From positions 39,944 through 90,366 of the forward strand of contig NZ_BMOS01000007.1 of the NCBI RefSeq assembly GCF_014647195.1: 50,423 nucleotides of DNA, read 5' to 3'. The DNA is from Oceanobacillus indicireducens. Lineage in GTDB: Bacteria; Bacillota; Bacilli; Bacillales; Amphibacillaceae. Positions 1-50,423 of this stretch are shown here, piece after piece. How positions within the stretch are numbered: position 1 is the stretch's first letter; every line of letters begins with the position of its first letter. The notes under the pieces are model-generated. The model did not search any database, had not been told where the DNA came from, and worked only from the letters and a program-made list of their open reading frames with translations. The position numbers and the translations under genes were made by a program.

Positions 1-519
1 AGCAATACCATTTGCATGTCCTAGCGCAATACGATTCAGGTATGCATCTGATTTTAGCTTAGCTGCATCACCAGCATTATCAATAAAGCCGTTCTCTGTT
101 AAAATCGCCGGCATGTTTGATTCGCGCAGGACATGGAAATTCGCACGTTTCTTCCCGCGATTTGTAAAATCGACTTGTTTCATGATTTCTGCATGCAACT
201 TGTCACGGTACGCTACAGTGTTATTGGACACACTACCGTTATAAATATAGTCTTCATATCCAGTTCCACCACCAGCATTGATATGAATAGACACAAATAG
301 TTTTGCTCCCCAGCTATTTGCATCATTTGTACGTTGTGCTAAGCTAATTGTCTTATCGGTTGTCCGACTCATACGAATACTATGCCCTTCGTAGTCTCGA
401 TTTAAAATATCACGGACTTTTAGAGCGATTTTTAATGTAACGTCTTTCTCTCGTAGTTCATTCCCCTGTGCTCCTGGATCTGTACCACCGTGTCCTGGAT
501 CTAAATAAATCTTTACCAT
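1..519 (-). CDS. N-acetylmuramoyl-L-alanine amidase, phage endolysin (3' end outside window)
   Basis: Cleaves the bond between muramic acid and the stem peptide to lyse the host. The start VKIYLDPGHGG is the hallmark of the zinc-dependent Amidase_3 family: the His of DPGHGG, a Glu in the N-terminal third and the His of SIHINA are the expected metal ligands, and ILTENGFIDN near residue 150 carries the expected catalytic Glu. The ATG at 519 follows a strong GGAGGAG site at 524-533. The 173 residues visible run off the left edge, so C-terminal wall-binding domains cannot be seen. It follows a holin gene, the normal lysis-cassette arrangement. Confidence 0.93.
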   Translation of the reverse strand, partial: MVKIYLDPGHGGTDPGAQGNELREKDVTLKIALKVRDILNRDYEGHSIRMSRTTDKTISLAQRTNDANSWGAKLFVSIHINAGGGTGYEDYIYNGSVSNNTVAYRDKLHAEIMKQVDFTNRGKKRANFHVLRESNMPAILTENGFIDNAGDAAKLKSDAYLNRIALGHANGIA

Positions 520-548
520 AATAAATCTCCTCCTAATATTTTTTATTA

Positions 549-582
549 AAAAAGTGGCTTGCCCGATTGGACTAGCCACTTG
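549..582 (-). terminator. Rho-independent terminator between holin and endolysin
   Basis: On the minus strand AAGTGGCT and AGCCACTT form an 8-bp stem around a 14-nt loop, followed by a T-rich run. It sits after the holin gene and before the amidase, so the amidase probably depends on partial readthrough or is transcribed separately. Confidence 0.7.
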
Positions 583-640
583 ATTAATCTGTTATTTTAT
601 AAAGTGTGTTGTTGAAAAACAAAAAAACCTCATTAGGTGT

Positions 641-1033
641 TTACTTCTCTTTTTTATCAAAAACATTTTTAAAGAACTCAATAAAAGGATCCATGCTCTT
701 GTCATCCTCGGCCAGTTTAAAATGATTTAATACCGAATTAATCTCACTCAATAAATACCCTAAATAAAGTACATACAGCGCACTAATTCCCAGTGGCTCT
801 GGCATCAATAAGGCAACCGGGATTGAATAAACAAGTAAAATAAATAAAAGCAACTTTCGGGCTATCCCAAAAATTGCTTTAGAACTTGAAAAATCTACTC
901 TTGGATTAAGCTTTGCATTGATCCATCCTACTGTAAAGTCAATGATATTAGCCCCCATAATTAAAGCTAAAATATAAATTAATTTTGTGTTATCTGATTC
1001 CAAGAAACGCTGCAACCATTCTATCATTTGCAT
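641..1033 (-). CDS. Phage holin (toxin-secretion/phage-lysis holin family)
   Basis: A 130-residue membrane protein that would permeabilise the cytoplasmic membrane so the endolysin can reach the wall. Visible are hydrophobic segments at about residues 18-35, 58-76 and 82-96, a short amphipathic N-terminus and a charged C-terminal tail ending DKKEK, as in the Firmicutes phage_holin_4 family (PF05105). The ATG at 1033 follows AAAGGTGAG. The gene lies directly upstream of the amidase, which supports the role. Family assignment is by overall pattern, not a single diagnostic motif. Confidence 0.85.
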   Translation of the reverse strand: MQMIEWLQRFLESDNTKLIYILALIMGANIIDFTVGWINAKLNPRVDFSSSKAIFGIARKLLLFILLVYSIPVALLMPEPLGISALYVLYLGYLLSEINSVLNHFKLAEDDKSMDPFIEFFKNVFDKKEK

Positions 1034-1081
1034 CTAGACTCACCTTTCCTTGTAAATTATTCTTTCTCGTATTTCCCCATG

Positions 1082-1110
1082 AAAAAAAGCACCCCGACTG
1101 GGATGCTTTG
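1082..1110 (-). terminator. Terminator of the QueC-like/MltR-like accessory unit
   Basis: Minus-strand stem AAAGCATCCC / GGGGTGCTTT with a short loop, followed by seven T residues. It lies immediately after the stop of the MltR-like gene and closes the accessory transcription unit before the holin. Confidence 0.8.
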
Positions 1111-1114
1111 ATTA

Positions 1115-2026
1115 TTAATTTTCTTCCATTGATTTTCGTAATACATGAATTGTGTATCTATTTATTTCTAACAATACATTAATAGACTCTTTGTAACTCA
1201 TATAATCATCAGCCTCTTCGTCAATTTCCTCTAAATGTTTATCAACTTCTGTTAATTCCTGTTTCAATTTTGGAATATTACCTTCTCTAGAGTCATCTGT
1301 TTCAGCAGCCTTAATCTTTTTCGTTAAAAGATCTTTTTTCTCCTCCAGCCTATCACCTAATTCGACAATTTTTGATTCCCAACTTTCTAGCTGATTTTCA
1401 ATTCTACTATTAATACTTTCAATCAGTTTATCTGCAGTTTTTTCGTCTGTAAACTCAGTTCTTTTTACAGCAACTTCAGAAACCATTCTATATCCAAGTT
1501 GTGAAAAAAGGTGTTTGAAAATAAAAATAAATCTTTCCTTTGCTGGAGTATTTTCTTTCATAGGATTAGTATCAATCACAGGAATGTCGTCCGTTTTTTC
1601 TTTTTGTAGTGGTATAAAACTTGGCAACATAGAGTCTTTTGGGATAAAGAAGTTTTGGCACATGTTAATTATATCTTGATTGTCGAACGATATACCTGAA
1701 ATTTGATGTGCAAATTTATTCCTAACCCTTTGTAAATAAGTTATATTATCCAGCTCATTTTTGGATATTAAACCTAAATAGAATGCCATGTTTTTCTTGT
1801 TGTCAAAAGTAGATAATGCCTTGTTTCCTTTAAATAAATCTATGTCAATTTTGTCGTTATCAATTAATACAGTTTTTAATAATTCACTTAACATTTCATC
1901 AATTACTGAAGCACAAATTAAAGCGATACCTCGATCACTTGCATTTTCTATTTCTTTTTCTACCTCCATTTGATATTCTGCTAGCTTATTGTTTTCAAAA
2001 AGACTTTGTAAAATATCTTTTGACAC
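1115..2026 (-). CDS. MltR-like (HEPN-like motif) protein with C-terminal coiled coil, accessory gene
   Basis: Function unproven. Residues ~25-125 resemble the MltR/mannitol-repressor-like domain: a DRGIALICASVIDEMLSELL helix, a LSTFDNKKNMAFYLGLIS block, then YLQRVRNKFAHQIS. The RNKFAH at 102-107 fits the R-x4-H signature of HEPN domains, many of which are RNases in toxins and defence systems; that link is my inference. Residues ~195-290 are strongly charged and heptad-like, predicting a coiled coil. The start is a GTG at 2026 with an AGGAGGGG site eight bases upstream. It lies downstream of the QueC-like gene and shares its terminator. It is not a phage structural or lysis gene and sits in the usual moron slot between fibre and holin. 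Confidence 0.7.
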   Translation of the reverse strand: MSKDILQSLFENNKLAEYQMEVEKEIENASDRGIALICASVIDEMLSELLKTVLIDNDKIDIDLFKGNKALSTFDNKKNMAFYLGLISKNELDNITYLQRVRNKFAHQISGISFDNQDIINMCQNFFIPKDSMLPSFIPLQKEKTDDIPVIDTNPMKENTPAKERFIFIFKHLFSQLGYRMVSEVAVKRTEFTDEKTADKLIESINSRIENQLESWESKIVELGDRLEEKKDLLTKKIKAAETDDSREGNIPKLKQELTEVDKHLEEIDEEADDYMSYKESINVLLEINRYTIHVLRKSMEEN

Positions 2027-2128
2027 AATTATCCCCTCCTATCTACCTATTCGACAAGAGGGGACAAAACCCTCCTTTTTACCCATTGTTTTTATTCAGT
2101 TAAGTCAGCTTTTTGTTCTGAATATGAA

Positions 2129-2875
2129 CTATTTAACTCCCAGTCTTTTTTTAAGACCATTCAATTTTCCATTAAGTTTTCTGTTTAGTCTCATTGTGAA
2201 CGACGGAGTCGGCACTCTTCTTCCTAAACCTTCATCCCTAGTGTACTTACAGGGATTGCACATGCCGCAAGGTTTACCTTTGTAAGGACTGTGACAAAAC
2301 CAAGTTTCTTCCATAATATGGCTGAAACCTTTATCTTTTGCCTGTGCTTCCATGTCTAGCTTTGTCATGTTTAATAATGGATAATTATAATATGAAAAAA
2401 TATTCAACTCCTGTTGACTTGGATCGTCAATAAGCTCATAGTAATGATCGTTACCTTTTTCTACTAATCTAACATCTTTTTTTATAAATCCTTCCACGGT
2501 ATCATCTAGATGTACGCATAATTCTAAGTTACTAACACTATTATGCTCGCAGTATCTAGCCAACCAATCGTATTGTCCTCCCAAGTGTGACTGATTGGCC
2601 AAGGTTTTAAACGCCGTTGTTATTTCTTCATTTTGCGGAATGCCCGACTTATTAATCATTTCTGATTTCATTATTCTTCCAGCAGCTTCCTTACTGATAT
2701 CAGCTATCAATCCCCTGATATTTTCCATGGTTTCTATTTCCATATCCGTTGATTTTCTTCCGCTATCAAAGACATAGTAAGGCAAAACTGTCTCTTTTTT
2801 ATTTAATACTAAGTCCAAAACCCTAAAAGTAGAATCCCATCCACCTGTCCACAATACCTTTTTAATTTTAAACAC
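2129..2875 (-). CDS. QueC-like PP-loop (7-cyano-7-deazaguanine synthase-like) protein, accessory gene
   Basis: Looks like an adenylating PP-loop enzyme of the QueC superfamily: KVLWTGGWDST at residues ~6-16 is a variant of the SGGxDST loop, and C194, C203, C206 and C209 form the C-x8-C-x2-C-x2-C zinc site of QueC. QueC makes preQ0, but no other queuosine gene is here, so a different substrate is likely. The paralogue QatC belongs to the Qat anti-phage system. The open frame extends upstream to a TTG at 2926, but a near-consensus promoter occupies 2898-2926, so I place the start at the tandem GTGs at 2878/2875 after GGAAAA. It is followed by the MltR-like gene, with 102 bp between. Confidence 0.75.
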   Translation of the reverse strand: MFKIKKVLWTGGWDSTFRVLDLVLNKKETVLPYYVFDSGRKSTDMEIETMENIRGLIADISKEAAGRIMKSEMINKSGIPQNEEITTAFKTLANQSHLGGQYDWLARYCEHNSVSNLELCVHLDDTVEGFIKKDVRLVEKGNDHYYELIDDPSQQELNIFSYYNYPLLNMTKLDMEAQAKDKGFSHIMEETWFCHSPYKGKPCGMCNPCKYTRDEGLGRRVPTPSFTMRLNRKLNGKLNGLKKRLGVK

Positions 2876-2897
2876 CACTTTTCCATATATTACTTTT

Positions 2898-2926
2898 ATG
2901 ATACGGTAATTAGGTGTATTTTTCAA
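2898..2926 (-). promoter_or_regulatory. Sigma-A-type promoter for the QueC-like/MltR-like unit
   Basis: TTGAAA at 2926-2921, a 17-bp spacer, and TATCAT at 2903-2898. Its presence between the fibre gene and the accessory pair means the pair can be expressed from the lysogen independently of late phage transcription. Confidence 0.65.
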
Positions 2927-2964
2927 ACTAATTGTTACTTTTAATCTATTTATATCGACCTAAA

Positions 2965-5349
2965 TCAGGTATAATACCTTGAAATTAAATTAGCCAAGTA
3001 ATTTGCAAATAATTCTACCCCACCTTCCACAAGAGGTCTTGCGTATCTCGCAATGCCTGATTCGGGTAGATTGTATCTCATTTCAATTAGACCGGAGTTC
3101 TTGATCCCGTAAGTGCGATAAGCTTCTCTCGAAGCGTTAGGCCGATCATAAAAAGATGGGTTGTTGTAACCCAATGACTCATTTTCTCCATAATCCGGAA
3201 ACAGTCTATCTTTCCAACTACTAGACATCCTTCTAATTAACGATGCATACATATTGTTTAAATCCTTATTATGCGAGTAATGATAAGAAACTTGATTCTG
3301 TCCAGCCGAATAGCCGAATGCATGGTAATCAATATAAACATGCGCGTCTTTGTTTTCTTCAAACCACCTACCGATAGCTTGCGTTTCGTACTCAGAATAA
3401 GCTGAAGTTCCTGTACCTGTATTTTCCCAATTATCGCTGAAATTTGTATTTATATTAACTCCTCTTGCGTTTTCGTAAGTGTTGGCATTATACCCACCAG
3501 GATTAACGACAGGAATAATTTTGAACTGCACATTCGCCTGAATGCTTGCTAAAAAATCATTATTTTTTCGATGGTCGAGCATTTGTTTCATAAAGTTATA
3601 AAGTGACCAAACTGTATTTTTTTCCGTTCCGTGAACGCCGGTGGTGACAAGAACTGTGATAAATTCGGTTTCCCCAACGTCTTCATGTCTTTCTGTCATA
3701 TTAGAGTTTCTCGGAACACCAATTGTATATTCATACAATGGCAATGACGCATCTTCTGTACCATCACTTGCGGTAGCATATCCCCAGCGCTTCTTATTTG
3801 TAACAATATCAGGGTAATCATCCATTAAATCATTGTACCAACCATATACATCATCAGTAACCGTATTAATTAATGGATTATCAGATGCGCCGGAAACGTC
3901 TTTCGTCTCATCGCTTATATATAATGTGTTAAAATCACCTGATAACTTAATCGGAAGAGATGTTTTGAAGTCTGTAATATCTATTAAACTACTCGGAATC
4001 AATGGGGATGTCCGGGAGTCATCCGAGTATCCCCCGGTTGTTATTGCCATGTCAGGCTCTGCGGATTGTCCCGAAACTTGAATGTAAGCAAAAGTCTCCC
4101 CGTTATTCGCTGTGAATGAATATTCTTTTAAATTGTCATCATCAATTATATATCGAACCGGGAATTCATTTTCCCGTATACGTTTATAGGTGGCCAGTCT
4201 AAATCTCTGCGTTTGTTCAAACACCCGAATGTAATATGTTTCACCCTCGGTTATTGGAAAAGCGTAACCTCTAGCTGTGGGTGAGTTTGGGTTAACTGTT
4301 CTTAGATGACCGTTGGGGTTAAAAATAGAAAAATAATCGAATCTACCATTAAAAATGTTTTTTCTTGTAGTGAATCCCAAGGTCTCTATTGAAACTTTTA
4401 AGTCATATTCTCTAATGCTTAAACTCGGCGTTTCAGAATCTCCAGATACTTGGATAACTAGATAGTTAGCATTTTCAGCAGGAGTTAGCATATATTGATT
4501 TTCTTTATCATTAATAAATGCATGGAGTGGGGCGGTATCGTTCACTGGATAGTGCCTAAAAGTAGCTATCCTAAACCTATTACTTTCACCTTTTCTTATA
4601 TCATACTGTTTGTTAGGCTCAATTTTAACAATTATCGAAATTGCACCGCGGCCGCCATTTGTGTCTGTGCCCTCTTTAAATTTATAATCTGTGGCTGATA
4701 TGAAGTAGTCTATTACCCAATCTCCATTAAATAGTTCTTTCCCATCAGAAAAATTTAAATGCTGATAACCCACCAATCTATCAACCAATTTATCTGATGT
4801 TACACTTCTTTTTTTTAACTCAATTCCCTGGTATTCTCCGGCATCCTTCCAAGCATCATTAATCCAGACATAAATGTGCGCTGGATCAGTCTCGAGTACA
4901 AGAGCAACAGCAGAAGCTCCGTTAGGATAATCTGCTTCTAATTCTGCCAGGGTGTTTTTTATTATACCGGGTCCACCATCAACTACCGCCGCTATTGCAC
5001 TTTCAAATTCAGTGTTAGTCACTCTTTGTGCCAAATCCTGATCAATTAAATTCAGACGTCCCCCTAAAGATTGTTCTTTTCCACGAGCATTTCCAACCTC
5101 ATTTTTTAAATTACCGAGGTCCGGAGCATAACGCCGTTCTAAATCGTTTAACTTACGCTCTATCTCCGTATTTAACTCACCTTCATCAAACTTTCCATCC
5201 AAAATATTTTGCGCTACTTGTCGGGACCATTCGGCCACTTCTGCAGTCGCTTCCATAGATGTGGCAAGAGCTTCTCTTACATCTCTCCCATAAATTTCTG
5301 TTCTTACTTTATGTGCTAGCTCTTCAATTCTTTCTGGTATTGCCATCAT
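2965..5349 (-). CDS. Tail fibre/baseplate protein with C-terminal M14 zinc carboxypeptidase domain
   Basis: A 794-residue distal tail protein. The N-terminus (MAIPERIEELAHKVRTEIYG, then REALATSMEAT) is the adaptor seen at the start of Firmicutes phage baseplate/fibre proteins, followed by a coiled coil to ~110. Residues ~200-320 and ~345-435 look like a tandem pair of related beta domains (RFRIATFRHY versus RFRLATYKRI; IQVSG in both). Residues ~510-794 are M14-like: H573 and E576 (VHGTE), H676 (DYHAFG) and E756 (LIEMRY) match the zinc ligands and catalytic Glu. The usual carboxylate-binding Arg after LN is a Thr (GVNINTNF). Likely a wall-peptide hydrolase at the fibre tip. The gene overlaps the preceding small ORF by 4 nt. 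Confidence 0.85.
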   Translation of the reverse strand: MMAIPERIEELAHKVRTEIYGRDVREALATSMEATAEVAEWSRQVAQNILDGKFDEGELNTEIERKLNDLERRYAPDLGNLKNEVGNARGKEQSLGGRLNLIDQDLAQRVTNTEFESAIAAVVDGGPGIIKNTLAELEADYPNGASAVALVLETDPAHIYVWINDAWKDAGEYQGIELKKRSVTSDKLVDRLVGYQHLNFSDGKELFNGDWVIDYFISATDYKFKEGTDTNGGRGAISIIVKIEPNKQYDIRKGESNRFRIATFRHYPVNDTAPLHAFINDKENQYMLTPAENANYLVIQVSGDSETPSLSIREYDLKVSIETLGFTTRKNIFNGRFDYFSIFNPNGHLRTVNPNSPTARGYAFPITEGETYYIRVFEQTQRFRLATYKRIRENEFPVRYIIDDDNLKEYSFTANNGETFAYIQVSGQSAEPDMAITTGGYSDDSRTSPLIPSSLIDITDFKTSLPIKLSGDFNTLYISDETKDVSGASDNPLINTVTDDVYGWYNDLMDDYPDIVTNKKRWGYATASDGTEDASLPLYEYTIGVPRNSNMTERHEDVGETEFITVLVTTGVHGTEKNTVWSLYNFMKQMLDHRKNNDFLASIQANVQFKIIPVVNPGGYNANTYENARGVNINTNFSDNWENTGTGTSAYSEYETQAIGRWFEENKDAHVYIDYHAFGYSAGQNQVSYHYSHNKDLNNMYASLIRRMSSSWKDRLFPDYGENESLGYNNPSFYDRPNASREAYRTYGIKNSGLIEMRYNLPESGIARYARPLVEGGVELFANYLANLISRYYT

Positions 5350-5444
5350 CCATCTCTCCTTTGTGTCTTCTCTTTGATTTCTTGTGCTTTCCGGCTCAAC
5401 AATACCGCCAACTCCCTCAACCTCTCAGCTGCTGTTTTCTCCAT
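5346..5444 (-). CDS. Small tail-module protein, 32 aa
   Basis: An ATG at 5444 follows an AGGAGG site and opens a 32-codon frame (MEKTAAERLRELAVLLSRKA...) whose TGA overlaps the start of the fibre gene. Highly charged, predicted as a single helix. Tiny ORFs are common between the tail endopeptidase gene and the fibre gene of Firmicutes siphophages, but I cannot assign a function. Strong ribosome binding site and tight coupling support it being translated. Confidence 0.6.
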   Translation of the reverse strand: MEKTAAERLRELAVLLSRKAQEIKEKTQRRDG

Positions 5445-5458
5445 TAAAAAAAGACCTC

Positions 5459-6952
5459 CTAACTATTTTTAAGGTCCTCTACATCTTGGTACAATTTATT
5501 TAAATCGATTGCTTGCGATACTGTAATTAAATCCAATTTCGTTTTTAAGGCATCAAGTATAATTTTATCTGCAGCTGCCATCAACCCATCTTGGATAGGT
5601 GTTGCCGGGCCATAGATAGGTATTCCATCTAAGGCATCATTTAAGTTGTTGATTGCTTCTTCCAAAGCTCCGATTGCTTCCGGCAGACCTTCTAAGTCTG
5701 CATCCTCAATTGCCTGCTGTAATTCTTTTAAATTTGAATCAACATTAACCACTTCATTTTTGATTGTGGCTATCGCCTTATTTTGGCTTTCAACTCTATT
5801 TTGCAGCTCTGCAACATGACGAGCTGACTTATTCGCATCTGCTTGATATTCGTCTAGATTTTTAAACTTGTCACCTATTTTCATGGAAGCATCTTCTGGA
5901 CCATTAATATCAGTTGTTTTGCCGATGATTCGTAAAGATTCATCAATACCCATAATCGGATTAATAACGGGATGACTGTTTCCTACATCAAAATTATCAA
6001 TGTCTAAACCGATTAAAAATAAATCTAATGCAGATATTTCATATTGAGTATGTGCTACTTTTTGATTCTCTAACCAGTTCTGCCCCGTGGATAATAGTCT
6101 GTTAGGTAAGGTAATATCATCCCAAGTGACAGATCCACCTTGTATGCCGAATTCCGCGATTAAGTCTGGCCTGTCGATATATGGGATTCCATTGTTAACA
6201 GATTCAATGGTTAGACGTGCTTCTGATGCATCCGTTGCTTCTTCATCTTCTGATTCGATTCGCTCACCTAAGGGAGTGAGCCGAGTAATGATTTCTGTTG
6301 GATCCACAGACCGGCTGATACTTCTTAGGTTTTTGGCTATTTTAATTTGAGTTTGTTTGTCCTCACCAACGCGCTCAAGAACATCTAAATAACGGATTCC
6401 GTTTTCTTTTCGGATTCGTAATTCTCCACCAACACGATCAAGTATTTTATCATCGATCTCTTCAAATGTTGATGATTCTGCGGATGTATAAATATAAAGA
6501 TTATCAGTTGATGTGGTGACTTCCACGACGCCGGGATAGAATTTTTTGTAATCCTCAACCTGGCTGTTATGGTAGGTTAGCAACTCAATAACAAGTTCTT
6601 CTGGTGTACCCCTAAATTCACGGTGTTTTTGTGGTGAGTCATGTAAATAACCTAATTCTCCTTCACATTCGTAGCTATAAGAGTGTAGGCCATCATCCGC
6701 CATATCACTATTAGTATTGAGTATACGACCTTCAAATTCATATTTACCTGTCTTTGTATTCAATACGTTAATAAGCGTCTTAAATGGCTTTAATTTGCCA
6801 TATGCAGGGTTGTTTAGAAAGAACGACATATTAAATGAGTCAATCTTGTTAATTTCTTTCTTAATTATCCCTGTTTCGAGTTTTAAATCATCGGTATGTG
6901 GACTATGAATAACTGTTTCCACACCATCATTAATAATCGTAACTTTATACAC
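5459..6952 (-). CDS. Phage minor structural protein, prophage endopeptidase tail family
   Basis: Tail-tip protein (Tal-like) that anchors the receptor-binding apparatus and often carries wall-degrading activity. The first ~350 residues (YKVTIINDGVETVIHS, then LRSISRSVDPTEIITRLTPLG) are characteristic of the prophage endopeptidase tail family (PF06605/TIGR01665). Residues ~370-497 are helical and coiled-coil and probably attach the fibre. At 497 residues it is a short version without an extra lytic domain. GTG start at 6952 overlaps the dit stop codon (TAGTG) after AAGGAGTTG. Confidence 0.88.
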   Translation of the reverse strand: MYKVTIINDGVETVIHSPHTDDLKLETGIIKKEINKIDSFNMSFFLNNPAYGKLKPFKTLINVLNTKTGKYEFEGRILNTNSDMADDGLHSYSYECEGELGYLHDSPQKHREFRGTPEELVIELLTYHNSQVEDYKKFYPGVVEVTTSTDNLYIYTSAESSTFEEIDDKILDRVGGELRIRKENGIRYLDVLERVGEDKQTQIKIAKNLRSISRSVDPTEIITRLTPLGERIESEDEEATDASEARLTIESVNNGIPYIDRPDLIAEFGIQGGSVTWDDITLPNRLLSTGQNWLENQKVAHTQYEISALDLFLIGLDIDNFDVGNSHPVINPIMGIDESLRIIGKTTDINGPEDASMKIGDKFKNLDEYQADANKSARHVAELQNRVESQNKAIATIKNEVVNVDSNLKELQQAIEDADLEGLPEAIGALEEAINNLNDALDGIPIYGPATPIQDGLMAAADKIILDALKTKLDLITVSQAIDLNKLYQDVEDLKNS

Positions 6953-7665
6953 TAGATCAACTCCTTATAGAAAAGGAATTTGATTGTACCATTGCCTGTT
7001 ATGGATAGATTATTTTCACCAGATTGTAGTTTAAAGTCACTGCTTTTATTTTTGCCACTTGATACATTATAAGTAACTCCATCTTTTACAATCTGCATAG
7101 CTGAACTAGCTTGAATCTCTGGTGCTAAACTTGGTGTTCCAACATTATATAAAATTACATCTAGTGATCCGTTAACTTCAAATTCAGTTATTTGCGCAAC
7201 GTCTAACTCGAAATTAAAATCATCCCATATATCGTGACCTTCTTCGAGTTCTGAAATCATAAAAGGATAGGCTGTAAATTCAACAGTTAACGTGCCATGA
7301 TTCCGCAGTTCATCAAATTTCAATCCATCCTCTACTTCAGCTAAATAATAGTAGCCAGGCAATGAATCATCGTATAGTTTTTGTTTTCTACCGCTATTCA
7401 TTAACCAATTTGTTATTTTTGTTTCCAAAATATTAACTTCTTCTGTATTAATATTTCTGTTTCCATCTAATATATTTAAAGTAAACGTAAGTTGTCTCGG
7501 TGTGTAAGTTTGTTCACCATAAATCTCACTAAAATCATATTCGAGATTAGAAAAGGGGACTTTTACTTTGATTTTTTCCTTTTCGGGATAACCGATGTTC
7601 TTTTCTGCAATAGTTACTCCAAAATCTCGATAAGAGTGTTTGCCATTGAACGTTATACCGTACAT
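6952..7665 (-). CDS. Distal tail protein (Dit), phage tail family
   Basis: Forms the hexameric hub joining tail tube to tail tip. The start YGITFNGKHSYRDFGVTI is the N-terminal signature of the Sipho_tail family (PF05709). 237 residues, the usual length for a Dit with one C-terminal galectin-like domain. A TTG at 7668 is possible, but the ATG at 7665 is better placed after GGGGGC and directly overlaps the tape-measure stop. Confidence 0.9.
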   Translation of the reverse strand: MYGITFNGKHSYRDFGVTIAEKNIGYPEKEKIKVKVPFSNLEYDFSEIYGEQTYTPRQLTFTLNILDGNRNINTEEVNILETKITNWLMNSGRKQKLYDDSLPGYYYLAEVEDGLKFDELRNHGTLTVEFTAYPFMISELEEGHDIWDDFNFELDVAQITEFEVNGSLDVILYNVGTPSLAPEIQASSAMQIVKDGVTYNVSSGKNKSSDFKLQSGENNLSITGNGTIKFLFYKELI

Positions 7666-10085
7666 CAAGCAAGCCCCCTTTCTATCCTTCTAATACGATT
7701 TCCGCCTTCTTGACTTGTGTAATCGCCCATGATTTGCGCGAATGTTTTACCGTCGACTTGTAGAATAATTGGCTGGTTATTTTGATTGTTTTGTGATGAA
7801 TAATCATCATGGTTATTGTTGTTTTGAGGGTTACTAAATGTAGCCTTTTTAGTTACATCAAAAGCTAAAATATCTTCCATTGCTCTCGCTACTTCTCCCT
7901 CACCTTTTTCAATTCCCGCACCAATCGTTTCGCCCCATTTTACATCCATTATGTCCATTAAGGGACCTGTCTTAGGCGGTGAAAACGGCAAGAAATCTCT
8001 AACCTTCTGAGTAACGTTTCCAATTGCATCAGTAACTTTCCCAACCGCACCTTTAATCCCGTCCGCAATGCTTGTTACGATTTTCTTTCCTGCATCTTTA
8101 AATCTACCAAAAAAGTTTTTTACGGCATTAAAGGCATTTCTCATTCCATTTGTTACAGCACTTCTTACTCCATTAAACGCACTCGATACTATTCCTCTAA
8201 GTGAATTAAAAATATTGGAGATAGTGCTTCTTATTCCATTCACTACATTAGAAATCGTGTTCCTTATTCCATTCCAAATATTTGAAATGACACCACGAAT
8301 AGCATTCATTACACTTGATATGATGTTTCTAATGAAATTAAAACCCGTACTAACAACGTTTCTCGCTGTATTTACTCCACCTGTAAATAATGACTTAACG
8401 GTATTCCAAATATTAGTTACTATCCCTCGTAAGCCAGTAAATAAAGTATTTCCTAACTTCAATATTTTCCCGACAAACCATAGTTGCACGAGATTCCAAA
8501 CTAACTGTACAGCACCGCTCACAATCTGTTTAACGGAATCCCATAGAGCACTCCAATTTCCCGTGAATAGCGCACTAAAGAATTGAATAATTCCCGTGAT
8601 AACGTCAATCGCACCTTGAATTGCTCCCTTGATAGCTTCCCAGGTCGATATGATTAAGGCTTGGATAACCGGCCACAAAGCTTGCATAATTGCCCAAACA
8701 ACATCCATAACGGTGGTGATTACTGTCATTATGCCATTCCATACGTTTTGGGCAGCTTCTAATATCATCTCGCTGTTTTCGTTCCACCACTCAATTAAGC
8801 TACCCCATATCTCCATCACGAAATCAGATATAGTTTGTATCACTGTCGTCATCGTCTCTTTTATTGTCTCCCACACAGTGAGCACTAAATCTCTAAAACT
8901 TTCATTGGATTGATAAAGGGCAGTAAACAATGCTATTAACCCAGCTATTACACCTATTACGATCAATACTGGTGCTGATATACCGCCTATCGCACTAGTT
9001 AAAATACCGACTGCAATTTTTAATTTTCCAAACCAACTGTGCACCGATATGACAGTTGTAATTAATTTACTTACAATCATTAAAACTGGGCCGATTGCAA
9101 CAGCTATACCTGCCATTGTCATAATTAATTTTTGCGTATTTCCATCTAAGTTAGTCCACCACTGAATAGCACTTTTAACACTTTCAACCATCGTTGAAAA
9201 AGCTTGGCCAATCACTTGACCCGTTTCTTCCGCCCATGCTTTTAAATCGTCTGAACGTAGATAATCTAAAAATTCAGCTATAGATTCTTTAGACTGTTCG
9301 AACACTCCGCCTAGGATAGTCTCTCCAATGATGCCGACGTTAGCTAATGTGTTTTGTACCATACCAGACCAACTGTCTGCATAAGCATCCGCCATGCCTC
9401 CAGCAAAATCTTCCATAACATCAAGAAAATCATCTGTAGTGATTTCTCCATTCCTTAGCATTTCATACATAGCTTCAGAGCCAACACCCATATGACTTTG
9501 TACTGCAGCGCTAAAACCAGGCATACGTTGCGCAATCATATCGAATTCAGTTCTTGTTAATTTCCCCTGGTCAACGACACGACCGAATATTTGCTCCATT
9601 TCAGTAAATGTCCCAGTTCCACCAACTACAGCGGAGTCTAAAAGCTGTATATATCTTGTTAACTCATCGCCTTCTTTGACTCCCGCCGCCATGGCGGTAG
9701 CTGCTGCAGATGTAGCTTCAGCCATTGTCAACATTCCACCAGAGATCGCATCTCTTAACCCGTCACTGATTCGGCTAACGTCTTCCGCGCTATAACCTAA
9801 ACCTTTTAACTGTGCTTGTGCAGCATCAACCGCGACTAATCGTTTCCAACCCAGCGCTGCAACAATACCACTCACAGCCGTGGCAGCGCCCATCGCAGGA
9901 ACTGTTATAGCTTTAGTTAACGTTTTACCTGCTTTCCCCATGGAATTAGCAATTGAGGTTGCAATTCTGCTTCCTGCACTTTTACCTGCTGCTGTCGCTT
10001 CGGGGTTTATTGTTTTTTGGATAGAACCACTGATACCTTTGGCTGATGGCATGATTTGAACATATGCTTGTCCTAATGTTGTCAT
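7665..10085 (-). CDS. Tape measure protein
   Basis: Sets tail length and is threaded into the cell at injection. 806 residues beginning MTTLGQAYVQIMPSAKGISG, typical of Firmicutes tape measures. A TMP_2-like conserved region lies at ~90-240 (AEDVSRISDGL, FGRVVDQGKLTRTEFDMIAQRMPG), hydrophobic segments at ~325-395, and at ~540-690 a run of degenerate roughly 11-residue helical repeats (IWNGIRNTISN, VVNGIRSTISN, IFNSLRGIVSS). It ends with SPPKTGPL, common near tape-measure C-termini. By the family rule of about 1.5 angstrom per residue the tail would be near 120 nm; that is an estimate. Confidence 0.95.
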   Translation of the reverse strand: MTTLGQAYVQIMPSAKGISGSIQKTINPEATAAGKSAGSRIATSIANSMGKAGKTLTKAITVPAMGAATAVSGIVAALGWKRLVAVDAAQAQLKGLGYSAEDVSRISDGLRDAISGGMLTMAEATSAAATAMAAGVKEGDELTRYIQLLDSAVVGGTGTFTEMEQIFGRVVDQGKLTRTEFDMIAQRMPGFSAAVQSHMGVGSEAMYEMLRNGEITTDDFLDVMEDFAGGMADAYADSWSGMVQNTLANVGIIGETILGGVFEQSKESIAEFLDYLRSDDLKAWAEETGQVIGQAFSTMVESVKSAIQWWTNLDGNTQKLIMTMAGIAVAIGPVLMIVSKLITTVISVHSWFGKLKIAVGILTSAIGGISAPVLIVIGVIAGLIALFTALYQSNESFRDLVLTVWETIKETMTTVIQTISDFVMEIWGSLIEWWNENSEMILEAAQNVWNGIMTVITTVMDVVWAIMQALWPVIQALIISTWEAIKGAIQGAIDVITGIIQFFSALFTGNWSALWDSVKQIVSGAVQLVWNLVQLWFVGKILKLGNTLFTGLRGIVTNIWNTVKSLFTGGVNTARNVVSTGFNFIRNIISSVMNAIRGVISNIWNGIRNTISNVVNGIRSTISNIFNSLRGIVSSAFNGVRSAVTNGMRNAFNAVKNFFGRFKDAGKKIVTSIADGIKGAVGKVTDAIGNVTQKVRDFLPFSPPKTGPLMDIMDVKWGETIGAGIEKGEGEVARAMEDILAFDVTKKATFSNPQNNNNHDDYSSQNNQNNQPIILQVDGKTFAQIMGDYTSQEGGNRIRRIERGLA

Positions 10086-10457
10086 TTATTCACCCCCAAC
10101 CATTAGTTGGTTTCTCGTTTTCACAAAGTCCTCGCCAGAATCAAACACGACTACGTCTTTTTTGCTTTCTTCTTTACTATTGGTCAACAAATTAATTAAT
10201 GAAGTTGGTCTGTTCTTTCCTTTTTGGCCATCTTCCGTTTGGAACCAAACAAGCATGCTAAGCTTGTCGGATATTCCGGCCAACAATAAAGTATCCATCG
10301 GCACTAACTGACCACTAAGCTTCATTTTTATTCTGGAATCATCTCTTAAACCGCAAGCAAAAACAGCTACCCTTGTAGTAGGTAGCTGTCGGTAATCGTA
10401 TATTTGATAGGTTTCTGCAAGGTCGCAAATCAATGCTTCCTCGTCGGTTTTTATCAT
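10086..10457 (-). CDS. Tail assembly chaperone, gpT-like part (made as a -1 frameshift fusion)
   Basis: The 123-residue reading frame starting MIKTDEEALICDLAETY has no ribosome binding site of its own and lies in the -1 frame relative to the gene just upstream. Slippage at 10475-10481 would join residue 86 of the gpG-like protein to LLILAR and then to this frame, giving a 215-residue gpGT-like product. The region resembles the phage gp15/DUF5361-type chaperone partner found before Firmicutes tape-measure genes. These proteins chaperone the tape measure and are absent from virions. Confidence 0.8.
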   Translation of the reverse strand: MIKTDEEALICDLAETYQIYDYRQLPTTRVAVFACGLRDDSRIKMKLSGQLVPMDTLLLAGISDKLSMLVWFQTEDGQKGKNRPTSLINLLTNSKEESKKDVVVFDSGEDFVKTRNQLMVGGE

Positions 10458-10468
10458 TCTGGCAAGGA

Positions 10469-10732
10469 TTAGGAGTTTTTTCTTTCTTTTTGACTTTCAA
10501 ATATCTCCATAATTTCCTCAGATATTTTATCAGTAGGGACCGTGCCGCTTTCAATTCTTATATGTTCCTTCAATTTATTTGCTTGTTCTTTGCCAAGCAA
10601 TAAATTTATTGCTTTTGCTAAAAGAAGAGGGTTTTCTTCCATTTCACCCAAGATCTCAACCAACTCATAGTTATTTAGGTTTTCTTCTGGTATTTTATAT
10701 TCAAACCCTGAATTTGTTTTTCCTTTAATCAT
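10469..10732 (-). CDS. Tail assembly chaperone, gpG-like
   Basis: An 87-residue acidic, helical protein located between the tail tube and tape-measure genes, the invariant position of gpG. Start ATG at 10732 overlaps the tail-tube stop by 4 nt. The gene ends AGA AAA AAC TCC TAA, so the stop lies one codon after a slippery heptamer. Identification is by position, size and the frameshift signal rather than by strong sequence motif. Confidence 0.8.
10475..10481 (-). promoter_or_regulatory. Programmed -1 frameshift site (A AAA AAC)
   Basis: The heptamer is positioned in the zero frame as AGA AAA AAC, matching the X XXY YYZ rule, and is followed one codon later by the zero-frame stop. Slipping back one base leads directly into the open downstream frame, which has no competing start signal. 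Confidence 0.8.
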
Positions 10733-11310
10733 CCTTCAACCTCTCCCCCGCCATTTGATGATGTTTTTTGAATATATTCATAGTGGGTATTACCTTCTGA
10801 ATCTGGGATTGCTTGAATGGTAGTTTCATATCCAATTGCTTCTGCATCCGCATAGCTGATTTCTCCGATTTCAGATACTTTACCACTAGGAATAACGATT
10901 CGTTTTAGAATGCTACCTTTTAGAATCATATCGACAACCAAGCAGTGTTCCTCTAATTCTTTAGAGTTTGCTTTGATTGTGATTCCGGTATCTAATGTAC
11001 CTGTTACGTTATCTTGGCCATAAACTTCTTTTAATACATCCACATTAGTTGCTTCAATCAGTGTGTAAGTAAATGTATCTTCTTTGCTAGTTTGTACACT
11101 TGCAACAATGTCTCCTCCCCAAGCTGGTATGTTTTCAGACTCTGGAGAGTTTTCATTAGTCATTCCGTCTTCCGATATATAGCCTAAACTCTTAAATGCT
11201 GGATCTAATTCTGTTAATGCATCCGTTGGTAATTTTGTACCTAATACCGCGGAATAAACAGCGCCGCCCACTTTTGGCTTTGCTGTTGAAACGTTTGCTG
11301 CATTACTCAT
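10729..11310 (-). CDS. Major tail tube protein
   Basis: Hexamerises into the tail tube. The 193 residues starting [21 protein letters not shown], with [31 protein letters not shown] in the first half, match the phi13-type major tail protein family (TIGR01603). The length is typical. ATG at 11310 follows GGAGGTAGAAAAT. It sits between the tail terminator and the chaperones, as expected. Confidence 0.92.
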
Positions 11311-11322
11311 ATTTTCTACCTC

Positions 11323-11658
11323 CTAATAATATCTAATATCGTATACCGCTTGATAGCGGTATTCTTTTGTTGTTGTATCTGTAAAGTTGTAATCGCTGTT
11401 GAGGGTAAGGCCTCTTATTTCATCTAATTCAATTAAGCTTTCTACAGCAGTTTTTACTCTTTCATTTAATGCTGCAGCTTCATATAAAGAATCTCCATAA
11501 GATTGGAATGCGAATGTGGCACTTGGTAAATGATTACTTTTCCCGCTAGATGTTTTTTCAAAAACCACATAGGATTCTGTTTGGGCACTCGGTTTTTCAA
11601 GGTGGACAGATTCTGCTAATTTACTTTTTAAATGATTTAAAATGATTAATTCAATCAT
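11323..11658 (-). CDS. Tail terminator/tail completion protein
   Basis: 111 residues (MIELIILNHLKSKLAESVHLE...) with the alternating helix and strand pattern of small siphophage tail-terminator proteins that cap the tail tube. No unique motif is recognisable, so the call rests mainly on its fixed position immediately upstream of the tail-tube gene and on size. Confidence 0.7.
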   Translation of the reverse strand: MIELIILNHLKSKLAESVHLEKPSAQTESYVVFEKTSSGKSNHLPSATFAFQSYGDSLYEAAALNERVKTAVESLIELDEIRGLTLNSDYNFTDTTTKEYRYQAVYDIRYY

Positions 11659-11895
11659 CTACTTCACCGACTTCAAAAGTGTATTGTTTTTTAGGTTATC
11701 GGTTTTTGCTTGTGGAGTATCTGCCCACACTCTAGCGTTGGCCCTGTTCTTCCCCACATAAATATCTTGCTCATATCCTGCCCCACTTCTGTTTCTAATC
11801 CCCGTCGCATAACCCTTCAATACTTTTTGCATATTCCCCGATTTCATTAAATCAGCTACACCTTTACGGTCCAGTTCAAATTTTGTTTTACTCAT
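11659..11895 (-). CDS. HK97 gp10-like head-tail completion protein
   Basis: A 78-residue basic protein (MSKTKFELDRKGVADLMKSG, then SGAGYEQDIYVGKNRANARVW). The start and the following GYE..VG.NRA.. block are typical of gp10-like neck/tail-completion proteins from Firmicutes phages, here in a short form. It overlaps the preceding gene by 8 nt. Confidence 0.72.
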   Translation of the reverse strand: MSKTKFELDRKGVADLMKSGNMQKVLKGYATGIRNRSGAGYEQDIYVGKNRANARVWADTPQAKTDNLKNNTLLKSVK

Positions 11896-12226
11896 AACGC
11901 TCCACCATCACTTTCTTGTTCCAGTCGAGAGGAATGAGGTGATCTATGCCTTCAGTCGGAATACCAAACGTGCGCCATCGTTTACCAAAGAAAAATACCT
12001 CAGCATCTTCCCAATTGTTTGTGTCGTTTTTAGGAATTGCCAAGGTATAGACTGCTTTTTTACCAGTGATATTTAATTGGTTGACAATATCATCAGTTGA
12101 TGTCGGATTTACCAGAACATTATCGACTTCAATTTCTACGTCTTCAAAAATCGGCTGATCAAACGGATCTCTGCCTACTTCCTTTTTATTAATTAGAGTG
12201 ACCGTAATACCCTTAATCAGTGCCAT
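11888..12226 (-). CDS. Head closure protein (head-tail adaptor)
   Basis: 112 residues beginning MALIKGITVTLINKKEVGRD, with FDQPIFEDVEIEVDNVLVNP, a pattern shared by stopper/head-closure proteins of Gram-positive siphophages. An upstream in-frame TTG at 12235 exists, but the ATG at 12226 has the better spacing from GGGGTGA. Overlaps both neighbours, suggesting translational coupling. Confidence 0.72.
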   Translation of the reverse strand: MALIKGITVTLINKKEVGRDPFDQPIFEDVEIEVDNVLVNPTSTDDIVNQLNITGKKAVYTLAIPKNDTNNWEDAEVFFFGKRWRTFGIPTEGIDHLIPLDWNKKVMVERYE

Positions 12227-12608
12227 AGAAATCAATCACCCCATAACGTTGTTTGCGTAACCCTAGAGCCTTTAACTCATCACGTTTGATAAATATTCCA
12301 CCACCTGGTGTTAAAAAAGTTCCAGATACGGTATAACCTAAAGCTGATTCAGAGTATTGAGTCATCGGTTCTTGAGTAGTGGATGTCATTAGTGTTCTTG
12401 CAACAATATCAACTGTTACAGATTTAACGACATCTTTATAAACTACGCTTTCTTCAATCATCTGGTCAATGTCTTTTCCGACTTTTTCAGCTTCAAATCT
12501 TAACCGATTTGAAACATCTGGAAGTAACGCTTCAGCACGAGTCTGTTCTTCTGGTGACATCGGTCTCCACAAATTGATTAAATCTTCTACAGTTGCAAAA
12601 CCTGTCAT
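12213..12608 (-). CDS. Head-tail connector protein, phage Gp19/Gp15/Gp42 family
   Basis: 131 residues starting MTGFATVEDLINLWRPMSPEE and continuing with a helical DVSNRLRFEAEK segment and a C-terminal GGGIFIKRDELKALGL. This is the recognisable pattern of PF09355 adaptor proteins, which bind under the portal and connect it to the tail. ATG at 12608. Confidence 0.85.
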   Translation of the reverse strand: MTGFATVEDLINLWRPMSPEEQTRAEALLPDVSNRLRFEAEKVGKDIDQMIEESVVYKDVVKSVTVDIVARTLMTSTTQEPMTQYSESALGYTVSGTFLTPGGGIFIKRDELKALGLRKQRYGVIDFYGTD

Positions 12609-12619
12609 AGTAACACCGC

Positions 12620-12889
12620 CTATTCAAATGCTTTAGCAATTGCGGCAATTCGCGTATCCTTATTCTTCTTATCTTCGGTGGAAAGTTTAATACCTTGTTC
12701 TTCTGCGAATTTATCTAATTGTTTATTAGTCATTTCTTCTAAGTTGATTTCTTCTTCGACATATTCTTCTGTTTTTGAAACTTCTTCAACAGCTTCCCCT
12801 TTTACACCCGTTACCTCCACCCAGTTTTTGCCTACAATTTTACAGGAGCTATCAACGATAGCCCCAGTTTTAATGTTTTTATACCTCAT
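12620..12889 (-). CDS. Small head-module protein with a HeH/LEM-like C-terminus
   Basis: 89 residues. The N-terminus (MRYKNIKTGAIVDSSCKIVG) is a small strand-rich domain; a Glu-rich linker (EEYVEEEINLEEM) leads to a C-terminal helix-extended-helix segment (TNKQLDKFAEEQGIKL ... DTRIAAIAKAFE) like those found in phage Rho-N/HeH domain proteins encoded after the capsid gene. Role unknown; possibly a capsid accessory or head-completion factor. Confidence 0.65.
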   Translation of the reverse strand: MRYKNIKTGAIVDSSCKIVGKNWVEVTGVKGEAVEEVSKTEEYVEEEINLEEMTNKQLDKFAEEQGIKLSTEDKKNKDTRIAAIAKAFE

Positions 12890-12892
12890 CTA

Positions 12893-13801
12893 TTACCCCT
12901 CCACTACTGCATCATCTTCAATAATACGAGCAAATGCTTCCGGATCTAAGATTCCCCATCCTAAAAATGCTTCGGAACGTAAATATACTTGGTTATATCC
13001 TTGTAAGTCGTTCCCGCTGTTATCTGGATCACCGTATTCAATAACTTTCAATGGAATTTGTTTTGCATAACCCCACTTAAAGCTACCTGCAAAATCACCA
13101 ATGTAAACACGTGAGTTTTTGTCTGTCATTTCTGATACCGTGCGATTTACTTCAACCGGTAAACCATTTATTGAACTTGGAGCATTACCCCAAGCTAAAT
13201 CTGGAAACATTGGATTACCTTGTCGATCCTTTTGTTTTGCCAATGCTGAACGGAATTCTGTGGAAATTGCCATTCCTGTAACATCGGCACCCGACCCATG
13301 TACAACCGCAATAGCCGATTCGACATTTTCATTTGGATCGTCAAGACCATTTTCAGCTTGAATTTCTTGGTCTACCAAATCATCAAAGTTGTTATTTCCA
13401 ATAACTGAAGATGCTTCTCCTGTTCGAGGATTGACTCCGTGGAACACCATTAAATCTAATCCTCGGGCCACTTTACGAGCGAATCCATCATTGAATGCTT
13501 TTAAGATTCCGATTCGTTCTTCTTTATCAACAATCATAAACTCGTCGGAAACACGAGCACCATATTCAATCTTGATTGGAACAATTGTACGTGGTGCTAA
13601 TGAAACACCACCATGTGATTTCTTTCCGCTTTCTGCAACAACATCAATTTCACTGTCCATTGTAAATGTAAATTCCTTTTGGCCGTTAAATGGGATAGGC
13701 TTCTGATTAGATAATCTTGCTATTGACGATTCACCTTGTACTTTATTTACTAAATCTGTGACTAATACCGGATCAAATAATGTTCCTTTGTTTAAAACCA
13801 T
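12893..13801 (-). CDS. Major capsid protein, HK97 fold
   Basis: 302 residues. The order N-arm (MVLNKGTLFDPVLVTDLVNKV), E-loop region (IARLSNQKPIPFNGQKEFTF), spine helix (EERIGILKAFNDGFARKVARGLD) and A-domain (GMAISTEFRSALAKQKDRQG) is that of Firmicutes HK97-type major capsid proteins (phage_capsid family). No long delta domain is visible; a separate scaffold gene precedes it. ATG at 13801 follows GGAGAG. Confidence 0.93.
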   Translation of the reverse strand: MVLNKGTLFDPVLVTDLVNKVQGESSIARLSNQKPIPFNGQKEFTFTMDSEIDVVAESGKKSHGGVSLAPRTIVPIKIEYGARVSDEFMIVDKEERIGILKAFNDGFARKVARGLDLMVFHGVNPRTGEASSVIGNNNFDDLVDQEIQAENGLDDPNENVESAIAVVHGSGADVTGMAISTEFRSALAKQKDRQGNPMFPDLAWGNAPSSINGLPVEVNRTVSEMTDKNSRVYIGDFAGSFKWGYAKQIPLKVIEYGDPDNSGNDLQGYNQVYLRSEAFLGWGILDPEAFARIIEDDAVVEG

Positions 13802-13817
13802 ATTTTATACTCTCCTT

Positions 13818-14270
13818 TTAACTTAGATTTTCTATAATATTTGCATAAGCTTGTTCTTTTTCGTCAAGTTGTTGCGGTTCTGTCGGTTTCAACGGCAATG
13901 GTTGTTTTTTATTCACAAAACCAGCAATTTTCTCAGCATCCGCTTTAATTTCTTCTTCTGTTTCACCGCTAAGTCTTCCTGCTAAATCAAGTGGAATACC
14001 AGCCTGTATTGCGATAGATGTTTTCAAATCTTTTAACTTGTATGTTTCGACTTCTTTCTTTAAATCATCAATACTACTTAATTCTTCTTTTTGGGTATTT
14101 AAAGTGTTTTGTAGATCTGATAATTGTTGTTCTAGTGTAGCATTGGTATTTTTCAATTCTTCATAGTCTTCTGCCGGCTTGGCTGCTTGAATTGCTTTAC
14201 CGTGCTCTTTCATAGTTGCTTCAATTTGTTCATCATTAAGACCTAATTCTTTTAAAAACTCTCTATTCAT
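13818..14270 (-). CDS. Capsid scaffolding protein (minor structural GP20-like)
   Basis: 150 residues, almost entirely helical and charged: MNREFLKELGLNDEQIEATMKEHG, a coiled coil at ~35-85, and a conserved DLKTSIAIQAGIPLDLAGRL block near 90-115 that characterises the phage GP20 scaffold family (PF06810). Scaffold directly upstream of capsid is standard order. ATG at 14270 with GGGAG ten bases upstream. Confidence 0.87.
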   Translation of the reverse strand: MNREFLKELGLNDEQIEATMKEHGKAIQAAKPAEDYEELKNTNATLEQQLSDLQNTLNTQKEELSSIDDLKKEVETYKLKDLKTSIAIQAGIPLDLAGRLSGETEEEIKADAEKIAGFVNKKQPLPLKPTEPQQLDEKEQAYANIIENLS

Positions 14271-14299
14271 TTTTTCATTTCTCCCTTACGTTATTTTTA

Positions 14300-14315
14300 C
14301 GAGGTTACGACCTCG
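14300..14315. repeat. Small perfect inverted repeat upstream of the scaffold gene
   Basis: CGAGGT TACG ACCTCG forms a 6-bp stem with a 4-nt loop. Neither strand has a T-run after it, so it is not a classical terminator; it could stabilise the 5' end of the scaffold/capsid mRNA or be a processing site. Confidence 0.35.
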
Positions 14316-14385
14316 ATAGGATGTACATTTACGTTGTACGAACGAATAATTGCATAATAAATAGCCCTGTTTAACGTCTTTTGAC

Positions 14386-14523
14386 TTACTTACTTTTCCA
14401 TTTCATTTTTCCGCATTTAGTGCATTTATATCTGAACATAACATTCGGACCATCACCCATACGACCTAAACCATCTTTGTTCCCGGTATATTTGTAGCTA
14501 TGAAATAATGGCATACACTTCAT
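14386..14523 (-). CDS. Small zinc-ribbon-like phage protein, 45 aa
   Basis: ATG at 14523 after TTAGGAGAT opens a 45-codon frame, MKCMPLFHSYKYTGNKDG..., ending FRYKCTKCGKMKWKSK. The C-terminal C-x2-C plus the N-terminal Cys suggest a partial zinc ribbon. It fills the otherwise empty stretch between the scaffold gene and the next gene. Function unknown. Confidence 0.6.
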   Translation of the reverse strand: MKCMPLFHSYKYTGNKDGLGRMGDGPNVMFRYKCTKCGKMKWKSK

Positions 14524-14556
14524 TTTTTATCTCCTAACGCTTGACTGCTAAGTGCA

Positions 14557-14712
14557 TTAAAATAGGATTCCCGCAAAAATCATTATAAGTAAAATCAAGT
14601 ATACATATTTATCATGCCTAACTAAGAAATCCCAAAACGGCTCATACCACTTTAAGACTCTTGATGTAAATTTTGATAGCTGTTCTAAAATGCTATTAAA
14701 TAATCCTGTCAC
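14557..14712 (-). CDS. Small single-pass membrane protein, unknown
   Basis: About 51 residues from a GTG at 14712 that follows GAGAGGGG with good spacing (a longer reading from a GTG at 14775 has a poorly spaced site). The N-terminal half is an amphipathic helix and the C-terminus is one hydrophobic segment (YVYLILLIMIFAGILF). Lies in a cluster of unassigned small genes between terminase and scaffold. Could be an accessory membrane factor; no function is recognised. Confidence 0.5.
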   Translation of the reverse strand: MTGLFNSILEQLSKFTSRVLKWYEPFWDFLVRHDKYVYLILLIMIFAGILF

Positions 14713-14794
14713 ATCTACACCCCTCTCATAGTCTACAAACGGATACCGCACCTGGTAGCTAGGAGATTGGATCACTTCCTTTCTACTCGACCTT

Positions 14795-15022
14795 TTAATA
14801 ACCTAGCTTAAATGTGTCAGCCATCATCGATGATGTTCTTTTAATATTTTCTATTTCAGTATTTGAAAATACTTTTTTATCACGATTAATGATTGGTGCG
14901 GCCATATCTTTTACATATGATTGTCTGATTAATAATGTTTTTCCATCGGATAAAGTCTTTTGAATAGATTCGCCATTTATTAGTCGTTCAATTTCATTGT
15001 CACCAAGAACAACTTCAACCAT
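14795..15022 (-). CDS. Hypothetical phage protein, 75 aa
   Basis: Begins MVEVVLGDNEIERLINGES at the ATG at 15022, which has a GGGGAGGG site; an in-frame upstream ATG at 15055 overlaps the neighbouring gene and has no such site. Mixed strand/helix, soluble. The sequence EIERLINGESIQKTL ... ILIRQSY resembles small phage proteins of unknown role. Confidence 0.6.
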   Translation of the reverse strand: MVEVVLGDNEIERLINGESIQKTLSDGKTLLIRQSYVKDMAAPIINRDKKVFSNTEIENIKRTSSMMADTFKLGY

Positions 15023-15026
15023 TTTC

Positions 15027-15320
15027 TCATCCCTCCCCATTAAAATTAAACTCATTATCCTTCAACACCTGATAAAGAACATTAGAAACACGTCTCACCA
15101 TTTCCTCATCGTGCTCGTCGTATCCAGCTTCAAATAAAATGGCATGGAATAACTCATGAACGAACACAACTTCCTTTCGTTGTTCATCCATGCTATCGTC
15201 AATCACAATCTTGTTATTGTGATAGGTCACCTGACCATATAGATCCATATCCGACATTAAATCTTTAACTTTTTGTGTTTTATAATCTATTCCACCAACA
15301 TTAACTGTATCTGGTATCAA
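15027..15320 (-). CDS. Small HExxH metallopeptidase-like protein
   Basis: 97 residues with HELFH at 55-59 in a helix (EVVFVHELFHAILFEAGY), the zinc site of ImmA/IrrE- and SprT-like metallopeptidases. A downstream acidic segment (DEHDEE) could supply a third ligand. It lacks a DNA-binding or C-terminal domain. TTG start at 15320 after AGAGGAAGTG. Its location in the packaging/head module, not the lysogeny module, sets it apart from the separate ImmA at 32.3 kb; a target is not evident. Confidence 0.72.
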   Translation of the reverse strand: MIPDTVNVGGIDYKTQKVKDLMSDMDLYGQVTYHNNKIVIDDSMDEQRKEVVFVHELFHAILFEAGYDEHDEEMVRRVSNVLYQVLKDNEFNFNGEG

Positions 15321-15376
15321 TAATTCACTTCCTCTCAGCTAATGTCTTGCTTTTCTTTTCTATGGAAAGTCACCCC

Positions 15377-15676
15377 TCACAATCTATTCCGCACATGCGG
15401 TACAGTTGGCGTTCTATCCAATACTTGATGACCTATAATGATTTTCTGAGGAACATGCCAATTGTATTCATGACTTTTTTTCTTTTTGATATAATTAATT
15501 TCTTCAAAAATTCCTGTGATAACTTGAGATAAACATTTAAAAGCTTGATAAATTGCCTCACTGATTGTTTCACACATGTCTTCGATAGATGAAACAATCC
15601 TCTCTAATTCATCATATGGCATGTTATTTCTCACTGCCGCTTCTGCTATCAATTCTTCTCTGCTTTTTTCCATCAT
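15377..15676 (-). CDS. Hypothetical phage protein downstream of terminase
   Basis: About 99 residues from the ATG at 15676 (AGGAG eight bases upstream; an earlier GTG at 15685 overlaps that site). N-terminal half helical (MEKSREELIAEAAVRNNMPYDELERIV), C-terminal part basic (IKKKKSHEYNWHVPQK). No domain recognised. Tightly spaced after the terminase gene. Confidence 0.6.
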   Translation of the reverse strand: MMEKSREELIAEAAVRNNMPYDELERIVSSIEDMCETISEAIYQAFKCLSQVITGIFEEINYIKKKKSHEYNWHVPQKIIIGHQVLDRTPTVPHVRNRL

Positions 15677-15687
15677 GATATTCACTC

Positions 15688-17094
15688 CTAATATCTAATT
15701 TTTTGCTTCTTAGGCGGCTTGGCTTCTGCACAAGCCCAATGTGCTAGTATCATAGATTCCATTAGTGCAATGTCATTTTCTTCAATCTGTGAGCGGTAAC
15801 CAAAACCTCCACTTGTCCCAATATTTCTCTTATCACAATTCGTGACTACTTGAAATAATGATGGTTGACTCTTATGTTGTATCGTTTGTTGAAATAACGC
15901 TTGCTCAAACATTGCATTCGCCAGGATGATTTCTTTTACAGTCGGTAATACCGGCGCTTTTAATCCCGCTTGCTTCATTGCTTCCGCTAAGATGTTTTGA
16001 CCGTTTGCCCCATCAATTACTACTTGTTGGACATCGGCATTTCTCAAAAAATGTATGATCCATCCATTACCGCTTCTAAGACTTTTACAATCTATCGTTT
16101 CAACGAATACTTTATCATCCACAGTTTTTACAGCAATGCTTAAAGCAACGTTTGTTCCGTCATATCCATATTTAATACCCGCAAATATTTTTCCTGTAAG
16201 CCAAGGCAAAGTATCAGTGTGTAATTCTTTCCATTCGTTTTCGGAGATGGCAGACTTTTGGTTGTACTGGATCCATAAACCTAATCGCTGTATATTAAAA
16301 TCTATATCATCATCGCCAACCTCGGCTTGGATGTTACGCTCAGATACCCTTAAACCTAAACTAGGATTTGCTTGATACCATAAATCTTTATCCCTTACAT
16401 CAGATTGTTTATCTACACTCCATTCAGCCCAGCCAGTATCTTCTGTGCTACCTTGTAGAGCATTGTCTCTTAGACGAGTAAAAACAGTACCGCTAGAAAT
16501 TGGAGTTGGTGGAGTTCCTGTGAAAATCGTTTGTGGGTTAGGACTTGCTGCGATTGTGTACATTAAAGCTGATCGTTGATCGTCTGTATATTCTTGGGCT
16601 TCGTCCACAACTAATAAATCAAAACTTTCTCCTAAACCACCAGTAGAAGTACGTGTTCTGAAATCAATGCGACCACCGCCAATTAACTCGATGCTCTCAT
16701 TACCCCTAGCCTTAATACTTGTGAAATCAACTTGATTTTCATAGCCACTTGCTTCAAGTATTGTTACGAGTCTTTCAAAAGCAGCTTTACTAGTGTTAGT
16801 TCGATGCGCTGTGTGTAAAATTCTTTCACCGTTTTTTAAACCGTGCAACTCTCTAATTGCAACAATCTCATTTTTACCATTTTGACGGGGTACAGCATAA
16901 CCAAAGTTCATATGCACCCAAAGACCGTTTTTATTTCTAGCCATAATTGCATCAACTATAAACTTTTGCCAATCAAAAGCTTTACGACCTGACTTTTCGT
17001 ATAACTCAATGGCTTCATCGCCTAATGAATCGTCATAAGGTAAGATTAATGATTTTGTAGGAGTTTGTTCTCCGATTCTTACTTCTACAGCCAT
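15688..17094 (-). CDS. Terminase large subunit
   Basis: ATP-driven DNA packaging motor with a nuclease that cuts the concatemer. 468 residues. Walker A-like VPRQNGKNE at 69-77, Walker B LVVDEAQE at 161-168, coupling motif FTGTPPTP near 193, and a C-terminal RNase H-like nuclease region starting around GKIFAGIKYGYDGTNVAL. Terminase_1-like family. It lies downstream of portal and MuF genes, the reverse of the usual order, and no small terminase subunit is recognisable in the window. Confidence 0.93.
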   Translation of the reverse strand: MAVEVRIGEQTPTKSLILPYDDSLGDEAIELYEKSGRKAFDWQKFIVDAIMARNKNGLWVHMNFGYAVPRQNGKNEIVAIRELHGLKNGERILHTAHRTNTSKAAFERLVTILEASGYENQVDFTSIKARGNESIELIGGGRIDFRTRTSTGGLGESFDLLVVDEAQEYTDDQRSALMYTIAASPNPQTIFTGTPPTPISSGTVFTRLRDNALQGSTEDTGWAEWSVDKQSDVRDKDLWYQANPSLGLRVSERNIQAEVGDDDIDFNIQRLGLWIQYNQKSAISENEWKELHTDTLPWLTGKIFAGIKYGYDGTNVALSIAVKTVDDKVFVETIDCKSLRSGNGWIIHFLRNADVQQVVIDGANGQNILAEAMKQAGLKAPVLPTVKEIILANAMFEQALFQQTIQHKSQPSLFQVVTNCDKRNIGTSGGFGYRSQIEENDIALMESMILAHWACAEAKPPKKQKIRY

Positions 17095-17112
17095 CTACTA
17101 ACACCCTTTCAA

Positions 17113-17829
17113 TCAACCACTCCATTCCTTTGACCAGACATTTTGCCTGCGTATTTCTTCTGAGTCTCCTGGATAATATTCAACAACACAGCGACACCTA
17201 TCATGTCTGCGATAGACATCATCAGGTACATCTGGATATTTGTAAATCCCTTGCATCGAACGGCACCATTCACAAGGAGGACTACCGTGAGCCGACCTCA
17301 TTATTAGTGGGTTTAATCCTGACTCACCTTGAAATTCAACATTTGCCTTTATCGTGTCATCTACAGTAGTTTGTGTAAAATTAACAATCGGTTCTTGTAA
17401 TATCCAAGCAACATCATCAAATACTTCTTCTGCAACAACTCGATTTATAATACTGTCAATCCTCAATTGATTAACTGGTGGTTCAATACCTCTCAAACCT
17501 AAGCCAACAGATTTGTTTAATTGTTCTTGTATTTCCGCTGATACTTTAGCGACAATGACATGATTATTTTTCAATGTCGGGTCAAGTATTCTTTCGGCAA
17601 TGTTGTAGTACATTTTCCCATCTGGTAGTACATCTGATTTTATGTGCATTTCAAAAGTACGTGCTAATATTTCACCAATCTCAACAGCATATTCATTTGC
17701 TTGCTGGTAAGTTGCTGTTCCATTCTCGATCATTGCACGTATGCTCTTTAATCTTTTACTTTTACTGATTGCATTATTAAAATCACGTTCAATAGCTTCT
17801 AACAATTCCGGGACAATATCAGTTGCCAT
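17113..17829 (-). CDS. MuF-like minor head protein
   Basis: 238 residues. C-terminal SAHGSPPCEWCRSMQGIYKY followed by DDVYRRHDRCRCVVEYYPG is the Cys/His-rich signature of phage Mu gpF-like/SPP1 gp7-like minor head proteins, which bind the portal and are ejected with DNA. The N-terminal two thirds are helical. The start codon overlaps the portal stop (TAATG), so the two are translationally coupled. Confidence 0.88.
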   Translation of the reverse strand: MATDIVPELLEAIERDFNNAISKSKRLKSIRAMIENGTATYQQANEYAVEIGEILARTFEMHIKSDVLPDGKMYYNIAERILDPTLKNNHVIVAKVSAEIQEQLNKSVGLGLRGIEPPVNQLRIDSIINRVVAEEVFDDVAWILQEPIVNFTQTTVDDTIKANVEFQGESGLNPLIMRSAHGSPPCEWCRSMQGIYKYPDVPDDVYRRHDRCRCVVEYYPGDSEEIRRQNVWSKEWSG

Positions 17830-19049
17830 TATTCATCACCTTCAATGCCAGTTAAATCTTGTAAATTATTATTATTAAAATAACCCGGAACGGCTTGATT
17901 AATTTTAATTGCACCATCACCGATTAATGAAATGGTTGATGCATCTGGTTTAAAGACAGGCTCCCATTTTGCTTTGGTATTATATAACTGATTGCGTTTA
18001 TATGGCACATTATCTCTCAATGATGCAGCTAGATAACCTACATTTAAAAAACCAGAACTAAAATCTCGTTGTGCTTTTTCTGCTGCAAGTCTCAATGTTT
18101 CATGACTTGCTTTAATAGCTTCAGCGCTTGATGGGTTGTCAGATGGAAAACCTAAATCATCTAAAGTTAAACCTGTTTCTCCCGCGAATCCAGATGCTGC
18201 AGTTCTTAATTGTTCCACGAACGGTGACATTGAAGGTACATTGAATTGTCCTAGCTTCGGAATATCCCCATCATCGTCTTTTGTGAACTCTAAGAATGAT
18301 GCAACAGTCGCTTTCCAGTTATCCATTGCTTCTGAATCTTGAGACGTACCCACAACATACTTCTGTGGCCACGAATAGAATTCAGCAGTAATGTCAGCAC
18401 GTTCGAGTGTCCGTTTAGCATATTTCTGATAATAAATAGCTGATGGTGTGATTCTCGACCTCCCGAATGGTTTAGTCGAATCCGGACGATGAATAATCGG
18501 CACTAACAATGGAGCAGGCGCACTGTTATCAACCGAATCTGCTAAATCACCATTAATGAAAAGGTCAGTTCTTCCAGTTACGAAATACAATTCTTGGCTT
18601 GGTTTTCCGTATTCATCACGTTCCAGTACCGCATATCCTTCCGACAAAAGCCTTGTAACTGGATCTAATATTCCAGTTGCTTCTGAACCTTGGATAACTT
18701 GTAACCGAGGTAAATTATCCTCACCTTCTGAAATATAAATGAAACTGCATGAATTAATGAGTGCGGATAACTTTGCATCATCAAATAAAATATCTGCACT
18801 ATTCATCTGAAAAATTTCATTGATATTAAAGTTGTCATTTGCAAACTCTCGAAATACTAAACGGTCTGCTAAGCTATCAACTGCTTTTGCTCCCCAACCT
18901 AAAAATGCTCTATATTGTTGTCTTAATCTATCGGGTATTGTGATACCAGGACTAATATCTACATTTTTCATGTCATAAACCTTCTGACGGTACAGTGCAC
19001 CACGTCTATAGACATCTAATTTCTTGCGTAAATAATCGATTCCTTGCAC
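17829..19049 (-). CDS. Portal protein (SPP1 gp6-like)
   Basis: Dodecameric DNA gate at the capsid vertex. 406 residues; GITIPDRLRQQYRAFLGWGAKAVDSLADRL at ~36-65, IHRPDSTKPFGRSRITPSAI near 190-210 and FPSDNPSSAEAIKASHETLRLAAEKAQRDF near 305-335 (the crown/stem helix region) fit the SPP1_Gp6 family (PF05133). Start is GTG at 19049 with AAGGAGTG upstream. Confidence 0.92.
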   Translation of the reverse strand: MQGIDYLRKKLDVYRRGALYRQKVYDMKNVDISPGITIPDRLRQQYRAFLGWGAKAVDSLADRLVFREFANDNFNINEIFQMNSADILFDDAKLSALINSCSFIYISEGEDNLPRLQVIQGSEATGILDPVTRLLSEGYAVLERDEYGKPSQELYFVTGRTDLFINGDLADSVDNSAPAPLLVPIIHRPDSTKPFGRSRITPSAIYYQKYAKRTLERADITAEFYSWPQKYVVGTSQDSEAMDNWKATVASFLEFTKDDDGDIPKLGQFNVPSMSPFVEQLRTAASGFAGETGLTLDDLGFPSDNPSSAEAIKASHETLRLAAEKAQRDFSSGFLNVGYLAASLRDNVPYKRNQLYNTKAKWEPVFKPDASTISLIGDGAIKINQAVPGYFNNNNLQDLTGIEGDE

Positions 19050-19151
19050 GTTTTCACTCCTTCCTAGGGTATAATCAATAGTCGCGCGAGAAAATTTGCA
19101 CAGTGACCGCGTGAAGGGCGAAATAGACGAGAGGGAGGGTGGTATGCCCCC
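19050..19151. other. GC-rich intergenic segment; candidate packaging (cos) region
   Basis: The 102 bp between HNH and portal genes are notably GC-rich for this prophage (G-runs on one strand, GCGCGCG-like stretches) and hold no gene beyond the portal ribosome binding site. In HNH-encoding cos phages the cleavage site usually lies near the HNH gene. No cohesive-end sequence can be proven by eye. Confidence 0.25.
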
Positions 19152-19553
19152 CTATTTTATTTTCCGTCTAATTCTAATCACTGTCTTTTTATTCTCTTGT
19201 TTTTTGTTCGTTTGATTACTGTTATATTCCATCCAATTCATGCTTTGAGGTAAATTTCTATTGCCAATTACTTGTTGCTTCGTCTCATGACCTTGCTTGA
19301 ATATCTTGTCAGACTTCTGTCTGTTGCATGTCCAGTGAGCAAGCTGTAGGTTATCTATATCAGATGGATGTCCATACTTTGCGACTGGAATGATGTGGTC
19401 AATGGTAGCACTCATTGGGTGGGGGGTCTTCAGTGAGAAGTCCACCTGGTGTCCACATATACCACAGGTGTTTTGTGTAGCAAAGATGCGCTTCTTGTTT
19501 CGTTCATAGTTAGCACGGTGGGCACCTTTCCTGTCGGCACGTGAATAAGACAT
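19152..19553 (-). CDS. HNH endonuclease (packaging-associated)
   Basis: 133 residues: a basic N-terminus, zinc-binding CGICGHQV near 30-37 pairing with C-x-R at WTCNRQKSDK, and the catalytic DHIIPVAKYGHPSDIDNLQLAH block (residues ~53-74). HNH proteins next to head genes assist terminase in cleaving at cos sites in HK97-type phages. The gene is the first of the late structural run. Basic C-terminal tail (KTVIRIRRKIK). Confidence 0.9.
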   Translation of the reverse strand: MSYSRADRKGAHRANYERNKKRIFATQNTCGICGHQVDFSLKTPHPMSATIDHIIPVAKYGHPSDIDNLQLAHWTCNRQKSDKIFKQGHETKQQVIGNRNLPQSMNWMEYNSNQTNKKQENKKTVIRIRRKIK

Positions 19554-19566
19554 AGTATCACTCCAT

Positions 19567-19603
19567 TAAAAAAGCACCTACCCCAATTGGATAAGTGCTT
19601 TTC
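19567..19603 (-). terminator. Terminator between the SieB-like cassette and the HNH gene
   Basis: Imperfect stem GCACTTATCC / GGGGTAGGTGC around AATT, followed on the minus strand by TTTTTTA; the other strand also has a short T-run, so it may act in both directions. It separates the exclusion cassette from the late operon. Confidence 0.7.
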
Positions 19604-19613
19604 TTAGACTGTT

Positions 19614-19646
19614 GAGGAGGAATCACACCTCCTCATATATTTTTTT
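19614..19646 (+). terminator. Plus-strand terminator-like hairpin
   Basis: GAGGAGG and CCTCCTC form a 7-bp GC-rich stem with a 7-nt loop, followed by ATATATTTTTTT on the plus strand. No plus-strand gene lies upstream for more than 15 kb, so it would stop antisense transcription. Confidence 0.5.
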
Positions 19647-19716
19647 ACCTAATACCATAATACCTTATTTCTATTAACATTCTCTGTTTATATTCTGCCA
19701 TTTGTCTGCCATTAAT

Positions 19717-20220
19717 TTAATCTAATATGTTTTTGTTTTTATTAATAATTTCTAAAGCCAAAGGCTGTAAATTATAATCAAAATATACATGCATTGTAGA
19801 TAAACTTGATGATCTATATATAATTTTGTATAGCTCGAGTTCTCTCACTTCACCATCATTAACTGGGAGACTAATAGTATTTCTATCACCGAAAGCTAAT
19901 TCTCTTAATATAGATTTTTGTCTTTCAGATAAATTTTCCAATTTTGCTTTTACATTCTTTTTAACGTTACGCTTTCCCCTAGCTCTTTTCAACCTACCCC
20001 CAATTCCTATAGCTGTTCCACTTAGTATTAATGATAATGACAGTAAGAAAACTAATGAAAAGATCCATCTATATTTGTTAACTAATTCGTCTAATGATAA
20101 ATAACCCAACCAACTCGAGGGAATGAATATTACAAATCCTGAAAAGAGTAATAAGGGTAAAAAATATTTCGGAGCCAGCTTCAAAAATTCTATTAGATCA
20201 AATTTAATACCTGATGCCAT
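19717..20220 (-). CDS. SieB-like superinfection exclusion membrane protein
   Basis: 167 residues from the ATG at 20220 (GGAGGG six bases upstream; GTG at 20226 also possible). Two membrane segments at ~17-35 and ~50-73, a basic linker (RLKRARGKRNVKKNVKAK), then a small cytoplasmic domain (LSERQKSILRELAFGDRNTISL) with winged-helix-like character. This topology and the C-terminal block fit the SieB family (PF14163), which blocks superinfecting phages at the membrane. It pairs with the DUF2513-like gene 11 nt upstream and is bounded by terminators, as a lysogen-expressed moron would be. Confidence 0.72.
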   Translation of the reverse strand: MASGIKFDLIEFLKLAPKYFLPLLLFSGFVIFIPSSWLGYLSLDELVNKYRWIFSLVFLLSLSLILSGTAIGIGGRLKRARGKRNVKKNVKAKLENLSERQKSILRELAFGDRNTISLPVNDGEVRELELYKIIYRSSSLSTMHVYFDYNLQPLALEIINKNKNILD

Positions 20221-20231
20221 ACACACCCTCC

Positions 20232-20597
20232 TTAGTCAATTCCTATAGATTGCTTTAATTTCGTTTTTGCTATCTCTTTTATTATAGAAAACGGGACCTC
20301 TGACAATTCAAATCCTTTAGATCTGATAATATCCTTTGTTTTTTTCCATATAGTATCGTTGGAAATGTTATCTAGATAATCATTACCAATCCAAGTTAAC
20401 CTTGGCTCATCAAAAGATGTAGTTTGAGTCTGATACTCATTAAAGTGTTTCCAGGTTATAAGGCCAGCTTCTTTTAAAATTTGCATATGGTAAATATAAT
20501 TTTTCTCATTTTCATCAATCTGACTATATTCTAATGACTCTACGCCTTTACCTAAGTCGACTAATATTTCTCTAACCTTATCCATATCCCTTCTCAA
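20232..20597 (-). CDS. DUF2513 family protein
   Basis: About 121 residues from a TTG at 20597 (LRRDMDKVREILVDLGKG, the usual N-terminus of this family, after AGAGGTG); an ATG at 20633 lacks a good site but is in frame. The IYHMQILKEAGLI block is a winged-helix-like motif and LTWIGNDYLDNISNDTIWKKTKDII is the most conserved part of DUF2513. Cytoplasmic, function unknown. Its partnership with a SieB-like gene suggests a regulator or effector of exclusion; that is inference. Confidence 0.75.
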   Translation of the reverse strand: MRRDMDKVREILVDLGKGVESLEYSQIDENEKNYIYHMQILKEAGLITWKHFNEYQTQTTSFDEPRLTWIGNDYLDNISNDTIWKKTKDIIRSKGFELSEVPFSIIKEIAKTKLKQSIGID

Positions 20598-20685
20598 ATT
20601 TTTCACCTCTATCTCAATATTTGAGTTACCCATATCTTATAGAGTGTGTAACTCCCCAATATAGGCAAACCCCTTATTACACATC

Positions 20686-20710
20686 ATTCTACCACACTTC
20701 CGGGAAAATG
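20686..20710 (-). promoter_or_regulatory. Likely extended -10 promoter of the DUF2513/SieB-like unit
   Basis: On the minus strand TGGTAGAAT (TGn plus TAGAAT, revcomp at about 20686-20694) lies ~90 bp upstream of the DUF2513 start; only a weak -35 (TGAACT-like) is present. A promoter is expected here because a terminator closes the operon upstream. Confidence 0.4.
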
Positions 20711-20822
20711 AGTTCACCGTTGATTATTTGAAGAGAACTAACAGAGTCGGATAAAAAGGAACAAACCCCTAGCAAACAATGGACAAAGTGAAAAAGCCTT
20801 AAACTCCCACACCAAAATAAAA

Positions 20823-20854
20823 ATAGCACCTCTATATTTAAATAGAAGTGCTAT
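20823..20854 (-). terminator. Terminator of the arpU-recombinase unit
   Basis: Minus-strand stem TAGCACTTCTAT / ATAGAGGTGCTA with a 6-nt loop followed by TTTTTATTTT. The recombinase stop codon lies inside the stem. Confidence 0.82.
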
Positions 20855-21393
20855 ATTCTGAAGTCTTTTATAGCTTTATCCATCATGTCTTGGTTGATTC
20901 CAATGTATCTTAGCGTGATATCTTCGCTGGAATGATTGAATATCTCTTGCAGCAGCGCCGGATCCTTATATTGTTTGTAAAAGTGATATCCAAATGTCTT
21001 CCTTAATGTATGAGTACCGACACTTTCCAAGCTGACATACTCTGCTGCCTCTTTCAATATCTTATATGCCATGCTTCGGCCGATCGGCTTATTTATACCC
21101 TCTCGACTCTTAAACAAGTATTCATGATCTTCCATCCCTTCAATATACTTTTTTAATTCACGCTGCAAGGAAGGAGTCATTGCAATTCTTTTAATTTTAT
21201 CCGTCTTTTGCTCAACGATATTAAAATACGGCTTCTTCACATCTCTAACCCTTAGCTTTAAAATATCGGAAATACGTAACCCGGAATTTATCCCCGTAAC
21301 AAACATCATATAGTTTCTTTCACTTTTTCCCCTCAAATATCTTTTCATTACCCTAATGTATTCAGGGTCTCGGATGGGCTGCACAAAATTCAT
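20851..21393 (-). CDS. Short tyrosine recombinase (catalytic domain only)
   Basis: 180 residues comprising little more than an XerC/D-like catalytic domain: R40 (SGLRISD), a Lys in the EQKTDKIKR beta turn, H128 and R131 (GTHTLRKT), H154 (FNHSS) and the nucleophile Y163 (LRYIGI). The N-terminal SAM-like core-binding domain is missing. Such truncated recombinases follow arpU in many Firmicutes prophages and are unlikely to be the element's integrase, which for a sigK insertion should be a serine recombinase. Possible roles are dimer resolution or late-gene control. Start overlaps arpU stop by 4 nt. Confidence 0.85.
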   Translation of the reverse strand: MNFVQPIRDPEYIRVMKRYLRGKSERNYMMFVTGINSGLRISDILKLRVRDVKKPYFNIVEQKTDKIKRIAMTPSLQRELKKYIEGMEDHEYLFKSREGINKPIGRSMAYKILKEAAEYVSLESVGTHTLRKTFGYHFYKQYKDPALLQEIFNHSSEDITLRYIGINQDMMDKAIKDFRI

Positions 21394-21842
21394 ACTGCCT
21401 CACCATCCTTATTTTTATAAACTTCTATACGAAGGATGAAGGCAAGCTTATAGAAAGCCCTGGCTTTAATTCTGTAGTACTTCCTTTCACTGAATCCAAG
21501 TTCATTATATACTTCATAATCATATACATCATCACCGGCCATATAACGATTAATGATCACGGAACGTTCCTGATAATTCAACCGATTGACAGCCCTTTGA
21601 ACTCTCTTAAGGAGATCACGTCTTTTCCTTTCCATGTCAACTCTTTTAATTGCCGTTTCTTCTGTAGTGGAATGGAATTGATTGCTTGGTGCAACTGATA
21701 CGAGTTTGAAAGAAGATGTTATTTTTGGCTCATATTCTTCCGGATCCATAAGCAGATACACCTGATATTTCCCCAGTAAAGATTCTACTGCTAGTCGCGT
21801 TAAGTCTCTATCAATTTCAGGTAAATTGAATGTTAATTGCAT
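21390..21842 (-). CDS. ArpU-family late transcription regulator
   Basis: About 150 residues from the ATG at 21842, seven bases after AGGAGGG. The C-terminal half (RDLLKRVQRAVNRLNYQERSVIINRYMAGDDVYDYEVYNELGFSERKYYRIKARAFYKLA) is a sigma-70 region 4-like helix-turn-helix, as in ArpU/RinA-like activators of phage late operons. Positioned between the early/middle genes and the packaging genes, as expected for the switch to late expression. Confidence 0.88.
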   Translation of the reverse strand: MQLTFNLPEIDRDLTRLAVESLLGKYQVYLLMDPEEYEPKITSSFKLVSVAPSNQFHSTTEETAIKRVDMERKRRDLLKRVQRAVNRLNYQERSVIINRYMAGDDVYDYEVYNELGFSERKYYRIKARAFYKLAFILRIEVYKNKDGEAV

Positions 21843-21864
21843 ATAAAAATCCCTCCTAATAATA

Positions 21865-21908
21865 TAAAAAGGGACACAAATCAAGCTGTTACGCTTAATC
21901 TGTGCCCT
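21865..21908 (-). terminator. Terminator just upstream of arpU
   Basis: Minus-strand arms GGGCACA and TGTGTCCC (with partly paired AAGC/GCTT inside) followed by TTTTTATAT, ending ~10 bp before the arpU ribosome binding site. Early/middle transcription must read through it to make ArpU, so it could act as an attenuator timing late expression. Confidence 0.7.
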
Positions 21909-21950
21909 GGTTGTTCCAGTAGCTGGTATTTAGTTTATTCGAACTGTGCA

Positions 21951-22451
21951 TCAATCTTCCCAAGACAATGGCATAAAAATGTCTTCTCCCTTTAATTTAT
22001 TTTTGATATAGACATGGACACCTTTACCTAAGTCGCCAAATAGTCCATATACTTTCCAGTCGCATATTTTACCTTCTGACATTTCTTCACCACTGTTACA
22101 AGAATATGGATTAGTTGATACACCATCACAAGATGGGCAACGGAATTCTTTGTCTCCTATCGCTTGCAACATATCCTCAATTGTTTCAAAAACTCTCACC
22201 TTATCAGCATTGATTTCAGGTTGATTTGCATCTTGGAAGTAATTCATAAAAGAGTAATCGCAACCATCTACCCAACTGTTTAATATATCGTTTATCGGTA
22301 CGCTCAGCTTATCCGAATAGTGTTTAGCTCTTTCGATTACCCAATCAAATTTAGGGTTTACTCGATAATCTTCCCACCCGTGTTCTATATTTTCATCTGC
22401 TAATTTCCTTAGTTTTAAATATCCCTCACATTTTTCTAAAGTTTGTTCCAT
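21951..22451 (-). CDS. Hypothetical phage protein with Cys-rich zinc-binding segment
   Basis: About 166 residues from the ATG at 22451, correctly spaced from AAAGGAG. The middle contains FRCPSCDG ... SCNSGEEM ... KICDW, four cysteines able to form a zinc ribbon. The N-terminal half is helical. Last gene before the attenuator-like terminator. No family recognised. Confidence 0.65.
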   Translation of the reverse strand: MEQTLEKCEGYLKLRKLADENIEHGWEDYRVNPKFDWVIERAKHYSDKLSVPINDILNSWVDGCDYSFMNYFQDANQPEINADKVRVFETIEDMLQAIGDKEFRCPSCDGVSTNPYSCNSGEEMSEGKICDWKVYGLFGDLGKGVHVYIKNKLKGEDIFMPLSWED

Positions 22452-22506
22452 TTTCATTCTCCTTTTTTATTACACAGTTTGTTTCAACTGTTGATTGGAA
22501 TGTGTA

Positions 22507-22674
22507 TTAACTAATTCCATACATCCCTTTCATTTCTTCAACTTCATCCGTAACTTTCGCCAACAACCGTTTCTCTTCTTCAATGTCCTTAACAGTTGAA
22601 TTAGTTCTAGTGATATAATATTGCAAAGAATGCTTTAAAATTTGCAATTCTTTGTACTTTAAACTAAATAGCAT
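22507..22674 (-). CDS. Small coiled-coil protein, 55 aa
   Basis: ATG at 22674 after AAAGGA; reads MLFSLKYKELQILKHSLQYY... and ends VEEMKGMYGIS. Entirely helical, with heptad-like spacing over residues 25-50. Fills part of a 560-bp stretch with no longer ORF. Unknown function. Confidence 0.55.
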   Translation of the reverse strand: MLFSLKYKELQILKHSLQYYITRTNSTVKDIEEEKRLLAKVTDEVEEMKGMYGIS

Positions 22675-22708
22675 TAAATTCATCCTTTCGCTATATCGCT
22701 ATTTAATT

Positions 22709-22882
22709 CTATTTCGTATACTTAACTTCATACCGCCCGAGCTTTCCGTCCTGCCATTTTAAGACGACTTCACCAAATCCTGTGGCAGGTTTATCAAGTT
22801 TTTCAAGCTTACCTTCTTTTACCCGATAAACTGCATCCTCATTTAAATCAATTGCTACGGTGTTTTTTATATTTGCTTTCAC
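22709..22882 (-). CDS. DUF3954-like small phage protein, 57 aa
   Basis: GTG at 22882 after TTGGAGGGG; MKANIKNTVAIDLNEDAVYRV, then KPATGFGEVVLKWQDGKLGRYEVKYTK. The TGFG...WQDGK...YEV pattern is that of the short DUF3954 proteins common in Bacillus phage middle regions. Strand-rich, no known activity. Confidence 0.68.
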   Translation of the reverse strand: MKANIKNTVAIDLNEDAVYRVKEGKLEKLDKPATGFGEVVLKWQDGKLGRYEVKYTK

Positions 22883-22915
22883 CGGAACCCCTCCAATGTT
22901 ATAATTGAATTGGGT

Positions 22916-22944
22916 GGCTGGAAGAAATTCCGGCTTTTTTATTT
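22916..22944 (+). terminator. Plus-strand terminator-like hairpin with GAAA tetraloop
   Basis: GGCTGGAA and TTCCGGCT pair (two G-T wobbles) around GAAA, followed by TTTTTTATTTT on the plus strand. All nearby genes are on the minus strand, so it would act on antisense transcripts. Confidence 0.5.
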
Positions 22945-23021
22945 TACTTCTTCACATCTCCATTTGTTGATTACTTGCAAATAAGTAATATGAAAGTGCC
23001 ATAATCTAAAATTTATCTTCC

Positions 23022-23291
23022 TCATTCCGATTTATCCTCTATGCTCTTCAAAATTCCATAGCCAGCGATATCCATGAAGGCATTTTCATTACCTTGGTTG
23101 CCATTTGCTACTCGCATTAACTTATCAAATATCCTCACAACTGCCAGCATGTCCTTGTACTGATCTGGTCTGATTCCGTCGGGGTATAAAATCTCAAGAA
23201 ACTCACCGGACTTATTGAATGCATCACCATACATTTCATTTTTTATTTGAACAAGCTCTCCGATTTGTTTGCCCGTTTCAACGTAGTTCAT
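23022..23291 (-). CDS. DUF1599/Nmad1-like phage protein
   Basis: 89 residues; GKQIGELVQIKNEMYGDAF at 7-25 and QYKDMLAVVRIFDKLMRVAN at ~44-63, ending with a DIAGYGIL motif, match small phage proteins of the DUF1599/nucleotide-modification-associated domain 1 family. Proposed involvement in nucleotide or DNA-base metabolism comes from comparative genomics and is unproven. Overlaps the upstream gene by 4 nt. Confidence 0.72.
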   Translation of the reverse strand: MNYVETGKQIGELVQIKNEMYGDAFNKSGEFLEILYPDGIRPDQYKDMLAVVRIFDKLMRVANGNQGNENAFMDIAGYGILKSIEDKSE

Positions 23292-23482
23292 TTCCTTTCT
23301 ACCTCCACCAACTCAATATCTTCCAAGAAACTTATACTAGTGGAATATCCGTGCTTAAATCTTAAACAGTAATCAGTCATTCCGTTACTTTTTTCAATAA
23401 TTCCAACCAAACTGGAGAAATATCCATATTTCTTAATGGCCTTCATGCCCAGATAGCTATCGTTTAAAGGGGTTTTATTCAA
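23288..23482 (-). CDS. Hypothetical phage protein, 64 aa
   Basis: TTG start at 23482 behind AGGAGGGAATAGAAT. MNKTPLNDSYLGMKAIKKYG..., basic and strand-rich (FSSLVGIIEKSNGMTDYCLRF), possibly an SH3-like small barrel. No family recognised. Confidence 0.6.
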   Translation of the reverse strand: MNKTPLNDSYLGMKAIKKYGYFSSLVGIIEKSNGMTDYCLRFKHGYSTSISFLEDIELVEVERK

Positions 23483-23504
23483 ATTCTATTCCCTCCTCAT
23501 ATAC

Positions 23505-23732
23505 TTACTTCACATTCAACAACTGACAGACATACCGATAACAGTCCATCATTTCCCTAAAACATTCATGAAGAAAATCGCTCGATAGCTCGTACAAGTT
23601 GAATTGATTCAGATACACAGTCAAATCTTTAATCTGGCTGGATTCTCCCTGTTTTAGCTTCGATATTTTTTCATAAATTGGATCCGTATCATTCCCAAGT
23701 AGCTCATACACATTTATTTGCTCGGTATCCAA
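23505..23732 (-). CDS. Hypothetical phage protein, ~75 aa
   Basis: The frame is open from an ATG at 23768, but a TTG at 23732 has an ideal AGGAGGGAGAAC site and avoids the overlap with the upstream gene. Acidic, helical; C-terminus SSDFLHECFREMMDCYRYVCQLLN. Function unknown. Confidence 0.58.
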   Translation of the reverse strand: MDTEQINVYELLGNDTDPIYEKISKLKQGESSQIKDLTVYLNQFNLYELSSDFLHECFREMMDCYRYVCQLLNVK

Positions 23733-23742
23733 GTTCTCCCTC

Positions 23743-23940
23743 CTATCCGACTTTTTGTCGATATTCAAGGAGTAAATAATTCATTCTTCTTCGGTTGTTC
23801 GGCTTAAAATATAAATCTAATTCTCTTGCATCGGACTCAAAGGATAGCACTTGTTTTTCAAATACGAGAAATTCGATTAATAAACAGAGCGAGTGGAATT
23901 TCTCTGCAATCGCCTCTGTATAAAGTTCCCTCAGATTCAT
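23743..23940 (-). CDS. Hypothetical phage protein, 65 aa
   Basis: ATG at 23940 after GAGGGTGAAGG. MNLRELYTEAIAEKFHSLCLLIEFLVFEK..., ending FKPNNRRRMNYLLLEYRQKVG. This helical pattern recurs in small genes following phage dnaB-type helicases, but no activity is known to me. Confidence 0.62.
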   Translation of the reverse strand: MNLRELYTEAIAEKFHSLCLLIEFLVFEKQVLSFESDARELDLYFKPNNRRRMNYLLLEYRQKVG

Positions 23941-23958
23941 TCCTTCACCCTCTTTAAA

Positions 23959-25230
23959 TCAATGTCTCAAGTCAGCAAACAAGTTGTATTCTTTGAGGAA
24001 TGCAAGCTCTACAGTCCCAACTTTTCCATTACGCTGCTTCGCAATAATCACTTCGATAATATTTTGTTTTTCTGAACTGGAATCATAGTAATCATCCCGA
24101 TATAAAAATTCGATAACATCAGCGTCTTGTTCTACGCTACCACTATCGCGGATATCGGACATCATTGGTCTTTTATCTTGTCTGTTTTCTACGCCACGGG
24201 ATAGCTGGGATAGAAGATAAACTGGTACATCCATATCTCTAGCAAGCTCTTTCAGACTTCGAGTGATTTCCCCAACTTCGATATTTTTATTTTCATAACG
24301 GCGATCACTGCGAATCAGTTGTAAATAGTCAATCATCACCAAAATATCTTTGTCTGGATAATCTTTTCTCAACTTACTCACTTTAGACCGGATTTCATTA
24401 ACGGTCTGTCCAGCTTTGTCATAGATATGCATGTTCATGTTGCTGAGTATCCCCATCGCATTTGTGAATCGGCTCCAATCGTCCGCATTAAAATATTGCT
24501 TCGGATTTCTCATTTTATGCCCATCAATACGCCCAATCGTGGACAGCATTCGCTTGTTTAATTGATCCTTGAACATTTCCAGCGAAAATATGGCAGAGAC
24601 TCCCCCATTTTCTCCGTGAGCCTTAGCGTGATTAAGCATCTTGGCCGTTTTACCTACGGATGGACGTGCTGCAGAGATGATTAAATCCCCTTTCTGGAAC
24701 CCGTCTAGCATTCTGTTTAAATCTTGAAATCCCGTGTCAATGCCACTAAGACCTGGCTCTTGCTCTTCGATACTCTGATATAACTGGCTCATCGCCTCAA
24801 TGTGATCATAATCATCGTCGTTATTTTCAAGCTCAATTTCATCGTATTTTTCAACGACAGCTGCCAAATCATCCAGGCTGTGAATTTCAATTCCTTGGAT
24901 TTTCCTAGCTTCACGGATTTTCCAAGATTCCAATATGAATTTCTCATAGGCCTTATAGCTTTCTATTCTGGCTACACTATTAATCAAGTCAGATAAATGC
25001 TTTCTGCCGCCAATACGCGATAAATTAGTGTTACCTAATCGGACAACGACAGATACCAGGTCAATTGGTTCGTTTGCTTGCTCGATTTCCCGTAAAGTTT
25101 TAAATATAATTTGATTGTTAGCATTGCTGAAGTGTTTTTCTTGTAAAGTAATTTCTTTAATTAGCTCGCCTTGCTTTAAAACACAGCCAAGCAAGCCGTA
25201 TTCAGCTTCCAGGGTTGCGTCCAACTGCAT
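23959..25230 (-). CDS. Replicative DNA helicase, DnaB family
   Basis: Hexameric 5'-3' helicase for phage replication. 423 residues: N-terminal DnaB primase-binding domain (LEAEYGLLGCVLKQGELI to ~110), linker, then a RecA-like core with Walker A AARPSVGKT near 190, IFSLEM, Walker B-like VMIDYLQLI near 290, and QLSRGVENRQDKRPMMSDIRDSGSVEQDAD near 330-360. ATG at 25230 (a GTG at 25233 is adjacent), overlapping the loader gene. Confidence 0.94.
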   Translation of the reverse strand: MQLDATLEAEYGLLGCVLKQGELIKEITLQEKHFSNANNQIIFKTLREIEQANEPIDLVSVVVRLGNTNLSRIGGRKHLSDLINSVARIESYKAYEKFILESWKIREARKIQGIEIHSLDDLAAVVEKYDEIELENNDDDYDHIEAMSQLYQSIEEQEPGLSGIDTGFQDLNRMLDGFQKGDLIISAARPSVGKTAKMLNHAKAHGENGGVSAIFSLEMFKDQLNKRMLSTIGRIDGHKMRNPKQYFNADDWSRFTNAMGILSNMNMHIYDKAGQTVNEIRSKVSKLRKDYPDKDILVMIDYLQLIRSDRRYENKNIEVGEITRSLKELARDMDVPVYLLSQLSRGVENRQDKRPMMSDIRDSGSVEQDADVIEFLYRDDYYDSSSEKQNIIEVIIAKQRNGKVGTVELAFLKEYNLFADLRH

Positions 25231-25480
25231 CACGCTCCCACTCTACAATGGTTTTTAAAAAGTTTGTATTATGTGCTTCATTCGGTTTAACGATTAGATC
25301 GGACAGCGCTGGAGGAAACTTGTTTTCTAGAACATAGCGCTCAGCATTATTCATGATTACTGCTGGATTTTGGTTTTTTAACAACCTTGCCCAGGTATCA
25401 ATCTTGCTCTGATCAAAGTCAAAGTTTGGATAAGCGTCACTTATTAATTTCAGTACTTCGTAAACTTTTTCTCTGTTCAT
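25202..25480 (-). CDS. Helicase loader (G39P-like loader/inhibitor)
   Basis: 92 residues; WARLLKNQNPAVIMNNAERYVLENKFPPALSDLI is the recognisable core of the SPP1 G39P-type loader family (PF11417), which holds the DnaB-type helicase in an inactive form and delivers it to the initiator. Gene order initiator-loader-helicase with overlapping ends (4 and 29 nt) supports this. Confidence 0.87.
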   Translation of the reverse strand: MNREKVYEVLKLISDAYPNFDFDQSKIDTWARLLKNQNPAVIMNNAERYVLENKFPPALSDLIVKPNEAHNTNFLKTIVEWERDAVGRNPGS

Positions 25481-26277
25481 GACAAATCAAAGTCCTCCTT
25501 GCTTTTACTTTTTGCATTTGTAACTCCTTGAGGTGTTCGTTTGGCAAAATTATTTAAGGGCTCAGCCTCATCGATAAATTTCCTGACATCCTTGTCACGC
25601 ATTAAATCTGCTAATGTGTATTTATGTGTAAACCAGTAGGCATCACTTGAATAAACAGTTGCATAGTTGTCGATTACTTGATAAAGCTGTTCAAGGGAAT
25701 AATCTCTTAATCTAGCTTTTATTGCTGATCGAATGGGATTCGTTATTTTTGTATGTTTAATTATATTTTTAGACAAATAGTGATTGAACAAATCACGGAC
25801 TGTATATTCTTCTTCTTCTTTTTCTTTTTCTTCTTCTTGTGGGCTTATCGTGGACGTATCGTCATACGTATCGTACAAACCCTTGAGTTTACTGTTCTCA
25901 ACACGTTCTGCAACATATGGTATTAAATCTTTATCTTTAACTTCACTCAATTCCGACCGGACACAATCTTCCATTGGTTTTCCACCACGCTTTAAGTTGT
26001 ATCTGCCCCAATTTTTAATGGCTATTTCTCTTGTTTCCTGATTGTAAATAATAATTTTATGGTGATGGATAAAGCGATCGAGTAGTGAGTTGACACTTTC
26101 TATCGAATAACCGATATCAAAAGCTATTTGCTTTTTGGTAATTTGATAGATTCCAACCTGGGTAGTGTTCGGATTCGTTAGAAGATATAAAAAGAACAGT
26201 TTATCTTCTGGTGTCATCTCTTCAACAACTTTTGGATCATTCCAGAAGTCCGTTTCAACCATTCTAAATTTAGCCAA
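25477..26277 (-). CDS. DnaD-like phage replication initiator
   Basis: 266 residues. N-terminal winged helix (MAKFRMVETDFWNDPKVVEEMTPEDKLFFLYLLTN) is the DnaD/phage replisome-organiser type; an acidic linker (EEEKEKEEEEE) at ~150; then a C-terminal conserved phage replication domain (NYATVYSSDAYWFTHKYTLADLMRDKDVRKF) near 205-240. TTG start at 26277 after GGAGGTACATAAA. In related phages the origin lies within or beside this gene, but I see no convincing iteron set. Confidence 0.88.
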   Translation of the reverse strand: MAKFRMVETDFWNDPKVVEEMTPEDKLFFLYLLTNPNTTQVGIYQITKKQIAFDIGYSIESVNSLLDRFIHHHKIIIYNQETREIAIKNWGRYNLKRGGKPMEDCVRSELSEVKDKDLIPYVAERVENSKLKGLYDTYDDTSTISPQEEEKEKEEEEYTVRDLFNHYLSKNIIKHTKITNPIRSAIKARLRDYSLEQLYQVIDNYATVYSSDAYWFTHKYTLADLMRDKDVRKFIDEAEPLNNFAKRTPQGVTNAKSKSKEDFDLS

Positions 26278-26303
26278 TTTATGTACCTCCTAGTGGTGAG
26301 TTT

Positions 26304-26336
26304 AAAGGACCCGGTTAAAGGTCCTTTTTATATGAC
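26304..26336 (+). terminator. Terminator-like hairpin between replication-accessory genes and the initiator
   Basis: AAAGGACC and GGTCCTTT bracket a 10-nt loop, followed by TTTTTATAT on the plus strand; on the minus strand the tail is only TTT. Might weakly attenuate leftward transcription and stop antisense transcripts. Confidence 0.5.
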
Positions 26337-26337
26337 A

Positions 26338-27111
26338 TTAAGCAATAATAGTGATTCTACCATTCTCAATTTCTTCTTTAAGGTGCTCCGACAGATAATC
26401 ACGGACATTAATAATCGCTTGATTCCTCCAAGCTCCACCGTCCGCCTCAAAGATTGCTGCACGCGGACCCCCCTTCATTCTGAAGATAAATTCACTGGAT
26501 GGTTGTTCAATCTCCAAGAACGTCCGGTATGGTATCAATGTGACCGGATTCGGAACCAACACATCATTTTCACTTGACAAGCCACTTCTGATCGTTACAG
26601 CTTGGGAAATGCCATCGTCTCCTGTGTTCTGAACAGTTTCTTCTTTTACGTTACCGATTACTTTAAGAATAAGCCCGCGATCATTAGGCCTGTCTCTGGA
26701 ATCCTCATCCGATACAAAATTAGATTGTAATCCTACGATTAACTCTTCTACACCCTGAAAATGTTCATAATTAAAATCGGGAACAATCGCTCTAGCTGTT
26801 ACTAGGGTTTCTCGTCCGCCTTCACTGTCCAGTAACCCCTTTAAAAGTACTGTTTTTTCATCGTAAACTTGTATGAATAGATCATGGTCAATTCTTTCAA
26901 TATTTGCTTGCACATAATCTAATAATCCGGTTAATGTATTAATGTTTAACGTCTCTTCTGCCCGGTAAATCCTTGGTTTAATTTCCCTATGCAGACCACT
27001 TTCGTCCACTACAAAATTACGTTCTATTCCATCACCGTCCACCATGTCAACAAATCTTTCTTGCGGCTTAATACCACCATTTATAAGATATTGAAGTGCT
27101 TCTTTAATCAT
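26338..27111 (-). CDS. Conserved phage early protein, 257 aa
   Basis: Soluble mixed alpha/beta protein; segments such as YVQANIERIDHDLFIQVYDE and a C-terminal GGPRAAIFEADGGAWRNQAI recur in early regions of Firmicutes prophages. I do not recognise a named catalytic domain; a DUF2303-like relationship is possible but not demonstrable by eye. Forms a pair with the next upstream gene (2-nt gap) just before the replication genes. Confidence 0.65.
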   Translation of the reverse strand: MIKEALQYLINGGIKPQERFVDMVDGDGIERNFVVDESGLHREIKPRIYRAEETLNINTLTGLLDYVQANIERIDHDLFIQVYDEKTVLLKGLLDSEGGRETLVTARAIVPDFNYEHFQGVEELIVGLQSNFVSDEDSRDRPNDRGLILKVIGNVKEETVQNTGDDGISQAVTIRSGLSSENDVLVPNPVTLIPYRTFLEIEQPSSEFIFRMKGGPRAAIFEADGGAWRNQAIINVRDYLSEHLKEEIENGRITIIA

Positions 27112-27113
27112 TA

Positions 27114-27536
27114 TTAATTGCCCTCCCGTAAGTTAATAACTTTCTTTTCTTTTGTTTTTTCCTCTTCATCGACTGGATCACCGACGTCCGTTTTCTGTTG
27201 CAAATCATCATCAAAATATGTTTGTCCTGGAACGTCAGACTTAAGTTCTCTAGCTTCAACTCTTCCGGATTTGATATCTTTTCCGGTGAGAACCGTCGTT
27301 GATACTCCTTTGATTTTTGCTAGTTTAGTTGCAAAGTCACTGTTTACTTTAATTGTATGGCGGTTTTCATCTGGAACAAACTCTAGTTTTATAGTTATAG
27401 TCCGCTTGTGCTGTGCTTCCGTGTTTTTGTCATGGATGTTGTCAAAAACTTTCTGTAATTCGATGTCTAGTTTTTCTTGAATGGATCCATTGCCAAGTTG
27501 CGATAAAGGTAGATCAATATTTTTTGTTTGAGACAA
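27114..27536 (-). CDS. Phage early protein of the type often labelled replication terminator protein
   Basis: 140 residues from a TTG at 27536 placed nine bases after AGGAGG (an ATG at 27554 overlaps that site). SQTKNIDLPLSQLGNGSIQEKLDIELQKVFDNIHDKNTEAQHKRTITIKL is the pattern of small Firmicutes phage proteins carrying that label; I know of no proof of the function. Acidic C-terminal tail. Confidence 0.65.
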   Translation of the reverse strand: MSQTKNIDLPLSQLGNGSIQEKLDIELQKVFDNIHDKNTEAQHKRTITIKLEFVPDENRHTIKVNSDFATKLAKIKGVSTTVLTGKDIKSGRVEARELKSDVPGQTYFDDDLQQKTDVGDPVDEEEKTKEKKVINLREGN

Positions 27537-27600
27537 TCTATAGTCCCTCCTCATGAGCTTATTTGATATGATTCAAAAGAATATGGGCTCTGCATGTCAC

Positions 27601-27771
27601 CTAAGATTTCACTCCTTTTCTTTCACATATTGCAAATCCATTTTCTTCATACAAAAATACATAATGGGGGTAACGCTGCATATAATTTAGAATATACCCC
27701 CTTAAGTCTTTGTCATTTTTCGCCTGTTCAAATATCCTCTTGGGCAATAATACCTTGTAAGTATCGATCAT
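27601..27771 (-). CDS. Small early phage protein, 56 aa
   Basis: ATG at 27771 after TAGGGG; MIDTYKVLLPKRIFEQAKND... ending NGFAICERKGVKS. Compact mixed alpha/beta sequence (LNYMQRYPHYVFLYEENG). One of four tiny genes with good ribosome binding sites that fill 27.6-28.5 kb. No known function. Confidence 0.58.
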   Translation of the reverse strand: MIDTYKVLLPKRIFEQAKNDKDLRGYILNYMQRYPHYVFLYEENGFAICERKGVKS

Positions 27772-27784
27772 GATTAACCCCTAC

Positions 27785-27813
27785 AATTCGTCAGTATTAG
27801 TTAGAAACCCACG
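27785..27813. repeat. Direct repeat copy 1 (29 bp)
   Basis: Begins AATTCGTCAGTATTAGTTAG and matches the copy at 28148-28176 at 26 of 29 positions. It lies between two small genes, just upstream of a ribosome binding site. Confidence 0.6.
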
Positions 27814-27814
27814 A

Positions 27815-27988
27815 TTATTTCTTACACATGATCAGCAAAGGCTCCGGAAAAAGTACGCCTAAAGTTCTCTTGCTATGATTATCTTTTGTGTAGGGGTATT
27901 TATTCTGCAATTTACGTAATGCATCCCCACGATAAGAACCTCTTGCATAGACCTTTTTGGTGTTTTGACCGACGATTTTATACAACAT
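27815..27988 (-). CDS. Small early phage protein, 57 aa
   Basis: ATG at 27988 with a perfect AAGGAGG. MLYKIVGQNTKKVYARGSYR..., then LQNKYPYTKDNHSK; basic. The N-terminal strand-turn pattern is typical of small single-domain phage proteins. Not assigned. Confidence 0.6.
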   Translation of the reverse strand: MLYKIVGQNTKKVYARGSYRGDALRKLQNKYPYTKDNHSKRTLGVLFPEPLLIMCKK

Positions 27989-28031
27989 TTAATCCTCCTT
28001 CCAATTCAATATGTAATGAGGGATAATCATC

Positions 28032-28092
28032 CCTTTAGTGAGCAAGAACTGGGGGATTTTGTGAAAAAAGGGATGTTCTTGCCCACTAAAGG
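28032..28092. repeat. Long hairpin-forming inverted repeat
   Basis: Arms of 18 bp (CCTTTAGTGAGCAAGAAC at 28032-28049 and its complement at 28075-28092) differ at one position, which is a G-U wobble if transcribed leftward. The loop is 25 nt. It lies in the non-coding gap between two small early genes, next to a second small hairpin (GGAAGG / CCTTCC at about 28092-28108). Confidence 0.7.
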
Positions 28093-28147
28093 AAGGACTA
28101 GCCTTCCAAAAAATATTCTGTTGTGGTAAACTGGAATTAACTAAATT

Positions 28148-28176
28148 AATTCGTCAATATTAGTTAGTAACTCACG
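28148..28176. repeat. Direct repeat copy 2 (29 bp)
   Basis: Begins AATTCGTCAATATTAGTTAG; 26 of 29 bases match copy 1 at 27785. Its last bases form the left arm of the plus-strand terminator at 28169-28200. Confidence 0.6.
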
Positions 28177-28200
28177 TTTGCAGACGTGGGTTATTTTTTT
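28169..28200 (+). terminator. Plus-strand Rho-independent terminator inside the minus-strand early operon
   Basis: AACTCACGT / ACGTGGGTT pair over 9 bp (one G-T) around TTGCAG and are followed by ATTTTTTT on the plus strand. On the minus strand there is no T-run. The stop codon of the adjacent minus-strand gene lies in its tail. Confidence 0.65.
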
Positions 28201-28370
28201 GCTATTTCTCTGGCTACTTCCAATCCCCTTTCAATTTCGGAAATTGAGACAGTATCTTCTCCAATCCTTTTAGCAGAATCTACAGCCATCTCCACCCACT
28301 TGTGGTAACTTATATAAAAGCTTCTTCGTTCTTCCGCCGTTAATCCTTCTGTGGCCTTATCCCAATCCAT
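28191..28370 (-). CDS. Small early phage protein, 59 aa
   Basis: ATG at 28370 after AGGAGGG; MDWDKATEGLTAEERRSFYI..., ending RGLEVAREIAKK. Helical and charged, possibly a helix-turn-helix-sized fragment, but no domain is evident. Confidence 0.6.
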   Translation of the reverse strand: MDWDKATEGLTAEERRSFYISYHKWVEMAVDSAKRIGEDTVSISEIERGLEVAREIAKK

Positions 28371-28380
28371 GTAATCCCTC

Positions 28381-28491
28381 CTAACTAGCTACCCTTTTAT
28401 TTTTTAATTGTGTTCTTACGTAAGCTCGTCTGATTTCTAAGTACCTATCAACTGGCTTCATCGCTAACCATTCACTTGCTTTAAATTTCAA
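28381..28491 (-). CDS. Very small early phage protein, 36 aa
   Basis: TTG at 28491 after AGGAGGGG; MKFKASEWLAMKPVDRYLEI..., then RRAYVRTQLKNKRVAS. Basic, helical. Strong site and tight spacing (10 bp) to the next gene support translation. Confidence 0.5.
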   Translation of the reverse strand: MKFKASEWLAMKPVDRYLEIRRAYVRTQLKNKRVAS

Positions 28492-28518
28492 CTTAACCCC
28501 TCCTAGATTTTCCTCAAT

Positions 28519-28746
28519 TCACAACAGAATACTGACATTAACATTCGAATTTCCAACGATGGATAATATCTCTGCAATGCTTTCTTGACTAGTTTTCAAC
28601 TTTTCCAATTCTCTTAACGATCTTGCAGCGTTTTCGTAATAGCAAGCTGCCTTTGCATACTCTTTTCTATCAACTAACGCGAATGCATTATCGATGCAGT
28701 ACAAATAGCAATCTTTCTCCTTTTCAATTTCCAGTTTATTTACCAA
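28519..28746 (-). CDS. Hypothetical early phage protein, 75 aa
   Basis: TTG at 28746 after GGAGGTGTCGAC. Residues ~15-60 (YCIDNAFALVDRKEYAKAACYYENAARSLRELEKL) look like a single TPR-like helical hairpin. No further assignment. Confidence 0.6.
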   Translation of the reverse strand: MVNKLEIEKEKDCYLYCIDNAFALVDRKEYAKAACYYENAARSLRELEKLKTSQESIAEILSIVGNSNVNVSILL

Positions 28747-28757
28747 GTCGACACCTC

Positions 28758-29042
28758 CTATAAAAGATTTAAAATAAATGTGCCTACTGTCGTTAATTCC
28801 GGTAGGACATCAATTAAGTTTTGCAAAATACCTATCCCATCGAGTCCACATAAATAAGCAACCATAACCTCTTGCGCTTGGGTATTATTAATCCAGGCTT
28901 GAAATATGGAGATAGGCGGTTCCTTTGTGCCGTTTTCAAATTTAGATACGTCTGATTGATTAATATGCAGTTGATACGCTAGTTCTTCCTGACTTAATCC
29001 AGCTCGATCCCGGCACGCTTTCAATATCGCGCCAAACTTCAC
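28758..29042 (-). CDS. XRE-family DNA-binding protein, early operon
   Basis: 94 residues with a clear helix-turn-helix at ~16-40 (LSQEELAYQLHINQSDVSKFENG). C-terminal ~45 residues are hydrophobic (VMVAYLCGLDGIGILQNLIDVLPELT) and might mediate oligomerisation or membrane contact. GTG start at 29042 after GGGGGTGAG. Likely an auxiliary early regulator. Confidence 0.82.
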   Translation of the reverse strand: MKFGAILKACRDRAGLSQEELAYQLHINQSDVSKFENGTKEPPISIFQAWINNTQAQEVMVAYLCGLDGIGILQNLIDVLPELTTVGTFILNLL

Positions 29043-29129
29043 CTTCTCACCCCCTTTATTCTAATTTGGAATGTTATTTAATGAGGGCAGGTCTTATAAT
29101 TAAGTTAGAGCTTGTCGTTTGGACCTCGT

Positions 29130-29312
29130 TCAATTATTTAATTGGTTTCCAGATTCCTCGGTTTGCAATGACGTTTCCATGCCCACATTACGAACCGAGT
29201 CATCAGCCATTGCCATTTCCGATAAAACTTTATTTAAATAGCCATAAGCCAATTTTTCAACATGCTCGAAATGTGGACCTTTATAAACATTTACTGTTAC
29301 TTTTTTAGACAT
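29130..29312 (-). CDS. Hypothetical early phage protein, 60 aa
   Basis: ATG at 29312 after GGAGGTGAATCA. Starts with a strand (KKVTVNVYKGPHFEHVEKLA) followed by a helix (AYGYLNKVLSEMAMADD). Lies directly after the Cro-like gene, where phages encode small antirepressor- or toxin-like proteins; no specific match. Confidence 0.58.
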   Translation of the reverse strand: MSKKVTVNVYKGPHFEHVEKLAYGYLNKVLSEMAMADDSVRNVGMETSLQTEESGNQLNN

Positions 29313-29324
29313 TGATTCACCTCC

Positions 29325-29549
29325 TTAAATTTCTATTTTAGCAACGTTATCTTTAAAAAAATCTACAACTTCGCATTCTAAAGTTTTAGCGAGAACAGGC
29401 AACTGCTCTGCTTTGAAAGCATAAATGCCATTCTCATACTTCATATAGGTCGAAGCATTCTTCATACCTAGAGAAGTCGCTACATTTTGTAATGATTTAT
29501 TAAGCGTTGTTCTCCTATTTTTGATATAGACCAAATCAAACTCCTTCAT
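29325..29549 (-). CDS. Cro-like XRE regulator
   Basis: 74 residues with a compact helix-turn-helix (NKSLQNVATSLGMKNASTYMKYENG at ~18-42) and the downstream helix of phage Cro/P22 C2-type proteins. First gene of the leftward early operon, facing the CI-type gene, with an AGGAGG site and a consensus promoter carrying operators. Expected to favour lytic growth by repressing the CI promoter. Confidence 0.85.
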   Translation of the reverse strand: MKEFDLVYIKNRRTTLNKSLQNVATSLGMKNASTYMKYENGIYAFKAEQLPVLAKTLECEVVDFFKDNVAKIEI

Positions 29550-29567
29550 TTCTGACCTCCTAGCTAA

Positions 29568-29583
29568 ATTTCTAAAACAGCAA
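29568..29583. promoter_or_regulatory. Operator half O1 (ATTTCTAAAACAGCAA)
   Basis: 16-bp sequence that recurs as an exact inverted copy at 29605-29620. Located in the leader of the cro transcript, just downstream of its start. Confidence 0.65.
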
Positions 29584-29596
29584 CTTCTTAATTCAT

Positions 29597-29625
29597 ATGT
29601 TACATTGCTGTTTTAGAAATGTCAA
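29597..29625 (-). promoter_or_regulatory. Leftward early promoter (cro promoter) with operator O2
   Basis: TTGACA at 29625-29620, 17-bp spacer, TAACAT at 29602-29597. The spacer is almost exactly the operator copy O2 (TTGCTGTTTTAGAAAT, 29605-29620), so repressor binding would block RNA polymerase directly. Confidence 0.85.
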
Positions 29626-29654
29626 CAGTTATTTGTTTCTTTTTTAAAAATAAT

Positions 29655-29677
29655 CATGTTTCCATTTTAGAAACATG
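29655..29677. promoter_or_regulatory. Operator O3, perfect dyad, at the rightward repressor promoter
   Basis: CATGTTTC and GAAACATG form perfect 8-bp arms around 7 bp (CATTTTA). The TTTTAGAAA core is shared with O1/O2. A weak rightward promoter (TTTAGA, 17 bp, TATAGA ending near 29695) overlaps it and would be autoregulated. Confidence 0.65.
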
Positions 29678-29717
29678 ATAAAATTTAATATAGAACTATA
29701 GAAAGTAGTGAGTTCGA

Positions 29718-30104
29718 ATGAGCATAGGTAAAAGAATTATTGAATTACGTGAAAATAAAAATTGGAGTCAGCGTGAATTAGCGAGAAGAGTTAATCTTAA
29801 TGTGAGTGTAATGAATCGAATTGAATCTGAGGATAGACCAATAAAAGACCATGAACTTGATAAATTGGCAACTGTCCTAGATGTCACTACTGATTATTTA
29901 CTAGGAAGAGATAGTAACCACGGCGAAGAATATGATTCACTGTACGAAATCAACCAGTTACTTAAAAAATACAACATAGATCAATCTGGATTTTTCGACA
30001 TAGAGAAATGGAAATCGATGGGACCTGAAGAAATTAAGCAATTGGAAAGTTATTTCCAATTTATCGTGTCTGAGGCAGAGAAGAAGAATAAACAGCAAGA
30101 CTAA
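29718..30104 (+). CDS. CI-type prophage repressor (XRE family)
   Basis: 128 residues. N-terminal helix-turn-helix at ~16-40 (WSQRELARRVNLNVSVMNRIES), then LDVTTDYLLGRDSN, a turn typical of Firmicutes phage repressors; the C-terminal part is helical and acidic and lacks a LexA-like protease domain. Induction would therefore run through ImmA-type cleavage rather than RecA autocleavage, consistent with immA downstream. Divergent from the Cro-like gene. Ribosome binding site is weak (AGTGAG). Confidence 0.87.
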   Translation: MSIGKRIIELRENKNWSQRELARRVNLNVSVMNRIESEDRPIKDHELDKLATVLDVTTDYLLGRDSNHGEEYDSLYEINQLLKKYNIDQSGFFDIEKWKSMGPEEIKQLESYFQFIVSEAEKKNKQQD

Positions 30105-30141
30105 AACACACCGGGATAACTTTTATTTTGGTGTGTTTTTT
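30105..30141 (+). terminator. Terminator after the repressor gene
   Basis: AACACACC / GGTGTGTT form an 8-bp stem, followed by six T residues. It separates the repressor from the three-gene cassette. Confidence 0.82.
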
Positions 30142-30175
30142 ATAGACATCAACTAGGTATTTTTTATTATTTATA

Positions 30176-30181
30176 TATAAT
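30176..30181 (+). promoter_or_regulatory. -10 box (TATAAT) of the three-gene cassette
   Basis: A perfect TATAAT in an AT-rich tract about 70 bp before the first cassette gene; no convincing TTGACA lies at the right distance. A promoter is required here because the repressor transcript is terminated at 30141. Confidence 0.4.
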
Positions 30182-30249
30182 TTATGGATTTAGGGACTTA
30201 TTACAGCAGTATTATTATCAGTCAAATAGAAATTTTAGGGGGAATATTT

Positions 30250-31035
30250 ATGCCTGTATTTAATATTTATCAATTAAATAATGCTGATCAATTAGACCTT
30301 TTCTTCTCTAAAAGTGATGGCACTTTAGATTTGAAAAAAGTCTCAGAAAAAATGGAAGACTTTATAGCAACCAGTGAAGATGGAGAGATTAATGGTGAGG
30401 GATTCCTAAACATTAATACAACGATAATAGAAGATAAGAAAATCATTGAATCAATTGCTACAGGACAGGGGTCATTGGGATATTACAATCAAGCGTATAT
30501 TTCTAATGAAGAAGTAACTTCAAATAGGAAGCAACAAACCTTTTATAGTAAATCAAGAGTGTTCATTACTGAAGATAACTTTCTCATAATACTATTCGAT
30601 GATACTACTGAAGAGAAAATAAAGAGGAATATTAAAAACCTTGTTGAATCCGTTGGCTTTGAAGTTACAAACTTCCGTTTATCAGATGCAATAATGAGGA
30701 ATATAAGAAATGACTATACATGGACTGAAGTCAGATTAGAAAGAGTCGATAACGAAAGTGATAGTACAAAAAAAGTCTATTATGAAATTGATGCTGCTGA
30801 CAATGATAATGATTCCCTAATTGACAAAATCTATCGTGACCAAGGAAAAATGGTTCAAATATCCTTTGAAATGCCTTATAATAAAATAAAAGATGGTCCG
30901 AATTTTATTACAGTAAAGCTATATAAGAACGACCACAGGATTGTAATTAACGCAAGTGAATTTCCTAAATACGAAGATATGAAAACTTTTATAATTCACT
31001 TAACAGACATCTTAATCAAATTGCAAAAAAAATAG
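30250..31035 (+). CDS. Unrecognised protein, first gene of lysogeny-module cassette
   Basis: 261 residues starting MPVFNIYQLNNADQLDLFFS at the ATG at 30250, behind AGGGGGAAT (an upstream in-frame ATG at 30184 lacks a site). No signal peptide or membrane segment. The middle SRVFITEDNFLIILFDDTTE and the C-terminal VKLYKNDHRIVINASEFPKY followed by a helix have counterparts in the next protein (AFLIEDNFFIETNN; FISIYRNGKISINSNDEDE), suggesting divergent paralogues. I do not recognise a family. AT-rich relative to the late genes, bracketed by terminators, and in the slot where phages carry exclusion or abortive infection genes. Confidence 0.75.
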   Translation: MPVFNIYQLNNADQLDLFFSKSDGTLDLKKVSEKMEDFIATSEDGEINGEGFLNINTTIIEDKKIIESIATGQGSLGYYNQAYISNEEVTSNRKQQTFYSKSRVFITEDNFLIILFDDTTEEKIKRNIKNLVESVGFEVTNFRLSDAIMRNIRNDYTWTEVRLERVDNESDSTKKVYYEIDAADNDNDSLIDKIYRDQGKMVQISFEMPYNKIKDGPNFITVKLYKNDHRIVINASEFPKYEDMKTFIIHLTDILIKLQKK

Positions 31036-31048
31036 GGAGGTGGAGAAT

Positions 31049-31672
31049 TTGAACTTTACCTTACATAAGTTAAAAGCTGAAAGCTTTCCAAAACAAAAAG
31101 GCATAATAAAAAAAAGTTGGCAATTATTTTCTAAGAAGGAAGAAGATGTTTCCTTGTTTAATTGGAATGAAATAGAAAAAAATAAATTCCATATTGTTTT
31201 CCATATCTCTGATGAATATATAAGTAGGACGAAAAAAGGTGGAAATGAAAAAGTTCTTCCTTTTTCTCAGTATATTAATGCTTTTCTTATCGAGGATAAC
31301 TTTTTTATTGAAACAAATAATAAAAATTATTTGTCCTTAATAATAAATTTTCTAAAGACTGAGCATAAATTAGATCCTATTTCAATGGAAATTGACAATG
31401 AACTCTTATTAGAAATTATAAAACAAACAAATGGATTCTTGAAAAAGTTTGAATATGTGAACGATGAAGACAATGACTTTTTTGAAGAAAATTTAAAGTA
31501 TGAGACTTTGATAAAAATATTAAACACTCCTGGAAATGAATTTGAATTCGTTAACTTTTTATATAAAAACACATTTATTTCAATTTATAGAAATGGAAAA
31601 ATATCTATAAATTCTAATGATGAAGATGAACTACTACAAATAATCGAGGAAGTATCGAATGCAGTTTCTTAA
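31049..31672 (+). CDS. Unrecognised protein, second cassette gene
   Basis: 207 residues from a TTG at 31049, eight bases after GGGAGG (GTG at 31040 overlaps that site). Lys/Asn/Ile-rich, soluble. Residues ~80-140 and the last ~45 residues parallel the first cassette protein in order and spacing of strand and helix blocks. Begins 13 bp after the first gene and overlaps the third by 14 nt, so all three are probably co-translated and may form a complex. No known domain. Confidence 0.72.
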   Translation: MNFTLHKLKAESFPKQKGIIKKSWQLFSKKEEDVSLFNWNEIEKNKFHIVFHISDEYISRTKKGGNEKVLPFSQYINAFLIEDNFFIETNNKNYLSLIINFLKTEHKLDPISMEIDNELLLEIIKQTNGFLKKFEYVNDEDNDFFEENLKYETLIKILNTPGNEFEFVNFLYKNTFISIYRNGKISINSNDEDELLQIIEEVSNAVS

Positions 31673-32252
31673 CGCTGTAATACAGTTCTTAATAATATTT
31701 GGGACAGCTCTACTAGGTTTATTCTTAGGAGAAGGAAACACCTATCTCGTAATAATGATATCTGTAATCATTTTAGAAGCTGTCATAATTGCATACCTAA
31801 TAAATAAAATTACTAAAATTAAAGAAGAGATGTTATCAACTAGAGAAACATTTACTTCGGAAATATTATCAAAAAAGTTAAAGGGAGAAAATACAGTTGA
31901 TATTACAGTCTTTCCAAAGAAATCAACCGAATTTTCAACAAATAAATACACTGAATTAACTCTTGTAATCAATACTCCTATTGAAGTTGGAAATAACTTT
32001 GATATTCAAATTCAGTCAGACAAAGAAATCAATTTAAAAGTAGCCGAATTTAATGAAATTAAAGGTATACTTCATGCTGGTAAGTATCTGTATTTTATCA
32101 AAAATAATTATATACATAAAAAGATGGGGAAATATCTGAAATGTCACTTAGCAATTAAGCTAATTAGTGAACATAACAGTATTAACTTAGAAATAACTGC
32201 AAGTGATCAAGAGTTACATGGAAGCAAGAGTTTTATTATTAACATTAAATGA
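31659..32252 (+). CDS. Unrecognised membrane protein, third cassette gene
   Basis: 197 residues. Two membrane helices at ~3-23 and ~27-47 joined by a tight turn, a short coiled-coil stalk (ITKIKEEMLSTRETFTSEIL), then a soluble domain of about 120 residues rich in strands (ELTLVINTPIEVGNNFDIQI, LAIKLISEHNSINLEITASD) that looks like an immunoglobulin-like beta sandwich. By orientation rules it is probably cytoplasmic. A membrane effector or anchor for the two upstream proteins is a reasonable inference. No family recognised. Confidence 0.72.
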   Translation: MQFLNAVIQFLIIFGTALLGLFLGEGNTYLVIMISVIILEAVIIAYLINKITKIKEEMLSTRETFTSEILSKKLKGENTVDITVFPKKSTEFSTNKYTELTLVINTPIEVGNNFDIQIQSDKEINLKVAEFNEIKGILHAGKYLYFIKNNYIHKKMGKYLKCHLAIKLISEHNSINLEITASDQELHGSKSFIINIK

Positions 32253-32258
32253 TTTCAT

Positions 32259-32286
32259 GGTGTACATTTTGATGTACACCTTTTAT
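32259..32286 (+). terminator. Terminator of the three-gene cassette
   Basis: GGTGTACAT / ATGTACACC form a perfect 9-bp stem with a 4-nt loop followed by TTTTATAAT. It isolates the cassette from immA. Confidence 0.82.
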
Positions 32287-32341
32287 AATACCATTAACAG
32301 AACATATATTCTTGTTAATTAAAATGAAAGGATGATTAATA

Positions 32342-32845
32342 TTGTCCTACACGAAATCAGCTTTAGAAGATTGGGTAAATACACGGTATAGGCGTATGGG
32401 CTTAAAAACGCCACAGGATATCGATTTAGAGCGCATTGCACGTATTTATAGCATTTACCTACATTACAAGCCAATGGACGCTAGATACGACATATTCGGA
32501 CGATATCGGTCTATTGTATTAGATTCAAGATCTACTATTGAAGAACAACGTGAACAATTTTTCCATGAACTCTGCCATATCCTCCGGCATGTTGGTCATC
32601 AGTCCATGATGCCGAATGCATTTCGTGAACTGCAGGAATGGGATGCGAATCTTTTTACAATGTATGCTGCCCTTCCCTACTACATGGTTAAGGAATATGA
32701 TTTCGAAGATCCTTTATTGATTCAAAATTTGGCTAACGATTTTAAAGTAACGGAAGAATTGTGTGAGAAGAGAATGGACCATATAAAAAGAAATATAATG
32801 TTCCAATCCCAGCTTGTTGCGGAGAGCAAAACGTTATATACTTAA
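32342..32845 (+). CDS. ImmA/IrrE-type metallopeptidase (prophage induction)
   Basis: 167 residues with FFHELCHILRHVGH, HExxH at 75-79, and an acidic downstream ligand candidate (QEWDANLF), the arrangement of ImmA (DUF955). ImmA of ICEBs1 cleaves its repressor to derepress the element; here it would act on the CI-type repressor. TTG start at 32342 behind AAAGGATG. It is the last phage gene before the border, as the ImmA-like yqaB is in the B. subtilis skin element. Confidence 0.88.
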   Translation: MSYTKSALEDWVNTRYRRMGLKTPQDIDLERIARIYSIYLHYKPMDARYDIFGRYRSIVLDSRSTIEEQREQFFHELCHILRHVGHQSMMPNAFRELQEWDANLFTMYAALPYYMVKEYDFEDPLLIQNLANDFKVTEELCEKRMDHIKRNIMFQSQLVAESKTLYT

Positions 32846-32889
32846 AATAACGTTGATAAATCAATGTTTAGGCGCACTGCCCTATAGAC

Positions 32890-32902
32890 ATAGCAATTGA
32901 AA
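32890..32902. other. Prophage/chromosome junction (right attachment site) within sigK
   Basis: The frame reading into the sigK fragment changes here: SigK normally reads C-I-E-N-E-I-L-M-H-L-R, whereas the window reads [10 protein letters not shown] after an in-frame stop at 32869. Shared bases TGAAATCCTC suggest the crossover at about 32895-32900. In B. subtilis the skin junction uses a short AATGA core in the same codons. Confidence 0.7.
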
Positions 32903-32907
32903 TCCTC

Positions 32908-33276
32908 ATGCATCTCCGCGCCTTAAAAAAGGTAAAGAAAGACGTCTCTCTCCACGACCCCATCGGTCAGGATAAAGAAGGCAATGAAATCAGTCTGATC
33001 GATATTTTAGAGGCTGAAAATGAAAACATCATCGAATATATCCAATTGAACATGGAGATCGATAAGATGCAACATTTCTTCAAAGTTCTCGATGAACGGG
33101 AAAAAGAAGTAATCATCTACCGATATGGACTTCACGATAAAAATGAAATGACCCAGCGAGAAATTGCAAAAAAATTAAACATATCAAGAAGCTACGTTTC
33201 CCGCATTGAGAAACGTGCTTTAATGAAGGTTTTCCATGAGTATTACCGACAGGAAAGAAGTAAACAGAACGACTGA
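32908..33276 (+). CDS. sigK: RNA polymerase sigma-K factor, C-terminal half (spoIIIC-like part of a split sigK)
   Basis: 122 residues from the ATG at 32908: [20 protein letters not shown], then [16 protein letters not shown] (region 3) and [48 protein letters not shown] (region 4 with its -35-binding helix-turn-helix). Near-identical in pattern to the C-terminal half of Bacillus SigK, the late mother-cell sporulation sigma factor. Regions 1-2, needed for core and -10 binding, are missing, and no ribosome binding site precedes the ATG. It is functional only if the prophage is excised and the two halves join. The alternative, a decayed duplicate, is less likely because the frame is intact. Confidence 0.88.
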
Positions 33277-33282
33277 AATAAA

Positions 33283-33313
33283 GACAGAGGAATTCAAAGT
33301 GAATTCCTCTGTC
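33283..33313. terminator. Bidirectional terminator between sigK fragment and mtnN
   Basis: Perfect 13-bp stem GACAGAGGAATTC / GAATTCCTCTGTC with a 5-nt loop between convergent genes. A T-rich tail (TTTATTTC) exists on the minus strand, so it serves mtnN best. Confidence 0.75.
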
Positions 33314-33324
33314 CGAGTTTGTAT

Positions 33325-34011
33325 CTATACAGTTTTTACAACCTTCATAATTAATTCAGAAGCGTTTTTTGCCGCCGTTTTAAGGAATGCGTCAAAGGAA
33401 ACAGACGAATCCTTTCCTGCGATATCAGAAAGCGCACGGATAACGACAAAGGGAGTCTCATATTGAGCACATACTTGAGCTATAGCAGCTGCTTCCATTT
33501 CAGCGGCAATCATTTCTGGAAAATTAAATCGTGCTGTATTTACTTTGACTTCATCTTCCATAAATGAATCACCTGTAGCTATTAGACCGATTTCAAAGTT
33601 TATTCCTAACCCTTTTACCGCATCTGCGGTCAACTGGACAAGACGTTCATCTGCTTTAAATGTAGCAGGCAGACCCGGTACTTGGCCATAAACATAATCA
33701 AACGCAGTGACGTCTACGTCATGATGTACGACTTCATTAGAAATTACAAGATGCCCTACATTAAGATTATCTGAAAAACCTCCAGCAGAACCGGTATTGA
33801 TAATGAACTGTGGGTGGAAGCGTTCCATCATAATTGTCGTTCCCATTGCTGCATTCACTTTACCGATTCCAGATTTTAATAACACAATCTCTTTTCCTGA
33901 TAATTCCCCTTGGATAAAATGGCAACCAGCAACCGAGATTTCTGTTCGGTTATCCATGTTCTTCAGTAAATAAGCTATTTCTTCATCCATTGCTCCGATG
34001 ATTCCAATCAT
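33325..34011 (-). CDS. mtnN: 5'-methylthioadenosine/S-adenosylhomocysteine nucleosidase
   Basis: Cleaves MTA and SAH to adenine plus the thioribosyl moiety, in methionine salvage and the activated methyl cycle. 228 residues, full length. MIGIIGAMDEE holds the catalytic N-terminal Glu (E11), INTGSAGGF the phosphorylase-fold loop, MEAAAIAQVC the substrate-binding Glu, and RALSDIAG the catalytic Asp. ATG at 34011 after GGAGGTAAC. Follows yrrS; the B. subtilis yrrT and mccAB genes are not next to it here. Confidence 0.97.
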   Translation of the reverse strand: MIGIIGAMDEEIAYLLKNMDNRTEISVAGCHFIQGELSGKEIVLLKSGIGKVNAAMGTTIMMERFHPQFIINTGSAGGFSDNLNVGHLVISNEVVHHDVDVTAFDYVYGQVPGLPATFKADERLVQLTADAVKGLGINFEIGLIATGDSFMEDEVKVNTARFNFPEMIAAEMEAAAIAQVCAQYETPFVVIRALSDIAGKDSSVSFDAFLKTAAKNASELIMKVVKTV

Positions 34012-34045
34012 GTTGTTACCTCCAGCTTTTTAGTTCAAATTTCCA

Positions 34046-34723
34046 TCATTTCAATGTTTCTAGTTTGGTTGGTTGCCAACCTTCTTCGTCAATCCAAGAC
34101 ATGAAAATACGATATTTTTCAGTTTGAGCACGGTTCGAAACAGTGGCGACCACTTTCTGATCTCCTCCATTTCCAATCCAAACTTCAATTAAATCATCTT
34201 CCGGGATGCCAGTTACCTTTGAAGCCGCCCGTTTAATCTCAATTCGGTCAGCTGAGCCATCTTCATAATTAGTTGTGTGTGGACCAGTTTGCTCTGTACC
34301 AATTGGTGGCCAGTTACCCATAACCGCTTCTGCAACATCATCATCTGATGGCTCTGTTTCTACCGTCTCAATTTCGTCATAATCATCATTTTCCTCTGAT
34401 TCCTTTTCATCAACAGATTCATCTTCATCATCTTTGTTGCGATCTTCTTCATCTACTTCACTATCGTCACTATCTTCTTTTCCATTCGCTTCTTCTTCAT
34501 CATCTGGTTTTTCATTTTCATCTTCGGTTTCCAGGAAAAATGAATCTTCTTCACTTGTCGAACCCTCGTTATCATCAGATGCTTTCTTATCATTGCCTCC
34601 GAAAATCCAAGCGCCGATTAAAAATAACACCAGGACGGCAGCTATTGTAAGAAAATAGTTAATAAATTTGGTGTTTCTCCTACGTTTTTCAAACTTGTCC
34701 ATACGCGAGTTATTTTTTGTCAT
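34046..34723 (-). CDS. yrrS: YrrS-like (DUF1510) membrane-anchored protein
   Basis: 225 residues: basic cytoplasmic N-terminus (KFEKRRRNTKFINYF), one membrane helix at ~22-42, a long Asp/Glu/Ser-rich linker (~45-135), then a conserved extracytoplasmic domain (NWPPIGTEQTGPHTTNYEDG ... MSWIDEEGWQPTKLE). This is DUF1510/YrrS, linked in B. subtilis to sporulation-associated penicillin-binding proteins. In B. subtilis it is next to pbpI, which is absent here. Confidence 0.88.
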   Translation of the reverse strand: MTKNNSRMDKFEKRRRNTKFINYFLTIAAVLVLFLIGAWIFGGNDKKASDDNEGSTSEEDSFFLETEDENEKPDDEEEANGKEDSDDSEVDEEDRNKDDEDESVDEKESEENDDYDEIETVETEPSDDDVAEAVMGNWPPIGTEQTGPHTTNYEDGSADRIEIKRAASKVTGIPEDDLIEVWIGNGGDQKVVATVSNRAQTEKYRIFMSWIDEEGWQPTKLETLK

Positions 34724-34737
34724 CTTTATTTTACCTC

Positions 34738-35020
34738 CTCGTTCCCGTTTATCACGATGCGATCGTCAGTAAAACTCCCACCGAAAACTTGAGCGTGTAC
34801 CTAAAAAGTTTCGAGGGATAACGGACGCTAACACCTGATTCGTTCAACTAACAATCATAAAGGATAAATGTCATCTAAGTACGAGACGCTTATCGCAACG
34901 TCAGACTCGTACATTCAGTACGTCGAACCCCCAATGATTGAAGTTTGACTTTATAGTATCATACCATAAGATTTATGGGGAGAAAATAAGCTGGACATAT
35001 CAGAATTGTACCATGACGAA
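34738..35020. other. Gene-free intergenic region with hairpin repeats, upstream of yrrS
   Basis: No ORF with a ribosome binding site. GTACGAG (34879-34885) pairs with CTCGTAC (34906-34912), followed by GTAC-ATTCA-GTAC; phrases such as GGATAACGGACGCTAACACC look like an interspersed intergenic repeat. An extended -10 (TGGTATGAT, minus strand, about 34960-34970) may be the yrrS promoter. This is where pbpI would sit in B. subtilis. Confidence 0.4.
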
Positions 35021-35025
35021 AGATT

Positions 35026-35055
35026 TAAAAAGCAGCAGAGTCTCCCCCGCTGCTC
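35026..35055 (-). terminator. greA terminator
   Basis: Minus-strand stem AGCAGC...GCTGCT with a purine-rich interior, followed by TTTTTAAAT, 17 bp after the greA stop. Confidence 0.78.
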
Positions 35056-35071
35056 GTTCTTTAATATTTTA

Positions 35072-35548
35072 TTATTCGACTTTTGTAATGCGAACTTGGA
35101 AGTCGCCTCCTGGAGTCGTAACAGTAACTTCCGTACCAACTTCTTGACCGAGCAAGCTTTTGGCAATTGGTGAGTCATTAGAAATTTTACCTTCAAATGG
35201 GTCAGCTTCAGCGCTTCCCACGATCGTATAAGTTTCCTCATCACCGTCTGGAAGTTCTTGGAAAGTAACAGATTTCCCTAAGGACACGATGTTTGAGTTT
35301 GTATCTGTATTTTCAATGATCACTGCATTACGGATCATTTTTTCTAATTGGGTAATACGTTGTTCAACAAAAGCTTGTTCCTCTTTGGCAGAATCGTACT
35401 CGGAGTTCTCAGACAAGTCACCGAAATCACGGGCTATTTTAATCCTTTCAACGACTTCTTGTCTTCTATCCGTTTTTAAATAATGTAATTCTTTCTCTAA
35501 TTTTTCTTTCCCCTCAGCTGTCATATAATAACTTTTCTCTGTAGACAT
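35072..35548 (-). CDS. greA: Transcription elongation factor GreA
   Basis: Rescues backtracked RNA polymerase by stimulating transcript cleavage. 158 residues, normal length: N-terminal coiled coil ([20 protein letters not shown] to ~75) with the acidic tip [18 protein letters not shown], then the FKBP-like domain ([43 protein letters not shown]). The ATG at 35548 with AAAGGAGTG is chosen; the frame stays open upstream but has no site. Confidence 0.97.
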
Positions 35549-35707
35549 GTAAAACACTCCTTTATATTTTTCCACTTTCATTAAGAATAAATCCTGCACT
35601 TGCATTAAATGTATGCGCTTTGACCGCATTTATGAGATGTATGAGAATATGCTATTCACCATCATGGCAGAGTTCTCCTAATTTATCAATATATTTTTAC
35701 ATTGAAA

Positions 35708-36337
35708 TTAGTTTTTGTGTGACAACATTGTTTCTATTTTAGATGCCATGATATCAATTGCTACATGGTTCTGTCCACCTTCCGGGATGATAATATCTGC
35801 ATAGCGCTTTGTCGGTTCGATAAACTGCTCATGGGATGGTCGTACGTTACTCAAGTATTGATCGATAACTGAATCCAGACTCCGACCTCTTTCCTTGATA
35901 TCCCGCATTAATCGGCGTATGATCCTTAAATCTGCATCCGTATCAACAAATACTTTAATATCCATCAATTCACGGAGCTCAGCATCTTCCAGGATAAGAA
36001 TCCCTTCCACAATAATGACATCTTTTGGTTCTACATGAATCACTTTATCGGAGCGGGTATGCAATTTATAATCATAAACCGGCTTCTTAATCGTCTTTTT
36101 CTCAGTCAAGTCTTTAACATGTTGAATCAATAAATCATTATCAAACGCAAATGGATGATCGTAATTCGTATTTAATCTCTCTTCGAATGATAAATGTGCT
36201 TGATTTTTATAGTAATAATCTTGTTCAAGGACAAGAATTGATTTATCGGTAAAGCGATCATAGATTGCTCTTGTTACAGATGTTTTTCCGCTTCCACTTC
36301 CTCCCGCAACACCGATGACCATTGGTTTATCCAACAT
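35708..36337 (-). CDS. udk: Uridine kinase
   Basis: Phosphorylates uridine and cytidine to UMP and CMP in pyrimidine salvage. 209 residues; P-loop [13 protein letters not shown] at 9-21, [10 protein letters not shown] (substrate-binding Asp), [13 protein letters not shown], and [21 protein letters not shown]. In B. subtilis yrrO and yrrN separate udk from yrrM; here udk follows yrrM directly (16-bp gap). Confidence 0.97.
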
Positions 36338-36353
36338 TCCATTTGGCCGCCTT

Positions 36354-36998
36354 TCAATCTTTTTTATAACTTATCATTACACCGTCTCCAATAGGCAAGA
36401 TCGATGTTATATATTCCGGATGTGCACTTAAGAATTGATTATAAGCACGGATTTTCTTCACCATATTCCGGTACCTTTTCGGTGCTGTCTCCTCGTCTTT
36501 CACATAGCCTCGGAATAAGACATTATCCGTAACGAGCCAGCCCCCCTTTTGGAGGAGTGGGTGGGCTAAATCAAAGAAATCACGATACTTACCTTTAGCT
36601 GCATCAATAAAAATGAAATCAAATGATTCCTTGTCCTGCTGTAATTCTTCTAACACCTCGAGCGCATCACCAAAGCGGACATCTACTTGTTCGCTTTTCT
36701 GTGATTCTTTTATAAATCGAACAGCTTCCTCGTAACGTTGTTTATCTCTTTCAATCGTTATGATTTCGGCTTCTGGACTTGCTTCAAGCATTCGGATAGC
36801 AGAATAACCGATTGCTGTTCCTATTTCTAGAATTCTTTTCGGTTGGTGGATCATGATTTGTTTCAGTAAAAAATCAATTGCTGTGCTCTCCATAATTGGC
36901 ACGTTGTGAAAGTGCGCATACTCTTCAAGCTCTCTCACCTGATCAGTAGCAGGATTGATTAGTTCTAGTAAATAACCCTGAATGTCCTCATTCATCAT
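36354..36998 (-). CDS. trmR: tRNA 5-hydroxyuridine O-methyltransferase (TrmR/YrrM), SAM-dependent
   Basis: 214 residues of the class I COMT-like O-methyltransferase family: [16 protein letters not shown] (motif I, SAM), [26 protein letters not shown] (metal-binding Asp region), [17 protein letters not shown]. The B. subtilis orthologue YrrM (TrmR) makes 5-methoxyuridine at tRNA wobble position 34. Its usual neighbours yrrN and yrrO (TrhP-type hydroxylation enzymes) are missing from this locus. ATG at 36998 after GAGGTAGAA. Confidence 0.88.
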
Positions 36999-37037
36999 TT
37001 CTACCTCTTTTTTACTAAAAAGTTTTCTTTCGTGAAA

Positions 37038-37072
37038 AGTAGAAATGTGAATATGGTATTCACATTTCTACT
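37038..37072 (-). terminator. mltG terminator
   Basis: Perfect 16-bp stem AGTAGAAATGTGAATA / TATTCACATTTCTACT with a 3-nt loop; the mltG stop codon is in the stem. Only a short TTTTC tail, so part of the transcript may continue into yrrM. Confidence 0.7.
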
Positions 37073-38189
37073 CATCATTCATATTTTTTTTATTTTGATT
37101 ATGCTCCTCTAACGTTTCTGCAAAGTGAATATTCCCCTCGTGGTCATGAAGGAAATAATAATAATCACTTTCTACCGGATTCAGGACTGCCTCTAGCGAG
37201 CTTTCGGCAAAATTACTGATCGGTCCGACCGGTAACCCTTCCACATAATACGTATTATACGGTGATTCAATTTCCAAATCCTCATATAATACACGGTCTT
37301 TATGCTCTCCCTGTGCATAGAGGACTGTCGGGTCAGTTTGAAGCGGCATATCTGCTTCTAAACGGTTATAGAAGACGCCAGCTATTTCATTACGCTGATC
37401 TATATGTCCGGTTTCTTTTTCAATAATGGAAGCAAATGTAATAACTTCATGCATCGTCAAATCAAGTTCTTCGATTTCCTCAAAGTGTTGGGATACGATC
37501 GCCTGCGTTTGATCCAGCATCATTTCGACAATCGTCTCAATCGAAGGATCTTCCTCATAGAAATCATACGTAATCGCAAATAAATAACCTTCCAGTGGAT
37601 ATCTAATCTCCTCATTTAATATATCGTCGGTAAGGAGAAGTGGATAATCCTTTATTAACTGTTTGATATATTTTTCATCATTCACTTTCTCCAAAAACTC
37701 TTCGCTTGTGAATGAGAATTGATCGGCATAGATTTCAGCAATCTGCTCGATGGTGAGCCCTTCAGGAATCGTAACCCGATGGGCTGTTTCCAGGACAATT
37801 TTCCCGCTTTTTAGGGATTCGATGATTTCATCCATCGACATCGCTGGGCTGAATGTATAGACACCAGCTTGGAAATCTGATTCATTTTTCAATTTTATGT
37901 AGAAACGAAAAATAAGGCCATTTTTTATAATACCATTTTCCTCTAATATCGTCGCTATTGTTGAACTGGTTGAACCAATCGGTATTTCAACTTCGACTTT
38001 TTCTTCACTATCTGCTTCTACCGGTTCCAGAGCCGATTTCACATAGAAATAACCAGCCAGTCCACTTATGACTAATATAATGATTAGTACTAGCAAGACG
38101 ATGGATACTATCTTACGGACCGTGCGCGCTTCTTCCCCACGAGCATTACGGTTTTCTTTGAAGCGCTTGGTGAATTTACCTTTGCTCAT
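37068..38189 (-). CDS. mltG: Endolytic murein transglycosylase MltG
   Basis: Cuts nascent peptidoglycan glycan strands, setting their length. 373 residues: cytoplasmic basic N-terminus, membrane helix at ~26-50 (ivsivllvliiilvisglag), LysM-like segment (EVEIPIGSTSSTIATILEENGIIKNGLIFRFY), then the YceG catalytic domain with FASIIEKETG (catalytic Glu) and LPLGPI-like YYVEGLPVGPISNFAESSL. ATG at 38189. Confidence 0.96.
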   Translation of the reverse strand: MSKGKFTKRFKENRNARGEEARTVRKIVSIVLLVLIIILVISGLAGYFYVKSALEPVEADSEEKVEVEIPIGSTSSTIATILEENGIIKNGLIFRFYIKLKNESDFQAGVYTFSPAMSMDEIIESLKSGKIVLETAHRVTIPEGLTIEQIAEIYADQFSFTSEEFLEKVNDEKYIKQLIKDYPLLLTDDILNEEIRYPLEGYLFAITYDFYEEDPSIETIVEMMLDQTQAIVSQHFEEIEELDLTMHEVITFASIIEKETGHIDQRNEIAGVFYNRLEADMPLQTDPTVLYAQGEHKDRVLYEDLEIESPYNTYYVEGLPVGPISNFAESSLEAVLNPVESDYYYFLHDHEGNIHFAETLEEHNQNKKNMNDE

Positions 38190-38298
38190 GTATTCCTCTC
38201 CCTCTTATTCGATATATTATACTATATTATGTAAAATAATAAAGTATAAAGTGAATCCTAATTTCATCCATAACACTATAAAAATTCACTTCACAGGG

Positions 38299-38335
38299 AA
38301 AAGCTGATGTCTCTTGGAGACATCAGCTTTAATAA
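38299..38335 (-). terminator. Terminator between yrzB and mltG
   Basis: 14-bp stem AAAGCTGATGTCTC / GAGACATCAGCTTT with a 3-nt loop and short T-tail, after the yrzB stop; both strands have T-rich flanks. Confidence 0.75.
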
Positions 38336-38340
38336 AAAAT

Positions 38341-38631
38341 TTACTTTTCGTCTTCGTCTTCCTCCGCCAATGTTGCGAGCATCTCTTCAACAATTTCCCA
38401 TTCCTCATCCGATTCAATCGGAAACAGGGAGAGATCTTCCTCATCATTTTCTTTTTCCTCATAACGGAAAGCATATACTTCGACTTCTTCGTCTTCCGCT
38501 TGTTCGACGGGTACAACGGCGATATAAGATTGGTCTGTATCATCGACATCAAATGTAAATAATACCTCGAATAAATGCTCTTCTCCGTTATCATCCGGGA
38601 TGATAATTCTTTCTTTTTCTTCTAAACTCAT
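38341..38631 (-). CDS. yrzB: DUF1292 family protein YrzB
   Basis: 96 residues, very acidic. RIIIPDDNGEEHLFEVLFTFDVDDTDQSYIAVVPVEQ and a C-terminal EEWEIVEEMLATL are diagnostic of DUF1292, a conserved Firmicutes protein of unknown function always in this ruvX neighbourhood. Probably transcribed with ireB-ruvX. Confidence 0.93.
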   Translation of the reverse strand: MSLEEKERIIIPDDNGEEHLFEVLFTFDVDDTDQSYIAVVPVEQAEDEEVEVYAFRYEEKENDEEDLSLFPIESDEEWEIVEEMLATLAEEDEDEK

Positions 38632-38645
38632 GAGGTCACCTCTTT

Positions 38646-39059
38646 TTATTTTTGATCCAGATAGCCCTGTAATATAAACACTGCAGCCATCTTATCAATT
38701 ACTTTTTTCCGTTTCTTTCTGCTCATATCTGCTTCCAATAAAACTCGTTCCGCAGCGGCAGTCGTTAAACGTTCGTCCCAAAGAACATAAGGCAATTGGA
38801 ACGTTTCTCCAAAATGTTCGGCAAAACGCTGGGAAGCTTCTCCCCGCTCTCCGATTGTACCATTCATGTTCTTTGGTAAGCCAATGATAGCTTTCCCTAT
38901 ATCATGTTCGTCTATGATTTTTTTTAATTCATCGTCTGCAGAATGGAGATCAAGCTCATTCCAATGAATCGTTGTTAGCCCTTGTGCTGTCCAGCCCAAT
39001 GCATCACTGACAGCAACTCCTATTGTTTTCGATCCGACATCTAGTCCAATAATTTTCAT
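38646..39059 (-). CDS. ruvX: Putative pre-16S rRNA nuclease / Holliday junction resolvase-like RuvX (YqgF)
   Basis: 137 residues, RNase H-like fold: [17 protein letters not shown] (first catalytic Asp), [17 protein letters not shown], and [14 protein letters not shown] (Glu/Asp) near 95-108, [14 protein letters not shown] at the end. Assigned to processing of the 16S rRNA 5' end in E. coli. Start overlaps the ireB stop (TAAATG). Confidence 0.95.
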
Positions 39060-39326
39060 TTAGTTGTTTTGATTTTCCTTTAAATAATATTTTACTAATT
39101 CTTCAATTACCTCATCGCGTTCCACTTTACGAATTAGGTTTCTCGCATCTTTATGCCTTGGGATATAAGCAGGGTCACCGGATAATAAATAACCTACAAT
39201 CTGATTAATTGGATTGTATCCTTTTTCCTTTAATGCTTCATGCACAGTAAAAAGGATTGTTTTTATATCGCGATCATACGGCTCCTCTGAAAAATTAAAC
39301 TTCATTGTTTTATCAATTGAACTCAT
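39060..39326 (-). CDS. ireB: IreB family regulatory phosphoprotein (YrzL)
   Basis: 88 residues, full length: [63 protein letters not shown] is the near-invariant IreB/DUF965 sequence. In enterococci IreB is phosphorylated by the PASTA kinase IreK and controls cephalosporin tolerance. N-terminal Thr residues match the phosphorylation region. Part of the alaS-ireB-ruvX-yrzB run. Confidence 0.95.
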
Positions 39327-39409
39327 TGTGACACCTCATTCCAAGTATTCGCGCACGATCCATCTTTATAAAATTCATTATAACCTTTTCCATGGATTGT
39401 TACAAATTA

Positions 39410-42055
39410 CTACTGATTGATTGTTTTCTTTACAAAAGCTTGTGCAGATATGAGGGCGTCTTGAATTTTAGATGGATCACTTCCCCCTGCCTGGGCCATG
39501 TCCGGTCGCCCTCCGCCGCCACCACCGCAAATGGTAGCAGCTTCTTTTATTAATTTACCTGCATGTATACCTTTTTCGACAAAGTCTTTGGAAACTCCTG
39601 CCGCGAGCTGAACTTTTCCGTTATTTTCTGTTGCAAGTAAAATAACTGCGGAATCCAGCTTTTGTTTCAAATCATCGACCATATTCCGTAACTGGTTCAT
39701 ATCTTTTACATTGACATGCTCTGCTAGCACCGGGACACCGGCGATATCTTCCACTTTTTCCAAGATGGAAGATGCTTCAATGTTTGCTATTTTTGTACTT
39801 AAAGATTCATTTTCCTTTTCCAGGTTACTTACTTCTTGCTGTAATGATTGTACTCTTTCTATTATTTGCTGATCATCATTTGCCTTCACTAGATTAGATA
39901 CCTGCTTTAGAATCTTCAATTTCCCGTTTAAAAACTCATAAGCTTTCTTGCTTGTGACAGCTTCTATCCTTCTCGTTCCCGCGCCGATCCCGCCTTCAGA
40001 TACGAGTTTAAACAGGCCGATTTCAGAAGTGTTACGTACATGACAGCCGCCACACAACTCGACACTGTAGTCACCGATTTGCACGACACGGACAATATCT
40101 CCATATTTTTCCCCGAATAACGCCATTGCTCCTGTTTCTTTCGCTTTTTCAAATTCCTGATAATCAATAGAAAGATCAATGGATTGCCAAATTTTTTCGT
40201 TCACAATCGCTTCGATTTTCCGAAGTTCGTCTTCACTGAGTGCGGAAAAATGAGTGAAATCAAATCGCAAACGATCTGGGGTGACGAGTGAACCTGCTTG
40301 ATTGACGTGATTACCTAGCACATCCTTTAATGCTTGGTGCAGTATGTGGGTTGCCGTATGGTTTTTAATAACTGCGTTACGTAAGGCATTTTCGACAATT
40401 GCCTGAACTTCATCCCCTTTACTAATTTCCCCGCTTTTCACTATCACTTTATGGATATGGAGTCCTTGTGGTGATTTTTGAACATCTTCTACATAAGCTG
40501 AAGCATGCTCCGTATAAATCCATCCTTTGTCGCCAACTTGTCCACCACTCTCCGCGTAAAATGGCGTTTCTTTCAAGAAGAGGAATACTTCATCATTTGC
40601 TTTTGCCACTTGTGCTTCTTCACCGGCATGGATAATCGCTGTAACGGTAGTCTTCGTTTCCAGTTTGTCATATCCGATAAAGGTGTCTTCCAAATCCAGG
40701 CCACTTAATGTCGTGTCTTGTACTTGCATCGAATCGACCTTTTGTCTTGCGTTTCTTGCTCTTTCTTTCTGTTTTTCCATTTCGGTTTCAAAACCGTGCT
40801 CATCAATTGTAAATCCATGTTCTTCAACATACTCGGCTGTAAGTTCCTTTGGAAAACCATACGTATCATATAATTTAAATACTTCTTCTCCAGGAAATAC
40901 TTTATTTCCAGCCTTTTCTTCCCTTTTAATGATTGAAGATAATATCTCTAATCCGTCGTTTAAGGTTTCATGAAATCGTTCTTCTTCAGAACGGATAATT
41001 TTTGCGATATGATCTTTCTGTTCGATTACTTGCGGATAAAAGTCCTGCATAATTTCACCGACAACATCGACCAATTCATATAAAAATGGTTTGTCCAAGC
41101 CAATATCTTTGGAAAAGCGAATCGCTCGACGAATCAGCCTTCTTAAGACGTAACCCCGCCCTTCATTAGATGGAAGCGCACCATCAGCTATCGCAAAGCT
41201 AACCGTACGAATATGGTCGGCGATGACTTTAAAAGCAATTGTTTGTTTATCATTTGCTCCATATTTTACTTGGGCGATTTGCTCTGTCTTTTCAATTATT
41301 GGCATAAATAGGTCCGTTTCAAAGTTTGTCGGCACGTCCTGAATAATTGATATGAGACGTTCTAGACCCATTCCAGTATCAATATTCTTCTTTGGTAGCG
41401 GAGTGTACGTATCGTCCGCATTATGGTTGAATTGGGAGAATACCAGGTTCCATATTTCAAGATAACGGCTGTTCTCTCCTCCTGGAAATAACTCTGGATC
41501 ATTCGGATCATTGCCGTACTTCTCGCCACGGTCATAAAAGATTTCCGTATTCGGGCCACTTGGACCTTCCCCAATATCCCAGAAGTTCTCTTCCAGTCGA
41601 ATGATTCGTTCTGGCGGCAATTTAATTTCGTTAAGCCAAATATCATAAGCCTCATCATCTTCCGGATGAACCGTAACCGATAAGACGTCTGGGTCGAATC
41701 CGAGCCATTTGTCACTCGTTAAAAATTCCCATGCCCAGTGGATTGCTTCTTTTTTGAAATAATCACCGATGGAAAAATTACCGAGCATTTCAAAGAATGT
41801 GTGGTGTCTAGCAGTATAGCCGACATTCTCAATATCGTTCGTTCGGATTGATTTCTGTGCATTTACGATTCGAGGATTATCCGGGATGACTCTTCCATCA
41901 AAGTATTTCTTTAATGTGGCAACCCCGCTGTTGATCCATAAAAGACTCGGATCGTCTTTCGGAACAAGCGATGCACTTGGCTCTACTGTATGACCTTTTT
42001 CTTTAAAGAAATCAAGAAACAGTTGTCTAACTTCGGCTGAATTAAATTTTTTCAT
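39410..42055 (-). CDS. alaS: Alanyl-tRNA synthetase
   Basis: Charges tRNA-Ala and edits misacylated Ser/Gly. 881 residues, full length: class II core ([22 protein letters not shown] to ~240, with [14 protein letters not shown] and [11 protein letters not shown]), tRNA-recognition domain, editing domain with zinc-site HTATHILH and CGGCHVRN, coiled coil, and the C-Ala domain with a GGGGGG loop ([16 protein letters not shown]). Controlled by the T-box leader just upstream. Confidence 0.98.
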
Positions 42056-42110
42056 CTTTTATTATCCTCCTTGTAATTGAAGATGGGGCCCTGTATCCCA
42101 TTTTTCAACA

Positions 42111-42352
42111 TAAAAAAATCTCCTCTCTGCTTATGCAGGGACGAGATTGTTCGCGGTACCACCCTATTTGTGAATTGTTGCCTATTCACCTCTTATGCAT
42201 GTTAACGGTTTGATACCGACGGGGATTAGCCGCACTCAAGTGTAGCATTCCATGATTCGATGTGAGGATTTTCTCAGCTTAAAAATCCCTTTCTGTCACA
42301 CGAGCTTCATGTACTCGGCACTTTCATCATTTTTAAATCTTCTTTTAGCGCT
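42111..42352 (-). ncRNA. T-box riboswitch leader (alanine type) upstream of alaS
   Basis: The minus strand contains the T-box core AGGGTGGTACCGCG (42152-42165) just before a terminator stem (AATCTC... / ...GAGATT with T7, 42111-42149). Upstream is a Stem I region with AGAAAGGGA-type and GA-rich motifs; GCT at 42246-42244 within GAATGCTACA is the likely alanine specifier. Uncharged tRNA-Ala would stabilise the antiterminator and allow alaS expression. Confidence 0.9.
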
Positions 42353-42381
42353 AGTATAGATAAATATTAACCGCTTGTCAA
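42353..42381 (-). promoter_or_regulatory. alaS T-box promoter
   Basis: TTGACA at 42381-42376, 17-bp spacer, TATACT at 42358-42353, immediately upstream of the T-box leader and touching the stop of the preceding gene. Confidence 0.85.
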
Positions 42382-43452
42382 TCAGTTATCACCAGGTAAA
42401 AGATACGGTAAGTGTTTAACAACTACTTTTAAAATAGCAACTAATGGCACTGCGATAATCATTCCAATAATCCCAAATAACTGTCCGCCTAACAATAATG
42501 CAAATATAATCATCACCGGGTGAATTCGAATATTCTTTCCCATAATAAATGGCGAAAGGAAATTCCCATCTATCATCTGGACAACAAATATTGCAATAAT
42601 TACATAAAGGGCAAGAAGCGGTGAAGTAGTATAAGCAATCATCACGGCTGGTACTGCACCAATTATCGGACCAAAATAAGGGATAATATTGGTGAGTCCG
42701 ATTACGATTGCAAGTAAAAGCGCATAAGGCACTTGTATAAATTTAAAAGCAAGGAATGTAAGCAATGTCACAAACAAGCTGACAAAAAACAAGCCTCGCA
42801 AATACCCACCAAGACCTTCATCGATTTTCTCGACCATCTGTTGCATCCTTGAATGGAGCCGATGCGGGATAAACCTCTTTAGAAATTGTTTCAGCAGATG
42901 ATAATCCTTTATATAATAAAAGACGAGGACGGGAATAACGGTGACAATAAGAATCATATCAAATAGATGGGTAAACCCGTCGACTAAGCGGGATACGAGA
43001 TGATCCGACAGATTTTCCAGCCGAATAATGACTTCATCAATCTTGTCATGGAAGGTCTCCGGCAGGAACGATGTAGAGGTGTAAAGATGATTAATCGATG
43101 ATTCATACATATTCACAAACTGCGGAATATTTTCAATTAAATCATTCATTTGCTGAATAACGATCGGATAAACGCGATAAAATAAAAAAGCAATCCCACC
43201 GAAAAACAGAATATAAATGATCATCACGGCTAGCCCTTTATGAATCTGTTGCCGGTCTAGAAATTCTATAATCGGATACAGTAAATAAGCGATAAATCCC
43301 GCAATGATAAACGGCAAAAATAGTTTCCACAAAAAGGAAAAAACCTCTTTAAAATAGGGTAAGGTGACCCATAACAAAAATGAAAATATTAAAATCAGGA
43401 TTCCTATTAAAAGGAAATATAATAGTTTTTTTCTGTTCCACCATTCAAGCAA
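42382..43452 (-). CDS. AI-2E family transporter-like membrane protein (YrrI-like)
   Basis: About 356 residues with ~7-8 membrane helices and the family pattern GLTNIIPYFGPIIGAVPAVMIA near 260-280 and PVMIIFALLLGGQLFGIIGMIIAVPLVAI near the end. The family (PF01594) includes transporters of unclear substrates; AI-2 export is known only for a few. TTG at 43452 has the best spacing from ACGAGG; a GTG at 43461 overlaps that site. Confidence 0.9.
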   Translation of the reverse strand: MLEWWNRKKLLYFLLIGILILIFSFLLWVTLPYFKEVFSFLWKLFLPFIIAGFIAYLLYPIIEFLDRQQIHKGLAVMIIYILFFGGIAFLFYRVYPIVIQQMNDLIENIPQFVNMYESSINHLYTSTSFLPETFHDKIDEVIIRLENLSDHLVSRLVDGFTHLFDMILIVTVIPVLVFYYIKDYHLLKQFLKRFIPHRLHSRMQQMVEKIDEGLGGYLRGLFFVSLFVTLLTFLAFKFIQVPYALLLAIVIGLTNIIPYFGPIIGAVPAVMIAYTTSPLLALYVIIAIFVVQMIDGNFLSPFIMGKNIRIHPVMIIFALLLGGQLFGIIGMIIAVPLVAILKVVVKHLPYLLPGDN

Positions 43453-43482
43453 CTGCAACACCTCGTGCTATGTTTGCTCTCG

Positions 43483-43689
43483 TCACGACAGTAACTTATC
43501 TTCCGTGATTGTTCTCTCTTCCTCTGAAAACAAATCATTAAGCGGGCTTACACTACCATCGACTTCGATTTGGTGAATATGGAATTTATCCTTTTTGACT
43601 ACTAGTTCCAAATAACAAGACCAGCAATAATATAATTGGATTCCTATTTTTCCAAGATTTTTCCCTTTACAATTTGGACATTGCATCAT
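43483..43689 (-). CDS. Small zinc-ribbon-type protein, unknown
   Basis: 68 residues: MMQCPNCKGKNLGKIG, then LYYCWSCYLELVV, two C-x2-C knuckles making a rubredoxin-like zinc ribbon, followed by an acidic tail. Common small gene between yrrI- and recD2-like genes in Bacillaceae. Function unknown. Confidence 0.75.
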   Translation of the reverse strand: MMQCPNCKGKNLGKIGIQLYYCWSCYLELVVKKDKFHIHQIEVDGSVSPLNDLFSEEERTITEDKLLS

Positions 43690-43756
43690 TTCATCATCTC
43701 CTAGCTATAATTTCTATTTATAGCCTAACCGAAAGAGAAAATGAATATACTTCTAT

Positions 43757-46069
43757 TTACATAAAATCATAAGGATTCAGTTCTTTTTCCTCATCTGAGA
43801 TAAAATTTGGCAGTTCTTGTTCTTCCTCTAGCCGGCTCTCTAGCCGTTCAATTAAGGATGTGTAGCGCTGATTCGTGTCCATCGTCGTAACACCCCGCAA
43901 AAATGCTGACATATCCCCACAAATAATAAGGGATTCTTTACTTCTTGTTATCGCTGTATATAATAAATTTTTCCGAAGCATCCGATGGTACGATGAAATG
44001 ACTGGTAAAATGATAATCGGAAACTCACTGCCTTGGGATTTATGAATGGAGATACAATAAGCATGCATGAAATTCCCGAAATCCTGCCGCTCATAAACAA
44101 TTTCTTTTTCTTCAAAAGCAATAACAATTTGTTCTTTCTTCTCTTTATTTTCTTTTGCGAAAAAGATCGCGACAATCTCTCCTATATCTCCGTTGAATAC
44201 ACCGTCTTCCGGTTGGTTGACTAATTGGATTACCCTATCCCCTACTCGGTAACTTACATCCATTACTTTCATTTCCCGTGTTTTATCTGTCTTCGGGTTT
44301 AGAAGTTGTTGGATTTCCTCATTGATGCGATTAATTCCAGCCTCCGTTTTATAAATAGGGGCAAGCACTTGAATAGCATTTGTATCGATTCCTTTTTCCA
44401 GCGCATGCTTGAATATTATTGTGATTGCTTCTACAATTTGTCGATTACTCGCCGGGATGAAACTGAAATCATTCGCTTTTTGAAGCGATGCATCTGTTAT
44501 CTCGTTATTTTTTATTTCATGAGCAAGTTCAATAATCTTAGAACCTTCTTTTTGCCGGTATACTTCATGCAGTCTCACAATCGGTATTTTACCACTTGAA
44601 AGCAAATCAGAAAGTACTTGGCCAGGACCGACAGATGGTAGCTGATCTTCATCCCCAACTAACAGCACTTGCATATCATCTGGAATTGCTTTAAATAAAT
44701 GATTGGCAAGCCAAGTATCGACCATCGAAAATTCATCAACAATTAGAAATTTCCCTGATAGACGCTCTTGTTCATTTTTTTCGAAGCCATCTTTTCCGTC
44801 CCAACCGAGCAACCGGTGGATGGTCGAGGATGGCAGGCCTGTAGACTCTTTTAATCGTTTAGCAGCCCGGCCAGTTGGAGCTGTAAGCACAAAAGGAAAA
44901 TCTGACTTTTTCTCATAATCATCAATATCAAGGGAATGATCATGAATCGTTGCATAAGCTTTTACAATTCCTTTAATTACCGTTGTTTTGCCTGTGCCAG
45001 GCCCGCCAGTAAGAATCATTACCTTTGATTGTAACGCTTTTTCGATTGCATCAAATTGTTCCTTCCCGTAGCTTAGAATTTCTTCTTCTTCAATTTCCCC
45101 AGTTATCTTCATTAATTCAGCTAACGTTGTTTCACTTTCAATTTTTTTATTCATAATTCTACTAATATGGGCGGCAAAACCGTCCTCAGCATAGTATAAA
45201 GAAGGTAAATAAATATTTCCTTCACTAATAATAATTTTTTTCTCGGTATTCAATTGCTCCAACCGTTCCTGAATGATCTGTTCAGTCAGTTCGAAGCCTA
45301 GTACTTGAATCATTTCTCGCACGCATTGGTCATATGGTAAGTAGACATGACCATCTTGAATACTTTTTTGCAGTACAAAAATACAGCCTGCACCAATCCG
45401 GTTCGGGTGGTCCATAGATAGTCCGTTCATTCGTGCAATCTGGTCAGCTGACTGGAAACCGAAGCCTTCAATGTCAAAAACAAATTGATATGGATCATCA
45501 TATAACTTATGAATAGCTTCTTCCTTATATCGCTGATAAATTCGCTGGGCCATTTTAAGACTGATCTGGTAGCTCGAAAGTGTGATTGCAACTCGTTCAA
45601 AGCCTTGATGTTCTTCTAAACTTTTATGTAATTGTTCTCTTGTTTGTTTTTTAAGACCCGGAATTCCATCCAAGCATTCCGGGTCTTCTAAAATATGGGA
45701 GATGGCATTCATTCCTAATTTATCAACAATCCGAGTAGCTGTTTTTTCACCAATTGCATAAAACAAGTCACTGGACAAATAAGAAATCAAGCCTTCCTTC
45801 GTATCAGGGATATAGGTTTGATAGGATTCGACGCGGTACTGGATACCGAACTTTTGATGTTGCTCAAAGACACCGTGAAAATAATAAGAATGCTCTTCTG
45901 TCAAATGAGAGAAGTAACCTTTAGCAACAATCTCTTTCTCTTCATAATCTTCGTTCGTATCCTCTATTTTAACTTTTATGATTGCAAAATTCTCATCTTC
46001 ATTGTGAAAAATTGTATAAAGAAGTCTGCCGCGAATATATCCTTTTTCATTTCGTTGCTTATCTTCCAT
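43757..46069 (-). CDS. recD2: RecD-like DNA helicase (RecD2)
   Basis: 5'-3' SF1B helicase acting in DNA repair and replication-fork maintenance without RecBC. 770 residues: N-terminal OB-like domain (GYIRGRLLYTIFHNEDENFAIIKVKI), a helix-hairpin-helix pair (GLISYLSSDLFYAIGEKTA), then the helicase core with ILTGGPGTGKTTVIKGIV (Walker A), LIVDEFSMVD (motif II), LLVGDEDQLPSVGPGQVL (III), and YCISIHKSQGSEFP ... LLYTAITRSKESL (V-VI). Weak ribosome binding site at 46069. Confidence 0.95.
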   Translation of the reverse strand: MEDKQRNEKGYIRGRLLYTIFHNEDENFAIIKVKIEDTNEDYEEKEIVAKGYFSHLTEEHSYYFHGVFEQHQKFGIQYRVESYQTYIPDTKEGLISYLSSDLFYAIGEKTATRIVDKLGMNAISHILEDPECLDGIPGLKKQTREQLHKSLEEHQGFERVAITLSSYQISLKMAQRIYQRYKEEAIHKLYDDPYQFVFDIEGFGFQSADQIARMNGLSMDHPNRIGAGCIFVLQKSIQDGHVYLPYDQCVREMIQVLGFELTEQIIQERLEQLNTEKKIIISEGNIYLPSLYYAEDGFAAHISRIMNKKIESETTLAELMKITGEIEEEEILSYGKEQFDAIEKALQSKVMILTGGPGTGKTTVIKGIVKAYATIHDHSLDIDDYEKKSDFPFVLTAPTGRAAKRLKESTGLPSSTIHRLLGWDGKDGFEKNEQERLSGKFLIVDEFSMVDTWLANHLFKAIPDDMQVLLVGDEDQLPSVGPGQVLSDLLSSGKIPIVRLHEVYRQKEGSKIIELAHEIKNNEITDASLQKANDFSFIPASNRQIVEAITIIFKHALEKGIDTNAIQVLAPIYKTEAGINRINEEIQQLLNPKTDKTREMKVMDVSYRVGDRVIQLVNQPEDGVFNGDIGEIVAIFFAKENKEKKEQIVIAFEEKEIVYERQDFGNFMHAYCISIHKSQGSEFPIIILPVISSYHRMLRKNLLYTAITRSKESLIICGDMSAFLRGVTTMDTNQRYTSLIERLESRLEEEQELPNFISDEEKELNPYDFM

Positions 46070-46187
46070 ACTTAAACACGCTCGTTTCGTTCTTTATTGA
46101 CTCAACTTTCGCCGCCTGAAACAGTTAGCTAAACCTTAAAAATTCAAGAAAACCCGCAATCCACTCACCAAGAATCTGCATATTACT

Positions 46188-46591
46188 TTCATTCAGCGTA
46201 AGTACAGCTTTCTCCTGGAGGTCCGCAGTCCAGACACCTCTCGCTTTCCGCGGGCGGCTGGTGAGCCTCCTCGCAGGCAAGCCTGCTGCGGGGTCTCACC
46301 AAGCCTATCCTCCCGCAGGAGTCTCGAGGTGTCTGGACTGCTCCGAGGAAAGGCGTGATTTGGATTACCGTTTAATATTCCAGAAGTATAATCCTTATAA
46401 CGGAATAATTTCTTTTTAAAATAATCCTTTAGACCAGTTCAGTTGCCCGGCGGACGGTGACTCCAACGGGAAAAGCACGAGTCCGAGGAGGCTGAGGCCG
46501 CGCCCGTGGAAAGCATCCGTCCGCCGGGCAACTGAACGGCGATTAGAGTTCTAAACTAAAGGAACGAACAAAGACACTTACGCTGAATGAA
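46188..46591. repeat. 404-bp palindromic repeat element with 16-bp terminal inverted repeats (MITE-like)
   Basis: TTCATTCAGCGTAAGT at 46188-46203 recurs inverted at 46576-46591. Inside are two large GC-rich hairpins: 16-bp perfect arms (GCAGTCCAGACACCTC, 46225-46240, with 46326-46341) and 21-bp perfect arms (46437-46457 with 46517-46537). No ORF. The rest of the intergenic region (46070-46187, 46592-46698) is AT-rich with no gene. A second copy begins at 50377, so this is an interspersed element. Confidence 0.8.
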
Positions 46592-46698
46592 TGCAGAAGT
46601 TCATCTATCTGTTAAAAATCATGTCTAGTCATATTCATCGCTGACTATCCGTGCTTGATAAGATTGAACTGCTTTGATTTTTTACGTGCTAATGTTGA

Positions 46699-47361
46699 TT
46701 ATTGATTTTCCAAAAATTGTTCCACTTGTTTCTTTCCGTTCGCAGCTAAATAATGGTCCGGTTGCTCTTCTAGCGCTTGATTGAAATGCTTGAGGGCTTG
46801 TTCGGCATCTTCGTTGAATACGGCGATGACACCTAAATTATAATGGGCATCGCTATGTGCCTCATCCATTTTAATCACTTCTTGGAAGACTGTCTTCGCC
46901 TCATCGACGAGTTCCGCTTGGGCGAGCGAAAGACCGTATTGGAAGCGGTAATTAATTTCATCCTCAGCCAGCTCCGTCGCTCGTAATAAATAAGGTAATG
47001 CTAATTTAAATTGTTCCTGGTACTGTAAAGAAAGACCGATTAAATAATATAAATGAGCATCCTCGAGTCCTTTATCCAATGCCTGCTGAAAATAGTTGTT
47101 CGCTTTCTCAAATTGTTCCTGTTCAAAATATAGATTGCCAAGTCCATAATAAGCAGTGGCAGCTGTGTCATCCAAACTGATTGCTTTCAAAAAGAACCGC
47201 TCCGCCCGTTCCGCTTCCTGAAGTTCTACTAAGAGGTTTCCAAAATTGATATAGCCCAATGGTTCATTTGGGTTCTCCTCAATCAATTCATTAAATAACT
47301 TTGCTGCTTCTTCATATTTTCCTTCCTGCATCATCTGGATTGCTTCTCTATTCTTATCCAT
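46699..47361 (-). CDS. TPR repeat protein (YrrB-like)
   Basis: 220 residues built of about six 34-residue tetratricopeptide repeats, e.g. GYINFGNLLVELQEAERAER, AYYGLGNLYFEQEQFEKANN, AHYNLGVIAVFNEDAEQALK. Cytoplasmic scaffold protein; the B. subtilis YrrB structure is known but its partner is not certain. Located between recD2 and mnmA as in Bacillus. Confidence 0.92.
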   Translation of the reverse strand: MDKNREAIQMMQEGKYEEAAKLFNELIEENPNEPLGYINFGNLLVELQEAERAERFFLKAISLDDTAATAYYGLGNLYFEQEQFEKANNYFQQALDKGLEDAHLYYLIGLSLQYQEQFKLALPYLLRATELAEDEINYRFQYGLSLAQAELVDEAKTVFQEVIKMDEAHSDAHYNLGVIAVFNEDAEQALKHFNQALEEQPDHYLAANGKKQVEQFLENQ

Positions 47362-47376
47362 GAATAATCCCCTAAC

Positions 47377-49646
<2,270 letters not shown>

Positions 49647-49669
49647 GGTGTGAATACCCTTCCTTCCTG

Positions 49670-50089
49670 TTAGATGTAAAACATATAGGCTTCTTCTTTA
49701 TTATTATCACCAGAATCTGCTAAATCTTTTAGAGTTGTATGATCTAGCACCCCACGGATGGCATCACGGATTCTCAGCCATAATGCTTGTTGGGCAGGCT
49801 TCTCTTCTTCTATTCCTTCAACGAGTGTGATTGGACCTTCAAGCACCCGAATTACGTCTCCCGCAGTGATTTCTGTCGGTTCTTTTGCAAGTTTGTAGCC
49901 TCCGTAGGCTCCTCTTACACTTCTAACTAATCCTGCATTTCGAAGAGGTGCAGCCAACTGCTCCAAATAATGCTCAGATAAATTATTTTCATGAGCGATC
50001 GATTTCAATGATTTGGGACCTTGCCCATATTCCTTTGCAAGTTCTATCATAATTGTAAGTCCATATCTTCCTTTTGTTGTTACTTTCAT
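49670..50089 (-). CDS. cymR: Rrf2-family cysteine metabolism repressor CymR
   Basis: 139 residues: MKVTTKGRYGLTIMIELAKEYG, winged helix (LKSIAHENNLSEHYLEQLAAPLRNAGLVRSVRGAYGGYKLAKEP), EITAGDVIRVLEGPITLVEG and a C-terminal dimer helix. It lacks the Fe-S cysteines of IscR, as CymR does. CymR acts with CysK to repress cysteine and sulfur genes. Upstream of yrvO-mnmA, the standard arrangement. Confidence 0.93.
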   Translation of the reverse strand: MKVTTKGRYGLTIMIELAKEYGQGPKSLKSIAHENNLSEHYLEQLAAPLRNAGLVRSVRGAYGGYKLAKEPTEITAGDVIRVLEGPITLVEGIEEEKPAQQALWLRIRDAIRGVLDHTTLKDLADSGDNNKEEAYMFYI

Positions 50090-50121
50090 TTTAACTTTGC
50101 ACCTCTTTACATTAAATCATT

Positions 50122-50150
50122 ACTATACGTAATAAATTTTCTATTGTCTA
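50122..50150 (-). promoter_or_regulatory. Promoter of cymR
   Basis: TAGACA at 50150-50145, 17-bp spacer, TATAGT at 50127-50122, about 32 bp before the cymR start. Probably drives cymR-yrvO-mnmA. The flanking 50151-50376 is AT-rich with no recognisable gene. Confidence 0.65.
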
Positions 50151-50376
50151 TCAATTAGCTTGAATTCAAGTCATACATATTATACTATTTGCTATTATAA
50201 CATGAACCGTCTCTCTCTTGCATTTCTCTAATTTCAAGTCTAAGCTTTATATATAGTGCAACTTCTATACTTAAAAACAGAAAACAAAATCAGCCTTATC
50301 CAGTGCTCAGTGACTTTAAAGTATATACCTAGACACATCATTTAAATAAATTTTTTCAAAATGACTAGTAATCACT

Positions 50377-50423
50377 TTCATACAGCGTAAGTGCAACTCT
50401 TACCTGGAGGTTCGCAGTCCAGA
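50377..50423. repeat. Second copy of the MITE-like element (truncated by the window end)
   Basis: TTCATACAGCGTAAGT at 50377-50392 matches the 16-bp terminal repeat of the 46188 element with one change, and the following CTGGAGGTTCGCAGTCCAGA continues into its first internal hairpin arm, so the alignment is more than coincidental. Confidence 0.75.

Follow-up and report, generated by a model that had tools for sequence, protein, structure and literature searches.

We propose that a siphophage prophage of Oceanobacillus indicireducens occupies sigK by means of a skin-type unit, that its excision in the mother cell would rebuild sigK, and that a LexA-linked route would allow it to leave after DNA damage. 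On the sequence evidence given here we consider this reading probable. The gene in question is probably one that the bacterium needs to complete spore making. The window, by which we mean the whole stretch of 50,423 nucleotides that was analysed, covers positions 39944-90366 of its contig (C7); a window position is the C7 position minus 39943. The roughly 20-kb stretch to the left of the window, which carries the recombinase cassette, is called L011. Features are collected in Table 1.

Table 1. Features of the element and its ends. Positions are those of the window unless C7 or L011 is given.
Feature	Position	Strand	Evidence or remark
sigK N-terminal half	frame C7:35889-36302; profile match C7:35934-36296	+	TIGR02846 positions 2-123, 193.5 bits
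Large serine recombinase, 499 aa	frame C7:36299-37798	-	PF00239, PF07508, PF13408
Skr-like ORF, 55 aa, TTG start	C7:37728-37895	-	overlaps recombinase start by 71 nt
Divergent ORFs of 105 aa (C7:38069-38386) and 116 aa	L011:18069-18750	+	no Pfam/NCBIfam match
Endolysin (cut at window edge) and holin	1-1033	-	phrog_435 E 7.8e-58; TIGR01593 E 9.7e-24
Tape measure, distal tail, tail protein, zinc carboxypeptidase (M14)	2965-10085	-	phrog_58, 33, 3558, 4722; PF00246
Scaffold, major head, adaptor, head closure, neck, tail terminator, major tail	10469-14270	-	phrog_233, 10, 137, 501, 387, 123, 117
HNH endonuclease, portal, minor head, large terminase	15688-19553	-	phrog_338, phrog_104, phrog_2494, phrog_9
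Replication: DnaB-like helicase, DnaA/DnaD-like initiator, replication terminator-like	23959-27554	-	phrog_19, phrog_6251, phrog_997
Repressor-like HTH gene	29718-30104	+	PF01381 E 1.2e-11; phrog_8 transcriptional regulator
Three accessory genes	30184-31035, 31040-31672, 31659-32252	+	no Pfam/NCBIfam/PHROGs match at E 0.001
ImmA-type metallopeptidase gene beside attR	32342-32845	+	PF06114 E 4.3e-14; phrog_87 metallo-protease E 4.3e-20
attR	32874-32900	+	phage arm GCACTGCCCTATAGACATA (32874-32892), then core GA 32899-32900
sigK C-terminal half	open frame 32872-33276; SigK residues from 32899; ATG 32908	+	TIGR02846

The two halves of sigK and the attachment sites

A sequence-only reading of the window had claimed that the C-terminal half of SigK follows the last phage gene, and profile searches agree. 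The ORF that begins at the ATG matches TIGR02846 (SigK) at positions 115-227 of 227 (E 1.9e-51, 174.8 bits) and carries sigma-70 region 4 (PF04545, E 1.2e-16); query residues 3-125 are 93% identical to SigK of G011, the sister species used as the reference for SigK comparisons. The same reading had placed the start of homology at about 32,898 and an in-frame stop at 32,869. We find that phage sequence gives way to SigK sequence exactly at the core GA and that an in-frame TAG occupies 32869-32871. It had also held that the N-terminal half is absent from this side and that the place to look was left of position 1. Both that half and the 499-aa large serine recombinase are indeed present on this contig, 2 to 4 kb to the left of the window. 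The outcome is thus the opposite of an intact sigK elsewhere with neither N-terminal half nor recombinase at the other end: both are present, and no full-length sigK was found in the whole genome, either by a search with the C-terminal half or by a SigK profile search. The only other strong match to the profile, at C1:186816 (264 bits, positions 17-227), fell under the cut-off of 298.65, and we read it as SigE because another sigma gene follows at C1:187631.

The gene is cut within the codons for C-I-E-N-E, and TGAAAT is common to both ends of the element. When the flanks were joined at the core by a script, they gave an in-frame SigK of 237 aa, identical to that of G011 at 221 of 237 residues without a gap. 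Both halves are still open and conserved. With the halves at the two ends of the element and the flanks rejoining in frame, the claim that a prophage splits sigK stands. In all 27 other genomes of the genus that were searched, the best match to the C-terminal half lies in a frame of at least 236 aa, compared with 134 here; sigK is uninterrupted in them, and the insertion therefore looks recent.

From core to core the element measures 36,581 bases (about 36.6 kb), a count that includes a run of 123 N (C7:39821-39943). This run lies inside the element and separates the window from the left sigK junction; the endolysin gene runs into it. Such a run could point to an assembly that has joined two unrelated pieces, an artefact that we regard as extremely unlikely: the arms at the two ends are mirror images and belong to a single attachment site, no intact sigK was found in the 3.87-Mb genome at a rated completeness of 99.97%, and other genomes show the same architecture.

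The arms of attR and attL (phage arm TATGTCTGTAGGGCAGTGC) mirror each other around GA at 23 of 30 positions, and GA is likely to be the crossover dinucleotide. We tried 14 elements and left out one (G186); in the 13 with both junctions readable, the exact GA was always the best of nine centrings, with scores of 14 to 25 of 30 positions (mean 19.8). Shuffling brought the mean down to 11.5 (maximum 19). Pairing the arms of one element with those of another gave a mean of 15.4, since the arms are related. Additionally, a phage contig from IMG/VR (L036) has a free attP centred on GA, and phage MMB025 has one centred on TC, the complement of GA, each with 16 of 21 positions.

The recombinase cassette and its control sequences

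The recombinase gene adjoins the N-terminal half of sigK, inside the element, and encodes a full-length protein with resolvase, recombinase and zinc-ribbon domains. At E<=1e-60 it had five non-self matches in 159 genomes of the family (own included) and 21 in 397 genomes of the order (own included), a total of 26 genomes. We assign it to the SpoIVCA type, since in 24 of these 26 the SigK profile shows that the N- and C-parts of sigK are separated at the same point. The exceptions are G275, where SigK is intact, and G496, whose recombinase is 34% identical and whose sigK is cut elsewhere. Both halves lie on one contig and in one orientation, 2.0 to 58 kb apart, in 19 of the 24 split genomes; they are on different contigs in three (G211, G267, G424) and inverted in two (G142, G528). 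In the family-wide search with the C-terminal half, frames shorter than 170 aa appeared, among the matches listed, in our own genome, in G035, G045, G046, G104 and G142, which are the five family genomes with the recombinase, and in an extra copy in G140. In a tree of recombinases, our protein groups with those of G142, G104, G046 and L036 (support 99/98); the last is 60% identical to it.

These searches gave several further observations. The inverted halves lie at G142:C2:352000-370000 (L066) and G528:C7:447000-464000 (L067). Here, recombination at the sites would rebuild sigK by inversion rather than deletion, and the element would be kept; alternatively, the inversions could reflect rearrangement or assembly error. 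A 6.8-kb element is 98.3% identical between G275 (L080, 9503-16253) and G400 (L081, 1497-8253), genomes of two families. The G275 copy lies outside sigK, at the core TAATGAAAT, and the pair appears to be a small skin-like element that is still moving. The extra copy in G140 (L068, 4254-4607) is a second, inverted C-terminal half about 4 kb from an intact sigK. In G496 (L079, 1110-5105), sigK is split at an earlier position; the element there measures about 3.3 kb and its recombinase is only 32-34% identical, apparently another way of using this gene.

Excision of skin in B. subtilis needs Skr, described as a 64-aa ORF that overlaps the start of spoIVCA by 101 nt in another frame (PMC6957869). 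An ORF with the same arrangement and relative frame is present at our locus and at 25 of the 26 homologues, the exception being L065; L036 and MMB025 have it as well. Between nine close pairs, which are not independent, the differences ahead of the overlap number 58, 40 and 86 by codon position. By its position and relative frame, as described for Skr, the 55-aa ORF is a candidate Skr-type directionality factor.

Directly upstream of this ORF lies GTACAAG-N9-CATATCAT (L011:17916-17939, minus strand). We scored this motif with GGACAAG, which we take to be the consensus of the SpoIIID box. Of the 26 loci scored, 21 (our own among them) have a box resembling GGACAAG ahead of CATA at p<0.05, with a spacing of 9 bases in 19 and 10 in two, although these p-values are optimistic, as the loci are related and the motif had been spotted by eye in most of them before scoring. 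Five loci missed this level (L052, L054, L055, L056, L060), and three without an anchor were left out of the scoring (L044, L065, L038). The four loci scored without prior sight of the motif (L047, L048, L062, L063) had p-values of 0.004 to 0.028. Eight control recombinase loci were tried and two left out (L007, L009); in the six that could be read, the 300 nt upstream did not contain the motif and no Skr-like ORF was seen, though L033, L035 and L037 have open stretches of 42, 46 and 71 residues at that position. The ORF and the motif upstream of it, common to the clade, would make it easy to locate the directionality factor and the site that controls it.

We read the motif as a putative SpoIIID box with a mother-cell -10 element. 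At our locus it would leave a very short leader. A precedent is the RDF gene of C. difficile, with a start site 14 bp before the start codon; its SpoIIID box, reported as centred 46 bp before the start site, is laid out unlike ours (PMC5025042). The promoter of B. subtilis spoIVCA, placed more than 200 bp upstream of its start (PMC6957869), counts against the short-leader reading. A plain sigma-E promoter scan of the 26 upstream regions, with hand-set weights, gave nothing significant (own p 0.15, lowest p 0.053).

A second kind of control sequence lies close by. GAACN4GTTC is the SOS box of B. subtilis (PMC4234289), and two exact copies occupy the gap that separates the Skr-like ORF from the divergent 105-aa ORF (L011:17990-18001 and 18041-18052), with 0.13 expected in the 20-kb stretch. 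All 12 bases of the first agree with those of a box that precedes the host lexA match by 134 nt. No SOS box was found within the window (0.60 expected) or in the stretch around host recA, and only 2 of 25 other upstream regions have one. A sigma-70 scan of the cassette region gave two matches, with 1.8 expected by chance. The SOS boxes may serve the Skr-like ORF, the divergent 105-aa ORF or both. The 105- and 116-aa ORFs, left of the window, downstream of the boxes and divergent from the Skr-like ORF, are possibly an SOS-controlled pair. Together, the SOS boxes and the SpoIIID-like/CATA motif suggest control both by DNA damage and by the mother-cell programme.

The SOS boxes also admit another reading. 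The element could be an ordinary inducible prophage that uses the sigK site and excises only after DNA damage, in which case lysogens would sporulate poorly or not at all. The two boxes beside the cassette, the non-significant sigma-E scan of our locus and the apparently recent insertion fit this explanation. We nevertheless consider it unlikely, because elements in many split-sigK genomes, some of them only 2-9 kb long, share the Skr-like ORF and the SpoIIID-like/CATA motif with ours. We prefer mother-cell excision combined with a LexA-linked exit.

The phage body

PHROGs naming covered 38 of 44 chosen ORFs of the window and identified siphophage genes for packaging, for head and tail, and for lysis. 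This agrees with the sequence-only reading, which had called the phage structurally complete, with two qualifications: no small terminase subunit was named among the 38 ORFs scanned, and the endolysin gene meets the N stretch. Both could be taken as signs of an immobile remnant that can no longer excise, in a host that has lost late sporulation. This we hold to be quite improbable, given a full-length recombinase with all three domains, two well-formed junctions and sigK halves that are open and conserved. The ImmA-type gene that had been noted at the phage border was also recovered (Table 1).

The body is that of an r1t-like siphophage with a complete-looking gene set. Among named records, r1t-like Lactococcus phages come nearest, with 59% for the terminase and about 70% for the major head protein, and among seven uncultivated contigs listed gene by gene, the closer ones keep the head-tail block in the same order. 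Relatives of the phage body in viral contigs (75 loci, many of them fragments) had no match to the recombinase or to the sigK halves. Only 5 of 47 proteins of our element were matched in other sigK elements (20 loci searched), so that the bodies are mostly not shared, and a scan of 10 ORFs in the G186 element revealed the terminase, portal and major head proteins of a different phage. Thus, phages of different make-up, as well as small elements, use related cassettes at the same codons.

Other genes of the body deserve mention. A second recombinase gene, for a 180-aa tyrosine integrase (20851-21393, minus strand; PF00589, phrog_216), adjoins a transcriptional activator gene. Of two genes between the holin and the fibre (1115-2926, minus strand), one has a weak MtlR match and the other encodes a QueC-like protein (PF06508, E 4.8e-07). 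One accessory gene, at 31040-31672, had a single marginal PADLOC match (Csx20, E 0.0024); as the PADLOC matches were only marginal, we rejected a defence reading of the accessory genes.

A model, and comparison with known systems

Our model has two parts. During sporulation, the mother cell would express the Skr-like ORF and the recombinase under sigma-E and SpoIIID. Excision of the phage would follow there, sigK would be rebuilt and sporulation completed, while the forespore would retain the prophage; sporulation would require the excision of the element. After DNA damage, LexA would leave the two SOS boxes beside the cassette, which would assist phage exit and entry into the lytic cycle. Excision, phage production and both controls are what we infer from the arrangement of genes and sites.

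A stronger claim, for which we put the chances at somewhat under even, is that skin has a living counterpart in this element. It would then be an infectious siphophage, inducible through the SOS response, with a skin-type recombinase-Skr cassette that answers to LexA as well as to the mother-cell programme; a single switch would serve virion production and the completion of sporulation. If this is true, the element would correspond in nature to the SPbeta-skin chimera that has been built (PMC6957869), and its relatives of 2-14 kb would be phages of this sort that have eroded until hardly more than the switch is left. Here a cassette of skin type, placed at the same codons, comes with a full set of siphophage genes; the 27 other genomes searched in the genus have an uninterrupted sigK. 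Compared with the relatives of 2 to 14 kb that have the same cassette, it makes the loss of phage genes after capture by sporulation testable.

Skin itself is among the closest systems by description (PMC6957869, PMC4191935): sigK is split, a large serine recombinase lies beside the N-terminal half, and, as described for Skr, a small ORF overlaps the recombinase start in another frame. Mother-cell control, which we propose for our element, would also be as in skin. Unlike skin, which is described as a defective prophage without a stress-inducible promoter (PMC6957869), our element has a full phage gene set and SOS boxes. In the literature searched, which covers few subscription journals, we found, judging by title and abstract, no survey of Skr-like ORFs over such elements and no report of SOS boxes at a skin-type cassette.

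The skinCd element of C. difficile (CD1231, RDF CD1234; PMC5025042) also lies in sigK and is excised by a serine recombinase together with an RDF that is made in the mother cell. It differs in that the RDF gene is described as separate from the recombinase (PMC5025042), and its attB is reported in a different region of sigK (PMC6957869). SPbeta, in spsM of B. subtilis, is described as an active prophage that is excised on DNA damage and sporulation alike (PMC4191935), as we propose here; its target gene (spsM), recombinase (SprA) and RDF (SprB) are different.

Last, infectious phages of sigK have already been published. Alicyclobacillus phage MMB025 is reported as an infectious phage integrated in sigK (PMC13141910; record PV686781). 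Its integrase is the best phage match to our recombinase (47% over 72% of the query) and it also carries a Skr-like ORF, but it is described as a phage of 105 kb with a contractile tail. A temperate phage of Clostridium perfringens, phiS63, is said to integrate in sigK (cited in PMC13141910). As these phages are described, the element reported here would join their kind.
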